A stretch of 64,000 nt of DNA. Origin: Limonium bicolor. Its lineage: Eukaryota > Streptophyta > Magnoliopsida > Caryophyllales > Plumbaginaceae. This document shows, one piece after another, positions 1 to 64,000 of this stretch. The stretch is taken from the NCBI GenBank assembly GCA_023374045.1, contig CM041778.1, forward strand, positions 402,316,438 through 402,380,437, given 5' to 3'. Both the position numbers and the translations under genes were made by a program. Below the pieces are notes generated by a model that saw only the letters and a program-made list of their open reading frames with translations, made no database searches and was not told the DNA's origin. Numbering within the stretch: position 1 is the first letter of the stretch; every line of letters starts with the position of its first letter.

Positions 1-173
1 TATATACATAACTAAAACACGACAAATAATATAATGATATAATTAAAAAAACGTGACTTAACAAATAGTCGTATACATATATATGTACATACAACTAATA
101 ACGCGACATGTTAATACAAGTCACTTATATACAATAAATAGGCATAATAAGGCTGAAAAAAAAAGAGCAAACC

Positions 174-243
174 TGCTCTAGCCGGGAGTGGAACCCGAGA
201 CCTTTCGTACCTATCCCGAAACCTTAACCGCTTGAGCTGTGCT
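174..243 (-). repeat. tRNA-derived Pol III promoter-like sequence (SINE head or tRNA pseudogene)
   Basis: Read on the minus strand, an A-box-like AGCTCAAGCGG lies at 238-228 and a B-box-like GGTTCCACTCC at 195-185, the spacing found in tRNA genes. A run of T follows on the minus strand near 172-164 and could be a Pol III terminator. I could not fold a complete cloverleaf, so a tRNA-derived SINE head or decayed tRNA gene of the Leu/Ser type is more likely than a working tRNA. Confidence 0.45.
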
Positions 244-249
244 CGAATT

Positions 250-1600
250 TGGTATTAGTTACCCACGAACTATAGTTAGTAGTCACTACTAAAGTTACAG
301 AAGAGAGTGGAGAAACACCCGACATTCTCCTCTGAATTCAATTCCTCAAAACCAAGACTACTACAAACTTCCATAACGACAAGAACTGATTATTCTTCTG
401 TTTTGCCATGAACTCCCTCGCGACAAGGAGATTTCTTTTTCAAAACACCCATCACTCTTGGGAATTCCCATGCGACACTCACACAGACCAACGACCATAC
501 CTACCTCATTATAATCGGTTTCCTCCTCCTCCTCCCTCAGTACCTTCGTCTTCTCCAACTTCCACCGAGAGCTGCCCACACCTCCATGGCTACTGCTCAG
601 TAGTTAGGTAAGTTTCCAAGTTTAAACTATGCTCACTGTTCTCCTATGATTTCCTACCTTCAAGAGCTAAACCGTGATCATGTACACCCAGCAGTAAAGA
701 CCGAATTGGGAGCTAGAGTAGTGGGAAGTTTCGGTTGAAAAACATAGAAGGAAGGGAAGCTAGCTCCTTCGTCTTCTCAAGGTAAAACCACACGAAACCC
801 AGCTTGAACTCCCCCTCTATTTCAGTAGCAAACCCAGCATGCACTAAGCTTTCTGTTCTCTGTTTTCTTACGTGAGCTTCACCACATTTTACCCAATGTT
901 GTACCGGTGATAGCCATAGTTAATCCTGAGCTCTTCTTTTCTTCCTTTCTGTCTCTCCTCATGCAGGAGGCAGTAGATAGTACTCAGCTTGGTGAAGGAG
1001 CAAGACCAAGCCAACCTCCCTTGCTTTACTATCCTCGGTGAAGAAAAAAAAACAAGGTATAGGCCATACCTGTTTCAGTTTGCTCTAAACCATGTCCTTT
1101 TCTCTAAGACATCACGGGTTAACCTCTGTGTAATCTGTTTCAGTATAGTCAACCAACCAAGATGCTGTGAGTTCGAGATTTCCATCAAAGGTGTAACTAA
1201 GGAGTTGTCAAGTCACTAAACTGGTGAGTAACTTCTAAACTGATGAAAAAAATCAGAGAAACAGAACGAAGCTAAATCTATCGAAACTGTTAATCATGCA
1301 AACCTGTAGCATGTAGCCTCGGTATACTAAGTATCTTTGAGTTGCTAACACATTTATCATCTTATGAGTACACCTAACCAAGTTTACAAATGTGAGGGTA
1401 TTGGAGAAAAACAATAAAAAACTGATCACAACAAAAAGAAAAAAAAAGACACATAACAGATGCAACCGCTTATGCTTCTGTTTCTGATAAAGATTTGCAA
1501 CTACGGTGAAGCTTGAGTGTGTGTGTGTGTACTTACATTGCAGAAATAGTGTGAGGATAGGAAGGGCTAGATTAGGAACTTAAAACTCTGTCAAACACAT
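250..1600. other. no recognisable gene
   Basis: Only short open frames occur here. The frame at 408-611 is proline/serine-rich with no family resemblance. There is a small TG microsatellite near 1516-1530. I see no domain, repeat boundary or terminal structure. Confidence 0.5.
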
Positions 1601-1619
1601 AACTGTCTAGGTTAGTAAT

Positions 1620-3634
1620 GAAGGAAAACTGAAAAGGAAACCAGAACTGAGAATTCTCAGAAAACAGAAGGAGTTTATCAGGTTTGATGTTTCAGTTAGT
1701 TGAGGTTTTTGTATTTCTGTATATCTGGCTTGTGTTATGTGTCAATGAACTTAAGGCACTTCTACCGCACCTAAATAAGTATAAGAATATCTTGAGTAAA
1801 CAAAAAACCCAACCAGTTGCATAATCGTGAAATAAGGAGAAAGGAAAATACAAGAGGCTAGTTTCTGTTTTGGAAATTCTGATTTCAGTAGCACTAACAG
1901 TGTTGTCCTAGTTCATCTATAAACCTAGGAACCCCTAAACATCAAGACAATAATGAGAAACCAGTTAGTAGGTTGGGACTGAGGTGTGTAAAACAGAAAA
2001 GAAATAGATAAGAGAACTAATCTATTTAGGATTCAAAATTTTGAGATTCTAACTTTCCTGTATCACAACCTTTTAGGAGTTTAAACGAGATGATGGGGAA
2101 CCTGTTTTGAGAAGAGTAAACCACACTTGGATATTTAACTAGATAGCTAAACAACTAAGGAACTAGGAATCAGATGAAATGTAACAGAAAGGAAAACAGG
2201 CAACAGTTTCTGTTGTCTGTTTATTTATCAGTTTCAGATCTTCAGGACTTCTGTTATGTAGGTAATATTGGTAGCTCTAACTGAATGTCTTGGATTGTTT
2301 AGAATTAGAACTATACTAAGGCTCCTAACTAAAAGCATAATAGACTGAGGAAATATAAACTAAGATAAGGATCTAAAAAGGGAAATAGGACCGAACTGTA
2401 GCATATCTCAGTTTCATCAGTGTTTGAGATTAGCTCCAGGTTTCAATGTCTGGTATTTCCGTGTCTGCAACAAGTGTTTAGGTTTTTGGATGGGTTGAGA
2501 AGCTTAATAGAATATTTAAGTAACTGGGTAAGTCATTTGGGAAGAATTGAGGATCGAGACGTAAGCAAACAGAAAAAAAATGGAAGAGAAAGTTCATCTG
2601 ATGCAGTTTTCTGTTCTTCAATCTCAATTCAGTAAACACAGTTACAGTAGCATCGGTAAGTTTGTTTTGGGTTACTTTTGAGTCTAAAAACCTTGATGAA
2701 TCATTAGCTAAGTGGGTAAGGAGTTAGGAGAAGTATAACCAGTTAAAAAAACAGACAGGGAAGAAAGCAAGAACACAAATCAGTTTCTATTTTGATTTCA
2801 ATTTGGATTTCAGCTTCAGTTTCCTTATCAGATCAGGTTCTGACTAATTCTGTATGTGTAACAAAGTTGCCTTGGGTTTAGTTGAGTTAGAAACTTGATA
2901 ACACACCAAATTGACAGGATCGACAGTTTAGAAAGGTTTGAGAATTCAAACACGTGAACAAACAGAGAGGAGTCATACACCAGTCTCTGTCTGTCTGTTT
3001 CTTTTCTTTCAGCTTCTGTTTCTTTCTGAGTTCTGTGTGAATCTGTCGTAGGAGAGGTAACAGCAAGATGTTGGGGGTTGTTTAAAGAAGAAGAAATTAT
3101 TGAATCATATAGCTATGACATAAACACATTGAGAAGGGCTAGCCAATCTAACAAACTGAATTAAATAACAGAAGGAAGGAACATCAACCTCAGTTCAGTT
3201 TTAATCCTTAGACTTCTGTTTCTGTAAACTAAGTACATCAGTGAGGATAGTGGGATTATTTGGATGGTGTTGGATTAAGACATAGCTAGAATCTTTAAAC
3301 AGATCAGAGAGTGAAGAAGAAACCAAGTCGAGGAATGAGAAACAAAACAGAAGAGGAATAACTTATCAAACTTAATACATCAGTTCCAATTGTTTCTGAA
3401 ATGAATGACTCTCTGTATAAACCTGTTACAGAGGGATATTAAGGGTAGAATTGAGTTGTGAATGAACCTAAGATACTTCTAGGAGAGTGAACTGGGCTGG
3501 TGCTTCCATTGGGAGTTGTGGGAGCAAACTAAATAACCTAAACAGGAGCAATGAAGAAGTGGAACACTGATATTGCCTCTGAATTTTTGATGAATTGTCC
3601 CTTCTGTATAAGTAAGTTCAGAGGGGGGTTAAGT
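1620..3634 (+). repeat. degenerate ~200 bp repeats ahead of an LTR
   Basis: A loosely conserved block with cagtttctgtt-like text, an A/G-rich stretch of aacagaa words and a following gtaag-like word recurs near 1860, 2205, 2600, 2785, 2990, 3200 and 3390. Spacing is about 200 bp or multiples of it. No open frame covers it. The block ends in a purine run (agaggggggttaag, about 3620-3633) that looks like a polypurine tract directly before the LTR at 3635, so it may be the non-coding 3' interior of a retroelement. Confidence 0.35.
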
Positions 3635-5848
3635 TGTAATACAGCCCTAAGTTTTACAATCTATAAATAATATGGTGGGGTGGTGATTTTGTGATGTGGA
3701 AGAAATGGAATCTGACATGTATATATATATGTAACCGATAACTAAGCAAATGTGAACAAACTTGAGTTATATTTTACCACAAGGTTTTTGGTGTTATAAA
3801 ATTAAATACCTACAATATATTATAAGTTATGTGGTAATATTGTGAGTAATGAAAATATATAATAAAGGAGCTCAAATGTGGCACATGTGTATATTATTTC
3901 CGATGCATCCCTAAGTTGCCAAAACCACGTGTTATAAAGTCTAGTGACACATAAAATATCATACTATATAAAATCATGGAACAAATAAAACACAAATAAT
4001 ATTATGTGGCTAAGGATATAGTTATTCAACTGTTATGCTAAACGCATATATATATATATAAACACGTATCAAGAAATAAAGTTATACACTATCGTTTATA
4101 ACGACATAAAATACCAAAGTTAGTATAAGACTTTGGTATGATAAATAAACCCCGAGTGAAATATCATAAGTGTACAACGTAAGGTTTCATGCTCTAATGT
4201 AAACCGAGAATTAACTCACACAACGAGTAAGGGGTTTATAAAATAACGATACTTTAACTAGTAACAAAAGTTAAGTCTGGGGACATAGTACTGGGATTTC
4301 AAACGTTATTCGGAAATACCGAATTGTGTTGTCATGTGGATTGACGCTTAGTGTTTCTTGTATTACTAGATCGCATTTCCGACGTACGCGCTCGGAAGCT
4401 CTAGTGGCCTGCACTGCATGAATCTAGACACGGTGTACGGTATGTAAAGGAGTTTGATCCGAGTTGTCCTGAGGAATTCCTCGGGCTCGGATTTGTTTGA
4501 TAACATGTATGATTATGTGTGATGGATATGTGTTTACTGCATTACTTATTTATGCACGAACTAATACTATGACGACTATAGATCGGCTTATATAAAACTA
4601 CATATACGAGTTGTGTGACTGTGATTACCGTTGCCTGACCTAATACATTAAGTATTACAAGTATGTAGTTATAACCTAAGTAAAACACTTAGGAACGGGA
4701 CACGACATTGTCGGTCCCTAGAGCTTCAACTCAAAGATAAATACTACATAGAATCATTCTAGGCATGCGTAAGACCATAAGGCAGCCAACCAGTAAGTTG
4801 TTCTCCATAATTAAAACTGTAACTGATCTAACTAACGAAGCTAATAGTGGAGTGTAAATGGAAGTGATGGTGAACCTTAATCCAGACAGTCATTAGCTGC
4901 TGGTCGCGCGTAGAGATCTCTTGGGTTAACCTGTGTCGGGTTTCCCTAGTTAATCCTGAACGAACCTAGATAGATCGTCAGGCGGAGTGTGCTACCATTG
5001 GCACCAGGCCCTTGGCCACCTAAATGGACGCCTTTACAAAGGCAAAGTGAAATAGCCCAGAGTCTTCGGATGATCAGGGCAGTGAGCACCTTGTGTGTAC
5101 GTGGGACTACCGTCCAAGTGAATATAATCGGGTTGTCCTAACTGACACCCGACAGTGCTAACCAATCAAAGTTATGTGAGGGCCCAGGGGGCCGACCGTT
5201 GTGATATGTGATGATGAAGAAAAAAATTAAGAACAGCATGTGACTTATCGATGTTAGTGTAATATACGATGTGCTGCTGTTCTGTGCATACTTGTGATGA
5301 TTGTTACATGCTTATTTATGTTTTAACTGTTTCCTGCTATATTTTGTAAACCGGTGTTGCATGTAATGAACCTAATAAAAAGACGATTAATACGACCTAA
5401 TTGACCATTAGGGTCTAGACTCGGCATACTCAGCGTTTATCGCTGAGCCTTTATGGCTTTATGCAGGTTGATGATGACGAATGAAGCCGGAGTGCGGGGC
5501 TGGGTAGTTAGGATGTTGTGGATTTTGGATTTACCGTTCATACCTCGTTATGTATACGTTATTTCACTGGAAATGGGTTGTAAGATTTGGAGTATGTCTA
5601 GACGCTCACAGTAGTTGTGTTTTTGGAGACTTAGATAGACATGTAGGCGGTATCTCGTTGTCACCGCGGATTGTATTATTATGTTTTCATTTTGTTAAGT
5701 TGTTGTATTGCTACATCACTCGTATGGGCGAGTGATGGCAAGTAACACCCATGTGAGTTCTATTACTGTCATTTCTTCCGCTGTGTGACGCATTTACTTC
5801 CTGTTCACGTGAGTGATTATTACGCCATTGTTTGAGAGGGGTGTTACA
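3635..5848 (+). mobile_element. Tekay-like LTR (isolated or 3' LTR)
   Basis: Begins tgtaatacagccc after a purine-rich tract and ends ggggtgttaca, the terminus shared by the 4.7 kb LTRs further right. Its last ~1.4 kb has the same order of landmarks as those LTRs: a 'cacggtgtacggtatg' and 'ttcctcgggctcgg' block, a 'tgctaccattggca' block, and the paired 'cgtatgggcgagtga' / 'aacaccc' words before the end. No primer binding site follows it and no clean 5 bp target duplication is visible, so it is an old solo LTR or the 3' LTR of an element whose body is lost. Confidence 0.6.
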
Positions 5849-7140
5849 AGTTGTGTGTTGTTGTAAGATTTCAAAAGCAAGCACATATTGAATGTTGCTA
5901 TAAACATGCTTCTGGGATGTATGAGTCTCCTAGATGCTTATGAATTTTTAAGATGTCAAATTAGAGAGCGGTTGTCTCTAACTTGAATGTCCTTAACCAA
6001 ATGTTAATGGACTATGAATTATGTCGTGCATGACAAAGCAAAATGAACCAGAGGTTAAAGAATAATTCATTTGGAAAATGTTGCACCTACTTGATGTGTT
6101 CATAGATATGAACAAAGTAACGTGATCACATATATACTAGCTGCGAATGTTCTAGCTTCGGTTATGAAGTGTGGGAGACAACCGCTATGGCAAGTGAACC
6201 CTAAGTACGCTGGAGGCGTGGTCGACCCTTGGGATCCAAAGGACCCTCTAAAGAGGAGTTCAGACCCTTGAAAGAGGAGTCCAGTCCTTCGAAAGGGGGA
6301 TGAATATGCAAAAATGACATAAAAGGAAAAGGCAAATAAGGAAAGATTTGAACCCTCGAAAGAGGAGTTCAGACCCTCGAAAGAGGAGTCTAGTCTTTCG
6401 AAAGGGGGACAGATATGCCAAATGACACAGGATGAAAAGGGGAATTAGGAGTTTCAGGATTCGCACTCTCAAAAGAGGAGTTCAAACCCTCAAAAGGGGG
6501 AAGAAACTGCCAAAATGATATATTCCAAGAGTGAAGGAAGTACGGAGTTTGACTTCCAAAAGCTGATGAAGACAAATCATAAACACTCCAAAGCTTGTGA
6601 TGTTAGCATGATAAGGCACCAAAGTTATACATATGAGATGTTATAATCCACCCTGATATGAGATATGAATGTTGCTCCTAGTGGATAAATGAGTTGTAAT
6701 ATCGCAAAGGTGGAAGATAGTAGACCCTTGAAAAAGGTGTCGAGCCCTTTAAAATGGAGCTATAAACTTTGGTGGAAAATAGTAAACCCTTGAAAAAGTG
6801 TATATTCCTTGGAAAAGGAGTTATAAACTTTCAAAGAAAGTTAATAATAAATAGTACACCATGTTAACTTATATGTAGCCCTTGAAAGAGGATCTAAACT
6901 CTCAAAGAGAGCATAATGTGAACATAAGAATTCCTGGGAATTGGTATTCGAAGAAAATCTTAAGAATGATTTTCTCCAAAGGCCTTATGTTTTTATATGA
7001 TCAATGGTGACTTGGATGAGAACCATCTAAACCATAATGGTATCAAGTCACATCTCATAAAAATTATATATATATATATATATATCAATATATCAAATAA
7101 GCCAAAGGATTTCTTGAGCAAAAGTTTAATGAGGATTCTA
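5849..7140. repeat. tandem-repeat-rich non-coding stretch
   Basis: From about 6200 to 6500 a ~21 bp unit (accctcgaaagaggagttcag-like) is repeated and grouped into a larger ~108 bp unit that also holds a 'gaaagggggA' word. Weaker copies continue at 6715-6910. A TA microsatellite lies at 7066-7085. No coding potential is seen. It sits just upstream of a Copia RNase H fragment and may be part of that element's remains. Confidence 0.5.
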
Positions 7141-7144
7141 TCAT

Positions 7145-7691
7145 GAGATCTATACGAAGAGGAGTGCTATGATATATACATGGTGGAAGTGCCTTTTCAT
7201 GGTGTGTAATGAAGCAGACTACAGTGGAAACTTCATCAAATCATGCTGAGCTAATAGCTCTATACAAAACAGGAAGAGAATGTGTATGGCTCAGATCAGT
7301 TATCCACCATATTTTAAGTTCTTGTGGTCTTCAGTCAGATCAAGAGACGTTGACGGTGATATACGAGGATAATGCCGCATGCATTGCACAAATAATGGAA
7401 GGATACATCAAAGGTGATCGAACCAAGCATATATCACCAAAGTTCTTTTCAACACATCAGCTTCAGACCAAAGGTATTCTCGATGTTCGCAAGATTCGGT
7501 CTGACGAGAATCTAGCTGATTTATTACCATATCACTTTCTTCAAGAGTCTTTAAGAAGCTTGTTAGCGACATCAAAGAGACATTCTGTTAAATTGAGGGG
7601 GAGAGAAACATTTAGACTGTACTTTTTTTTCCTTGACCATGGTTTTTATCCCAATGGGTTTTTCCTGGCAAGGTTTTTAATGAGGCAGTAG
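7145..7691 (+). pseudogene. Copia RNase H fragment
   Basis: The frame reads a Ty1/Copia RNase H C-terminal domain: KQTTVETSSNHAELIALY, YEDNAACIAQ, GDRTKHISPKFF and the ENLADLL tail. These match the DEDD-type RNase H that ends Copia polyproteins; the acidic residues in NHAELIA and YEDNAA are present. The expected 'LFTK' after NLAD is altered to LLPYHF, and everything upstream (reverse transcriptase, integrase, gag) is absent. It is directly followed by a polypurine tract and an LTR, so this is the 3' remnant of a Copia element. Confidence 0.85.
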
Positions 7692-7702
7692 GATGTACAT
7701 CC

Positions 7703-7966
7703 AAGGGGGAGTGTTATAAATAGTGTAATTATTGGATGTACATCTAATCACCCTTTCATCTATCTTAGACTCTTCATTTGTGTAACCCCCGTAACCTCCC
7801 AAACTCTTCATTAGAAGTCCTTTGATATTTTGTATTCCTTCCACTCAAAGGTTCAGTAACGCTTATGTATTATGTACTATATATAGACGTACAATGGGAT
7901 GAAATGGGATATAACAATTTACGTCTATCTTGTCTTCTATCTTTCTTCTATTCTTTCAGTGTTACA
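7703..7966 (+). mobile_element. Copia polypurine tract and short 3' LTR
   Basis: A polypurine tract aaggggga (7703-7710) is followed by an LTR beginning tgttataaatag at 7712. A TATA-like tactatatatag lies near 7877, and a terminal tgttaca ends at 7966 (the end could instead be 7969). The length of ~255 bp fits small Copia LTRs. No 5' LTR partner is in the window. Confidence 0.65.
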
Positions 7967-9256
7967 ACAACCTTGAAATTTAGGTGTATATTTTAAAAGA
8001 GTAAATTAAATGAGAAGGTAATGTATAACATGTAACATACATTACTACATGAAATAATAACATAAACTAATATGTGGTAGCGGTGGGAATGATTTAACAT
8101 AGTAATGTGAATTGTGAACATTTACATGACTTAAAAAGGGCTACAAAAAAAAGTGATTAAGGCCATGTCAATTTGCTAATATAAGCTAATAGCTAATACG
8201 ACCACAAAAGAAGAGAAATCAAAACTAGCTAATCAGCCCATCTCATTGGCCCCTAACTGCGCCTCCCTTAATCCTTTCTTTCTCTTTTATCTTCTTATCT
8301 TATTTTAAACCCTAACTTACTAACATAACAAATATGCCGTTCTTCAATTCTTCTTCTGCCTGTACGCTGCTCTGTTTCATCCTCTTCTTGTGCTTTACTA
8401 GCAACCAAGAAGTACACACACTATAGTTCCTTCATTCCCTTGTGTCTACGGTTAAACAAGGAACAAAAACTTTCCACGCTTCACCTCCTCTTGTGTTATT
8501 GTTCCTGATAACCATTGGAAATACTGCTCGCTCGCTCACTAGATTGGAAATGAGCAGGAACCTCTTCATTCCTCTCTTGTGTATGTACGCTTCTGATGAG
8601 CTTGAAAGTCTCACACACCGATTAAAGATGAGAATGAAACCAATTCATTTCTAGAACCGATAATATACTATGAACTTATCTTATTCGCTTCTATTCACGT
8701 CCTTTTTCTTATCACTGCAGTTCTGCAGCACTAGATCACTGAATTGCTGCATCTCCCATACAGATTTGAGTCGGGAATGAAAGTCCTTCATGCTCTGCTT
8801 ATCCCTACGTTTCAACTGAGATAAATTCTCATACTGCAGCTTCACTCACACTAGCTTGAAACCAAGCTTAGAATAGTTTATTCCATGACTGGTATATTAC
8901 GAGCCTATCTTCTCCTTTCTATCAATTATAACTATAGAAGTTTTGACATTTTCCTGTCGTACTCCATATTGAAACAGGGCTGAATACAATTCAATCTAGG
9001 ACCTTAATATATTCACAACTCATCTTCCACTTTTACCAATTATGATAATAGAAGGTTTCTGCTTCTTCTGTTGCATCTTGCGAATTGAATGAAGAAAAAT
9101 AAGCAATAATTTAGGCCAAAGTTCAGAAAGTAAACTCATCTTAAGTAAATTCTAATACTGGCTTGTCGTTGGAATTATACATGCTCAACCACTGTCAATC
9201 GTCGTTTGTTATTGAAGTGGTATGCTAGGAAGAAAACCGTCCCACAAAGTAATTAA
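7967..9256. other. no recognisable gene
   Basis: No transposon domain is readable. The one item of note is a 30-codon frame at 8334-8426 with a hydrophobic core like a signal peptide; it has no continuing exon that I can support. Confidence 0.45.
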
Positions 9257-10492
9257 GGCTCCGTTCGGCATGACTTTTTTAGGGTTGTTTTGTAGTTGTT
9301 TTGGTCTGGTTGTTTTGGCTGGCTGTTTTGTGGTTTTTTCCTGGTTGTTTTGAGCTAGCTGTTTTGTGGTTGTTTTGAAAATTGCTGTTTGGCAGTTTGG
9401 AAGTTTCATCTGGCATATTTAAATAAGTTAGTTACGTGTATTGCTTTAACGGATGTCTGTGCTACAATTACAAATTTTATATTACATTTTAAAACAATTT
9501 TTTAAAAGATGTAAATAAAGAAGCTACTAGCAAATATATAGATTAATTTATACATAATTTATAATTAGAAAAACAACAAAGTTTTATTACAATAAATAAT
9601 TGTTAACATTTATATTTTGGTGTATACAAATAACTTCACTATTATCAATGGATAACAACAATTGTAACTATACATGGTTTTAACACCAATGCTACTTGTT
9701 CACATTCAAATAAAAGGAAAATAAAATAATTAATTGGTGAAATTTATTAATGTTTACATCATACAAAAAATAAACAATTTAGTTGTTAAAAAATATGACC
9801 TATATATTAATATATGTAGATATAATTAAATATTCAGATTTAATGCCTTATTTTAACAATATGGTCAAAAGTAAAACTGATTATTATGTCATTTTTAGTA
9901 ATCATGTACCCCTTATATCCATAATACAAATATTTTTGTAGTTTTTTATTACATATTCTATAAATTAAAAAATATTAGAATTACTTACTCAAAATAATTT
10001 TTAGTATAAGTTTTAGAAAAACACTACTAGTTTAAAACTATTGTTCTATATTATTGTCATTAACTTATAATTTAGTATACCAATCTTTATAAAAAACTAA
10101 AAAAAAAGGAAAACAAATTTTTTATATATTAATATATATGTTTCAATTTTAATTTAATTTTGTGTCAAGTTAATATATAATATCATTTTTAAATATAATT
10201 ATAAATATTGAAAATTCAAATTAATTTATTCAAAATTAATTTTTAAATATTAATTAATATTATTAAAATATTCTCACCTCTTAATTACATTTTTTTGGCC
10301 GCCTCTGTTTACGGTATTTATTCTTTTTGCAATATAAATTGTTTGTTGTTTTGTCGCTGTTTTGTGCTAGTATATTTGTGGCTGTTTTGAAAATTGTTGT
10401 TTGGTAGTGTGACAATTTGACATTTTTGTCAAAAATATCAAACTCAAAAATGCCACATTTATACCACAAAAATACCAACACCGAATGGAGCC
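9257..10492. mobile_element. candidate PIF/Harbinger-like non-autonomous element
   Basis: The left end ggctccgttcggcatg and the right end (reverse complement ggctccattcggtgtt) form imperfect terminal inverted repeats. Both ends are flanked by TAA (9254-9256 and 10493-10495), the target duplication of Tourist/Harbinger elements. The interior is AT-rich and non-coding. Subterminal 'tgttttgaaaattg.tgtttgg' words occur near both ends in the same orientation, which is unusual for a simple MITE. A hAT origin cannot be excluded because no 8 bp duplication was found either way. Confidence 0.45.
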
Positions 10493-12039
10493 TAACTGTT
10501 AATCCTTAACAAAGAAGTTATTTTGATAGGCTAATGTCTTGGCAATTTTGTAAACTGGAGTTAAATTAAGTTTTTGTGTTAATTTGGAAAATAGTGCTAA
10601 TATGGTATATGAAGTAGTGACCTAACATGAATTAAAGTGTAAGTTGGTTTAATTAAGTGTAAGTTAAATTGGTTGTATTATATTGGTATAATAAGTGATA
10701 AGATAACAAAGAAATATGATGGAAGTGTCATTTTTTTGTTACTAATCTAGAATAAATAACAAAATAACGATTTATCTAAGCTTTAAAGTTCAAGACTTAA
10801 GGTTGAGTTGGTGACTTAGGAACAAATTGATAAAAGAAAAAAATAGTTAATTATTAACGGTTCAAATGTTTAGTGCTTTAGGATTTAATACACATAATTA
10901 TACAATACAACTTCAGTCAATAGTAGATAATAAATCATCAAGTTACTAAGTAGATTGGAATTTTAGGGAAAATGTGTGCATGTATACGATTAACCTTAAT
11001 AATATAGGATGAGATAAGTAATAAAATGGTAAACTGAGGATAAAGTATTAAGTTGTTAAATTGATAAATTAGAACCTGATTGGTTCGTAAATGAGTTGGA
11101 AACTTTGAGTTTAATTATAATGAGTTGGATTAAATTAATATCACACCTTGCAATGATCAAGGGCGGAAGCTAGTGAAAATGATATGACAATAAGTTGTGA
11201 TATTTTGGTTAGAAAGTTTAAAAATAAAGCTACGATACATTTGGGAAATATAAATTAAACTGAGGGATGAGATATTAATACCTTGGTCAAATTATCTAGA
11301 ACAAGCTAGTTATATATACAACAATATTGTTAGGTGTGTTACAATGGTATATATACTATATGGCATTAATACTTTGGGATTAGCATCACATGTATTATAG
11401 GATGTTAAGTATATATAGTTCCTTATATACATATACGTATTTAGTTGGGGTAAAAATCGTAATTGAAGAAAATCCGGGCCTAAACATTAGAGGTTGATGA
11501 ATTCTAATCGGGCCGAGCCCAAGTTGGAACATTATAGATACTAATGGGCCTAACCCAAGTATAGAAATGAGGATGACTACAGTTGGAAGTGTTCGGTGTA
11601 CAAACTTTTGGTGGTATTGATATTCATAAGGATTTTCATAAAAAGAAAAAAATGGGGTGAAAACTGAAGAATGATGTTTGGGGCAGTATAAATAACTTGG
11701 GTTAAAATCTTGGAGTAAAATAAATAAGGAGTTAGAATTATAAGATATGATTTGTAATGTAATTGTAAGGTTAGACAATATTTGCAGGCAAAAGTGTAAT
11801 AATGAATAAATAAGGGGTATGTCGTGAGTTATAATGAGTTAGGAATGAAATTTAGTATAAGGATGAAAAATTACATGACATAGCATTAAGAGTATGCTCT
11901 TAATGTCATTATATGGGAGTTAGTATTAATTATAGATTTTATGATTCATATGGAGAAATATGAATAAATAAAGGTATTATTAATTATGTAATAAGGATTG
12001 GAGATGTAATAAATTAAGAATGAGATAGTTATACGGTTG
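10493..12039. other. AT-rich non-coding DNA, probably left part of a Tekay-like LTR
   Basis: The text is AT-rich and without coding frames, like the first 2 kb of the 4.7 kb LTRs further right. The gag-only element at 12045 is inserted at its right edge, and LTR sequence resumes after it at 21177. I could not find the LTR's 5' terminus. Confidence 0.35.
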
Positions 12040-12556
12040 GGAACTGTTATACCCAATTTTTGACCCCCCCGGTTAGGGTCTACGAGGTTTTGGTGTTGTA
12101 AAGGGCATTTCAGTCAAGTAATGAGAGGTCCTGGCTCGGTCGGCGCATTCCAGGGCATGGGGAGCAGTTTCGTCATTGTCAGGGCGTTTTTGTAATTTTT
12201 AAGGCTCCCGAGACCTCCTATAGGCTCTCTCTCTCCTCCAAAGGATGTCCAAATCAGCTTGAAATGCATTGATTTTTTAACCCATGATAGAGGATGACAT
12301 TTTAAGCATAATGGCGTTGGAATTTTGATTTTTAGAATTTTCAATAATTTTCTAGCAATTTCTGACTGAATCTGACGAGAATTCAATTTAAAAATATTCC
12401 AATATTTAAAAAATCCGATTCCACTTTAGAAAATTCATAATTGCCAACCTTGACATGTGGTTAAAGTTTCACACAAAAAAATTCCTTTGGGAAGTCATTT
12501 AATTAAAATATCAAAAAATCTTACTTTTACAAGATTTTCTTTATCTTTAAGAAGTC

Positions 12557-12564
12557 TATATAAG
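12557..12564 (+). promoter_or_regulatory. TATA box of the 5' LTR
   Basis: tatataag, conserved in the 3' LTR at 19869-19876 and followed by a CT-rich leader, as in plant LTR promoters. Confidence 0.6.
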
Positions 12565-13146
12565 GGGATAGGTTTTTTTGATAAAAATCAGAATCTCATA
12601 TGCTCAAGAACCCTAGGAAGACAGAAAGCACGGCCCCCTCTCTCTCTCTCTCTCACGTTTTCAACGCCCGGCCACCCGAATCATACCGAAAATCCCCCGA
12701 AATCACCATCTAAACTCGTTTTCCAATCCCCAAAGCACCAACAATCATCAAAACCCCACATAAACTCCACCAAAACGTGAAGAAAGCAAGAACAACCAAC
12801 AACCAGAAGCTTGGTTCGAAAACCCTTCGGGTCTGCCATCAACGGAGCACTCGACGAATCCCGGTGTGAAGATCATCGTGAACCCGAAGGTAAAACAGGT
12901 AGAAATTCTACTTTCCTAACTCCCCACGATATTATCAGTCTTGCCTCGAAATTTGGGTTCAAACTAACTCTTTTTCGCTTTTGTATCACTAATAGCTTTA
13001 GCTACTGCCTTGTTACTTGTTTGCTAAGTTTAGTATTAATTTTGATTTCAAATTGAGTTCTTTCGATTACTAACGTGTCATAATCTTTCAGGCTACATAC
13101 ACATAAAATTTGAGCTCAAAACACCGTCGGGAGCCATCAAAAATCC

Positions 13147-13420
13147 ACTGTCCGTGGGTTGTCCGTGACCTCGGACTCATTGTCCGGGACCACGGACGGG
13201 TTGTCCGTGACCACGGATACCTACGGACGGTGGCGGGATTTAATATTTTTCAATTTTTCAAATTTTAGGGTTTCTGTCAATACATGTCCGGGCCCACGGA
13301 CACCCTGTCCGTGGCCCGGACTTTTCAAGTTTGCGTTTTTATTTTAGTTCTGTTTTCGAAATTATTTAATTCAACTAGGGTCCGTGGTCTCGGACATTAG
13401 GTCCGTGGCTACAGACGTGA
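13147..13420. repeat. palindromic gtccg/cggac cluster in the LTR
   Basis: About a dozen gtccgtgg / ccacggac words alternate in both orientations, forming overlapping GC-rich inverted repeats in otherwise AT-rich DNA. The same cluster recurs at about 20470-20740 and inverted at about 47030-47290. Confidence 0.8.
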
Positions 13421-13850
13421 TTAAAATTTGACCTAATTCTGCCTCTGAAACCCTAGTTTAGGTAGCTTTTAATTTCACTTTAATTTTCCGTCAAAAAACG
13501 CTAAAAAATAAAAAAAAACAGAAGCACACACTTAGGTTAAAAACGACTTTGTAGTAAGCCGTAAATAAACCAAGTAGAGGAAAAACGACCTAGGAAGGGT
13601 AATGAAAGTAATTGAACCCTAAATAAGTCGAATACCAAGCCCCCGAACCCGAACTCTACCTTTCCTAATTTATCCTAGGTTAAAATTAGGTGGCGACTCA
13701 TAATAGGTTCCAGTGAGCTAGCTTAGGTTTTAATAATTATTGTTATGACATAGTTATTAATCTTAGGCTATAAGTGGACCTAAATCCCGGCTAGATCCCA
13801 ATCAACTTTAATCAACATAGGATAGGGTTTAAAAACCGAGGCTCACAAAC

Positions 13851-13869
13851 TGGCGACTCTGCTGGGGAC
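13851..13869 (+). promoter_or_regulatory. primer binding site
   Basis: tggcgactctgctggggac starts 3 bases after the LTR end. This form of primer site is typical of Tat/Ogre-lineage elements (tRNA-Arg has been reported for Ogre); I do not assign the tRNA with certainty. Confidence 0.7.
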
Positions 13870-14771
13870 AAAATTCTTAATATTAACTTGTTTAATTTTA
13901 AGAAAGAGGGCTTAACTTGAAAAATGTTTATTTATGGCTTTTATTACATTGTTTATTTACTTTTGTGCGTAATTTAAATTTTTGTATCTTTGCATCATAT
14001 GAGAGCGAGGGTCCACATAAACTAATCTCACCCTGGGACCCGCTTGAGGGTCCCTGTCAGGGACTCACACCTTTTAGGTGATGTGAATAAGTGGGGAAAA
14101 GAGGAGGGTGTCGTCTAACCACACCCCCTTAATACCTTGGCTTTAGCCCCAAGCATTTTCCTGGCAGTACCCTTACCTAGCCCATTGTTTGGTCAGTCAA
14201 AGACCCGATCATAGACGCACACCTTTAGGTGATGTGAAAAAGTGGGAAGCCCAAAGAGAATAGCGTGCAAGCCCTATTCCTTTGTGGTGACCTGGGCCCG
14301 CACCCCAAGCACCTCTCCGGATCGATCTGTACCCATTGGACTGAGTCATTTTGTGAGGACATTTGCATCACCACCTTATAAAATACTTCTGCGCATATGT
14401 TCTTTTCCTCCCGGGCCTCAGGCACAATGTCTGTATCGATCCATCAATCTCTCCCAGTCCGAATGAAATGCTTGAAGGTTTTAGTGGCCCAAATGCCTGT
14501 ACCTCCCCGAAGCCATCCTCTCAGAATAAGCTCGAAGGTTTCCATTATTCCCTTTAGGATTGTTGGCCCATTTCACATGCCAAAAATCTCGAGCCCGCTC
14601 GGCCTGAACATTCCAAAAAAGCAAAAGAGTCATGTAATTAGAACACAAGGGCCCTCAGAGGAAAATATTTCCACGTCATTGAAAGCCCGTGCCCCAATGT
14701 TTTTTTTTATGTTCTAAAACATAAAGAAGGCAAGATTTCAGAAAGGCGCTAGGGACAGAAGTTCCAAACGT

Positions 14772-16340
14772 TTGACCCGACTGCCTACTCCCACACTTCC
14801 ATTATTCCAGCCCGAAGTAGACTCCAGCTCATCTGACATGTCGGTCCAGGCACATGACGATATCTCTCAGGAGGATGAGCAGGCAGGGGGGGAAAACCGG
14901 AACACCTCTGTTAAAGAGCTCATGAAAAATTTTGATTTGAAACACCAGGAGGCAATCCAGGCACTTGAAAATAAATATATGGACACAATTGCCAAGCTGT
15001 AGGATAAGTTGGCCGCGTTGGAAACGGCAACCCAAAGCAGAACCACTGAGGGTCCGACGGGGGAGCAGGATCGAATAGCCAGCCTGGTACGGAAACATCA
15101 AGCTGCTATTGAAGCCTTTGAGGCACGGCATGCGACAACAACAATTGAGCTCCATGAGAAAATAGGATCTTTGGAGGCGGCAAGACAAGAAGACCGCTGC
15201 AAGGATTTGTCAATCCTTTATACGGCATGGACAATATCTCCTTTGAGGGACACGACACCCAAGTTGGATACGAGGGTGGTGCTCCCGGGAGCCAGTTAGC
15301 CGCTGAAGTTCAGAGGCCTCTGAGGGCGCATTGAGCGCATGGAAAAGGCCGTAAACCCGCTGGTTTTGACTATCTCTCCATGGGATCCTATCCAGATGTC
15401 GAGCTACCCGCGAAGCTGAAGCTCCCCACCTTGGCTCTCTACAAAGGCTCGACCGATCCCTAAATTCATTTGGCGATGTTTGATCGAGAGATGTCTATCC
15501 TAAGGCTCAATGATATGCAGAAGGGGTCTTTGCCCGATACCTAGATGAGATCCCTCAACGATGGTACCTAACTCAGAGAATGAACACCAAGACATATGAG
15601 GAGATATGTGAAGCTTTCCTGACTCACTTTGAGTATGCTAAAATTTGGAAATCACCCGGTCTGATCTCGCCAGCACGCGCCAAACGGGAAGTGAGTCCAT
15701 GTCCGACTTTATAAAGCGGTGGAGGAGGAAGGCAGCAGGCATGCCTACAAGGATGGATGAGCAGGAACAAATTCAGATTTGTTGAGACATGCAAAAGCAG
15801 TACAATGATGAATTAATGTATATGTACTTTCAAGCTTTGATATGCTCATGGGCCAGGTAGGAGTTTTGGAGGAGAAGATCCACAAGGGAGACCTAAAGCT
15901 TGGATATCCTCGAGGATCCGGGAGTAATTCAAAGTTCCCGAAATCTGAACCAGCGAAGGCTTCCTACACAACCGCAGCTTACGCACAGAGCGCACCACAA
16001 AGGTACACGGGACAGAACGAGGTGAATGCAGTCCAGCAGCTAAGGGATCAAGGGAGGAGCTATCGAGCAGTACCACCTCCAAGACCAGATTTCAGTCAAC
16101 GAGAATTCACAGATATCGGTCGGCCCTTGAGTCATGCTCTGAAAAAAGCTCCAGGAGCATAACATCTTACACAGCCTCTTCCGCCCCGACCAGGAGTCAC
16201 CTGTTTGGGCAGGAGTCCAAATAAGTTCTGTCTCTACCATCAGTTACCAGGTCACAGCACACACCGATCATTGCAGGGCCCACCATAAGATCCAAGACCT
16301 AATTGACCAGGGGCTTCAGTTCTCAGAGCGCGGGAATATC
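14772..16340 (+). pseudogene. decayed Tat/Ogre-type gag
   Basis: Several frames together read a plant Ty3 gag. The N-terminal part (14772-15300) is charged and coiled-coil-like (HQEAIQALENKYMDTIAKL, then HQAAIEAFEARHATTTIELHEK). The core has KLPTLALYKGSTDP and MFDREMSILRLNDM (about 15418-15520) and DFIKRWRRKAAGMP (about 15708). The C-terminal part has QYNDELMYMYFQAL (about 15795) and a zinc-finger-like segment ending IQDLIDQG (about 16290). At least six stops or frameshifts break it. No CCHC knuckle of the chromovirus kind is present. It is the only coding remnant in the element. Confidence 0.75.
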
Positions 16341-16379
16341 TTCGGAATCCTATGCCGGAACACCACTAGGAGTCTTTGT

Positions 16380-18110
16380 TATTTTTCTTCTTCCTTTATT
16401 TGTTTTGCGTAGCTTTTGTCTTTTTCCTATGTCTTTTCTTTTAGTTCCGTAGCTAGTTTAGTTGTTTCTCCCATTTAGTTGGTACTCGATGTCATTGTTA
16501 CTTCTTTTGGTTATCAATAAAATTTCTTCTTTCTTTGTTCATGTTTTAATGTTATACATTCGTTCATGTGCTGAAAAAAGAAAAGAAGGAAAGAAAAGAA
16601 GAAGGAAAACTCTCTCTCATAAAGCATGTCTGCAAACATATAAAAGGAGAAACCTTTGTTCTTCGCGAAACCTCTTGTACAAAATCACCTCCCCATCCAA
16701 GCATTCACCACCTCCATTACAGCCACCACACATGTCACAGCATTCCATCATTTCTACCATTTCACCAGACACATAAAAACAAAACTGTTGCCGCCAAAGA
16801 ACAAAAAAATAAATCATTCAGTAATCACCCCATCATCACCACTCACCACCATCATTTACCATCACACACAGCCGCCCTCCATAAATAACTTGGGCATTCT
16901 AAGGTTTCTTAAGTAAACCCCTCAGCAATAATGGGGGCAATCTGGGTTAAGGAATGATAACATTTGTTTATTTTGTGCAAGCAAGTCTCTGAGTATACAC
17001 TTCGCGAGAGTGTCTTGAGTGGTAAATCCAAGAGAGAACGAGCGTGTCATTTTTACACGACTCCAGAGAGGTCACATTCAAAGGTAAGGTAACAGCATGA
17101 CTCCAACCGAAGGAGATAATTTGTAAATTTACGCTTAAACCTAAGAAAAGTAACAAAGAACGGATACACAACTATTAGGGATGACGAAGCACCTAGGTAC
17201 AGCACCACGCAGCCAAAAGCCTGTGAACCCAGACATTAAACCCTAGGCACCCCCGCTGAGCTTTTCGTGTACATCCTCTTGTTACAACACTACAAACTCC
17301 ACAAACAAGCCAGCCAATGATGAACAACCGACCCGGTGACCAAAGGAAGCAAGGAGCCCGACTTCCGAACAGCAACTTCACAAGTCCAAAGAAGCAAAAC
17401 TGCTACCACCATGACGAAGTGATCCGTAAATGGTCCCAAAGTGACACAGGATCCCAATGAGCTAACATCAAAAACAGCTCTCAAAGTTCAAAACCGGGAA
17501 ACACAAGAACCCCGAAGGAAAAGTGATTCAAAGAAAGGCAAACCTGGAAAGCCTCGAAGTAACCCCAAATCAGAAGAAAGAGAGGAGGTGCAAGGAACAA
17601 CCCAAAAATCCAGAGTTCCGAGCTCATAAGCGAAGTCATCACGAAGTAGTCAAACGACTTCAAGACAAAGAAAGTAAGTCCGGGAGAAGGTGCAAGTTGC
17701 GGCTTTGGTCACCTTTATAGCTCTACATATCCTAAATATTCCTCCGTTGTCCTGTTGTCATTCATCACACCCCATAGCCACGTTCTAAGCTTAAAAGACT
17801 TCCGACTTAGTAGTTGTGTATCCAATCGAGTGAAGGTAACATGTTGAACGCGTAAATCTAACAAGTGTCAAATTCAATGGTTGAGATGTCTTGACCAAAA
17901 GGAGGCACGAGTGCAAACATCAAACTTTGAGTGTAGGATAGAAGGCACCACATCAAAATAAACCCTGACCTTGTGAGGATGAGATTTGTTTTTCGCAATT
18001 AATCAAAGAAAGTACTGGGGGTAATCGATCGCTCCGTTCGATTGCCATAAAGCCCTGAAAACTCAGATCGCCTCAAGGAAAAATGTTGGGGGCAATTGTT
18101 GGTCCCAACA
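16380..18110. other. non-coding interior of the gag-only element
   Basis: After gag comes a T-rich stretch, then DNA with no recognisable domain. The short frames present have no family resemblance and overlap each other on both strands. I see no pol gene. Confidence 0.6.
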
Positions 18111-18114
18111 ATTG

Positions 18115-18760
18115 CGACAACGATACCGACGGAGGCCCGTCCTAAGCCCTTCCTCCACATCAAATATCTACAGTCCCGTCCTAAGCCCTTCCTCCACATC
18201 AAATATCTACAGGCCCGTCTTAAGCCCTATCTCCACATCAATATCTACAGGCCCGTCCTAGGCCCTATCTCCACATCAAACTCCCCCAGGCCCGTCCTAA
18301 GCCCTACCTCCACAATCAAACATTCACAGGCCCGTCCTAAGTCCTACCTCCACATTTAAGCATCCTCAGGCCCGTCCTGAGCCCTACCTTCACATTCAAA
18401 CACTCACAGGCCCGTCATAAGACCTAGATCCATCTTTAGGCTCGTCATAAGACCTAGAACCATCCTTAGGCTCATCATAAGACTTAGATTCAATCTTTAG
18501 GCTCATCATAAGACCTAGATCCCATCCTTTAGGCTCGTCATAAGACCTAGTTGCATACCTTTAGGCTCGTCATAAGACCTAGATCCCAACCTTTGGCTTG
18601 TCATAAGACCTAGTTGCATTCCCTTAGGCTCATAGTAAGACCTAGCATTACCTTTTAGCTTACCCACTCTCATCAAACACATTGCATTCATCTCATTCAT
18701 ATAGGCTCGTCATAAGACCTAGTTGCATTATCCAGGCGCGTCACAAGACCTGGCGACAGA
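18115..18760 (+). repeat. two fused tandem arrays (ggcccgtcctaagcc and ggctcgtcataagacc types)
   Basis: About eight units of roughly 38-41 bp headed aggcccgtcctaagccct (18134-18420) pass into about ten units of ~31 bp headed aggctcgtcataagacct (18430-18750). The unit heads are related, so the second array looks like a shortened derivative of the first. No frame runs through consistently. Confidence 0.85.
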
Positions 18761-18954
18761 AAAGTTGGCGAGGTGATGGCAATAAATCCTCCTATATTAT
18801 GTCAACTTACTTCGGGATCAACGAATGGTGGGCAAAGTCAATAAGTCCCCAGGGTTTTTACCAGGAGTTATCCCTGCACACCGGCTTGGGGGCGATGGCA
18901 ATAAGTCCACATTGGGTCCAGCCAGGAGCATTGGCACGGGTTTCGGTCCCCAAA

Positions 18955-19225
18955 AGCATCCGAGCATCATCAACATCATCATCAGCAAGCATCAGCATCA
19001 TTAGCATCATTAGCATTTCAACATTCTTGCATTTGCATACCATCCAGTTTTCACATCCTAGGTAGTCAACGCCTTAGAATCGCTTGACATTGCATTATTT
19101 CATTTTCGTCACCTAGGTAGTCAGCGCCTTAGAATAGCTTGACAACATTTTGTTGCTTAGGTAGTCAGCGCCTTAGAATAGGTCGACAACGTTTTGTTGC
19201 TTAGGTAGTCAGCGCCTCCGAATAG
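18955..19225 (+). repeat. CAT-rich tract and ~52 bp tandem repeats
   Basis: A tract of cat/agc triplets at 18960-19020 is followed by four copies of a ~52 bp unit containing ctaggtagtcagcgccttagaat, the last copies ending ttttgttgctt. Confidence 0.8.
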
Positions 19226-19336
19226 CTGGACATAGTCAATGCGGTTTCGCACAACATGGAGAATTCTGTAGAATCCAAAATTTTGGGGCATCACTCAAGC
19301 TTCAACCAACTTTCACATCCATTACAAAGTCCAGTT

Positions 19337-19350
19337 GACGGGGGGCAATC
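19337..19350 (+). promoter_or_regulatory. polypurine tract
   Basis: gacggggggcaatc lies directly before the 3' LTR start at 19351; position and composition fit the plus-strand primer. Confidence 0.65.
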
Positions 19351-21171
19351 TGTTATACCTAAAATTTTGACCTCCTCCCCCCCGGTTAGGGTCTACGAGG
19401 TTTTGGTGTTGTGAGGGGCATTTCAATCAAGTAATGAGAGGTCCTGGCTCGGTCGGCGCATTCCAGGGCATGGGAGCAGTTTCGTCATTGTCAGGGGCGT
19501 TTTTGTAATTTTTAAGGTTGCCGAGACCTCCTATTGGCTCTCTCTCTCCTCCAAAGGATGCCCAAATCAGCTTGAAATGCTTTGATTTTTTAACCCATGA
19601 TAGAGGATGACATTTTAAGCATAATGGCGTTGGAATTTTGATTTTTCAAATTTCCAATAATTTTCTAGCAATTTCTGACTGAATCTGACGAGAAATTCAA
19701 TTTAAAAATATTCCAACATTTAAAAATTCGATTCCACTTCAGAAAATTCATAATTACCATCCTTGACATGTGGTTAAAATTTCACAGCCAAATTCCTTTG
19801 GGAAGTCATTTAATTAAAATGTCAAAAAATCTTACTTTCACTAGATTTTCTTTATCTTTAAGAAAGTCTATATAAGGGGATAGGTTTTTTGATAAAATCA
19901 GAATCTCATATGCTCAAGAACCCTAGGAAGATAGAAAGCACGGGCCCCTCTCTCTCTCTCACGTTTTCCAACGCCCCGACCACCCGAATCATACCGAAAA
20001 TCCCCTGAAATCACCATCTAAACTCGTTTTCCAATCCCCAAAGCACCAACAACATCATCAAACCCCACATAAACTCCACCAAAACGTGAAGAACAGCAAG
20101 AACAACAACCAACCACCAAAGCTTGGTTCGAAAACCCTTCGGGTCTGCCATCAACGGAGCACTCGACGAATCCCGGTGTGAAGAATCATTGTGAACCCGA
20201 AGGTAAAACAGGTAGAAATTCTACTTTCCTAACTCCCCACGATACTATCAGTTTTGCCTCGAAATTTGGGTTCAAACTAACTCTTTTCGCTTCTGTATCA
20301 CTAATTGTTTTAGCTACTGCTTACTGCTCTTGTTGTTACTTGTTGCTAAGTTTCGTATTAATTTTGATTTCAAATTGAGTTCTTTCGATTACTAACATGT
20401 TCATAATCTTTCAGGCTACATACCCATAAAATTTGAGCTCAAAACACCGTCGGGAGCCATCAAAAACCCACTGTCCGTGGGTTGTCCGTGACCTCGGACT
20501 CATTGTCCGGGACCACGGACGGGTTGTCCCTGACCACGGACACCCACAGACGGTGGCGGGATTTTATATTTTTCAATTTTTCAAATTTTAGGGTTTCTGT
20601 CAATACATGTCCAGGCCCACAGACACCCTGTCCGTGGCCCCGGACTTTTCAAGTTTGCGTTTTATTTTAGTTCTGTTTTTCGAAATTATTTAATTCAACT
20701 TGGATCCGTGGTCTCGGACATTAGGTCCGTGGCTACGGACGTGATTAAAATTTGACCTAATTCTGCCTCTGAACCGTAGTTTAGGTAGCTTTTAATTTCA
20801 CTTTAGTTTTCTGTCAAAAAATGCTAAAAAATAAAAAAAACAGAAGCGCACACTTAGGTTAAAAACGACTTTGTAGTAAGCCGTAAATAAACCAAGTAGG
20901 GGAAAAATGACCTAGGAAGGGTAATGAAAGTAATTGAACCCTAAATAAGTCGCATACCAAGTCCCCTAACCCGAACTCTACCTTTCCTAATTTATCCTAG
21001 GTTAAAATCAGGTGGTGACTCATAATAGGTTCCACTGAGCTAGCTTAGGTTTTAATAATTATTGTTATATGACATAGTTATTAATCTTAGGTTATAAGTG
21101 GACCTAAAACCCAGCTAGATCCCAATCAACTTTAATCAACATAGGATAGGGTTTAAAAACCGAGGCTCACA
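19351..21171 (+). repeat. 3' LTR of the gag-only element
   Basis: 1821 bp, tgttatacct to gaggctcaca, co-linear with the 5' LTR but with many small indels and substitutions. Followed by the ggaac target duplication. Confidence 0.9.
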
Positions 21172-21176
21172 GGAAC

Positions 21177-23446
21177 CATATAAACTAACATTAGATATAG
21201 ATCTAATTGTTAGTATGTAAAAGTAATACAAATAAAAGAGTTTGTAACTCACATGAAATAATGGAAGTTGGTATGGACCAAACGATTTTATAGTTCATAT
21301 GAAACGGTATGAATACTTGGATATTAAGAGTTATATAAAATGGTTGGAGAATTAAATAGTTTTTAAGGTGGAGAATAATGTAAAGTGGGAATTACATTAT
21401 ATAACATTAAACATAAAGACTTAATGTTAAGGTATAAAGACTTAAACAAAAAATAGAATTATATAATTCAAGGATTAAAGTATGAATTATATAATAATGT
21501 TGACTTGAAAACCTGACCAAGTCAACCAAATTGACCAAAGAGGGTCAAGTTTACCAACTCATGAATTAAGTGAGAATTTAAATGTTAAAGGCTAATAATA
21601 CTTAAAGGTCAATTACATTAAATATAGTAACAAAGTCTATATGAATATGTGTATATATATACAAAAATATACTTATGGATAAAAGAGATTATATATGAGG
21701 TTAAAATCCTAAGTTGTAGTATAATACAACATGTTAGTTACTAACATAATTGAAGGGCTAAATGACTAATCCCAAACTTGTTTAATAACCTAAGAAACGA
21801 TGATTGTTTAATCTCGGGGTTAAATACCAGGGGGATTAGTAGTTACTCCGAAGACCGAATCCGTTGGATTACATAAATTAACACTTAGCGGTATATTCTA
21901 GAGATACGAACTACAAGAGGGTATAGTAGGCGAGCGTGATACTTCACGCTAGTTCATTGGTGTAAGGTATGTTATTGTATGGTCCGATTGTCCCTAAGGG
22001 CTTCCTCGGGTTCGGATATTTGTGTGAAGGTTTGACAAGATGGATATGTGTGATATATTATATGCATGTGAATTTAATTGCCTGTTATTCCACGATTTCA
22101 ATTGTGTGCGACAACTTTTGAACTAAGGCAATTTCAATATATAAATACTCTGATCAAGCTATGGATAATGGAAAGGAAAATGCCATTTATAAATGATTAG
22201 TGATATCAATCATATTATATATATACTCGAATGTGGAAGTAACCTAGGCGACGTCTAGGCGAATGTTAAAGACCTTAAAGACAATTACTGGAAGAGCATT
22301 ACTCATTACAACCTAAGAATAGATCTTAGGTAAAGGTTACAAACCTAATCATATGGTGGAAAGAATCAAAGACAAGGAAAATCTAGGGTAGTCACGGACT
22401 ACATGGTTGCACATTGGTGATCACCGGAGAGAGGGCGACCGAATCGGGTCCACTTGACATGGAAATTCCAACGAGCCAGATATGATCGTTGGTCAGAGGG
22501 CACTGCTGTTGGTGCATGGCTACGGCTGCTTGGGACGTCTTCACATATGCAATGAGGAAATTTAAGACTCTGCGGACCCCTAGTCAGAGGGCACTACTGT
22601 TGGTGCACAAGAGCTACTGCTCCAGAAGATGAAGTATGTAAGCGGGTGTCCTAACTCGACGCCCATCAAGATTTAAGTAAAAGTTGATTAATGAAAAGAA
22701 GAGACTTAAGAAATACTCTTAGTCATGTATAATGAATAAGGAGCCTTGAAGGCCGTATGACGGAAACCTTTCAGGAGAGAACAACTCTCGTATCGTTATC
22801 ACTTTTTTTTACGTATTGTTTGAATACATGCTTATTGATTGTGTGAAATGTCTATATGGTTATTGGGAGAACTGTTGCTTGATTTCATATCGCACTTACA
22901 GTCTATTATATTATAAAAAGAATTGCATGAAATTGGAATTGCATATTAACAATTGGGCTAAGTAACATGAATAGTTTAAGGGTCCATGAGGATCACATAG
23001 TAGCATGCTCAACAGTTATGCTGAGACTTTATGGCTACATATTACAGGATTGTAGCTGCTGTAGATCGACGCGAGAGTGTGGGAAGCTAGGTAGTTGGCG
23101 TTTATTTCATTATTGTACATTTGGAATTGTATTATATAAAAGATTAAGGTTGTAAACTTTGGAAAGTACTTAGATTGCTCACTTGTACGGTTTTGATTAT
23201 GGAAGAAGATTATGTATATGGTTTCTATCTCTATCATCACAATGGTTAGTTGTGTTGTGGATTTAGATGCTTCATTACTCACATGGGTGAGTGATGGGCA
23301 GTAACACCCGAATTAGTGCTTGGAGTGATGGCGGTAACACCCGAATTAATGTTTGGTTGTAATCTTCCACTGTGCTATTGTATTAAGAATTGGAAATGTC
23401 ATACCGAGTTCGTATTTATGGTGAGTTTACGAGAAGGGGTGTTACA
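21177..23446 (+). mobile_element. right part of a Tekay-like LTR
   Basis: Continues the sequence interrupted at 12044 and ends aaggggtgttaca at 23446. It shares with the other Tekay-like LTRs the 'aaggtatgttattgtatggtccgattgtcc' and 'cttcctcgggttcgg' block (about 21960-22015), the 'gttggtcagagggcactgctgttggtg' block (about 22490) and the 'cacatgggtgagtgatgggcagtaacaccc' block (about 23280). No primer binding site follows; instead minus-strand gypsy RNase H sequence begins immediately, so this LTR was inserted into that gene or truncated against it. Confidence 0.65.
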
Positions 23447-23664
23447 CATGTTCAACTCCTTTTAAGTGAACATGTACTTGAAGATCTTGTGATTCGAGTA
23501 GACAGTCATCTAGACACCATACAGTTAGTGGCGCCAGATCTTCAAAGCAAATACAATCGCACCAAGCACTTAGTCGTGAGTGTGGTAGTTCTCCTCATGT
23601 TTCTTCAGCTGGCGGGAGGCGTGGGCGACTACCTTCCCACGCTGCATGAGTACACACCCTAAAC
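23447..23664 (-). pseudogene. Ty3/gypsy RNase H fragment
   Basis: Read on the minus strand it gives [20 protein letters not shown], then an ALKIWRH-like and KELNM segment, the RNase H region that follows gypsy reverse transcriptase. It is a continuation of the fragment at 24243-24654, from which it is separated only by the hAT MITE. It stops abruptly at the LTR end at 23446, and contains stops and a shifted frame. Confidence 0.8.
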
Positions 23665-24242
23665 TAGGGGTGTGCAAACAGTTAAAACAGATATCTGTTA
23701 ACCGGAGTTTAAAATATATACGGTGTTCGGTTGTTTAGGTTATAACCAAAATAACTGAATTTAATACTAATATCTGTTTTAACCGATAACCCTTTTAACC
23801 GATAACCATTTTTTATGTTACACTAATAACCGTTAACCGCTGATAACCGAAGTTCCTGAAATAACCGAATTATCCGAACTTCCTACAATAACTGAAATAA
23901 CCGATCTTCCTAAAATAACCGAAAGAATCAAACTTTCTGAATTAACCAAAATAATCTAAACCTAAATCTAATTGAGTGAGTGGTAAAATATTAGATAAAA
24001 TCATTGGGTTAAGAAAAAAAAAAATTATAATAATATTTTTATAAAAGTTCGGTTATATAGATAACTGAAGTTTGAATTTCAATATTCGTTAACCCAACCG
24101 TCCTTTATTACGGATAACCGTTTTAACCGAAATAACCAAACTTTTGTAAATTAGTGAAAAAAATACTGTGATCGAATCCACACAAAATAGTTATTTCGGA
24201 TAACCGAAATAATCGCCCCGTTTGCTTACCCCTACCCTAAAC
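23657..24242. mobile_element. hAT-type MITE with 8 bp target duplication
   Basis: The 570 bp element (23665-24234) has terminal inverted repeats taggggtgtgcaaac and taggggtaagcaaac, typical of plant hAT MITEs. It is flanked by a perfect 8 bp duplication, ccctaaac (23657-23664 and 24235-24242). The interior is AT-rich, has many 'ataaccg' words (ataaccgaa, ataaccgtt) and no coding capacity. It interrupts minus-strand gypsy RNase H sequence, so it is younger than that element. Confidence 0.92.
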
Positions 24243-24654
24243 CTCTGCCTAATGCATCGCAGTAGACCTCGTAACCTATAGTGTCCTCAGGAATAGTCAG
24301 GACAAGTGCTAAGGTCAACACATCCTTCAGACTCTGGAATGAAGGCTCACACTTATCAGTCCATACAAATGGCGCGTCTTTCTTCATCAAGCTGGTCATT
24401 GGCTTCGCCACCTTTGAGAAGTCCCTAACGAACCTCCGGTAATAGCCTGGTAGACCGAGGAAGCTCCGAATATCGGTAACCGACTTCGGTCTAGGCCAGG
24501 TGCGAACTACCTCAACCTTCGCTGGATCCACAAAGATTCCAGCATCCGATATGACATGGCTGAGAAAGGAGACTCGATCATGCCCAAACTCGCACTTGGA
24601 GAACCTAGCATATAGCTGGTTCTCCCCCAGTATCTCAAGAACTAATATGAGGTG
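24243..24654 (-). pseudogene. Ty3/gypsy reverse transcriptase-RNase H fragment
   Basis: The minus strand encodes the end of a chromovirus-type reverse transcriptase: DPAKVEVVRTWPRPKSV, RSFLGLPGYYRRFV, SKVAKPMTSLMKK, then the RNase H entry EVYCDALGRGLG. The first RNase H aspartate (YCDA) is present. Upstream text around 24560-24654 continues with an 'ENQLYARFSKCEF'-like segment in broken frames. It is cut at 24654 by the Copia element and resumes at 34008. Confidence 0.88.
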
Positions 24655-25376
24655 TGTTGAAGACTTAAGTTTTGCAGATGATTGCCTCCTCAGTCAAAGT
24701 AGCGCTGCAGAGAAACTTGGCGCGATACGGAAAGATTTTTCACTGTCACAGCTCGAGTACCTTTGCAGAAGCATCTGTCCGCGAGTTCCTATATACCGAG
24801 AAGCGCGACGTTACTGAAGTAGTTGCGGAAATCTCGCATAGTTGGAGCAATAGCAAAACGTGAGATCGTGACGCACAAGGAGGTCATTACTCCGATACTT
24901 GCGGAACCAACCCAAGGAGTCGTTTTACTTGAAGACTTCACCGAAGATTTAGGAGATAGTTGACAAGTATATAAGTATGCGAATGTAATTAGTTAAGTTG
25001 TGCATTCGAGATTATTTAGAGAGATACACCGCCCTTGAGAGAGAAAATATTCTTGAGAGATCTTAGTGAGATAGTGTCAATTAGCTTAGGTATTTATTAC
25101 CTAGAGAGCACACATAGAACACTCTCCTTTACTCCTTGTGACGCATTGATCAAAGCCGAGAGTAGAGCGAGTGTTGGATGAGACAGAATACTTCTGTCGA
25201 ATCCCAAGATAGGAAGCTAGGTTGTAATTCACATTGAGTTTCAATACAAGCAGAATCCTATCTTGTTAAGTTTAAACAAAAGCTTCCGCGTTATTTTTAC
25301 ACACCTTTATTCTTCAAGCAGAGTTGGTCTGAGACTAACACCTCAGACCTACTCGGTCAGCACCCCGATCCCATCA
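24655..25376 (+). repeat. 5' LTR of the Copia element
   Basis: tgttgaagac to gatcccatca. A TATA box (tatataag, 24968-24975) lies about 310 bp in, followed by a leader with several gagag words. Nearly identical to 33272-34002. Confidence 0.93.
24968..24975 (+). promoter_or_regulatory. TATA box in the Copia 5' LTR
   Basis: tatataag, identical in the 3' LTR at 33591-33598. Confidence 0.65.
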
Positions 25377-25378
25377 AG

Positions 25379-25396
25379 TGGTATCAGAGCTCGCGT
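25379..25396 (+). promoter_or_regulatory. primer binding site (initiator Met-tRNA type)
   Basis: tggtatcagagctcgcgt begins two bases after the LTR; its first 12 bases are the usual complement of the plant initiator Met-tRNA 3' end. Confidence 0.85.
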
Positions 25397-25416
25397 TGGC
25401 TGACAAATCTCTCAAA

Positions 25417-27090
25417 ATGGCGGAAATCTCAAACACCAACAACAACAACAGAATGCAAGTGGAGAATCCTAAGCTAACTTCCACAAACTACAACATGTGG
25501 AAAAACGAGATGGAGTCACACCTCCAGTCCTTGAATCAACAACTCTGGACGGTAGTGACGAAAGGCAATTTCCCAGTACCTGAAGGGAAAGATCCTAGCT
25601 CCTATACTGCTGAGGAGCGCAGATGCGTTGAGCTAAATGCCCAAGCCGTACGAGTCATCTACACCAGTCTCTCCCCACCTGAAAGAAGAAGAGTGTATCA
25701 CATCAAAGTAGCCAAAGACATCTGGGATCACCTTCGAGCTGTTCACGAAGGAAATACTGAGCTTCGAAAATCAAAAATACAAGAACTGAAGATGGACTAC
25801 GAAAACTTCGTAGGAAAGCCTGGAGAATCCCTCAGCGACATGCTCGCTCGATTCACTGAACTCACCGCTACTATGGAAGAGCTGCAGATTGGAGAGTCAA
25901 ACGAAAACATCAACAACAAATTTCTGGACAGTCTGGGTGAGGAATGGACCGAGAGCGTCATCTCCACGAAGGCGTCCAAAAGTCTAGAGAAATGGACTTT
26001 GACTGACTTGGGATCCTATCTTCAGTCCATCAACAAATACAAGATGAATATCAAAAATAGAGGTAATAGTTCTCACTCAAACCATGCTGTTTCGTTTTCC
26101 AACGTGAATCAGGCTTTGCAGGCAAAGACTACACCCAGCCAGACAGCAGTTCACCAGAATGAGTCATTCCACTATGACGCTACCTCTCCAAATCAGGATT
26201 TAATCCAGCAGCTTCGGGACACTCTGATTGACGGCATAATAGAAGAAGGATCAGCGAACACCTTCGAAGACATGGCCATGCTGGTCAAGAACTTTAAGAA
26301 ATTCATGCGAGATCGATCAGAAAGGAACAGTCCAAACAGGTTCAGTCAAAATCAAAACCGACAATATCAATCCTACAACCGTAATCAGCAAGGTACTACG
26401 GGAACTGGAGACCGAGTATGCTTCAAATGCCTGAAGCCGGGGCACTACGCCAACAACTGTCCTCTCAAGAAGAAAGATGATCGCGAGCAATCATCACTAA
26501 TGGCAAATTCAGCATGGGGAGACTCTGACTCAGAAGAACCCGAGATGGGAACGTCAAGCCTAATCTGTCTCATGGCTCACAAAAGTCAGGTATGCAAGAG
26601 TCCCTCTTCAGAGGTAACTGAATATTTCTCAGATTCATGTGCTATTCCCTCTTTAGATTTATCTACTTACTACATCGACCCAAATCATCCTGAATTTGAA
26701 TTAACTGAAGAACAAGATAGAATAGCCTCTCTTTATGAAGAAATCCATGTGCTAAAAGGTCATGTCAACAACGATCGTCTAAAATTGCAAAAATCTGAAG
26801 AAAAGGCCGAACAACTTGAAAAAGAGCTAAAAGATGCTCACAACCTCATCAACTCCTTACAAACTCAAGTCTCTTCCCTACAGAAAAATCGTTCCAAAAT
26901 TCCACAAAAATTTTCAAACCAATCACCTTTGTTCGTGAGGTTGCTGAAATGCAAAAGCCAAAATTCTTTGAGAACGAACTCCGTGAATCAAAAGAAAGAC
27001 AAGTTCGACTTGAGAAAGAGGTCGATTCCCTGAACATCGCTCTTAAAAAGGCACGGATGGAATCGGTCTCATCATCTAATCCTCCCTAGT
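25417..27090 (+). CDS. gag: Copia Gag (capsid-nucleocapsid) with C-terminal coiled coil
   Basis: The likely start is the ATG at 25417 (MAEISNTNNNN); the open frame runs upstream only through the primer site. Residues ~15-230 are a UBN2-type Copia capsid (LTSTNYNMWKNEMESHL, DIWDHLRAVHEG, ELKMDYENF). A CCHC knuckle, CFKCLKPGHYANNC, lies at about 26421-26462. The C-terminal ~120 residues (from about 26700) are a charged coiled coil (LKGHVNNDRLKLQKSEEKAE), a hallmark of Sirevirus Gag. The main frame stops at 27031-27033; the coiled coil continues in another frame to a stop at 27090, so a single frameshift lies near 26940. Gag packages the element's RNA in cytoplasmic particles. Confidence 0.9.
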
Positions 27091-27192
27091 TGGCTGAGAA
27101 ATAAAGGCAAAGTAAACTACCAAAAATAGCCACAAAACCCAATGATCTTCAAAGAAGGAAACTCCAAAAGAAAAATTTGAAAACAAATTCCG

Positions 27193-27402
27193 TTGGCAAA
27201 AGAAGTACGTTCATCTACCTTCTTTATTATTTGCGGTTACTGTGGTTACGACGGGCATATTCACTCCTCGTGTCATAAGCTTGGCAAAGATTGTCTCTTT
27301 AATATGCAACGTTTACATACTCTGTCTAAAGCACGACATGGTTATAGCTCTCTTTCAAAGAGGGAACCCAAGTTCGCCTGGGTTCCCAAGTCTAACTTTT
27401 GA
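27193..27402 (+). CDS. second CCHC zinc-knuckle segment between Gag and protease
   Basis: A short frame carries CGYCGYDGHIHSSC, a perfect C-x2-C-x4-H-x4-C knuckle, and ends with a FAWVPKSNF tail. In intact Copia polyproteins of this type such a segment leads into the protease. Here stops on both sides leave it as an isolated piece of the original reading frame. Probably not translated on its own. Confidence 0.65.
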   Translation: MAKEVRSSTFFIICGYCGYDGHIHSSCHKLGKDCLFNMQRLHTLSKARHGYSSLSKREPKFAWVPKSNF

Positions 27403-27420
27403 TTATCTTGTAGGGAGAGA

Positions 27421-27895
27421 CCGTGGACAATGACTCTTGGTTTCTAGATAGTGGATGCTCACGACATATGACAGGAGACCCTGACAAGTTCACGACTCTC
27501 TCTCAACACCACGGGGGGAAGTCACTTTTGGCGACAATGCTCATGGTGAAATCATTGGTATTGGAACCGTCGGTAATCCTCTCTCTTTAAAATAGAAAAT
27601 GTTAATTTAGTAAATGGACTTGGACACAGCCTTCTAAGTATCTCTCAAATCTGTGATCTCTCTAATGTTGTTCTTTTCTCGGCCTCTGACTGCAAAATCT
27701 TTGACGAGCAAACAGGTCTTCTGAAAGCCACTGGTATAAGGGTGAACAATCTTTACAAGCTATCTCTTGAAAACCCTAACCTAGATGGTACTCTGTCTTA
27801 GTGTACAGGACAAGAATATCTCCTTATGGCACTTTCGCCTAGGTCATGCACACGGCAAACTACTAAACAAAATCAAAAACAAAAATAACTTGTAG
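27421..27895 (+). pseudogene. pro: Copia protease and pre-integrase region (broken)
   Basis: The protease reads WFLDSGCSRHMTG with the catalytic Asp-Ser-Gly at 27447-27455. A frameshift at a G7 run (about 27514-27520) ends the frame. The next frame continues the protease and the GAG-pre-integrase region (GLGHSLLSISQICDLSNVVLFS, about 27617-27680). The integrase zinc-binding histidines are in WHFRLGHAHGKLL (about 27826). A stop at about 27892 precedes the integrase frame. The function is lost as read, though the lesions are few. Confidence 0.8.
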
Positions 27896-28690
27896 TGGGA
27901 CTTCCTCAGACAAACTTCTTCCAGACCGACATCCTCTGTCCTGCATGCGTACAAGGGAAACATTCTAGAGCAAGCTTTCCAGGTAAAACAGATATGTCTA
28001 CATCATCTCCACTGGACATGCTACACATGGATCTATGTGGACCAATGCGTGTTCAAAGCAAAAGTGGTAAGAAGTACGCTCTAGTCATCGTCGATGACTA
28101 TTCGCGCTGGACATGGGTACTCTTTCTTAAGAGCAAGTCGGAAACTTTTTCTGAATTCGAAACCCTATTCAAACTGATTACTAACAAAATGTCCACCTCT
28201 GTTAAGACAATTCGATCTGACAACGGTACAGAATTTTGCAATATTCAGTTTTCAGAATTCTGCAGGGAAAAGGGAATCATGCATCAAACATCAGCTGCTC
28301 GTACTCCACAACAAAATGGAGTTGTAGAACGAAAGAATCGCACGCTTGTAGAAATGGCAAGAACAATGCTCATCGATAGTAACCTTCCAGCCACATACTG
28401 GGCAGAAGCTATCAACACTGCAGCATACATCCTAAATCGAGCATCAATTCATCCATTCATCGGCAAAACCCCTTATGAAATTATCAAAGGCCGTCCACCT
28501 TCAGTCACACATCTACGGCGCTTCGGATGCAAGTGTTTCATACACAACAATGGAAAAGATAATCTCGGCAAGTTTGCTTCTAAGAGTGATGAAGGAATCT
28601 TCCTTGGCTACTCATCACAAAGTCGAGCTTACAGAGTATTCAATAAACGTACAGCCTGTCTCGAAGAAAGTCCTCATATTCGTTTTGAAG
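27895..28690 (+). CDS. int: Copia integrase
   Basis: The zinc-binding cysteines are in [12 protein letters not shown]. The DDE catalytic core is readable: first Asp in LHMDLCGPM, second in IRSDNGTEF, and Glu in [14 protein letters not shown]. It is followed by the Copia-conserved [26 protein letters not shown] and [12 protein letters not shown] segments. All three acidic residues are present. The same open frame (to 29628) runs on through a Pro/Thr-rich linker (28700-29000) into reverse transcriptase, as in Copia polyproteins. The frame opens just after a stop, so no native start exists here. Confidence 0.92.
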
Positions 28691-29079
28691 AGCTCTCTAA
28701 CTCCAGTGACTGTGACCACACACAAAATGAACCACACGAAGATGCCGCAGATACTACCTTCATTGAAATACCAGTAGCTACTATCCCTGCACCACAAACA
28801 CCTCTTGCAACAGACTCATCCTCCGACAGCGACGACGACCCTGATGACTCATTCAAGGATGCCTCACCCACTCCCACACAGGAACCACTACCTCCTCCAC
28901 AAAACACAACGACACCCACACCTAACGATCACACAACACCAGATCACTCCACTAGTCTTCCATCAACCTCCGCAAGAAAATTTCAACAAGCCTCCGCTCA
29001 CCCCATTTCTCAAATCCTGAGTGATCCATCCAAAGGCGTTCAAACACGTAGTGAACTGCATCAGAATCTATGTGCCTTC

Positions 29080-30180
29080 AATGCCTTTCTATCCAAAATC
29101 GAACCTAAGAATGTCAACCAAGCTCTACAGGATCACGACTGGATACTCGCCATGCAAGAAGAATTACATTCTCTACAAAGACACTCTGTCTGGCGACTTG
29201 TTCCATGCCCAACCAATCATAAACCAATTGGTACAAAATGGGGTGTCCGCAACAAGTTAGATGATCAAGGAAATATCTCTCGCAACAAAGCCAGACTGGT
29301 AGTTCAGGGATACGCTCAAGCTGAAGGAATTGATTACGATGAAACTTATGCTCCAGTAGCTCGAATTGAGGCAATTCGAATACTCGTGGCCTACGCAGCA
29401 CATCGAGGTATAAAACTCTACCAAATGGATGTAAAAACTGCATTTCTACATGGATACATCGACAGAGATGTATATGTCGCTCAACCTCCGGGTTTCGAAG
29501 ATCCACATCACCCAGAGTATGTCTACAAGTTAGATAAAGCATTATATGGCCTGAAGCAGGCACCTCGGGCATGGTATGAGCGTCTTTCTTTTATCTTACT
29601 TATTGTCCCATGGATTCATTCGAGGTAAAGTTGACAAAACTCTTTTCACTCTCACCAAAGGTGAAGACATACTCATTGTGCAAATATACGTGGATGACAT
29701 AATTTATGGATCCACTATTCCTGAACTATGTTCACTTTTTCTGATCTCATGAGTAAAGAATTTGAAATGAGTGCTCTTGGAGAATTGAAATTCTTTTTAG
29801 GTCTACAAGTCACCCAACAGGAAAACGGGACTCAAATTCATCAACAGAAATACATTCACGAGCTGTTAATCAAATACAAGATGCAGGATTCAAAAGCCAC
29901 ACCCACTCCAATGACAACAACAGAGAAGCTACATATGGATGAAAAAGGAATTGCGGTTGATGCTACGCTATACAGGGGTATGATAGGTTCCCTTCTTTAT
30001 TTAACAGCAAGTAGGCCTGACATTCTATATGTTGTATGTCTCTGTGCAAGATTTCAGGCAAACCCAAAAGAATCACACCTACAAGGCGTAAAGCGAATTT
30101 TTCGCTATCTGAAAAGTACCCAAGACTTGTACCTCTGGTACCCAAGTACTCCTGATTTCACTCTAATGGTTATAGTGATT
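29080..30180 (+). pseudogene. rt: Copia reverse transcriptase, two frameshifts
   Basis: The N-terminal part to 29628 has [46 protein letters not shown] and [20 protein letters not shown], including the first catalytic Asp, then [17 protein letters not shown]. The frame shifts near 29585. The catalytic YVDD is at 29687-29698 in the next frame. A further shift near 29730 leads to the frame 29728-30204 (LGELKFFLGLQVTQ, YRGMIGSLLYLTASRPDI). The motifs PPGFEDP and [12 protein letters not shown] fit Sirevirus-type reverse transcriptase. The breaks are one-base changes in an otherwise well-conserved gene. Confidence 0.9.
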
Positions 30181-30629
30181 CTGATTTTGCAAGCTCCTTA
30201 TTAGACAGGAAAAGCACGTCTGGTACTGCACAATTTTTAGGACTATGTCTTGTCGCCTGGAGTTCAAAGAAGCAAAACACAGTAGCACTGTCATCCGCCG
30301 AGGCCGAATATGTCTCCGCCGCTGCTTGCTGTGCACAGATTCTCTGGATACAACAACAACTACAGGATTATCTCATTCCTCCGACTTGTACTACAATTTT
30401 TTGTGACAATAATAGTGCTATTGATTTATCTAAAAATCCTATTCATCATTCCAGGACAAAGCACATTGAAATTCGTCACCATTTCTTAAGGGATTGCGTT
30501 GAAAAAGGACAGATACAACTAGAATATGTTCCTACTTCAGATCAACTTGCAGACATATTCACCAAACCATTGCAACGAGGTCCTTTTGAAGCACTACGTT
30601 CACAACTAGGTATGACCCGTATGACCTAG
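30168..30629 (+). CDS. rh: Copia RNase H
   Basis: The open frame without its own start reads SDSDFAS, DRKSTSGTAQFLG, SSAEAEYVSAAACCAQ, CDNNSAIDLSKNPI, SRTKHIEIRHHFLRD and DQLADIFTKPL, covering the whole Copia RNase H domain with its acidic residues. It ends naturally at a TAG (30627-30629), the end of the polyprotein. Confidence 0.9.
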   Translation, partial: GYSDSDFASSLLDRKSTSGTAQFLGLCLVAWSSKKQNTVALSSAEAEYVSAAACCAQILWIQQQLQDYLIPPTCTTIFCDNNSAIDLSKNPIHHSRTKHIEIRHHFLRDCVEKGQIQLEYVPTSDQLADIFTKPLQRGPFEALRSQLGMTRMT

Positions 30630-30959
30630 CTAAGGTCGTATCTCCTTCTCGTGTTTTGCAAATCTGGGTGAAATGTATGAATATGTCTGATGACCTAGTC
30701 TGTCTGTTAAAGAAACAAAGCACCGGCGTAAAAACAAGAGTCTTTAGTTTCTGATAACCAAACCCGCGAAATTCTCGCCATACTATCCGCAACACCCTAG
30801 CTCAACCAATCACCTCACATTACCCTGACACACGACGTCTGCCTATATTCCGACGTCAATAACTCTCACTCCCCACGTCCAATCACACCTAAGCCCGATT
30901 TCTTTGCTTCTCTTCGTCTTCTACACTCGTTTGCCCACTACGATCAAACTCCGATCACC

Positions 30960-32794
30960 ATGGCTTCCAACCCTAACCCTAACACCATGTTTTCCGACGC
31001 CGAATTACCTAACGACCCTCTGCTCCTCCAAGCTCTAATCAACAAACTCACCAACCTCCAAGCCAAACAAACCCCTACCTCCACCTCTGACTCAACCGCC
31101 GTAGCCCCTGCAATGTCCGTCGACACTCAACCCATCAACACCCCACTACCCACCGTCACAACTGAACCCACCGCCATAGTCCACACTACGGCATCCACAA
31201 AATCGGAAGACACCCCATCCCCAACCAAACAAACATCACCTCCCACCACCCCGATCATACCCACCCCCGATACTATCACAAAATCTCCGACTAAACTTCA
31301 GTTCGGATCTCTTCCACCCGCTGATGAAGAAGCACAAACCAACAACCCAACTCTCCTGCTAAAGAACCCACTGAGGTACTTGACCTCGAAGCCCAGCCAC
31401 CTGCTCCTGAGTGTTCACCCCCACCCAAGAAAACCCGCCGTGCTAAATCCAACGTCCCCCGCCCTCCAGCTACTCGAACCCTTCGTTCTCGAGCCAAAAA
31501 TCCTCAGTCATCTTCAAAACCCAGTTCTGATGCTCCTGTTCCTGCACCATCTCCTGTCGTCACGGCACCAACTACTGAAGAAAAGCCGCGCAGTACCACC
31601 AACTCTTCAACCCAGGCAGACTCCGACACGACAACGACTTCCACCAGAAAGCGACTCCGTCCTCGCTCCGAGTCTGTCCCACCTACACCTGCTACTCGAC
31701 TAGGTCTGATCGACACCCACTCTGCCGTCTACTCCCTACCAGCCGACGATTCTGCTGAGTCCCGACACCTGGTAAAGGGAAAGCTACTCGACCTGGACTG
31801 GCTCCACTCGATGGAGTTCGACATGTTCGAGGAGATGCTTCGCTTTCAAAACTGGATCCATCTCTTCCACGGCATTCAGACCTACCATGAGGCAGAGGCG
31901 TATCAGTTCTACCAAAATTGCGTCATTCGCAAAGGGAAGATAATGACAGAGGTACACGGCAAACCCATCCTTCTCGATTCAAACTCAATAGCAACCCATC
32001 TAGCAATTCCAACTAGCGGATTAGAATTTTATGATAGGGCTGGTTTTCCTGATCTAGGGTTTATAAGTGCAAAAGAGGTCTATGACTTCTTCCTACCAAA
32101 CAGCAGAGTCGGTCACTCTTTGGACCGACCAGCTCTGTCAAATACCCACCAAATGCTTCACACTTTGGTGATAAAAAACTTAGTCCCTAGAAAGGAAGGA
32201 AACCAGTTTGTTCGTCCGCTTGATCTTGCTATTATGTACTGTCTGATCCACCACCAAAAGATAAACCTCCCAAAGTTAATCCTCAACCACATAGCCTCAA
32301 CCATCTCCTCACCCCGACACAGCCTGGGGTACGTATTCTGGCTTCCAAAAATCTTTACCCACTGTGATGTTGTCCTTGATCCCTCCAAAGCCAGTCGGAT
32401 AATGGATACTGACATACTTGGTCAGATCCTGTACAACAAAACCCCGTCTTTCCAGATCAAATCGGTCTCCAAGACAAACCCACCCTCCAAAAAACTGGCC
32501 CCACCAAAACCCGCATCACCCACTGACGCAGCCTCCTTATCTGAAAGGGTAGCAGCGATTGAGAACAACCTCGCCACTCTATCCAAGAAGATAGACATGC
32601 TCATCGACGTCCTCAACAAAAACCACAAACAGACGATGAACATCTTTGCAGGGGGAGTCGAGAAGCTGGCAGAGGAGTTCCGGGAAACATTTGCTGAAAC
32701 TCTGGAAGCGGCTAAGCGACTGGATGGCGCTGGGACTTCGGGGGAAGATGGAGCACGGGATGAGGATACAGGAATGGATGGAGGAGATGACTAA
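30960..32794 (+). CDS. envelope-like / plant transposon protein ORF of the Copia element
   Basis: An extra ORF of about 610 residues, one frameshift near 31350, starts MASNPNPNTMF 330 bases after the RNase H stop. The N-terminal third is Pro/Thr/Ser-rich. A basic stretch (KKTRRAKSN, RTLRSRAKN) follows. The central domain (about 31800-32440) has FDMFEEMLRFQNWIHLF, VHGKPILLDSNSIATHL, MLHTLVIKNLVPRK and INLPKLILNHIA, the pattern seen in the env-like proteins of Sireviruses and 'putative plant transposon protein' families. The C-terminus is a coiled coil (SLSERVAAIENNLATLSKK) and an acidic tail. I see no signal peptide or clear membrane segment, so a true envelope role is doubtful and the function is unknown. 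Confidence 0.75.
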
Positions 32795-33256
32795 CTTTTT
32801 TACCCCAACCCTTTTAACCCTTAGGAAGTACTGACTCATGAATACTTTTGTCTTACGCTGGTGGTTTGTTTAACTGATTCTTTCAGATTATGGTTTTTTT
32901 TGGATATTTTGTGCGTTTCCCCTGATGTTGGCAAAGGGGAAGCGGGGGAAGGTGTATCCCGCGGCTGGTGTCTGCGGGTAACTATGTGTGGATACTGAGT
33001 GCCTCTGAAGGCCTCATTTGTTTTTGTTTGGTCGTTTATTTCTACAACGTGGTATTTGAAGTAGTTTACGTACTATGGTTCTTTATCTGTTCTTATCAAC
33101 TGCATTACCTTAAGGGGGGGAATATGTTTAAGGGGAACAAACAGCAAGTTGTTCTCCCGAGATAGTTGCTCCGCTTTGTTGTCTGTTCTTTTTGCAGGTA
33201 CATCCTATACAAAACCTCAAGTTTACGCTGGATACACTGAGTTTGCCATCATCAGC
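32795..33256. other. Copia 3' untranslated stretch
   Basis: T/G-rich sequence between the envelope-like stop and the polypurine tract. It has two purine runs (33110-33120 and 33257-33270). No coding frame is supported. Confidence 0.6.
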
Positions 33257-33271
33257 AAAAAGGGGGGAATT
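33257..33271 (+). promoter_or_regulatory. polypurine tract of the Copia element
   Basis: aaaaaggggggaatt abuts the 3' LTR start at 33272. Confidence 0.85.
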
Positions 33272-34002
33272 TGTTGAAGACTTAAGTTTTGTTTTGCAGA
33301 TGATTGCCTCCTCAGTCAAAGTAGCGCTGCAGAGAAACTTGGCGCGATACGGAAAGATTTTTCACTGTCACAGCTCGAGTACCTTTGCAGAAGCATCTGT
33401 CCGCGAGTTCCTATATACCGAGAAGCGCGACGTTACTGAAGTAGTTGCGGAAATCTCGCATAGTTGGAGCAATAGCAAAACGTGAGATCGTGACGCACAA
33501 GGAGGTCCATTACTCCGATACTTGCGGAACCAACCCAAGGAGTCGTTTTACTTGAAGACTTCACCGAAGATTTAGGAGATAGTTGACAAGTATATAAGTA
33601 TGCGAATGTAATTAGTTAAGTTGTGCATTCGAGATTATTTAGAGAGATACACCGTCCTTGAGAGAAAAAATATTCTTGAGAGATCTTAGTGAGATAGTGT
33701 CAATTAGCTTAGGTATTTATTACCTAGAGAGCACACATAGAACACTCTCCTTTACTCCTTGTGACGCATTGATCAAAGCCGAGAGTAGTAGAGCGAGTGT
33801 TGGATGAGACAGAATACTTCTGTCGAATCCCAAGATAGGAAGCTAGGTTGTAATTCACATTGAGTTTCAATACAAGCAGAATCCTATCTTGTTAAGTTTA
33901 AACAAAAGCTTCCGCGTTATTTTTACACACCTTTATTCTTCAAGTAGAGTTGGTCTGAGACTAACACCTCAGACCTACTCGGTCAGCACCCCGATCCCAT
34001 CA
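33272..34002 (+). repeat. 3' LTR of the Copia element
   Basis: 731 bp, near-identical to the 5' LTR; the largest difference is a small ttttg duplication near its start. Ends ccatca, followed by the aggtg duplication. Confidence 0.93.
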
Positions 34003-34007
34003 AGGTG

Positions 34008-35209
34008 GCTCTTATGCTCCTTCATCGACCTTGAACAAAGGTCATCAAGTCCATAAATATGCTAGAACGTTCAACAACGGACGACATTACTATAAACTCG
34101 TAGTGGTCATATATTCTCGTCCGGAATGTCGTTCTCTATATTCTGCTCCCTGATAGATATCTAGTGGTACCCTGATCTCAGACCAATCTTGGAGAACACT
34201 AATGCCCTCTTCAATGATCAAACAAATCATCAATGCGCGATGTGGGTACTTGTTCTTTACTAAGACTGCATTCCGCTCTCTGTAGTCAATGCACAATCGG
34301 AGGCTAACGTCATTCTTCTTCACGAAGAGAACTGGTGCACCCCAAGGTGATACACTAGGGCGTATGAAGCCCTTCTCAAACAAGTCTTCCAGCTGCTTTT
34401 CAGCTCGCTCATCTGAACTGGTGCCATGCGGTACGGTTCCTTAGCTATCGGGCCCGTACCTAGTAGTAGATCGATAGTGAACTCTACCTCTCGTGCTGGT
34501 GGCATGCTGGGAAGCTCCCTAGGAAAGAGGTCAGGAAATTCCGACACCACTGGCACGTCTGGACTGAACTTGGGGTCTTGCTCTAAGTCCTGAACATAGC
34601 ACAAATACACCTTATTTTGCTTCCTGGATCTCTCTGAACATGGACATAGTAGATATCGCCTTGATCAAAGGCTGTCTGAGGCTCTGGTGGTACGACACAG
34701 CCACTCCCGAAGAACTCCTGAGCAATAGTCGGTGCTCAACACAAAGTATGCGCCCCTTGTGCCGCCCCAATCAGTCCATCCCCACTATAACATCGAATCT
34801 CAATCCTCTGAACTTGATCAGTTTGATAGGAAAGTCTTCATCCCTTATTGAGGTGGTGGCTCATTGATAACAACGAGTGCATATGATCTTCTACTTAGAC
34901 AAGAGCGTCACCATGAAATATGGAAACTCTACAACGTCTAGCCCCAACTTCCCCGCAAGTGAAGAAGAAACAAAGGTGTGTGAGTCTCCGAAGTCAAACA
35001 AAACCGATGCTGACACTTCATTGACCGGAAAGGTACCTGAGGTAATTATCTCACATGCTACGTCCCATTTATTCTCGGTATTCATTAAGGCCTTTAACCG
35101 TTATTAATTCGGTTTTATACCTATGAGGATAGTGCCACTCTCGCCAGCCTCTGCCTCTGTGAGTATGCTAAGGTTACCTTCCATCCCGATCCCACAACCT
35201 ATTCATAAA
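34008..35209 (-). pseudogene. Ty3/gypsy protease-reverse transcriptase fragment
   Basis: On the minus strand the order is protease, linker, then the first half of reverse transcriptase. The protease (35085-34891) reads VSASVLFDFGDSHTFVSS, where the expected Asp-Ser-Gly is Asp-Phe-Gly. A linker with FDVIVGMD and EHRLLL follows (about 34800). Reverse transcriptase has [50 protein letters not shown] and [13 protein letters not shown]. Downstream text is decayed and the segment holding the catalytic FIDD is missing between here and 24654. It is closely related to the pol of the 18 kb chromovirus. It contains no AlkB sequence, but its gag region is deleted. Confidence 0.88.
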
Positions 35210-35473
35210 TGTAACGGCCCAGTTTCAAGTCACTGGTAGATATTGTCTACTTTGCCACAACTCACGGTTTTGTTTCTGAGGGTCAACTAGTTACACCACT
35301 CAAAACGCATCTACCATAAAGGAGTATCCACACCCTTATAAGGAGTGCTTCGTTTGCCCCTCCAACCGATGTGGGAGCCGTTTCGTGGCACACCACTCAC
35401 CCCCTAAAGGGAGCCCAGCGCCCCCCCGCGGCCCGCTGACACATCGATCCGACCATCGGCTCTGATACCACTT
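35210..35473 (-). mobile_element. TRIM fragment (LTR B plus short internal domain)
   Basis: On the minus strand: a primer-site-bearing internal piece (35473-35393, starting aagtggtatcagagccg) followed by a 183 bp short LTR (35392-35210, tgtgccacg to gggccgttaca). Both are near-copies of the parts at 38466-38543 and 38544-56781. It lies between a gypsy pol fragment and a 2.15 kb LTR, so gag of that gypsy element has been replaced or deleted. Confidence 0.7.
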
Positions 35474-37624
35474 TGTAACACCCCTGATTTTCTAACCTTT
35501 TATTAGGTCAATTGTATTACAATTCAAGTTTTATATTGATAAGCAGTGGAAACAAAACCTAATCCGGAGTATTACTGCCACACTCGCAAAGGAACGAGTG
35601 TGAAGCCTAAACAATTAACTAAATAACCAAGTCATTATTTTTGACAAGAAAATTCAATGTCCATAATAATAATTTCTTAAAAATGCACAAGTCTTAAAGC
35701 CTAAAATAAAATTCAATAACAAATAACTAGCCTATGTGGAGTCGCCTTCCCAAACCCAAAGGACTTCATCAGTACCTGTGGCAGAAATCCAAACAAACAT
35801 AGAAAGAGCCACAATAAAGTCAGAAAAACTGAGTAAGCTACCACTTCACTACGTAAAAATCATTTTCTCTTTGAAAACAATTTTACAATATTGCAATGCA
35901 CCACCATACAAATCATCACATAAGCATAAAGCAGACTTTGTATAATATTTCACATTTGCTTCCTCAATAACTCAAGAATGGATATCCAGATTAATTAAAT
36001 TATCTTCCTTGTCCCAACGCACAGCCAGGACAAAACAACATCTCTCACATTTGGGTACAACACGCAGCTGTAACCTGGACCCCAACACGCAGCTGGGAAT
36101 CCAACCTCGCCACTAAATCCTTAAGTGTGCACATTCCCCAATAGTTCAAAAGACTACGGAGTACATCTAGGGCTAACTGTGTCCTAGTGCGGCCCACAGT
36201 ATCTCAAACTTATGCGTCCTAGTGCGGCCCGCATATATCATCTTATCCAGGTGTCCTAATATGGCCCACATGTACCATGGTATAATCTTCCATATAATCC
36301 CTTTATTCATTGATATTATTCACTTTATAATCTCTTTAATTTCCACATATACCACCAAAATTCAATCATGCCTCAACAATCGTGACTAAAAATAATTGCA
36401 ATCTCACATAATCATATCATTAACATTTTCTCATCAATCTTTCCTCTAAAAATAATCTCCATTTATTCACCAAATAGTAAGCCACACACTTAAATATTTC
36501 CAATAATCATTATCATAACCAATTCGCTCCCAAAAAAATAGTCACTCACAGATAACAATCATAATCACCACAAAAGATTTATTTTACGCAGTTAATACAA
36601 AGCTAGTGAACGCAGTAACTTACTTGGAATCTAGAAGCAATCCGCACAACCAAATACAACCTCAATTACTGTTTCTCGCTCCCAATTTGGAGCCTTTACT
36701 CTACTGGTTGAGAAAAGACGCAACAAAGGGTAGCAGAAGTGAGGGTTTTTTTCCTGTTGGAGGAATAGAGCCGAGAGAGAGAGAGAGAGAGAGCAGAGTG
36801 AGAGAGATGCAGAATTTTGTAAAGATATTCGGGAGAGATAGCAAAGTGAGGGTGGTAGTGCCCTGATAAAAGAACTGGGTGACTTCAATTTATAGGAAGC
36901 CAGAGGAAAACCAACGAAGCTAGGGAATACCAATCAAATTAATTAATAGATTCAAATTAAACTAGTTAAATAAATTACAAAAAAAAAACCAATGGTTAGG
37001 AAATATGGAAGGTTAAAAGTATTTATTAAATAAATTTGGAAATGTGAAAAGTTATAACTTATTAACTAAATGAAACAAGGAAATACCAAAAGGTAAAATC
37101 AATTTAAAAATGATTTACTTAATGTAGTAAAGTCCTAGTAGTATTTAATTCATAACATAATTATTATAACTTAATCTTTAATAAGTAAATATATTAAACT
37201 AACTAGATAAATATGATGATCATTACTACTACATTAAAATCACAACTGACTTCTTTCTAAAACATGTTATTTTATTGAAACAATGTATTAAATACTATAT
37301 AATATGCTCGTATATAATATAATATATTCATAAACTATATAACAGATATATTTTGAATCAACGGTAATATTTGAATCATATCATTATTATTATAACTTCA
37401 TTTTTAATAAATAAATATACCAAGTTAACTAGAGAAATACAAGGATAATTAATATGAAGATAAAAATCACAACTACCATAGTTTTAAAACAGATTATTTT
37501 ATTAAATGCATTATCTTTATTAAATAGTGTATAATATGCTCGCAAACAATATAATATGCTTGCAAACAATATAAATACTCGTGGACTAGAAAATAAATAT
37601 ATTTTAAAATTTAGGGGTATTTCA
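35474..37624 (-). mobile_element. 2.15 kb Tekay-like LTR, minus strand
   Basis: On the minus strand it starts tgaaatacccctaaa and ends aggggtgttaca, the same termini as the 4.7 kb LTRs. A polypurine tract precedes it (37637-37625) and a primer site follows it (35471-35460). Its promoter is visible on the minus strand as tataaat at 36894-36888, followed by a CT-rich leader with a (ct)n run (36774-36796 as ga on the plus strand). Confidence 0.75.
36888..36894 (-). promoter_or_regulatory. TATA box of the minus-strand LTR
   Basis: The plus strand reads atttata; on the minus strand tataaat sits about 90 bases upstream of the (ct)n leader. Confidence 0.5.
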
Positions 37625-38271
37625 TTATTCCCCCCTTAAAATAAAGCTTCGTCCCCGAAGCTCGATCTCACCCCATTAACCAATGGTCCCACTAAGAAAT
37701 TAATCAATTGTAGCTACTTTACACTAAGGTTTATATCATATCTCCAACCATAATAAATTTGGTTATTGCAGTCTACATCCCTTAAAAGAATATTACATCC
37801 CCGTAATTAACTTAGTAAATAACATACTTTAATCAACGAATGACGGACAATTACATAAGATTTTGAGCTACAAGAAGTCTCACCAAAGTTCGTAACAAAA
37901 GGACTATAATTTGTTCAGATAAAATTCCTATAATTACCAAGGAAATGTAACTCACTAAGAAGTTCTAATCATCTATCATTCATCTTAAATTCTTCACACA
38001 AGAAGTTCTCTCAATCACAAAATTTATAACAACTCACTTGTGCATAGTAGGCTTTCATCACATTCGTCAATGAACTTTAACTCATATCATAACCATCACT
38101 TATGCCCTCATGGTAACATATATCTCAATCAATACTTCGACATCTCAAGCATAAAAAGAGAAAATCAATCATCTAGAAGAAAAATACCCCCCAGAAGAAG
38201 GCTTTACCATTTTTTTCATTTTTATATCTTTCTTAACCTATTTTCTAGTCGGTTTTTCTCTGATACCACTT
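37625..38271 (-). mobile_element. 3' internal end of a minus-strand gypsy-type element, with polypurine tract
   Basis: On the minus strand, the end nearest the LTR reads cttcggggacgaagc, then aaggggggaataa, which matches the 3' end of the 18 kb chromovirus interior (cttcgggacgaagcc, aaggggggtaga). The far end (38270-38258) reads aagtggtatcagag, a primer-site-like sequence directly against the TRIM LTR. No coding sequence is left in the 647 bp. Confidence 0.6.
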
Positions 38272-38465
38272 TGTAATACCCCCATCCCACATCGGGATAT
38301 GAGTAGTATTGTGAATGGTTTATAAGGATACATATGGGTTGACTACAACAACAAGGCCTTCCACTTTTAAGACCAAGTGAGGACAAAGGCTCAAAGTGGC
38401 TAGTTTTCAAGCCCGAATTGCTTGGGAGCTAGGTTGTTGGACAGTTGCCCATATGGGGTGTTACA
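38272..38465 (+). repeat. TRIM LTR A, 5' copy
   Basis: 194 bp, tgtaataccc to ggggtgttaca, followed by aatggtatcagagcc (primer site). Repeated at 56905-57096. Confidence 0.85.
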
Positions 38466-38648
38466 AATGGTATCAGAGCCGATGGTCGGATCGATGTGCC
38501 AGTGGGCCCGCGGGGGCGCTGGGCTCCCTTTAGGGGTGAGTGGTGTGCCACGAAACAGCTCCCACATCGGTTGGAGGGGCGCGAACAAGCACTCCTTATA
38601 AGGGTGTGGATACTCCTTCATGGTAGACGCGTTTTGAGTGGTGTAACT

Positions 38649-41600
38649 TGAAAACCCCTAATCTTTTAAAATATAATTAAATGATCTATTAATGATCAAA
38701 GATGATTATTAAGCATCTATATATTGGGGGGAACAATCTAAGAGATCTCAACAAGGCAAAACGCCTTAAGATCGGTAAAGCCAAAAATGTGCTTTAAGAC
38801 ACCATAAAGATTGTATGACCTCAAATAGGATCCAAAGTGGATTCCTAAGTATTATAATGAAGCAAGGAACACAATAAAACCATTCTCAAGGAGAACTAAG
38901 CTCAGGAACACCCTGTGACACAAAAATGGCGCGCTAAAACTCCTTAAAGCACGTTTTTGTGAGATTGCCTTTTAAATTGATTTCTAATGGGATTAAAAAT
39001 TATAATTATCCTTAAATATGATATTTTGCCATATTATATCATATTAGGAATTTAATTCCAGAAATTTACGAATTTTTACAAATTTAATATTAAAATATTA
39101 ATAAAACCCTAAAGTGGGGCCCACATGAGTCAATATTGACCAAGCATGGTCAATGGTCAATTAATTGACCCCTTAGGACCATGGAGATCGCGATGAAATA
39201 AGAGAGGAGACAGAATACAATGATTTTTGGGGACAAATTACTACCTAATCTCCAATTTAGAATAGTAACCTTTACTTTTTACATTATTTCCTACCTTTCC
39301 CACCTTCTCCTTCCTTCCTTGTCCGATTCTCTTCTGCCCAGCCAAGCTCTCCCCTTCCTTTTAAGCTCTCAAGGCTTGTTCTTGAGCATGGAAGGCAAAC
39401 CTAGCTCCTAAGCTCTTAAGGTAAGTGTTTTAATGTCATTTTTAGCCCTTTTTCTTCATCTTTTCACTACCAACACCTAGATTTCGTGGCTCATCAATTC
39501 CTATGGCTTATTCTCAGTGTTCTAAGGTTAGAACAAGAGCTAAACTCGGTTGAGACCAGTAGAGAGACCAAGGTTGTTCAAATCTACATTTTAAGGTAAA
39601 AACATACCTTAAGCTTCTCAATCTTCCATGCGGTTTTCTTCCTTCAATTTTTATGAGTTTATACACTCATAATCTTCATATTTACATATTCATTCAGTTG
39701 GTTAGCCATTTGGAGCAAGGGTGACCAAGATCCAAGAGAAATACTCTCTTTTAAGGCATTTTCCAAGGTAAAACCTAATAACAAGAGAGTTTGTTTAGAT
39801 CTAGCTATTTCCTATGTCAATATGGTAGATCTAACACCTTGTGGTGTGTTTGGTTCAGGCCGAAAACACCTAGAACTTCCCTTGATTTTTTAAGGTAATT
39901 TTTGCCTTAAATCTTACATTAATTATTCCTTATGGTTAAGCTCAAGCTTGGAGTGAACCATATCTTGTTTTTGTGTATTAATATGTCTAAATCAAGTGGT
40001 GAATTTTCCTACAAGTGACCGAGCCCATACAAGGAATAATCAAGGTATAAACACCTTAAACTTATGATTTTTGTAATTTCAAGTATATATATATACATGG
40101 CCGAGATTGAAACTTCAAATATAGGTCATATTGACCTAAAAATGGAAAAAAAAATGGCTAAGATAAATTAAGCTAATCATTTAAGAGATTTAATTAACAT
40201 AATGGTCAAATTATGACATTGTGTGGAAAAATAATTAAACCATGGTGAGGAGCCGAATATATATGCTATATTTTGATACATTTTTGTGTATTTATTTTTG
40301 CAAGTTCAAGGTTGTTGTAATAAGGCCATGTCATTAGGCTCATTTTAATTTAAGTTTATAAGCTTATTTAGTTTTATTTACGCTTATAATTAAAATTGGG
40401 GCCAATTCGTAATTACTAGGAATTTAGAAAGCCGTGGGCTTAATTTAGGGCAATTTAGGGTTTTTAAATGAATTTAATAAAATTATAACATTTTATAAAG
40501 TTTTGGGTCAAAATTGTAAAAATAGAAAAGTATAGGGTATTATTAGTGATTACCGAAAAATTGGTTCCCATTTGGTATTAGAAGTCAAAGTTGACTATAT
40601 AGGAGACTTTGACCAAGTTTGGAGAATTTAAGAAATTAAAATACTACCTTATAATAAGATACTTATTAGATTGTAAAAGATTTATAAGACTTGGGGTAGT
40701 AATGTAATTACCGAGACTTAAGGGTGCTAAATGGAGCTTAGTAAAGTCCTTAAGTTGTTAGGAATTTTTAGAAGTTTATTTGGTTAAATTTGGAGTTCAT
40801 ATGAATTATATAAGTATAATATATGGTATTTTATAACATTGTTACTAATAGGTAATAAATGCATAGAAACCGAGATTTAGAGGAAAATAAGGTTAAGAAT
40901 AATGTTTATAACCTTTTGGTATAGTTTGGTAATTTTTGGAGTTATAGATAAGGTTTATTAAGAAATGTGTATAATATATAGTTTTAATGGAATTAGAAAA
41001 CTATGTATTATAAATTGGGATTGGATTGTGATTTTATAGAAATTTAGTGACTATAATAAAAGCTGAAAATATAAGGGGCTAATTGGTATTTTATAAACAA
41101 AATATAACTATAAGTTATAATTGTTTTAAATGACTTAAATGTCATAAGATATGTTATATATCTAGAATGTAACTTATATTAATTAAGTGGTGGATTTTGT
41201 AAATATTTAAGAACATAGGTGCTGTTCAAAAATATTAACATTTTAAAATGGAATTTATAATATGGTTTTAATGTTATAAGAAATATAACATTTATAATAT
41301 AAGAGGTATTCATTAAAAAGAATGAATATAGATTATAAGACTTACCATATAATAAATAGTTCCATAATACACATATATAAATAAATATATGTAATGGTGC
41401 AGAAAATGTGATATGGTTCAATAATTATATATTATCATAATTAAAATGATAATAGATAAGGAGAAAAGAATTATAAACATTAGATATGGAATTCTAATGT
41501 TAAGAGTATTCATGGGATAATAAGGATTTCAAACATTCAAAGTATTGTTTACAAATGAATTATACCACATTGAATTTTTTAAAAAAAGAGACAAACCTTA

Positions 41601-43357
41601 GAAAAATAAATACTAAGGTGAGGTGTATAGTGCATGACAAGGAATCATACATGCAATAAAGAAACAAACTATACGATCTATAAATATACATTAAGTTACA
41701 TGTGATAACAAGTTCAACAATAACTATACTAATATACCAAACAAGACTACGCATGTAATATAACACTTTTCCCAATCTCGAGTTCAACCTAAAACCCGAC
41801 AAACATTGATAGTTAATAACGGGGGGTTAACCGGGAGTGTTAGTGACGGCACGGAGTACCGTAGGATTGTGTTGTTATACGGTATGCTAATCAGTAGCAT
41901 TATATATTGTTTAGATTGTTAGAGACTACACAAGGAGCATAGGATCTCGCTGATTCATACTCCACCGTAATACATCAGGGTGAACGGTATGTTGTTATGT
42001 GTCTCTGATTGTCTCTGAGGACTTCCTCAGTTCAGACTTCTGTGTGATCTGTGATAAGATTGTTTGTCTGAACGTGATAATTAATATGCACGAATTGTAT
42101 ATTTATAGCTGCTTATTATTACTGTTGTTGAGTTAACAGTACCGGTTCGTATATATGGACCTATATATATAAACGAACTAGCGGCTATAGTGCTATCTTA
42201 TATGAAATATAAGGATCGTCAGAAAAACGTTGTAGCACTAGGATAATAAGATATACATATTATCCGAGACTTTTATACGGAGCATTGGCCTTTCTATACG
42301 CCGCTCTTGTATCTAACACTGGATCCCGAGTTTACAGACTCCGGATTGGACTAATGACCTTAGTCTGCTGTGTTAGGAAATTTGGTAATGCGATGCGATG
42401 GAATAAATAATTAACTAAGGAAGGAAAGTAAAGCCAGGAGGATGTGGCTCTTGGTGCGCGCTGTGATCACAAAAACGATACCAGGATGTCCGCGTACGGG
42501 TCCGCAAGTATCAAGAAAATTTCCCGTGAGCTAGAATGGCTCGTTGGTCGGAGACTCTACCGTTGGAGTGGCTACTGCCGTGGGTGACCCGCCATAATAT
42601 ATGGGTAACTAGAGACATGTCGTTTTAACGAGGCATTGTCACTAGGTATAACTGAACAAATAATACAGTTAAGAATTATACAGTGGCGAACGATATTGGT
42701 TTCTACACCATGGACGAGAACTAGTACTTGTTTATTGTCCTCGTTGTTTCGCTTGGTTGTTCATTGGTTATACATGTGGTTATATTATATATGTGATGGT
42801 TGTGTTTATTGTATGGATGTTACTGTTAATTGTTTTACAGTTTTAAATATTAAAACGGTATTGCATGTAATGAACCTCATGCTCTCGACCAAATAATTGA
42901 GGGGTCTTTGGGGGCATGACGGGGCATGTGATGACATACTCAGCAGGGGATGATTCCATACCACAAACCACTTTCATGCAGGTGACTAACTGGTGGGTCG
43001 CAGCGAGGCGTGACTACTGTGATATTACTGTTGGTTTAGACTTGGTACGGTGTGATACTCAGGTTGTTTTGGACTCGGGTTGTTTAACCGAGGTGTGTTT
43101 TGTTTAGATGCTCACGGTCTGTAATAATTGTTGATGTTAGATTTGTTTTAAGTTGTTAAGTTCTACTATCTATCTCTTGTGGTCACTGCGGGAATACGTT
43201 TCGCAAGTTGATTATCAGGTAATTCGTTATCACCCGTATGGGCGAGTGATAACAGTGACACCATTAGGGCGATAGTTTATTACTTACACCGCTGTGAGAT
43301 ATTATTGTGCGCGACATTTATAGGATTACTAGGAACCGATTTAGTAGGGGTGTTACA
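38649..43357 (+). repeat. 5' LTR of the chromovirus (4.7 kb)
   Basis: tgaaaacccc to ggggtgttaca. Very long for a plant LTR and without a convincing open frame. From about 39410 to 40050 a degenerate unit with aaggtaa words recurs about every 150 bp. The rest is AT-rich until about 41800, then higher-complexity sequence shared with the LTRs at 3635 and 21177. Confidence 0.93.
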
Positions 43358-43533
43358 AAAGTGGTATCAGAGCGGAGTACCGCTCTGATTACAAGAGATA
43401 GTAGTTTAAGTACCGTGAGCCTAGGTTATTTACACACCAGTACCAAGAGATAGTGTAAATGATTTGAGTTAAGATATGGTAAGGAAAGTACGGTATTTAT
43501 ACTAAGAGCTGACTTTGGTTTTGAATTCTTCAG
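43358..43533 (+). promoter_or_regulatory. chromovirus leader: primer binding site, hairpin, and 5' untranslated region
   Basis: The primer site tggtatcagagc starts at 43362, five bases after the LTR. A perfect 10 bp stem (43366-43375 with 43380-43389, loop agta) overlaps its 3' half. The sequence just before the gag ATG (ttgaattcttcag, to 43533) is a good splice acceptor, so the leader may contain another intron. Confidence 0.75.
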
Positions 43534-44211
43534 ATGTCTTCCGGGAGGCGATCAGCAGGTAGAGGAGGTGGTGGAAGAGGCGGCGGGCCTGGAGCAGGTC
43601 CTCCGGAGGCCCCAGCCGTGGGCGTGGCTGAGACGGTAGCTGCCGTCTTCGCTCAGCTAGCCCAGATGGGAGGTATCCATATAGGAGCACCACCTGCACC
43701 ACCGGTAGTCCCACCCGTACCCGCACCTAGAGAGCCAAATTGGCTGAAGAGCGTAGCTGACACGCGAGTACCTACCTATGATGGAGTTGCTGACCCCACT
43801 GTCCTGGAGAGATTCATTGTTGAGCACGAGAAGGCCTTCGATGCCATACACGTGCCTGCTGAGCACCGAGTCGATATAGCAGCCTTTCACCTGAAGGACG
43901 CTGCCAGCACGTGGTGGAGGTCCGTGAAGGCACATTATCTTGCTATAGAGGGTTTTGGATGGACTAGTTTTGTGGAATTGTTGAGAGAGAAGTACTATCC
44001 TGCTCATTTGAAGCAGAGGAAAAGGGAGGAGTTTGAGGCCCTGAGGCAGGGTAGTATGACAGTAGATCAGTACTACTCCTTGTTTATTGGGCTCTTGGAC
44101 TTCGTCCCAGGAGTTGTTTATTCTGATGCTGTGAAGGTGGAGAAATTTAGAGGCAGGTTGAGATATGCTATCAAGGCCGCCATGGGTGCTACCTTGTACC
44201 CTACGGTTCAG
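43534..44211 (+). CDS. gag: chromovirus Gag, exon 1 (capsid)
   Basis: Starts at ATG 43534 (MSSGRRSAGRGG), a glycine/arginine-rich N-terminus, then a proline/alanine stretch. The capsid domain follows at residues ~65-226: VPTYDGVADPTVLERFI, HLKDAASTWWRSVKAHY, LREKYYPAHLKQRKREEF and MTVDQYYSLFIGLLDFVP, all typical of plant chromovirus Gag. It is uninterrupted for 226 codons and ends exactly at a codon boundary followed by gtaaaa. A 79 bp GT-AG intron (44212-44290) separates it from exon 2. Reading through the intron would give a stop at 44278-44280. Confidence 0.88.
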
Positions 44212-44290
44212 GTAAAACTAATTGACAGTTTGTACCTTATAACTCAGTTTGATTTGTTACAAGTTCGGGGAACTCATTGATGTATTACAG

Positions 44291-44421
44291 GAGTGTTACG
44301 ACGCTGCTTCTCGGACTGAGATGATGGTGAACAGCCGAGAGGACGGTCAGGGGCAGAAGCGTAAGGCCCCAGAGAAAGAGGCAGAGACTGAGGCTGGAGG
44401 CGGAGGCAGTAAGGGCTGGAA
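44291..44421 (+). CDS. gag: chromovirus Gag, exon 2
   Basis: In phase 0 with exon 1 it reads ECYDAASRTEMMVNSRED, then a charged, glycine-rich linker (KAPEKEAETEAGGGGSKG). It ends in phase 2 before gtaagaacc; the 92 bp intron 44422-44513 ends gatcacag. Continuity of the Gag family pattern across the junction supports the splice. Confidence 0.72.
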
Positions 44422-44513
44422 GTAAGAACCACCTTAAGTTATTTAATTCATTTAAATTACTTACTTACTGCCTGCTTTTATACCTGCTACTCCTGACGCT
44501 TTGACGATCACAG

Positions 44514-44638
44514 AAAGAAAAAGTTCTCCTGGAGGGAGAAGAAGAAGGAGCAGGCCAGCCAAAAAGGGAAGGACAAGGTCCCGTTGCTGACCGGGCCTAC
44601 CTACGATGTGCAGCCTCTTAGATCTGTACCCCCTAAGG
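44514..44638 (+). CDS. gag: chromovirus Gag, exon 3
   Basis: A lysine-rich segment (KKKKFSWREKKKEQ, QKGKDKVP) with no stop when joined to exon 2. It ends in phase 1 at 44638 before gtaagcgatc, a strong donor; the 85 bp intron 44639-44723 ends gataatag. Confidence 0.7.
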
Positions 44639-44723
44639 GTAAGCGATCTAACCTTGTGAATAAATTGAGTACTATACTACCCATTGCCATCCTTGTATTA
44701 ACCTGAGTGTGATATGATAATAG

Positions 44724-45068
44724 GTTCTGCACCCCAGCGCCACTTTCACTGCAAGCGCTGTGGCAAAGACCACCCGGGTGTTGACTGCACCGGGCAAGCG
44801 GTGGACTGCCACCATTATGGAAAGAAGGGCCACAGGTCGTTCGAGTGCTTCTCGAACCCGGAGAGCCGAGCGTACCGCCCACCGAAGGGGACTCAGGGCG
44901 CACCTACTGGAGGAGGTGGAGCTCGAGGTGGCCAGAGGGGGCCGGCGCCCCAAGCCCAGAGAGGGCAGCAGCCGCAGCAGAACCAGGGCCAGAGGAACCC
45001 GCCGGGCAACCGTATGCTGAATGCAGCGGGAGCTTCAGGCGCTGGCACTAGTACCCAGCACGGTGAAG
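44724..45068 (+). CDS. gag: chromovirus Gag, exon 4 (nucleocapsid zinc knuckles)
   Basis: Reads QRHFHCKRCGKDHPGVDC followed by a CCHC knuckle, CHHYGKKGHRSFEC. The tail is rich in Gly, Arg and Gln (GGQRGPAPQAQRGQQPQQNQ). The zinc-binding segments bind the element's RNA. The exon ends in phase 1 at 45068; the next triplets in the genomic frame give a stop (45070s), so translation past here needs splicing. Two acceptors downstream keep the frame: 45198/45199 (AlkB exon) and 46058/46059 (protease exon). Confidence 0.78.
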
Positions 45069-45198
45069 GTTAGCATTTGAAACCTTAACCATTGTATGAA
45101 AGCATGACTAAGTGTTAAACGTTTTACCTTGGCATGAATGGGTGTTTAAATTACCGTTTTAGATAAACAACTTACCTAGGAAACCTTTTACCTCTTAG

Positions 45199-45937
45199 GA
45201 GACTTCGATATCTGTTATCCCACACTTACAAGACAGAGATCACCTAGACCCGTGGAAGAAAGACGGGAGTACCCTAGTGAGTTGTGTCATGTAGTCAGAC
45301 CGGGCATGATACTTCTCCGAGAATACCTAACCCTAGATGAGCAAATCACCATAGTGAATGAGTGTAGAGCTTTGGGTAAGGGCATAGGAGGTTTTTATAC
45401 CCCTGTATTTACTAGTGGTTCTAGAATGAAACTGCACATGATGTGCTTAGGGAAAGACTGGGATCCACAAGCTAGGGTTTATCGAGAGGTGAGGATGGTA
45501 TGTGACGTATCTATACCTAGTATACCTGATAGTTTCCTTACCTTAGTGAGAAACACAATGGATATTGCTCAAGACTGTGAGGCTTATCCACTACCTGACA
45601 TGACACGTGACGTTTGCATCATCAACTACTATGAACAGGGAGGAAGCTTGGAATGCACCAGGACCGTGATGAGACGACCAAGTCCATCACCAGAGGGGTA
45701 CCGGTTGTGTCATTCTCCATCGGCGATGATGCTGAGTTTATCTATGGAGACCAGAAGAGGATGGATCTAGCAAGCAAGATCATCCTCAAGTCTGGGGATG
45801 TGTTAGTATTTGGTGGAGAGTCGAGACTTGTATATCATGGTATTAAGAGCATTAAGCTCAATACCGCACCACCAGCTCTAGTGAATGATACCCACATCTG
45901 ACCCGGCCGTTTAAATTTAACCTTCAGACAGTACTGA
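45199..45937 (+). CDS. AlkB-type 2-oxoglutarate/Fe(II) dioxygenase exon inside the retrotransposon (two lesions)
   Basis: Joined in phase to Gag exon 4 it reads FDICYPTL, then the AlkB fold from about 45290: VVRPGMILLREYL, GFYTPVFTSGSRM, HMMCLGKDWDPQ and CIINYYEQGGSL. The iron ligands are His (45656-45658) and Asp (45662-45664) of HQD and the distal His (45836-45838) in RLVYHGI. The 2-oxoglutarate/substrate arginines are in RLNLTFR (45908-45928). Order and spacing match plant ALKBH1-like nucleic-acid demethylases, which oxidatively remove N-methyl groups from DNA or RNA. Two lesions are visible: a one-base loss near 45650 shifts the frame just before HQD, and a TGA at 45899-45901 precedes the arginine motif where relatives have Arg (a CGA to TGA transition). 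There is no intron inside the domain, so capture from a spliced mRNA is likely. The domain's own stop is 45935-45937. Confidence 0.9.
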
Positions 45938-46058
45938 TATAATAGTAGTAGTTAAGTGTGTAACCTTGTATAATACAGTTGGAATGAATGAAATAAGAGT
46001 TTTCTACCTTCAAGTGTATGTGTTCAGTTTTGTTGATACCGATAATTCATAACTTCAG
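45938..46058 (+). other. sequence between AlkB stop and protease exon
   Basis: 121 bases ending in a good acceptor (ataacttcag, to 46058). It contains aatgaatgaaataagag (45983-45999), which is also found at the same distance beyond the stop of the second AlkB copy on the minus strand, so it is probably inherited 3' untranslated sequence of the captured mRNA. Confidence 0.55.
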
Positions 46059-46605
46059 GCCATAGAAATGGAAAGGAGGGTACCATCTGCATCCTAGACA
46101 TGGCGCAAGCCAAGGAGTCTGGTAATGTCATCACAGGTATGACAATTACAAGAAACAGTAAATTAGTGATTTATTGGGACTCGATGCTAATACGAGAGAT
46201 GATCTCAGGTACCTTCCTATTGATGGTGTTAGTGCTTCCGTACTGTTCGACTCAGGGGCTTCGCATTCTTTTGTTTCCTCGACGTTTGCTAAGAAGCTGG
46301 GGGCCACCCCCGAACAGATTTCAGACTTTGCAGTCACCCTTCCTTCGAAGGAGAAAGTAGGTTGCACCAGACAGTATACAGGGTTAGAGATCAGCATTAT
46401 GACTGAGACCTTCCTCATTGATCTGATTGAGTTCAAGAACTTGGGTTTTGACATCATAGTGGGTATGGATTGGCTACAGAAGCATAGGGGCCGCCTTCAT
46501 TGTGCAGAGCATCGACTACTACTGAAGGGGCCGAGCGGCAAGACAGTGTCATACCGCAGTGTGAGGAGAGAGCCGACTGTCAAGATCGTGTCAGCATTAT
46601 CCCTG
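46059..46605 (+). CDS. pro: chromovirus protease exons
   Basis: Exon 46059-46136 reads GKEGTICILDMAQAKESG and ends VITG in phase 1. A 72 bp GT-AG intron (46137-46208) follows. The exon from 46209 contains the aspartic protease: ASVLFDSGASHSFVSS with catalytic Asp-Ser-Gly, then FDIIVGMDWLQKHRGR and EHRLLLKG. A one-base loss near 46213 (a TTT shortened to TT compared with the related minus-strand gypsy copy) puts the two exons out of frame. The frame runs to the solo-LTR target site at 46601-46605 and is continuous in phase with reverse transcriptase at 48655. This exon can also be joined directly to Gag exon 4, skipping AlkB, without loss of frame. Confidence 0.85.
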
Positions 46606-48654
46606 TGTGAGCCTCGATTTTAAACCCTTTCCTATGTGGATTAAGTTGATTAGGATCTAATCGGGTTTTAGGTCCACTTATAACCTAAGATTAATAACTA
46701 TGTCATATAACAATAATTATTAAAACCTAAGCTAGCTCACTGGAATCTATTATGAGTCGCCACCTAATTTTGACCTAGATTAAATTAGGAAAGGAGAGTT
46801 CGGGTTCGGGGGCTTGATATTCGACTTAATTAGGGTTCAATTACTTTCATTACCCTTAGAAGTCGTTTTTCCTCTACTTAGTTTAATTACGGCTTATTAC
46901 GAGTCGTTTTAACTTAAGTGCGTGAGCTTCTGTTTTTTTGTGTTTTTTAGCATTTTTTGACAGAAAATTAAAATAAAAATAAAGATTCCTAAACTAGGGT
47001 TTCAGAGGCAGAATTAGGTCAAATTTTGTTTCCGTCCGTGGCTACGGACCTAATGTCCGAACCCACGGACCCTAGTTAACCTATGTGAACATAAAAGCCG
47101 AATTAAACAGAAAACACAATTTTGCAAGGTCCGGGGCCACGGACAGGATGTCCGTGGGCCCGGACATTATTTTAGAAAACCTAAATTTGAATTTTTTAAA
47201 AAATCCCGCCGCCGTCCGTGGTCGTCCGGGCTTACGGACAGGGAGTCCGGGACCCCGGACATGACGTCCGTGGGTGCGGACCGCCCTCAGACGGCGGCGT
47301 TGAGGCTGTTCCCGAAGGTGTTTTTGGCTCAAATTTTATGGGTGTGTAGCCTGAAAGATGTACAAGACGTTAGTGATTGAAAGATTTCAATTTGAAATCG
47401 AATTTAATGCGAAACTTAACGAACAAGTTAGAAGGCAGAAACACAAACAAACCTTAATTCAGAAGCAAGGAAAATCAATTCGGTTAGCAATTTCAACCAG
47501 AATCGTATTTTGACCAGAAGGGTTAGAGAATTTGGTTTTTACCCTGTTTTGATTTCGAAAACTTGTTGTTCCTTCACGTCGGGAATCTCTGAAAGCTTCG
47601 TTGGTGGCCGATCCGGTTCGACTTTGACCCGAGCTTCTGACCTCTTCTTCCTTGTGTTGTTAAGCACGTTTTGGTTCTGTATTTGTGGTGTTTTGATGCT
47701 TGGAAGTTCAATGAGAGAAGAAAGAATGTGTTTTTGGTGATTTTGGGATGATTTCGGTAGAGTTTCGGTGTTGGGAGTGTTGAAAACGTGGGAGGCAAGT
47801 AGACGGCTGTGTTTTCTGACTATGGGGATCATCTCCTCTGCCCTAGGTCGTTTTTTGAAGGTCCTTTATAGAAAGAGCAAGGCCATGTTGATAGAACAAT
47901 ATTTTTATCTAAAACCCTGATTTTGTGCTCTAAGGGAATCTGATTTTTTAAAATATGTTGCAGGCCGATAAAAATTATGAAATTTTAACTGAAGGTAAAG
48001 GATGAATTTTAAGAATTTTGAGAGTTGGAATCGGGTTATTTTGATAAATAACCGATTAGATAAAAATCTCACAATCTGGAATCTCCCATAATTCATAACT
48101 AATTATTGGAAAGTCGAAATAATGAAATTCCAACGGCATTAGTCTCTAAAAATCATCCTCTATCTTTTGTTAAAATTTCATGACATTTTGTTTTGATTTC
48201 GGTATTTTCCAGAGGAGAGAGAAATTTGCAAAAATGATTGAATTTCTCTTTTAAATTTTGGGATAAGGTTCCCAATAAAATAATTTCAGGTTTATGACTG
48301 TATGTAGTCATGGTAACCATGTGACAATTTTATTTTAATTTTGGAAACCTTTTAATTTCTATTTTGAGGCTATTTCATGTGTTAAATATTAAAGAAATTA
48401 GCTTATAATATGAATTAAAAGCTGAATTTCCAGAATAAATATTATCAGAGAATCATGAAATACCTTTCATAATGACCATGATATTTGGAAGTGTTTGGAG
48501 ATAATGAAAAAGTCATATGAAAAATAGAAAATCCCGAGAATGTCCTTGGAAAATCCTGCATTGGTGCATTTTGACCACTTTGCCCTTTGTAACATGTATG
48601 CCTTAGAGACCACTCCGGGGGGGGGGGGGTTGAAATTTTGGGTATAACACCCTG
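46601..48654 (-). mobile_element. solo LTR of the gag-only (Tat/Ogre-type) family, inserted in pol
   Basis: 46606-48649, 2044 bp, minus strand, with termini tgttatacccaaa and gaggctcaca as in the LTRs at 12045 and 19351. It is flanked by the 5 bp duplication ccctg (46601-46605 and 48650-48654). It contains the same cggac/gtccg palindrome cluster (47030-47290), which supports the assignment. A G13 run lies at 48617-48629. No internal domain is present, so it is a solo LTR formed by LTR-LTR recombination. It separates the chromovirus protease from reverse transcriptase. Confidence 0.92.
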
Positions 48655-50125
48655 ATGAAGGATGTTAGGCAGGGCCGACAAGCCTTCCTCTGTTATGTAC
48701 AGGACACGAGACAGAGCGACGTGACGGACGTAGACATTCCAGTCGTGGTAGATTTTCCCGACCTATTTCCTGATGAGCTGCCAGGCATGCCACCTGTGCG
48801 CGAGGTTGAGTTCGCCGTCGACTTGTTGCCAGGTACGGGCCCCATTGCTAAGGCACCCTACCGTATGACACCGGCTGAGATGAGGGAGCTGAAGCTACAG
48901 CTGGAGGACCTCCTTGACAAGGGATTCATTCGACCTAGTGTTTCTCCTTGGGGTGCTCCAGTGCTGTTCGTCAAGAAGAAGGACGGCAGTATGCGACTCT
49001 GCATCGACTACCGCGAGCTTAATGCGGTTACAGTCAAGATCAAGTACCCATTACCACGGATAGATGATTTGTTTGATCAGCTGAGAGGAGCCAGTGTGTT
49101 CTCGAAGATAGATCTCAGATCTGGCTACCATCAGATTAGGATTGCAGAGGGCGATATTGAGAAGACAGCTTTCCGGACACGGTATGGACACTACGAGTTC
49201 ACCGTTATGCCATTCGGACTGATGAATGCGCTAGCCATATTCATGGACTTGATGAACCGACTTTTTTGAGAGTATCTTGATAGTTCAGTTGTAGTCTTCA
49301 TCGACGATATTCTGATCTATTCAAAGACCAAGGAAGACCATGAGTTGCATTTGAGACAGGTGGTTGAATATTATGAGAGAGAACCAGCTGTATGCCAAAC
49401 TCTCTAAGTGTGAGTTCTGGTTAGACAGCGTGTCATTTCTAGGACACATTATATCAGCTAGCGGCATATCTGTAGACCCTGCTAAGATTGAGGCAGTGAA
49501 GAGTTGGCCAAGGCCGAAGACAGTCACAGACGTCCGTAGCTTTCTGGGTTTGGCAGGGTATTATCGAAGATTCGTGAAGGACTTCTCCAAGGAAGCCAAA
49601 CCGATGACTAATCTAATGAAGAAGGAATCCCAGTTCTTATGGTCCTGCAGAGTGTGAGCAGTCCTTTCAGACGCTGAAGGATCTCCTTACATCAGCGCCC
49701 GTTCTTACTATCCCGAGGGCACTGATGGGTTCGAGGTATACTGTGATGCCTCTGGAACCGGTCTAGGCTGTGTGCTTTCTGCCCACGGGAAGGTAGATTG
49801 CTTACGCATCCCGACAGCTGAAAAGCATGAGGTGAATTACCCCAAGACACACGACCTTGAGTTAGGCGCAGTAGTCTTCGCTTTGAAGATCTGGCGACAT
49901 TATTTGTATGGTGTGACAGTCACTATCTACTCTGATCACAAGAGTCTACAGCATCTCTTCTCGCAGAAGGAGCTGAACATGCGACAGAGAAGATGGGTCG
50001 AGTTCTTGAAGGACTACGATATAGACCTGAGGTACAAAGAGGGCAAGGCGAATGTGGTAGCTGATGCCCTGAGCCGCAGAGCTCATTCATTGTTCACTTT
50101 ATTAGCAAAACAGCAGTATGATTGA
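48655..50125 (+). pseudogene. rt: chromovirus reverse transcriptase and RNase H
   Basis: Reads [64 protein letters not shown] and [15 protein letters not shown] (first catalytic Asp). A TGA at 49267-49269 interrupts, then the catalytic FIDD is at 49297-49308. Frameshifts occur near 49360, 49640 and 49720. The thumb ([23 protein letters not shown]) and RNase H ([49 protein letters not shown]) follow. All catalytic residues I looked for are present in one frame or another. Confidence 0.92.
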
Positions 50126-51378
50126 TGAGATACGAGCTGCACAGGAGAGTGACCACTATATGCAGAGTATCAGGCAAGAAAATGATAGATGGTTGTTTTG
50201 AGAGGCTCTAAAATATGACTTCGAACTGTGCGATGATGGCATGATTCGACTGAAGGGCCGTTTGTGTATTCCGGAGTCGTCTCCTGACCTGAAGGAGAAG
50301 ATACTCCAGGAGGCTCATTGCTCGTCCTTATCCGTCCACCCTGGTTCGTCAAAGATGTATAAGGATTTGAAGGTTCATTTCTGGTGGAGCGGGATGAAGA
50401 AGGATGTAGCTGAGTATGTGGCTAGATGCTTGACCTGTCAGAAGGTTAAGTTTGAGCATAGGAGACCCGGAGGTTTAGTGCAGTCTATGCCTATTCCTTG
50501 TTGGAAGTTCGAGGACATTTCGATGGATTTCGTTGTCGGTCTCCCACCGACTAAGGGAGGACTGAACACGATTTGGGTCATTGTGGACCGTCTGACGAAG
50601 GTGGCAAAATTGTTGCTATGAAGGATACCTGGAACGTTACGAAGTTAGCGGATTTGTTCCAGAAGGAGGTGATCCGGCACCATGGTTTGCCAAAGACTAT
50701 TGTTTCTGATAGGGACCCTCGATTTTTGTCCAGATTCTGGGGACAGGATCAGGAAGCCTTGGGTACAAAGTTGAAGCTTAGTACGGCATTCCATCCACAG
50801 ACCGACGGTCAGAGTGAGAGGACCATCCAGACACTGGAGGACATGCTGAGAGCATGTGCCTTAGATTTTAGGGGAGCTGGTTAGAGCGTCTACACTTGAT
50901 AGAGTTCGCCTACAACAACAGCTACCACTCCTCGATACAGATGCCACCATTTCAGGCACTTTATGGTAGACCATGTAGGACTCCTTTATGCTGGGATGAG
51001 GCCAGCGAGACTACGCTTCTAGGACCTGAGTACCTAGAGCAGATTAAGGAGGATGTCCTACAGATTAGGAAGAACATGAGGGCAGCTCAGGACCGGCAGG
51101 AAGCAAATGCAGACACCAAGAGGAGGGACATTGAGTTCACTACCGATGATATGGTATTCCTTAGAGTGTCACCCATGAAGGGGATATTCCGGTTTGGGCA
51201 GAAGGGCAAGTTGAGCCCGAAGTATGTTGGACCTTATGCGATTAGGGAGCGAGTGGGCCCGTTAGCCTACATACTGGATTTACCAGCAGAGCTCGGGAGG
51301 GTGCACGACGTCTTTCACGTTTCACAGTTGAAGAGGTATGTGCCCCATCCATCGCACGTTTACAGCCAGAGACTTTAG
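50126..51378 (+). pseudogene. int: chromovirus integrase
   Basis: An N-terminal zinc-binding HHCC is readable in HCSSLSVHPGSSKM and ARCLTCQKVK. The DDE core has Asp in SMDFVVGLPP, Asp in [14 protein letters not shown] and Glu in [17 protein letters not shown]. The C-terminal part has LIEFAYNNSYHSSIQMPPF, ALYGRPCRTPLCW and GKLSPKYVGPYAIRERVG (GPY/F motif), then VFHVSQLKRYVP. Frame breaks occur near 50610 and 50882. Confidence 0.92.
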
Positions 51379-51564
51379 ATTTGGACCCTGCTCTACGTTA
51401 TGAGGAGTGAAGTACCACTCCGCATTCTCGACACGAAGACGAGGCAGACTAGGAACAAGACCGTCAGTATGGTCAAGGTTCTCTGGTCGAACCATGAGGT
51501 GGAGGAGGCTACATGGGAGTTAGAGGACTCCATGAGAGCGAAGTACCCAGCACTCTTCGAGTAG
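51379..51564 (+). CDS. chromodomain tail of the integrase
   Basis: After one or two frame slips beyond 51366, the frame ending at a TAG (51562-51564) reads VPLRILDTKTRQTRNKTVS, VKVLWSNHEVEEATWELED and AKYPALFE. This is the divergent plant chromodomain found at the integrase C-terminus of chromoviruses, thought to steer insertion towards particular chromatin. It fixes the element as a chromovirus. Confidence 0.85.
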   Translation: MWTLLYVMRSEVPLRILDTKTRQTRNKTVSMVKVLWSNHEVEEATWELEDSMRAKYPALFE

Positions 51565-52003
51565 TAGCTGTGATACTTGTACGGGTTCGTGGTCAAACCC
51601 TTTTTAAGGGGGGTAGACACCACTTGGCTTGCGCACATGTTGTGCATTAGGTCTTGTTGTTTGTAGTTTATTTTGTTGGTATGCTGCGTCATACATGTTG
51701 TTTGGATGTTGATACATTTTATGTATGTATGTGCCTTAGTGCACCTGGTTGAATATATACATAGTACCGCTGAGTACTTTTGATTGATGAGTTGGATGTG
51801 CACCTTGTTTAGTGCTGTGATATGAATGAGTTGATACCATGAGTTTGGTTATTAATATATGCTGTATGTATAGACTAGGTCTGAACCTAGTGGGAGTTAC
51901 TCCCTAGCAATGGACCGCTTGGTTACTTAGTGGAACTTGATTCCTTAGGTGAACTGTAGAGGATTAAGGACTTCGGGACGAAGCCTTTTTAAGGGGGGTA
52001 GAC
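51565..52003 (+). promoter_or_regulatory. 3' untranslated region with two polypurine tracts
   Basis: Two copies of tttttaaggggggtagac occur, at 51601-51618 and 51986-52003. The second abuts the 3' LTR and is the functional tract by position. The stretch between them has no coding frame. Confidence 0.8.
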
Positions 52004-55000
52004 TGAAATACCCCTAATCTTTAAAATATAATTAAATGATCTATTAATGATCTAAGATGATTATTAAGCATCTAATATTATTGGGGAACAATCTAAGAGA
52101 TCTCAACAAGGCAAAACACGCCTTAAGATCGGTAAAGCCAAAATGTGCTTTAAGACACCATAAAGATTGTATGACCTCAAATAGGATCCAAAGTGGATTC
52201 CTAAGTATTATAATGAAGCAAGGAAACACAATAAAACCATTCTCAATGAGAACTAAACTCAGGAACACCCTGTGACACAAAAATGTGCGCTAAAACTCCT
52301 TAAAGCACGTTTTTGTGAGATTGCCTTTTAAATTGATTTTAATGGGCTTAAAAATTATAATTATCCTTAAATATGATATTTTGCCATATTATATCATATT
52401 AGGAATTTAATTCCAGAAATTTATGAATTTTTACAAATTTAATATTAAAATATTAATAAACCCTAAAGTGGGGCCCGCATGAGTCAATATTGACCAAGCA
52501 TGGTCAATGGTCAATTAATTGACCCCTTTGGACCATGGAGATCGGCTGAATAAGAGAGGAGACAGCATACAATGATTTTGGGGACAAATTACTACCTAAT
52601 CTCCAATTTAGAATAGTAACCTTTATTTTTACATTATTTCCTACCTTTCCCACCTTCTCCTTCCTTCCTTGTCCGATTCTCTCTGCCCAGCCAAGCTCTC
52701 CCCTTCCTTTGAAGCTCTCAAGGCTTGTTCTTGAGCATGGAAGGCAAACCTAGCTCCTAAGCTCTTAAGGTAAGTGTTTTAATGTCATTTTTAGCCCTTT
52801 TCTTCATCTTTTCACTACCAACACCTAGATTTCGTGGCTCATCAATTCCTATGGCTTATTCTCAGTGTTCTAAGGTTAGAACAAGAGCTAAACTCGGTTG
52901 AGACCAGTAGAGAGACCAAGGTTGTTCAAATCTACATTTTAAGGTAAAAACATACCTTAAGCTTCTCAATCTTCCATGCGGTTTTCTTCCTTCAATTTTA
53001 TGAGTTTATACACTCATAATCTTCATATTTAAATATTCATTCAGTTGGTTAGCCATTTGTAGCAAGGGTGACCAAGATCCAAGAGAAATACTCTCTTTTA
53101 AGGCATTTTTCCAAGGTAAAACCTAATAACAAGAGAGTTTGTTTAGATCTAGCTATTTCCTATGTCAATATGGTAGATCTAACACCTTGTGGTGTGTTTG
53201 GTTCAGGCCGAAAAACCTAGAACTTCCCTTGCATTTTTAAGGTAATTTTTGCCTTAAATCTTACATTAATTATTCCTTATGGTTAAGCTCAAGCTTGGAG
53301 TGTAACCATATCTTGTTTTGTGTATTAAACATGTCTAAATCAAGTGGTGAATTTTCCTACAAGTGACCGAGCCCATACAAGGAATAATCAAGGTATAAAC
53401 ACCTTAAACTTATGATTTTTGTAATTTCCAAGTATATATATATATACATGGCCGAGAGTGAAACTTCAAATATAGGTCATATTGACCTAAAAATGGAAAA
53501 AAATGGCTAAGATAAATTAAGCTAGTCATTTAAGAGATTTAATTAACATAATGGTCAAATTATGACATTATGTGGAAAAATAATTAAACCATGGGAGGCC
53601 GAATATATATGCTATATTTTGATACATTTATTGTGTAATTTATTTTGCAAGTTCAAGGTTGTAATAAGGCCATGTCATTAGGCCATTTTAATTTAAGTTT
53701 ATAAGCTTATTTAGTTTTATTTACGCTTATAATTAAAATTGGGGCCAATTCGTAATTACTAGGAATTTAGAAAGCCGTGGGCTTAATTTAGGGCAATTTA
53801 GGGTTTTAAATGAATTAATAAAAATTATAACATTTTATAAAGTTTTGGGTCAAAATTGTAAAAATAGAAAAGTATAGGGTATTATTAGTGATTACCGAAA
53901 AATTGGTTCCCATTTGGTATTAGAAGTCAAAGTTGACTATATAGGAGACTTTGACCAAGTTTGGAGAATTTAAGAAATTAAAATACTACCTTATAATAAG
54001 ATACTTATTAGATTTAAAAGATTTATAAGACTTGGGTAGTAATGTAATTACCGAGACTTAAGGGTGCTAAATGGAGCTTAGTAAAGTCCTTAAGTTGTTA
54101 GGAATTTTTAGAAGTTTATTTGGTTAAATTTGGAGTTCATATGAATTATATAAGTATAATATATGGTATTTTATAACATTGTTACTAATAGGTAATAAAT
54201 GCATAGAAACCGAGATTTAGAGGAAAAATAAGGTTAAGAATAATGTTTATAACCTTTTGGTATAGTTTGGTAATTTTTGGAGTTATAGATAAGGTTTATT
54301 AAGAAATGTGTATAATATATAGTTTTAATGGAATTAGAAAACTATGTATTATAAATTGGGATTGGATTGTGATTTTATAGAAATTTAGTGACTATAATAA
54401 AAGCCGAAAATATAAGGGGGCTAATTGGTATTTTATAAACAAAATAAACTATAAGTTATAATTGTTTTAAATGACTTAAATGTCATAAGATATGTTATAT
54501 ATCTAGAATGTAACATTATATTAATTAAGTGGTGGATTTTGTAAATATTTAAGAACATAGGTGCTGTTCGAAAATATTAACATTTTTAAATGGAATTATA
54601 ATATGGTTTTAATGTTATAAGAAATATAACATTTATAATATAAGAGGTATTCATTAAAAAGAATGAATATAGATTATAAGACTTACCATATAATAAATAG
54701 TTCCATAATACACATATATAAATAAATATATGTAATGGTGCAGAAAATGTGATATGGTTCAATAATTATATATTATCATAATTAAAATGATAATAGATAA
54801 GGAGAAAAGAATTATAAACATTAGATATGGAATTCTAATGTTTAGAGTATTCATGGGATAATAAGGATTTCAAACATTCAAAGTATTGTTTACAAATGAA
54901 TTATACCACATTGAATTTTAAAAAAAAAGAGAGACAAACCTTAGAAAAATAAATACTAAGGTGAGGTGTATAGTGCTTGACAAGGAATCATACATGCAAT

Positions 55001-56697
55001 AAAGAAACAAACTATACGATCTATAAATATACATTAAGTTACATGTGATAACAAGTTCAACAATAACTATACTAATATACCAAAACAAGACTACGCATGT
55101 AATATAACACTTTTCCCAATCTCGAGTTCAACCTAAAGCCCGACAAACATTGATAGTTAATAACGGGGGGTTAACCGGGAAGTGTTAGTGACGGCACGGA
55201 GTACCGTAGGATTGTGTTGTTATACGGTATGCTAATCAGTAGCATTATATATTGTTTAGATTGTTAGAGACTACACAAGGAGCATAGGATCTCGCTGATT
55301 CATACTCCACCGTAATACATCAGGGTGAACGGTATGTTGTTATGTGTCTCTGATTGTCTCTGAGGACTTCCTCAGTTCAGACTTCTGTGTGATCTGTGAT
55401 AAGATTGTTTGTCTGAACGTGATAATTAATATGCACGAATTGTATATTTATACCTGCTTATTATTACTGTTGTTGAGTTAACAGTACCGGTTCGTATATA
55501 TGGACCTATATATATAAAACGAACTAGCGGCTATAGTGCTATCTTATATGAAATATAAGGATCGTCAGAAAAACGTTGTAGCACTAGGATAATAAGATAT
55601 ACATATTATCCGAGACTTTTATACGGAGCATTGGCCTTTCTATACGCCGCTCTTGTATCTAACACTGGATCCCGAGTTTACAGACTCCGGATTGGACTAA
55701 TGACCTTAGTCTGCTGTGTTAGGAAAATTTGGTAATGCGATGTGATGGAATAAATAATTAACTAAGGAAGGAAAGTAAAGCCAGGAGGATGTGGCTCTTG
55801 GTGCGCGTTGTGATCACAAAAACGATACCAGGATGTCCGCGTACGGGTCCGCAAGTATCAAGAAAATTTCGTGAGCTAGAATGGCTCGTTGGTCGGAGAC
55901 TCTACCGTTGGAGTGGCTACTGCCGTGGGTGACCCGCCATATATATGGGTAACTAGAGACATGTCGTTTTAACGAGGCATTGTCACTAGGTATAACTGAA
56001 CAAATAATACAGTTAAGAATTATACAGTGGCGAACGATATTGGTTTCTACACCATGGACGAGAACTAGTACTTGTTTATTGTCCTCGTTGTTTCGCTTGG
56101 TTGTTCATTGGTTATACATGTGGTTATATTATATATGGTGATGGTTGTGTTATTGTATGGATGTTACTGTTAATTGTTTTACAGTTTTAAATACTAAAAC
56201 GGTATTGCATGTAATGAACCTCATGCTCTCGACCAAATAATTAAGGGGTTTGGGGGCATGACGGGGCATGTGATGACATACTCAGCAGGGGCTGATTCCA
56301 TACCACAAACCACTTTCATGCAGGTGACTAACTGGTGGGTCGCAGCGAGGCGTGACTACTGTGATATTACTGTTGGTTTAGACTTGGTACGGTGTGATAC
56401 TCAGGTTGTTTTGGACTCGGTTGTTTAACCGAGGTGTGTTTGGTTTAGATGCTCACGATCTGTAATAATTGTTGATGTTAGATTTGTTTTAAGTTGTTTA
56501 AGTTCTACTATCTATCTCTTGTGGTCACTGCGGGAATACGTTTCGCAAGTTGATTATCAGGTAATTCGTTATCACCCGTATGGGCGAGTGATAACAGTGA
56601 CACCATTAGGGCGATAGTTTATTACTTACCGCTGCGAGATATTATTGTGCGCGACATTTATAGGATTACTAGGAACCGATTTAGTAGGGGTGTTACA
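52004..56697 (+). repeat. 3' LTR of the chromovirus (4.7 kb)
   Basis: 4694 bp, tgaaataccc to ggggtgttaca, co-linear with 38649-43357. Most differences I noticed are one-base indels in homopolymers, with few substitutions. Confidence 0.93.
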
Positions 56698-56781
56698 TAA
56701 CTAGTTGACCCTCAAAAAAAAAACCGTGAGTTGCGGCAAAGCGGACAATATCTACCAGTGACTTGAAACTGGGCCGTTACA

Positions 56782-56904
56782 TATGGTATCAGAGCTGACT
56801 CGGGACCGTGTCGGGATGATCTACCCGACACCTACCGAGGAGGTCCATGGGACTTGGATGTTAGGCTTGCGACGAGGACGTCGCGTTCTTTGAGTGGGGG
56901 AGTA
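56782..56904 (+). other. second TRIM internal domain
   Basis: Begins tatggtatcagagctgac (primer site) right after the end of LTR B at 56781 and ends in the polypurine tract before LTR A. 123 bp, non-coding. Confidence 0.65.
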
Positions 56905-57096
56905 TGTAATACCCCATCCCACATCGGGATATGAGTAGTATTGTGAATGGTTTATAAGGATACATATGGGTTGACTACAACAACAAGGCCTTCCACTTTT
57001 AAGACCAAGTGAGGACAAAGGCTCAAAGTGCTAGTTTTCAAGCCCGAATTGCTTGGGAGCTAGGTTGTTGGACAGTTGCCCATATGGGGTGTTACA
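56905..57096 (+). repeat. TRIM LTR A, 3' copy
   Basis: 192 bp, preceded by gagtgggggagta (polypurine tract) and almost identical to 38272-38465. Confidence 0.85.
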
Positions 57097-57217
57097 ATAT
57101 ACTTTAGTAAGTACTTGATAACACGGTGGGAGTCAAAAAAGATAATCAACCTCTTATTTTGTTCATTCATTGTTTACATCATGATCTTCATTACACATGC
57201 TTGAAGATAATACAACA
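57097..57217 (-). other. 3' flank of the second AlkB copy
   Basis: On the minus strand it holds aatgaatgaacaaaataagag (57171-57151), matching the 3' flank of the first AlkB copy apart from a four-base insertion. It ends at TRIM LTR A. Confidence 0.5.
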
Positions 57218-57502
57218 CTAATATCTTCTAAAGGTCAAGTTTAGTCGTCCCGGTCTCATGTGCGTGGCATTGATCACTATCAAGGGTGTTGTGTTCAACT
57301 TGATCTTTATAATTCCATGGAAAAACAACCTTGACTTTCCTACCATGACCAGAACATCTCCTGACCGCAGTGTGATCTTCTTGGCCAGATCCACACGCTT
57401 CTACTTGCCATAAAGGAACTCCGCATCATCTCCAATGGACAAGGACACCACCGGTACCCCTTGAGTGAGGGAATCGGGCGTCTCATCCTTATCTTGGTGA
57501 AG
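57218..57502 (-). pseudogene. second AlkB dioxygenase fragment (C-terminal half)
   Basis: On the minus strand one frame reads LHQDKDETPDSLTQGVPVV, SIGDDAEFLYG, SGDVLVMVGKSRLFFHG and THMRPGRLNLTFRRY, then a TAG at 57220-57218. The iron ligands are His (57499-57497), Asp (57493-57491) and distal His (57318-57316); the arginines of RLNLTFR are at 57247-57245 and 57229-57227. One internal stop (57403-57401) stands where the first copy has Gln. The N-terminal half is missing: beyond 57503 the sequence is low-complexity. Compared with the chromovirus copy, this one keeps the Arg of MRPGR that is a stop there. It is either the remnant of another AlkB-bearing retroelement or of the host gene that was captured. 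Confidence 0.87.
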
Positions 57503-57509
57503 CCTTAAA

Positions 57510-57990
57510 TGGTCTTCAAACTCAATCCAATTCTAAATCCATTCAAACTCAATCCAATTCCAAATTCATTCAAATTCATTTCCAAATCAATTCCAATTCA
57601 TATTCATTTTCGAACTCAATTTCAAATTCAATTCTAATCCAATTTTGATACCAATCCAATTTCAATTCTACCCCAATTCAATTCCAATTCAATCAAAATT
57701 TATTTAACTTTGATCTTCATTTCAGTTCTAATTTCCCCTACACTCTTAATGTCTCACTGACCCGAGCGTCTTACAGACTTTGTCATTCCAATGATTCAAA
57801 TGTCTCACAGACCTGAGCATCTCACAGACTCGAGCGTCTCACAGACCCGAGCATCTCATAGACTTCGACATCTCAAGGTTTCAAACGTCTTACAGACCGA
57901 GCGTCTCACAGACTAGCATCACAAACCCAAACTTCTTGAAACTCCGAACCCTTCTAAATCTTAAACACCTCAAATATCTTCAAACTCCAC
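57510..57990. repeat. low-complexity and short tandem repeats
   Basis: 57510-57720 is built of aattcaattcc / caaattcatt words. 57770-57920 has about eight copies of a ~20 bp unit (gagcgtctcacagacccga-like). 57930-58020 is A/C-rich. No coding frame is supported. Confidence 0.7.
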
Positions 57991-58690
57991 AAACATCAAA
58001 AATTCCAAAACCTCCAAAACCGCGTGAACTACGTAAGGTCTGATTTCAACAGGGAGTTGAGTACGTAGGCATCCCATCTAGGGTGCGACCCTATTCTAAT
58101 AAAAAAACCCTTTCCCCACTCTGAGATGTTCTTCATACCTCTTAAAACACTGAAACCTTCTTCGGTTCCCACAAACTTCAAACCATCAGACTCCAAGTCT
58201 TTTCCATTCACTCAACCTCAGATCTTTCCTAAATCTTCATTCTATACTCATCCGAATTCACCAATTCTTCCTCTTGGCACTAGCCTGGCAGAAAAAGTCG
58301 CCCCATCCACTCTCTTTCTCTTTTTCCGTCCTTATCTATCCTTAGCTCTTAAATTAATCTCTTTAACAAGGTTTTGAAAGAAGACAATCCCGCAGTTGAA
58401 GACCGAGGTTTCCTCGGGTACCAATCCGAAGTCATGGTCATTGCCACTTCTAGGGGTGTAACCCAGTGCGAACCCATAATTGAATCTCTAAAATAACCCG
58501 AAGTCCTATCCATAGACATAAATTCATAGTCAACCAATGCTTCTTAGAACCCTTTCCCTTTCCTTCCTAGTTCATTTAGGTCAAACTAGGTGGCGACTCT
58601 AGAATTTCTGCCCTTAGGGCATAAGTCCACGCGGAGCCATTGAGAACGGGTGTAGTGCTCACTAGTATTCCTCTTATGCTTTCTAGGAAA
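57990..58690. mobile_element. Ogre/Tat-type LTR fragment
   Basis: The words gaactacgtaaggtctgatt, gagtacgtaggcatccc and gggtgcgaccc (58024-58092), and later gtcaaactaggtggcgactctag (58581-58603), recur in the LTR ends of plant Tat/Ogre elements; the 'aggtggcgactc' word also occurs near the end of the LTRs at 13690 and 21012. No terminal boundary or partner could be defined. Confidence 0.4.
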
Positions 58691-58699
58691 TATGGATGA

Positions 58700-61242
58700 T
58701 AAAGTAGGTATTTGAGAGATGCCGAGGGACGGGTTCACTCCCCACAGATGGAAAATTCCTAGGATCTAGGCTTCTTAGTCAGGACCCGAATTAGATATCA
58801 CTAAATTCATGTTCATATCTAAGCGCAAATGGACAAATTATGCTAGTTTCAACTTAATTCCAAACCAAAATCAATGCGCAAGGAGCAATGGCATGAACAG
58901 TGAATTATAACAAAAAGGGTGGAAAGTAAGGAATTTCCAAACCCATAAGCGAACATGATGTAGCCATCGCTGTAAACCCAACTTACACACCAAGCCCAAA
59001 ATCTTCCAAGCTTCCCACATTGCAGGTCTAGCCTGAGTTCCAACAAATGTAAGTACCTACCGATCATGGCATAAAGTAATGTAGTGAGCAGGTTAAATAT
59101 GATAGCCACCAGTAATAAACAAACGCTTTGGATCAGATTCAACTCCAAACTAATATCGATAAGCATAGGAGCAAATATATAGCCAGAAGCACTGTAATTC
59201 CTAAACTGACATCGGTGCACAAAAGGGCAAGTTTGTATGCTAGTTTTATACTAATTTCCAAACCCATAAAGGTCGGCGCAAAGAACAAAGGTATAGTCCA
59301 TTTGCATGATCCGAAACCAAACTGCAAGTCTAGCCAGCACAACTCAAGCCAACCGAGCCCAGCCAGGTCCCATAATTTGTATATGTACCATGGTCAAACA
59401 ACGAGACCAAAGATAAGAAGCAAGTAAAAGGTCAAGATGATAACACTACTAGCGACATTATTTTAGTCAATAGAATAAGCAAGGGGCTAAGCAACAACGT
59501 TAGAGCCAAAGTATTTCCAAACTCGCAAATATGTAAGGGGAAAGTTATCAGCCAGATTTCTAAACCTAAAAATGTAAGTGTGTCGAGCCCAAGTGACCAG
59601 CATATACCAAGCCAAGCCTTACAATGTGCCAAGAAATCTATCAGGTAAATGGATACAATCATGGTGTGAACATCTAAATCATCTTAGTGGGGAAATTTCA
59701 ACCCAAATTGGAAATTTATAGCATTACAACGATCAGTAGATGCCAAGTCAGGTAGATATGGTCCTCAAGTACTTAAAAGGCAAGAAAGAGGTGAGGACCT
59801 GACAAAAATATATTGATCTGTCATTGAATATAATCTAGACAAACTGGATAACTACAAATGAAAAAGATTCACAAATCTCAATTATTTGGAGTCAAAACAG
59901 GTCAAGTGATAATGCCAGAATCAACACAATTTGCAAAACGAAGTTAGCAATTAAAAGTCACCTGGGTGATTGCCATAGTCAAGAAAAATGCAAACTAATA
60001 GGATACTGAAACTGACAAGGGGCGATACCAAATCCCTATTCATGTTTGATCGGAGTCAAGATTTCTCAGTAAAAACACAGCTATACAGATTCAATCAAAG
60101 TGACTTTTCCCACACTACTCTCAAATCTAAACTAGATGGGGTAGAGAACTTCAGGAACTAGAACTTAGAATCAGAGAAATACAAATCGAGAGAAGCAGTT
60201 TTCCTAAATGAATGAAAACAACCAGTAATCAGTCACCTCACACATCCATTAAATGGTTACTTACAACCGCATTTACCCGAGGCCATAGAAATGAAAGCTG
60301 AGTTAAAGGCCCGAAGTTAGGTTGAACTAGGAAAAGAAAGGAAGTGAAAAGGGTAGAAGGAAAGCATGCAAAAGGCTGAACACACAATATCACCATGCAA
60401 ATGATTGCCTAGGGAAACACCTACCCTGAGAGGGGCGCCACTTTTTCTACCAACCCGCAGCACCAAATCAACTTTAGGCATATAAAAAGAAAAGAAAAGA
60501 TGCTGGAGAAGATAATTTCCTGTAGAAACCTGAGCAAAACACCTGTGCCAGTAGAAAGAAACCACGGAAACCAATGATGACTGACATAAAAACACAGCAA
60601 GCCATCTTTTGAAAGAAGAAGGTGGAAGATGAAGGGCCATACTGCCTTACAAGGAACCTTTACCTAAGGGAGAATGAATGTTCAAAGCTGTATTGATGAT
60701 ACACTAATAAGTGAGAACCTCACCATTTATTAGGATATAAACGGTCTTGTCGCTAACAATTATAAGTTGTAATATATGCCTGATAGTGGACATGAACTGT
60801 AGAGAAATGTAGTGACGGTTTATTGACACTAAAAGTTTCCAACTACGCTTAAAACCAAAAAAATACAACAACACAAAGAAAGAAAACTATGTTTGGTTTA
60901 CTACTGAAACTACAAATCTTCCATTGAATGAAAAAAAGAGTTGAAAGGAAAAGAAATGGTATAAAAATAGGGAAATAAATGAGGTACTAGCTTCACCAGG
61001 AATGCAAATGACATTGTAACTAGAAATCAATATGAGCCTTGTTAATTTCTAAAGTACTTTGGAAGTAGTACAAAGAAATAAATTACAAGCATGTCACTGG
61101 ATCGAACTAGTTAGATGATTAAAAAAGACAATTATTTTAAATACTCATTGTCATGATTTATTCATGGAAGTCGAACCTTTATGCTAGCCTAAATCATCTT
61201 TATGTTCCTAGATAAGCTTCTGCCAACTAATTTATAGTTTAA
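58700..61242. other. no recognisable gene
   Basis: Short open frames on both strands have no family resemblance. A phrase like atttccaaacccataa recurs near 58935, 59250, 59510 and 59560, so some of this is a decayed repeat. I cannot assign it. Confidence 0.4.
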
Positions 61243-64000
61243 TGTAACACCCCTACTGCTAATCCAGTCGTAATCTCCTAATCCGTCTCAATTACCAATA
61301 TCAAACCAGCAGAATTCTTACTCCAACGTGGGTGATACAATGTCGTTAGCCACCCACGTGACTACCTAGGCTAAATACAAATACAATATCAGTCTGATGA
61401 ACAAGTATACCGAGTACTCTATACTAATCAATACATTTAATTCCTTATTCAAATCATCATACAAATACGAGTCTCAAATCCATTTTATACCGAGTCTAAT
61501 ACAATCCTCATATAACCAATAACACTTAGGACTTACAATACAACTTTACAAACAAATATAAATTCCTTAAACACTACCCATTCTTACATAGCGATCCCCG
61601 TCCTACTCTCGAACGGTATACGGCTTCAAGGTACCTGTAAGTAAAAACGGTGCCCCTAGGGGCTCAGCAAATTCTTGGCATAAATTCGCATACCCCGCGT
61701 GCAAACGGGGGTACGCCAACTACTTTGTCCAGATCATGGAATTCATTTTAATTCATTGATCATGCTCACATTCAAGGTATTCAAACAAGGAATACAGTAA
61801 CAACTAACACAACAAGATTGTTAGTTAGCATTAACTTACTCTTAAGCCTTGAGGGTTTTACCTCACCAATGCCTTAATCACTTTACTCCTTATTCCCCAT
61901 TCTCTTGGGTACTCATACTCGATCTCTCTTAGGTTCATAGATACTACAAGTCTACGTCTCGATTCCCAATTCTCAACTTCAATACTTAATTCTCAATTTC
62001 ATACTTAATTCTCCATACTCAATTTCATACTCAGCTGGATATCTTTAAGTCATTACCCATGACCTCTGGGCATACACAAGAATCACCACCGGGCTTTCAA
62101 ACACAAGTCTTACTTCCCCGGTTTCGACCCTACTATGGGTCTAGCATAGTGGGAAGTTTCGACTATCAAGCGAAACTATACACTTAGCTTATCAAATACT
62201 CAAACGTCCTTTTCTCTACCGGACTACTCAAATTCCCAAAATAATCCTCTCTCGAAGTTACATTATAATCATAAAGATCAGCCTAGAAGTATCTCTCTCG
62301 ATATCATATAATAGCTTAGGGAGTTATTCTAATTTCTAGTATTCTCAGATTTAAGGGTTTCCCCAACGTTTCAAATACTTTTATGTTCGGACATTTTCTC
62401 ATACTAGGTCGGATCCTCATATCGTAGGTCGACTATTTTCTAAGGGAGTTTGATGGTCCCTTATCATTCCTTTATTTCTCTCAAAGGTTCATATCTTTGA
62501 ACTAACATTGTCCTCTAATAGAGGTTCATAATTTCGTTCCACTATTATTCGTTCCGTGGATTATTTCAATTCGGTCCTCAAACCAACATCAGGAGTTTAC
62601 TAATCCTGTACAACTCTCTCACGTTCTAGTGAGTTCATAGGTTTAGGTTATCATTATTCTTGATTCGATAGTTTCGTGTCCTTCAACGTTTTCATTAATT
62701 CAAGAAACGACTTTTTCTATGAGTCACTAACCAAGCAATTCTCATCTACGAGTCGGTCTATATCACTAAGTTAGGCCACACATTCATACAAGGGTGGTTA
62801 GTTCATACATCATGCATCAAGACATACATATCAAATGCAATAAATCATTTTCATGCTTTTATCTTGATTAGGTTGGCACACAGCACACAGCACACAAATC
62901 AGTGTAATCCGGTTAGCATACAGGGCATGAGAAAATCATACCTTTCACCATGGGTTACTTTACCACGTCACCTTACGTTCCTTGGTTCACACTTGATCCA
63001 CTGACAACATTCCAAATGTTTCTATTAACATTAAAGTATTACGGTATGTAAATAGCTACTACTCCCGTACTTACCCCGTATCCCCCGTTAACCTTAGGTT
63101 TACTCAAGTGTACTTAAGCTTACAACTTCTCATTCCCTCCTCACATTTGTTTACCTAGGTTCTTAGGTGCATATTCTTCTCACCATCATTACACTCCCAA
63201 TGGCTTACTACTAAATGCCATTTTTTTTACCCGTCGACCTTGCCCAGGGTCAGTCCCAAGGTCGGTCGAAGTCAGTAGGTTACGGTTTACAAAATTTCAG
63301 TCCGACCGACCCTACCATGGTCGGTCCTATGGTCGGTCAGAGTCAGAAGACTTTCGGATTTGAAAATTTTAGCCCGACCGACCTTACCAGGTCGGTCCTA
63401 AGGTCTTCAAAGTCAGAATGCTCTGGATTTACAAATTTCAGGCCAACCGACCCTACCAAGGTCGTACCTAAGGTCGGTCCAGCCCAGTACCCATTTTAAC
63501 TACTCACTTTGAACGCCAAATTCACCTCAATTCTCACCAAATTTTTTTCCTAATCATTCCACATGTGTCCTAGCATGTCTTAGCCCCCTAAAACACTCCT
63601 TAAACCTTCCCAAATCATTCGTCATACTCATACTCCACTCTTGCTCAATCCTACAACTTACATTCTCATTTTTGCACTTATGCACCCTAGTGCATTTTCC
63701 AAACTCCTCTTAATAACTTACCTCTTGTTCTCACCCATTTTGACCATTCCAAATCCTTTTTAACCATTTGCACACTCATTACCCAAGTTCACCCATTTCT
63801 TTCAATGTCATACAACCTAGTTTCTCTCAAAAACTCCAAGGCACTAATACACTAACTTGCTACATATTTTGCAGACTCAATTCTCCCTTCTCCAACTACC
63901 ATTCCATGTTGATTAACTAACCCAAACCAATCTCCATCAACACCAAGTTTCTCTAGGTCATAAAGTCACCTAAACTACTTAATTTCTACCAAAATTTGCC
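61243..64000 (-). mobile_element. Tekay-like LTR on the minus strand, truncated by the window edge
   Basis: On the minus strand it ends gtaggggtgttaca at 61243. Landmarks of the other Tekay-like LTRs follow in reverse order: paired cacccacgtg words near the end (61330-61370), a 'gtaccttgaagccgtataccgttcg' block (61610-61645) and a ggttaacggggg block (63080-63095). No primer site is visible beyond its end. At least 2.76 kb long. Confidence 0.55.
63215..63495. repeat. ~80 bp tandem repeats with nested gaccgacc/ggtcggtc palindromes
   Basis: Three units of about 80 bp, each with gaccgacc-ctaccatggtcggtc-like inverted repeats, then cagagtcagaa and a ttacaaatttcag word. It lies inside the minus-strand LTR. 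Confidence 0.8.

Follow-up and report, generated by a model that had tools for sequence, protein, structure and literature searches.

The window, a stretch of 64,000 nucleotides of the Limonium bicolor genome, contains a Ty3 retrotransposon with two 4.7-kb LTRs, the gene order gag-PR-RT-RH-IN and a 5-bp target-site duplication (TAACT, at 38644..38648 on the left and 56698..56702 on the right). Self-BLAST (97.7% over 4753 bp) delimits a 5' LTR at 38649..43357, beginning with TG and ending with CA, and a 3' LTR at 52004..56697, both on the forward strand, as are all of the coding features of this element. The two LTRs differ by 0.0125 (K2P, 4671 aligned sites), which at substitution rates of 1.3e-8 and 7e-9 per site per year corresponds to an insertion age of about 0.5-0.9 million years. 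Just inside the 5' LTR is a primer-binding-site-like sequence, TGGTATCAGAGC (43362..43373, forward strand), which by complementarity we take to be of the initiator tRNA-Met type. Gag starts with exon 1 at 43534..44211, which covers the capsid region (PF03732, E 5.7e-16; PF19259, E 8.2e-9), continues through two predicted exons (exon 2, 44291..44421; exon 3, 44514..44638) and reaches exon 4 at 44724..45068, where zinc-knuckle-like residues were assigned by eye, Pfam giving no match. An AlkB exon with a phase-1 acceptor and a TGA end (45199..45937) separates gag from the protease leader exon (46059..46136, likewise with a phase-1 acceptor) and the aspartic protease (46209..46605; PF08284, E 3.8e-23). 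The remainder of pol comprises a broken reverse transcriptase with frame breaks (48650..49657; PF00078, E 7.3e-20 on 48634-49266), an RNase H with Pfam matches on one stretch only (49658..50122; PF17917, E 2.8e-24), a broken integrase with zinc-binding part, core and C-terminal SH3 (50202..51375; PF17921, E 4e-20; PF24626, E 1.7e-24), and a chromodomain-like end (51379..51561), for which PF00385 scores 22.8 bits (E 9e-5), just under the Pfam cut-off of 25.1. Protease and reverse transcriptase are separated by a later nested insertion of 2.04 kb, solo-LTR-like (46606..48649), that is absent from a compared copy (L059). The initial annotation had described a complete chromovirus bounded by a target duplication; the LTRs and the TAACT repeats bear out its boundaries, whereas the 2.04-kb insertion and a pol split into several frames tell against its completeness.

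Other repeats were noted in the window. The nested insertion at 46606-48649 shows a 5-bp overlap at its site, and part of it shares 83% similarity with the LTR at 12064-13847, which pairs with a second LTR at 19377-21171 (94% alike) of another element. A 195-bp TRIM-like repeat pair lies at 38272-38466 and 56905-57097, with a TGGTATCAGAGC stretch after its first copy, and the AlkB element is inserted inside this repeat unit; a related interior is found at 35209-35484, an element-free stretch that self-BLAST of the window places on the opposite strand. In addition, a Ty1/copia element with LTRs 98.2% alike occupies 24655-34008 and carries, after its pol, an extra ORF (31328-32791) that matches PF20167, 'Putative plant transposon protein', at E 4.5e-15.

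AlkB enzymes take N-methyl groups off RNA or DNA. The assignment of such a 2-oxoglutarate/Fe(II) domain to 45199-45937 in the initial annotation was confirmed, since PF13532 matches the two halves of the domain (E 4.5e-10 and 4.5e-18) with scores of 40.5 and 66.6 bits against a curated cut-off of 31.2, and FDIC, RPGM, GFY, MMCLGK, HQD, the distal His and RLNLTFR follow one another in order. The best PDB match is the rice enzyme OsALKBH1 (5xeg; E 6.2e-28 and 1.9e-25). The first description thus stands in that a Ty3 element whose pol has a chromodomain-like end carries an ALKBH1-type AlkB between its gag and its protease. The exon is not, as had been supposed, a single long open one: its first part (45199-45653) and its second part (45659-45901) are read in two different frames, and RLNLTFR comes only after a stop. 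The AlkB domain in the window is thus real but broken in this copy.

The AlkB-bearing element belongs to a large family with two subfamilies, A and B, in the window's own genome. A DNA search of this genome (2,924,550,425 bases) yielded 2882 first-look candidates, and each of the best 40, which were scored, matched at 96-100% identity, the window included. A protein search with P0004, a plant protein of the host type, yielded 46823 candidates, of which 130 were scored; all 130 were matches in the window's genome, and 78 had no stop in the match by hand tally. One B-type pattern of AlkB acceptor and exon had 148 matches in the whole genome, and its backward control two. For comparison, 48 AlkB-bearing copies were fetched, the window's copy among them (28 A and 20 B, subfamily B being the twenty fetched P0004 matches, L029-L048); the AlkB of B is 57-63% identical to that of the window over its first part and 80-86% over its second. 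Gag exon 4 and AlkB are present in 28/28 A copies and gag exon 1 and PR in 27/28 each, a later tblastn locating gag exon 1 in all 28, and in B the AlkB exon, gag exon 4 and PR are present in 20/20 copies and gag exon 1 in 19/20. The gag-AlkB-protease order is therefore kept with few losses across the 48 copies. Downstream, the PR-RT-RH-IN-chromodomain stretch was found in seven of the eight copies checked, and a clear LTR start in three of four A stretches. The further gag-AlkB-pol copies that the initial annotation had proposed to look for thus turned up as many gag-AlkB-protease copies in two subfamilies. Two ENA sequences also belong here: P0001 (AlkB) and P0006 (gag, 63% identical) both have 26,561 bases as their longest contig, and because they report this equal size we take them as one contig, probably that of a related element. 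No relatives of P0001 were found among the viral contigs scanned.

The AlkB domain is open from FDIC to NLTF, with HQD, in 27 of the 48 fetched copies, 25 of which have a domain of 245 residues; because so many are open, we attribute the frame break in the window to decay of that copy and reject it as a family-wide trait. Retention of HQD and NLTF in the open copies carries no weight because both were criteria for choosing them; all 27 retain the distal His and the two arginines of RxNLTFR. Pairwise dN/dS (NG86), computed for the 25 open copies left after two were dropped for differing length, was 0.133 for the 36 pairs among 9 A copies and 0.135 for the 120 pairs among 16 B copies, while between A and B dS was saturated (median undefined), which makes the A-B ratio only indicative. 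The B copies were chosen as best matches to a host protein, a choice that favours conserved proteins and may therefore lower dN in B; the A copies were chosen by DNA similarity to the window, which should not lower dN. As copies were picked by best match, the fraction with an open domain does not represent the family as a whole. Across the 28 A copies, AlkB has 49 variable columns at third, 22 at first and 15 at second codon positions, and pairs of copies differ on average by 0.022 in AlkB vs 0.053 and 0.040 in two introns. For the gag core, dN/dS was 0.144 across the 45 pairs of 10 A copies; for 8 B copies an undefined dS gave no ratio. Judged from these alignments, the AlkB domain of the family is under selection, and the comparison of dN/dS across copies suggested by the initial annotation gave a non-neutral value of about 0.13 within subfamilies.

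GT-AG segments break up the gag region of subfamily A, and at the ten sites counted 25 to 28 of the 28 copies retain the splice dinucleotides. Both ends of intron 1 and the GT of the phase-1 donor behind gag exon 4 (at 45069) are present in every A copy, the acceptor AG of intron 2 in 25/28, and the acceptor AGs of the protease leader exon and of the AlkB exon, the latter in frame with gag, in 28/28. That these inter-exon segments are random insertions was rejected, both on their near-constant lengths (with few outliers) and kept splice dinucleotides and because the segments are also absent to the base in some copies. Intron 1 is missing in B: of the 19 copies measured, 18 have 0 nt between exons 1 and 2, and the other has 1 nt. 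In the same subfamily, intron 2 is precisely absent from one of 19 B copies measured, and intron 5 is absent from 19 of 20. AlkB forms a stop-ended exon within the gag-pol intron. Its acceptor and the protease acceptor both read as phase 1 in the A and B copies examined, and with equal acceptor phase and a stop of AlkB's own, one donor could feed two products.

Six copies (L067-L072) have gag exon 4 joined to the protease leader exon with no AlkB between them (backward control, 0). One of these, L072, is 98.8 and 99.3% identical to the AlkB-bearing L048 on the two sides of 956 missing nucleotides; the break can be placed in three equivalent ways, of which one reads GT...AG. This alignment identifies L072 as a derived copy with an intron-exact loss of AlkB; an ancestral AlkB-less state is unlikely for L072, its relative L048 having AlkB and being 99% identical on both sides. 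The other five (L067-L071) are without AlkB and introns 1-3 and have gag in frame with protease, and may be either spliced offspring or an older state. A joined gag-AlkB copy was sought with B-type patterns in the window's genome and not found: one search gave 0 matches, and the other gave the 148 matches counted above, none with fewer than two mismatches, those listed being the unspliced acceptor or near variants. A joined gag-protease copy of the A type was not found in a pattern search (1 match, control 115). As no joined gag-AlkB copy was found, the case for the Gag-AlkB arm is built on the acceptor phase, AlkB's own stop and the conservation of splice sites, from which joining by alternative splicing is predicted.

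A possible internal start bears on the same question. Among the 27 open copies, 25 have no in-frame ATG before the AlkB domain; an ATG occurs at domain residue 10 in 15 and at residue 18 in two, which would allow translation to begin within the domain in these 17, and in the other 10 the first Met inside the domain comes only at residue 36.

By sequence and by modelled fold, the element AlkB is nearest to plant ALKBH1, not to ALKBH5 or ALKBH2. An AF2 model of P0001 (33 sequences, pLDDT 84.5) has OsALKBH1 as its best PDB match, with a TM score (target) of 0.90-0.92; it also fits the E. coli AlkB fold, and human ALKBH5 and ABH2 rank far lower than OsALKBH1 in sequence and fold matches alike. Plant ALKBH1 (OsALKBH1, PDB 5xeg/5xoi) is 50-51% identical to P0001 in the fold match and shares the same motifs. 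According to the available portion of one report, enzymes of the rice ALKBH1 class are 6mA demethylases acting on single-stranded or unpaired DNA, and rice ALKBH1 has a limited effect on overall 6mA (PMC10469495).

A tree of retroelement AlkB and host ALKBH1-like genes, proposed in the initial annotation, was built with 39 rows, and its two kinds of sequence form separate groups: 12 TE-type AlkBs (nine from the window's genome plus P0001, P0007 and P0009) are split from 27 host ALKBH1 rows with 100/100 support in a bootstrap that had not settled. The host rows are the ALKBH1 gene found in the window's genome and 26 others, 25 of them from named plants, which were hand-picked among the matches listed (120 of 2532 in one search). 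P0001 joins subfamily A with 97/91, and it was because P0001 falls among them that the nine TE rows of the window's genome did not alone form one side of a branch in a first tree. The host ALKBH1 gene was found at two places, 99.3% alike, although further paralogues in this genome may have been missed; its domain reads as three exons, whereas the element domain is a single exon and groups apart. The two places (L049, C3:704080, and L050, C3:133828320) are on one chromosome-sized contig, and their likeness, which extends over 3.2 kb, may reflect duplication or an assembly effect. Since the element AlkBs group apart from this gene and from the 26 other host rows, the view that the element recently took up the demethylase of this host found no support. 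The family is likely old, and the one-exon state of its AlkB would be explained most simply by capture from a spliced messenger.

Taken together, we put at about 0.62 the probability that the window holds one decayed member of a probably old Ty3 family of high copy number whose ALKBH1-type exon is predicted to be fused to Gag and to demethylate RNA or DNA of the element. In the mechanism we propose, splicing of gag exon 4 to the AlkB exon would yield a Gag-AlkB protein ending at AlkB's own stop, splicing of the same exon past AlkB to the protease exon would yield Gag-Pol, and full-length unspliced RNA would be the template for most new copies. Carried into the particle by Gag, the enzyme would rid genomic RNA or single-stranded cDNA of N6-methyladenine (or of m1A/m3C-type lesions), and this demethylation would aid the element against restraint based on methyl marks or against damage. 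The substrate is the least certain of these steps. We advance only tentatively the fuller account that a single ancient capture gave rise to a Gag-fused ALKBH1-type demethylase that is carried in particles, with the fusion made by retrovirus-like alternative splicing and adenine methylation stripped before integration, as a counter-defence independent of the ALKBH5-type enzyme of orchid elements.

The same family and the same splicing could serve an enzyme that repairs alkylation damage (m1A/m3C) in RNA or cDNA of the element, or acts on host RNA or DNA, with no counter-defence. We consider this rather doubtful: the modelled fold of P0001 does match E. coli AlkB as well, and the AlkB domains of plant RNA viruses have been proposed to act in RNA repair, as stated in the accessible text of PMC9289625, but the closest relative of the element AlkB is rice ALKBH1, from a class that PMC10469495, in the part available, describes as 6mA demethylases, a description that is compatible with repair too. 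It also seems unlikely, on the evidence of the splice sites, that AlkB is made separately from an internal start or another transcript. The ATG at domain residue 10 or 18 in 17 of the 27 open copies, the lack of a gag-AlkB junction among copies searched with B-type patterns, and the separate AlkB ORF of the orchid elements, as the available part of PMC9289625 presents it, would all suit a protein of this kind; against it, the acceptor AG is present and in frame with gag in all 28 A copies, 25 of the 27 open copies have no Met before the domain, and 10 have none inside it ahead of residue 36.

Two further readings treat the domain as a gene fragment. The broken copy in the window, and the 21 of 48 fetched copies that fail the open-domain test, might suggest a functionless passenger, a gene fragment multiplied along with the element; a dN/dS of about 0.13, the excess of third-position changes, and a domain kept in two diverged subfamilies and in P0001 make this very improbable. 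The many copies, the two subfamilies, the relative from another source and the separation of element AlkBs from the host gene found in the window's genome leave practically no room for the fall-back of the initial annotation, in which the window copy alone recently took up a fragment of a host gene.

The presence of AlkB in a retrotransposon is not unprecedented, because orchid Ogre-type elements carry an ALKBH5-type domain. As far as the available text of PMC9289625 goes, Gypsy_Pa_2799 and its kin are Phalaenopsis elements of Ogre/Tat type with a 2-ODD (ALKBH5-like) ORF, the product of which demethylates m6A RNA in vitro; they were seen in two Phalaenopsis species only and in none of the other genomes screened there, and dual RNase H and a PBS to tRNA-Arg mark their lineage (PMC9289625). 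From the same partial source, the Phalaenopsis elements and the present family have in common that they are many-copy plant Ty3/Gypsy elements with a PF13532 domain whose cofactor residues are kept (PMC9289625). The differences are that the orchid domain is ALKBH5-type and has an ORF of its own (ORF2) next to one gag-pol ORF, in a Tat lineage that the text at hand places as sister to Ogre (PMC9289625), whereas in the present family, which does not have this hallmark of an ALKBH5-type domain in a separate ORF2, the domain is ALKBH1-type and, placed after gag and ahead of protease, forms one exon within a gag-pol that has introns and a chromodomain-like pol end. The lineage of the present family probably differs from that of the orchid Ogre-type elements. 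In openly licensed PMC papers we found no ALKBH1-type or chromovirus AlkB retrotransposon, and in this literature the orchid family, with its different type of AlkB, is the only other AlkB-bearing retrotransposon family found. Plant RNA viruses (flexi- and closteroviruses) likewise have an AlkB domain in a mobile or viral genome; among the fold matches listed, viral AlkBs are only 12-21% identical, those of plant viruses lying within replicases or polyproteins, and viral AlkBs are not the closest relatives of the element AlkB.

If our main reading is correct, then for a second time, and independently, a plant retrotransposon has kept a nucleic-acid demethylase, here of a class described for 6mA in single-stranded DNA. 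That two lineages of elements carry AlkBs of two different classes would suggest that methylation of their RNA or cDNA is a genuine barrier, and with a class capable of acting on single-stranded DNA, plant 6mA could be tested within the life cycle of a retroelement. Plant LTR elements are generally without introns, with exceptions that include Ogre and EVADE, according to the part of PMC12786077 available. Ogre and EVADE resemble the present family in being plant LTR elements with introns, and theirs are described in that part as functional and alternatively spliced (PMC12786077). The present family, whose splicing we infer from sequence, differs from both in having several gag introns and an enzyme-coding exon within the gag-pol intron; it would constitute a natural case of a multi-intron LTR element, in which intron-less, AlkB-less offspring record its splicing.
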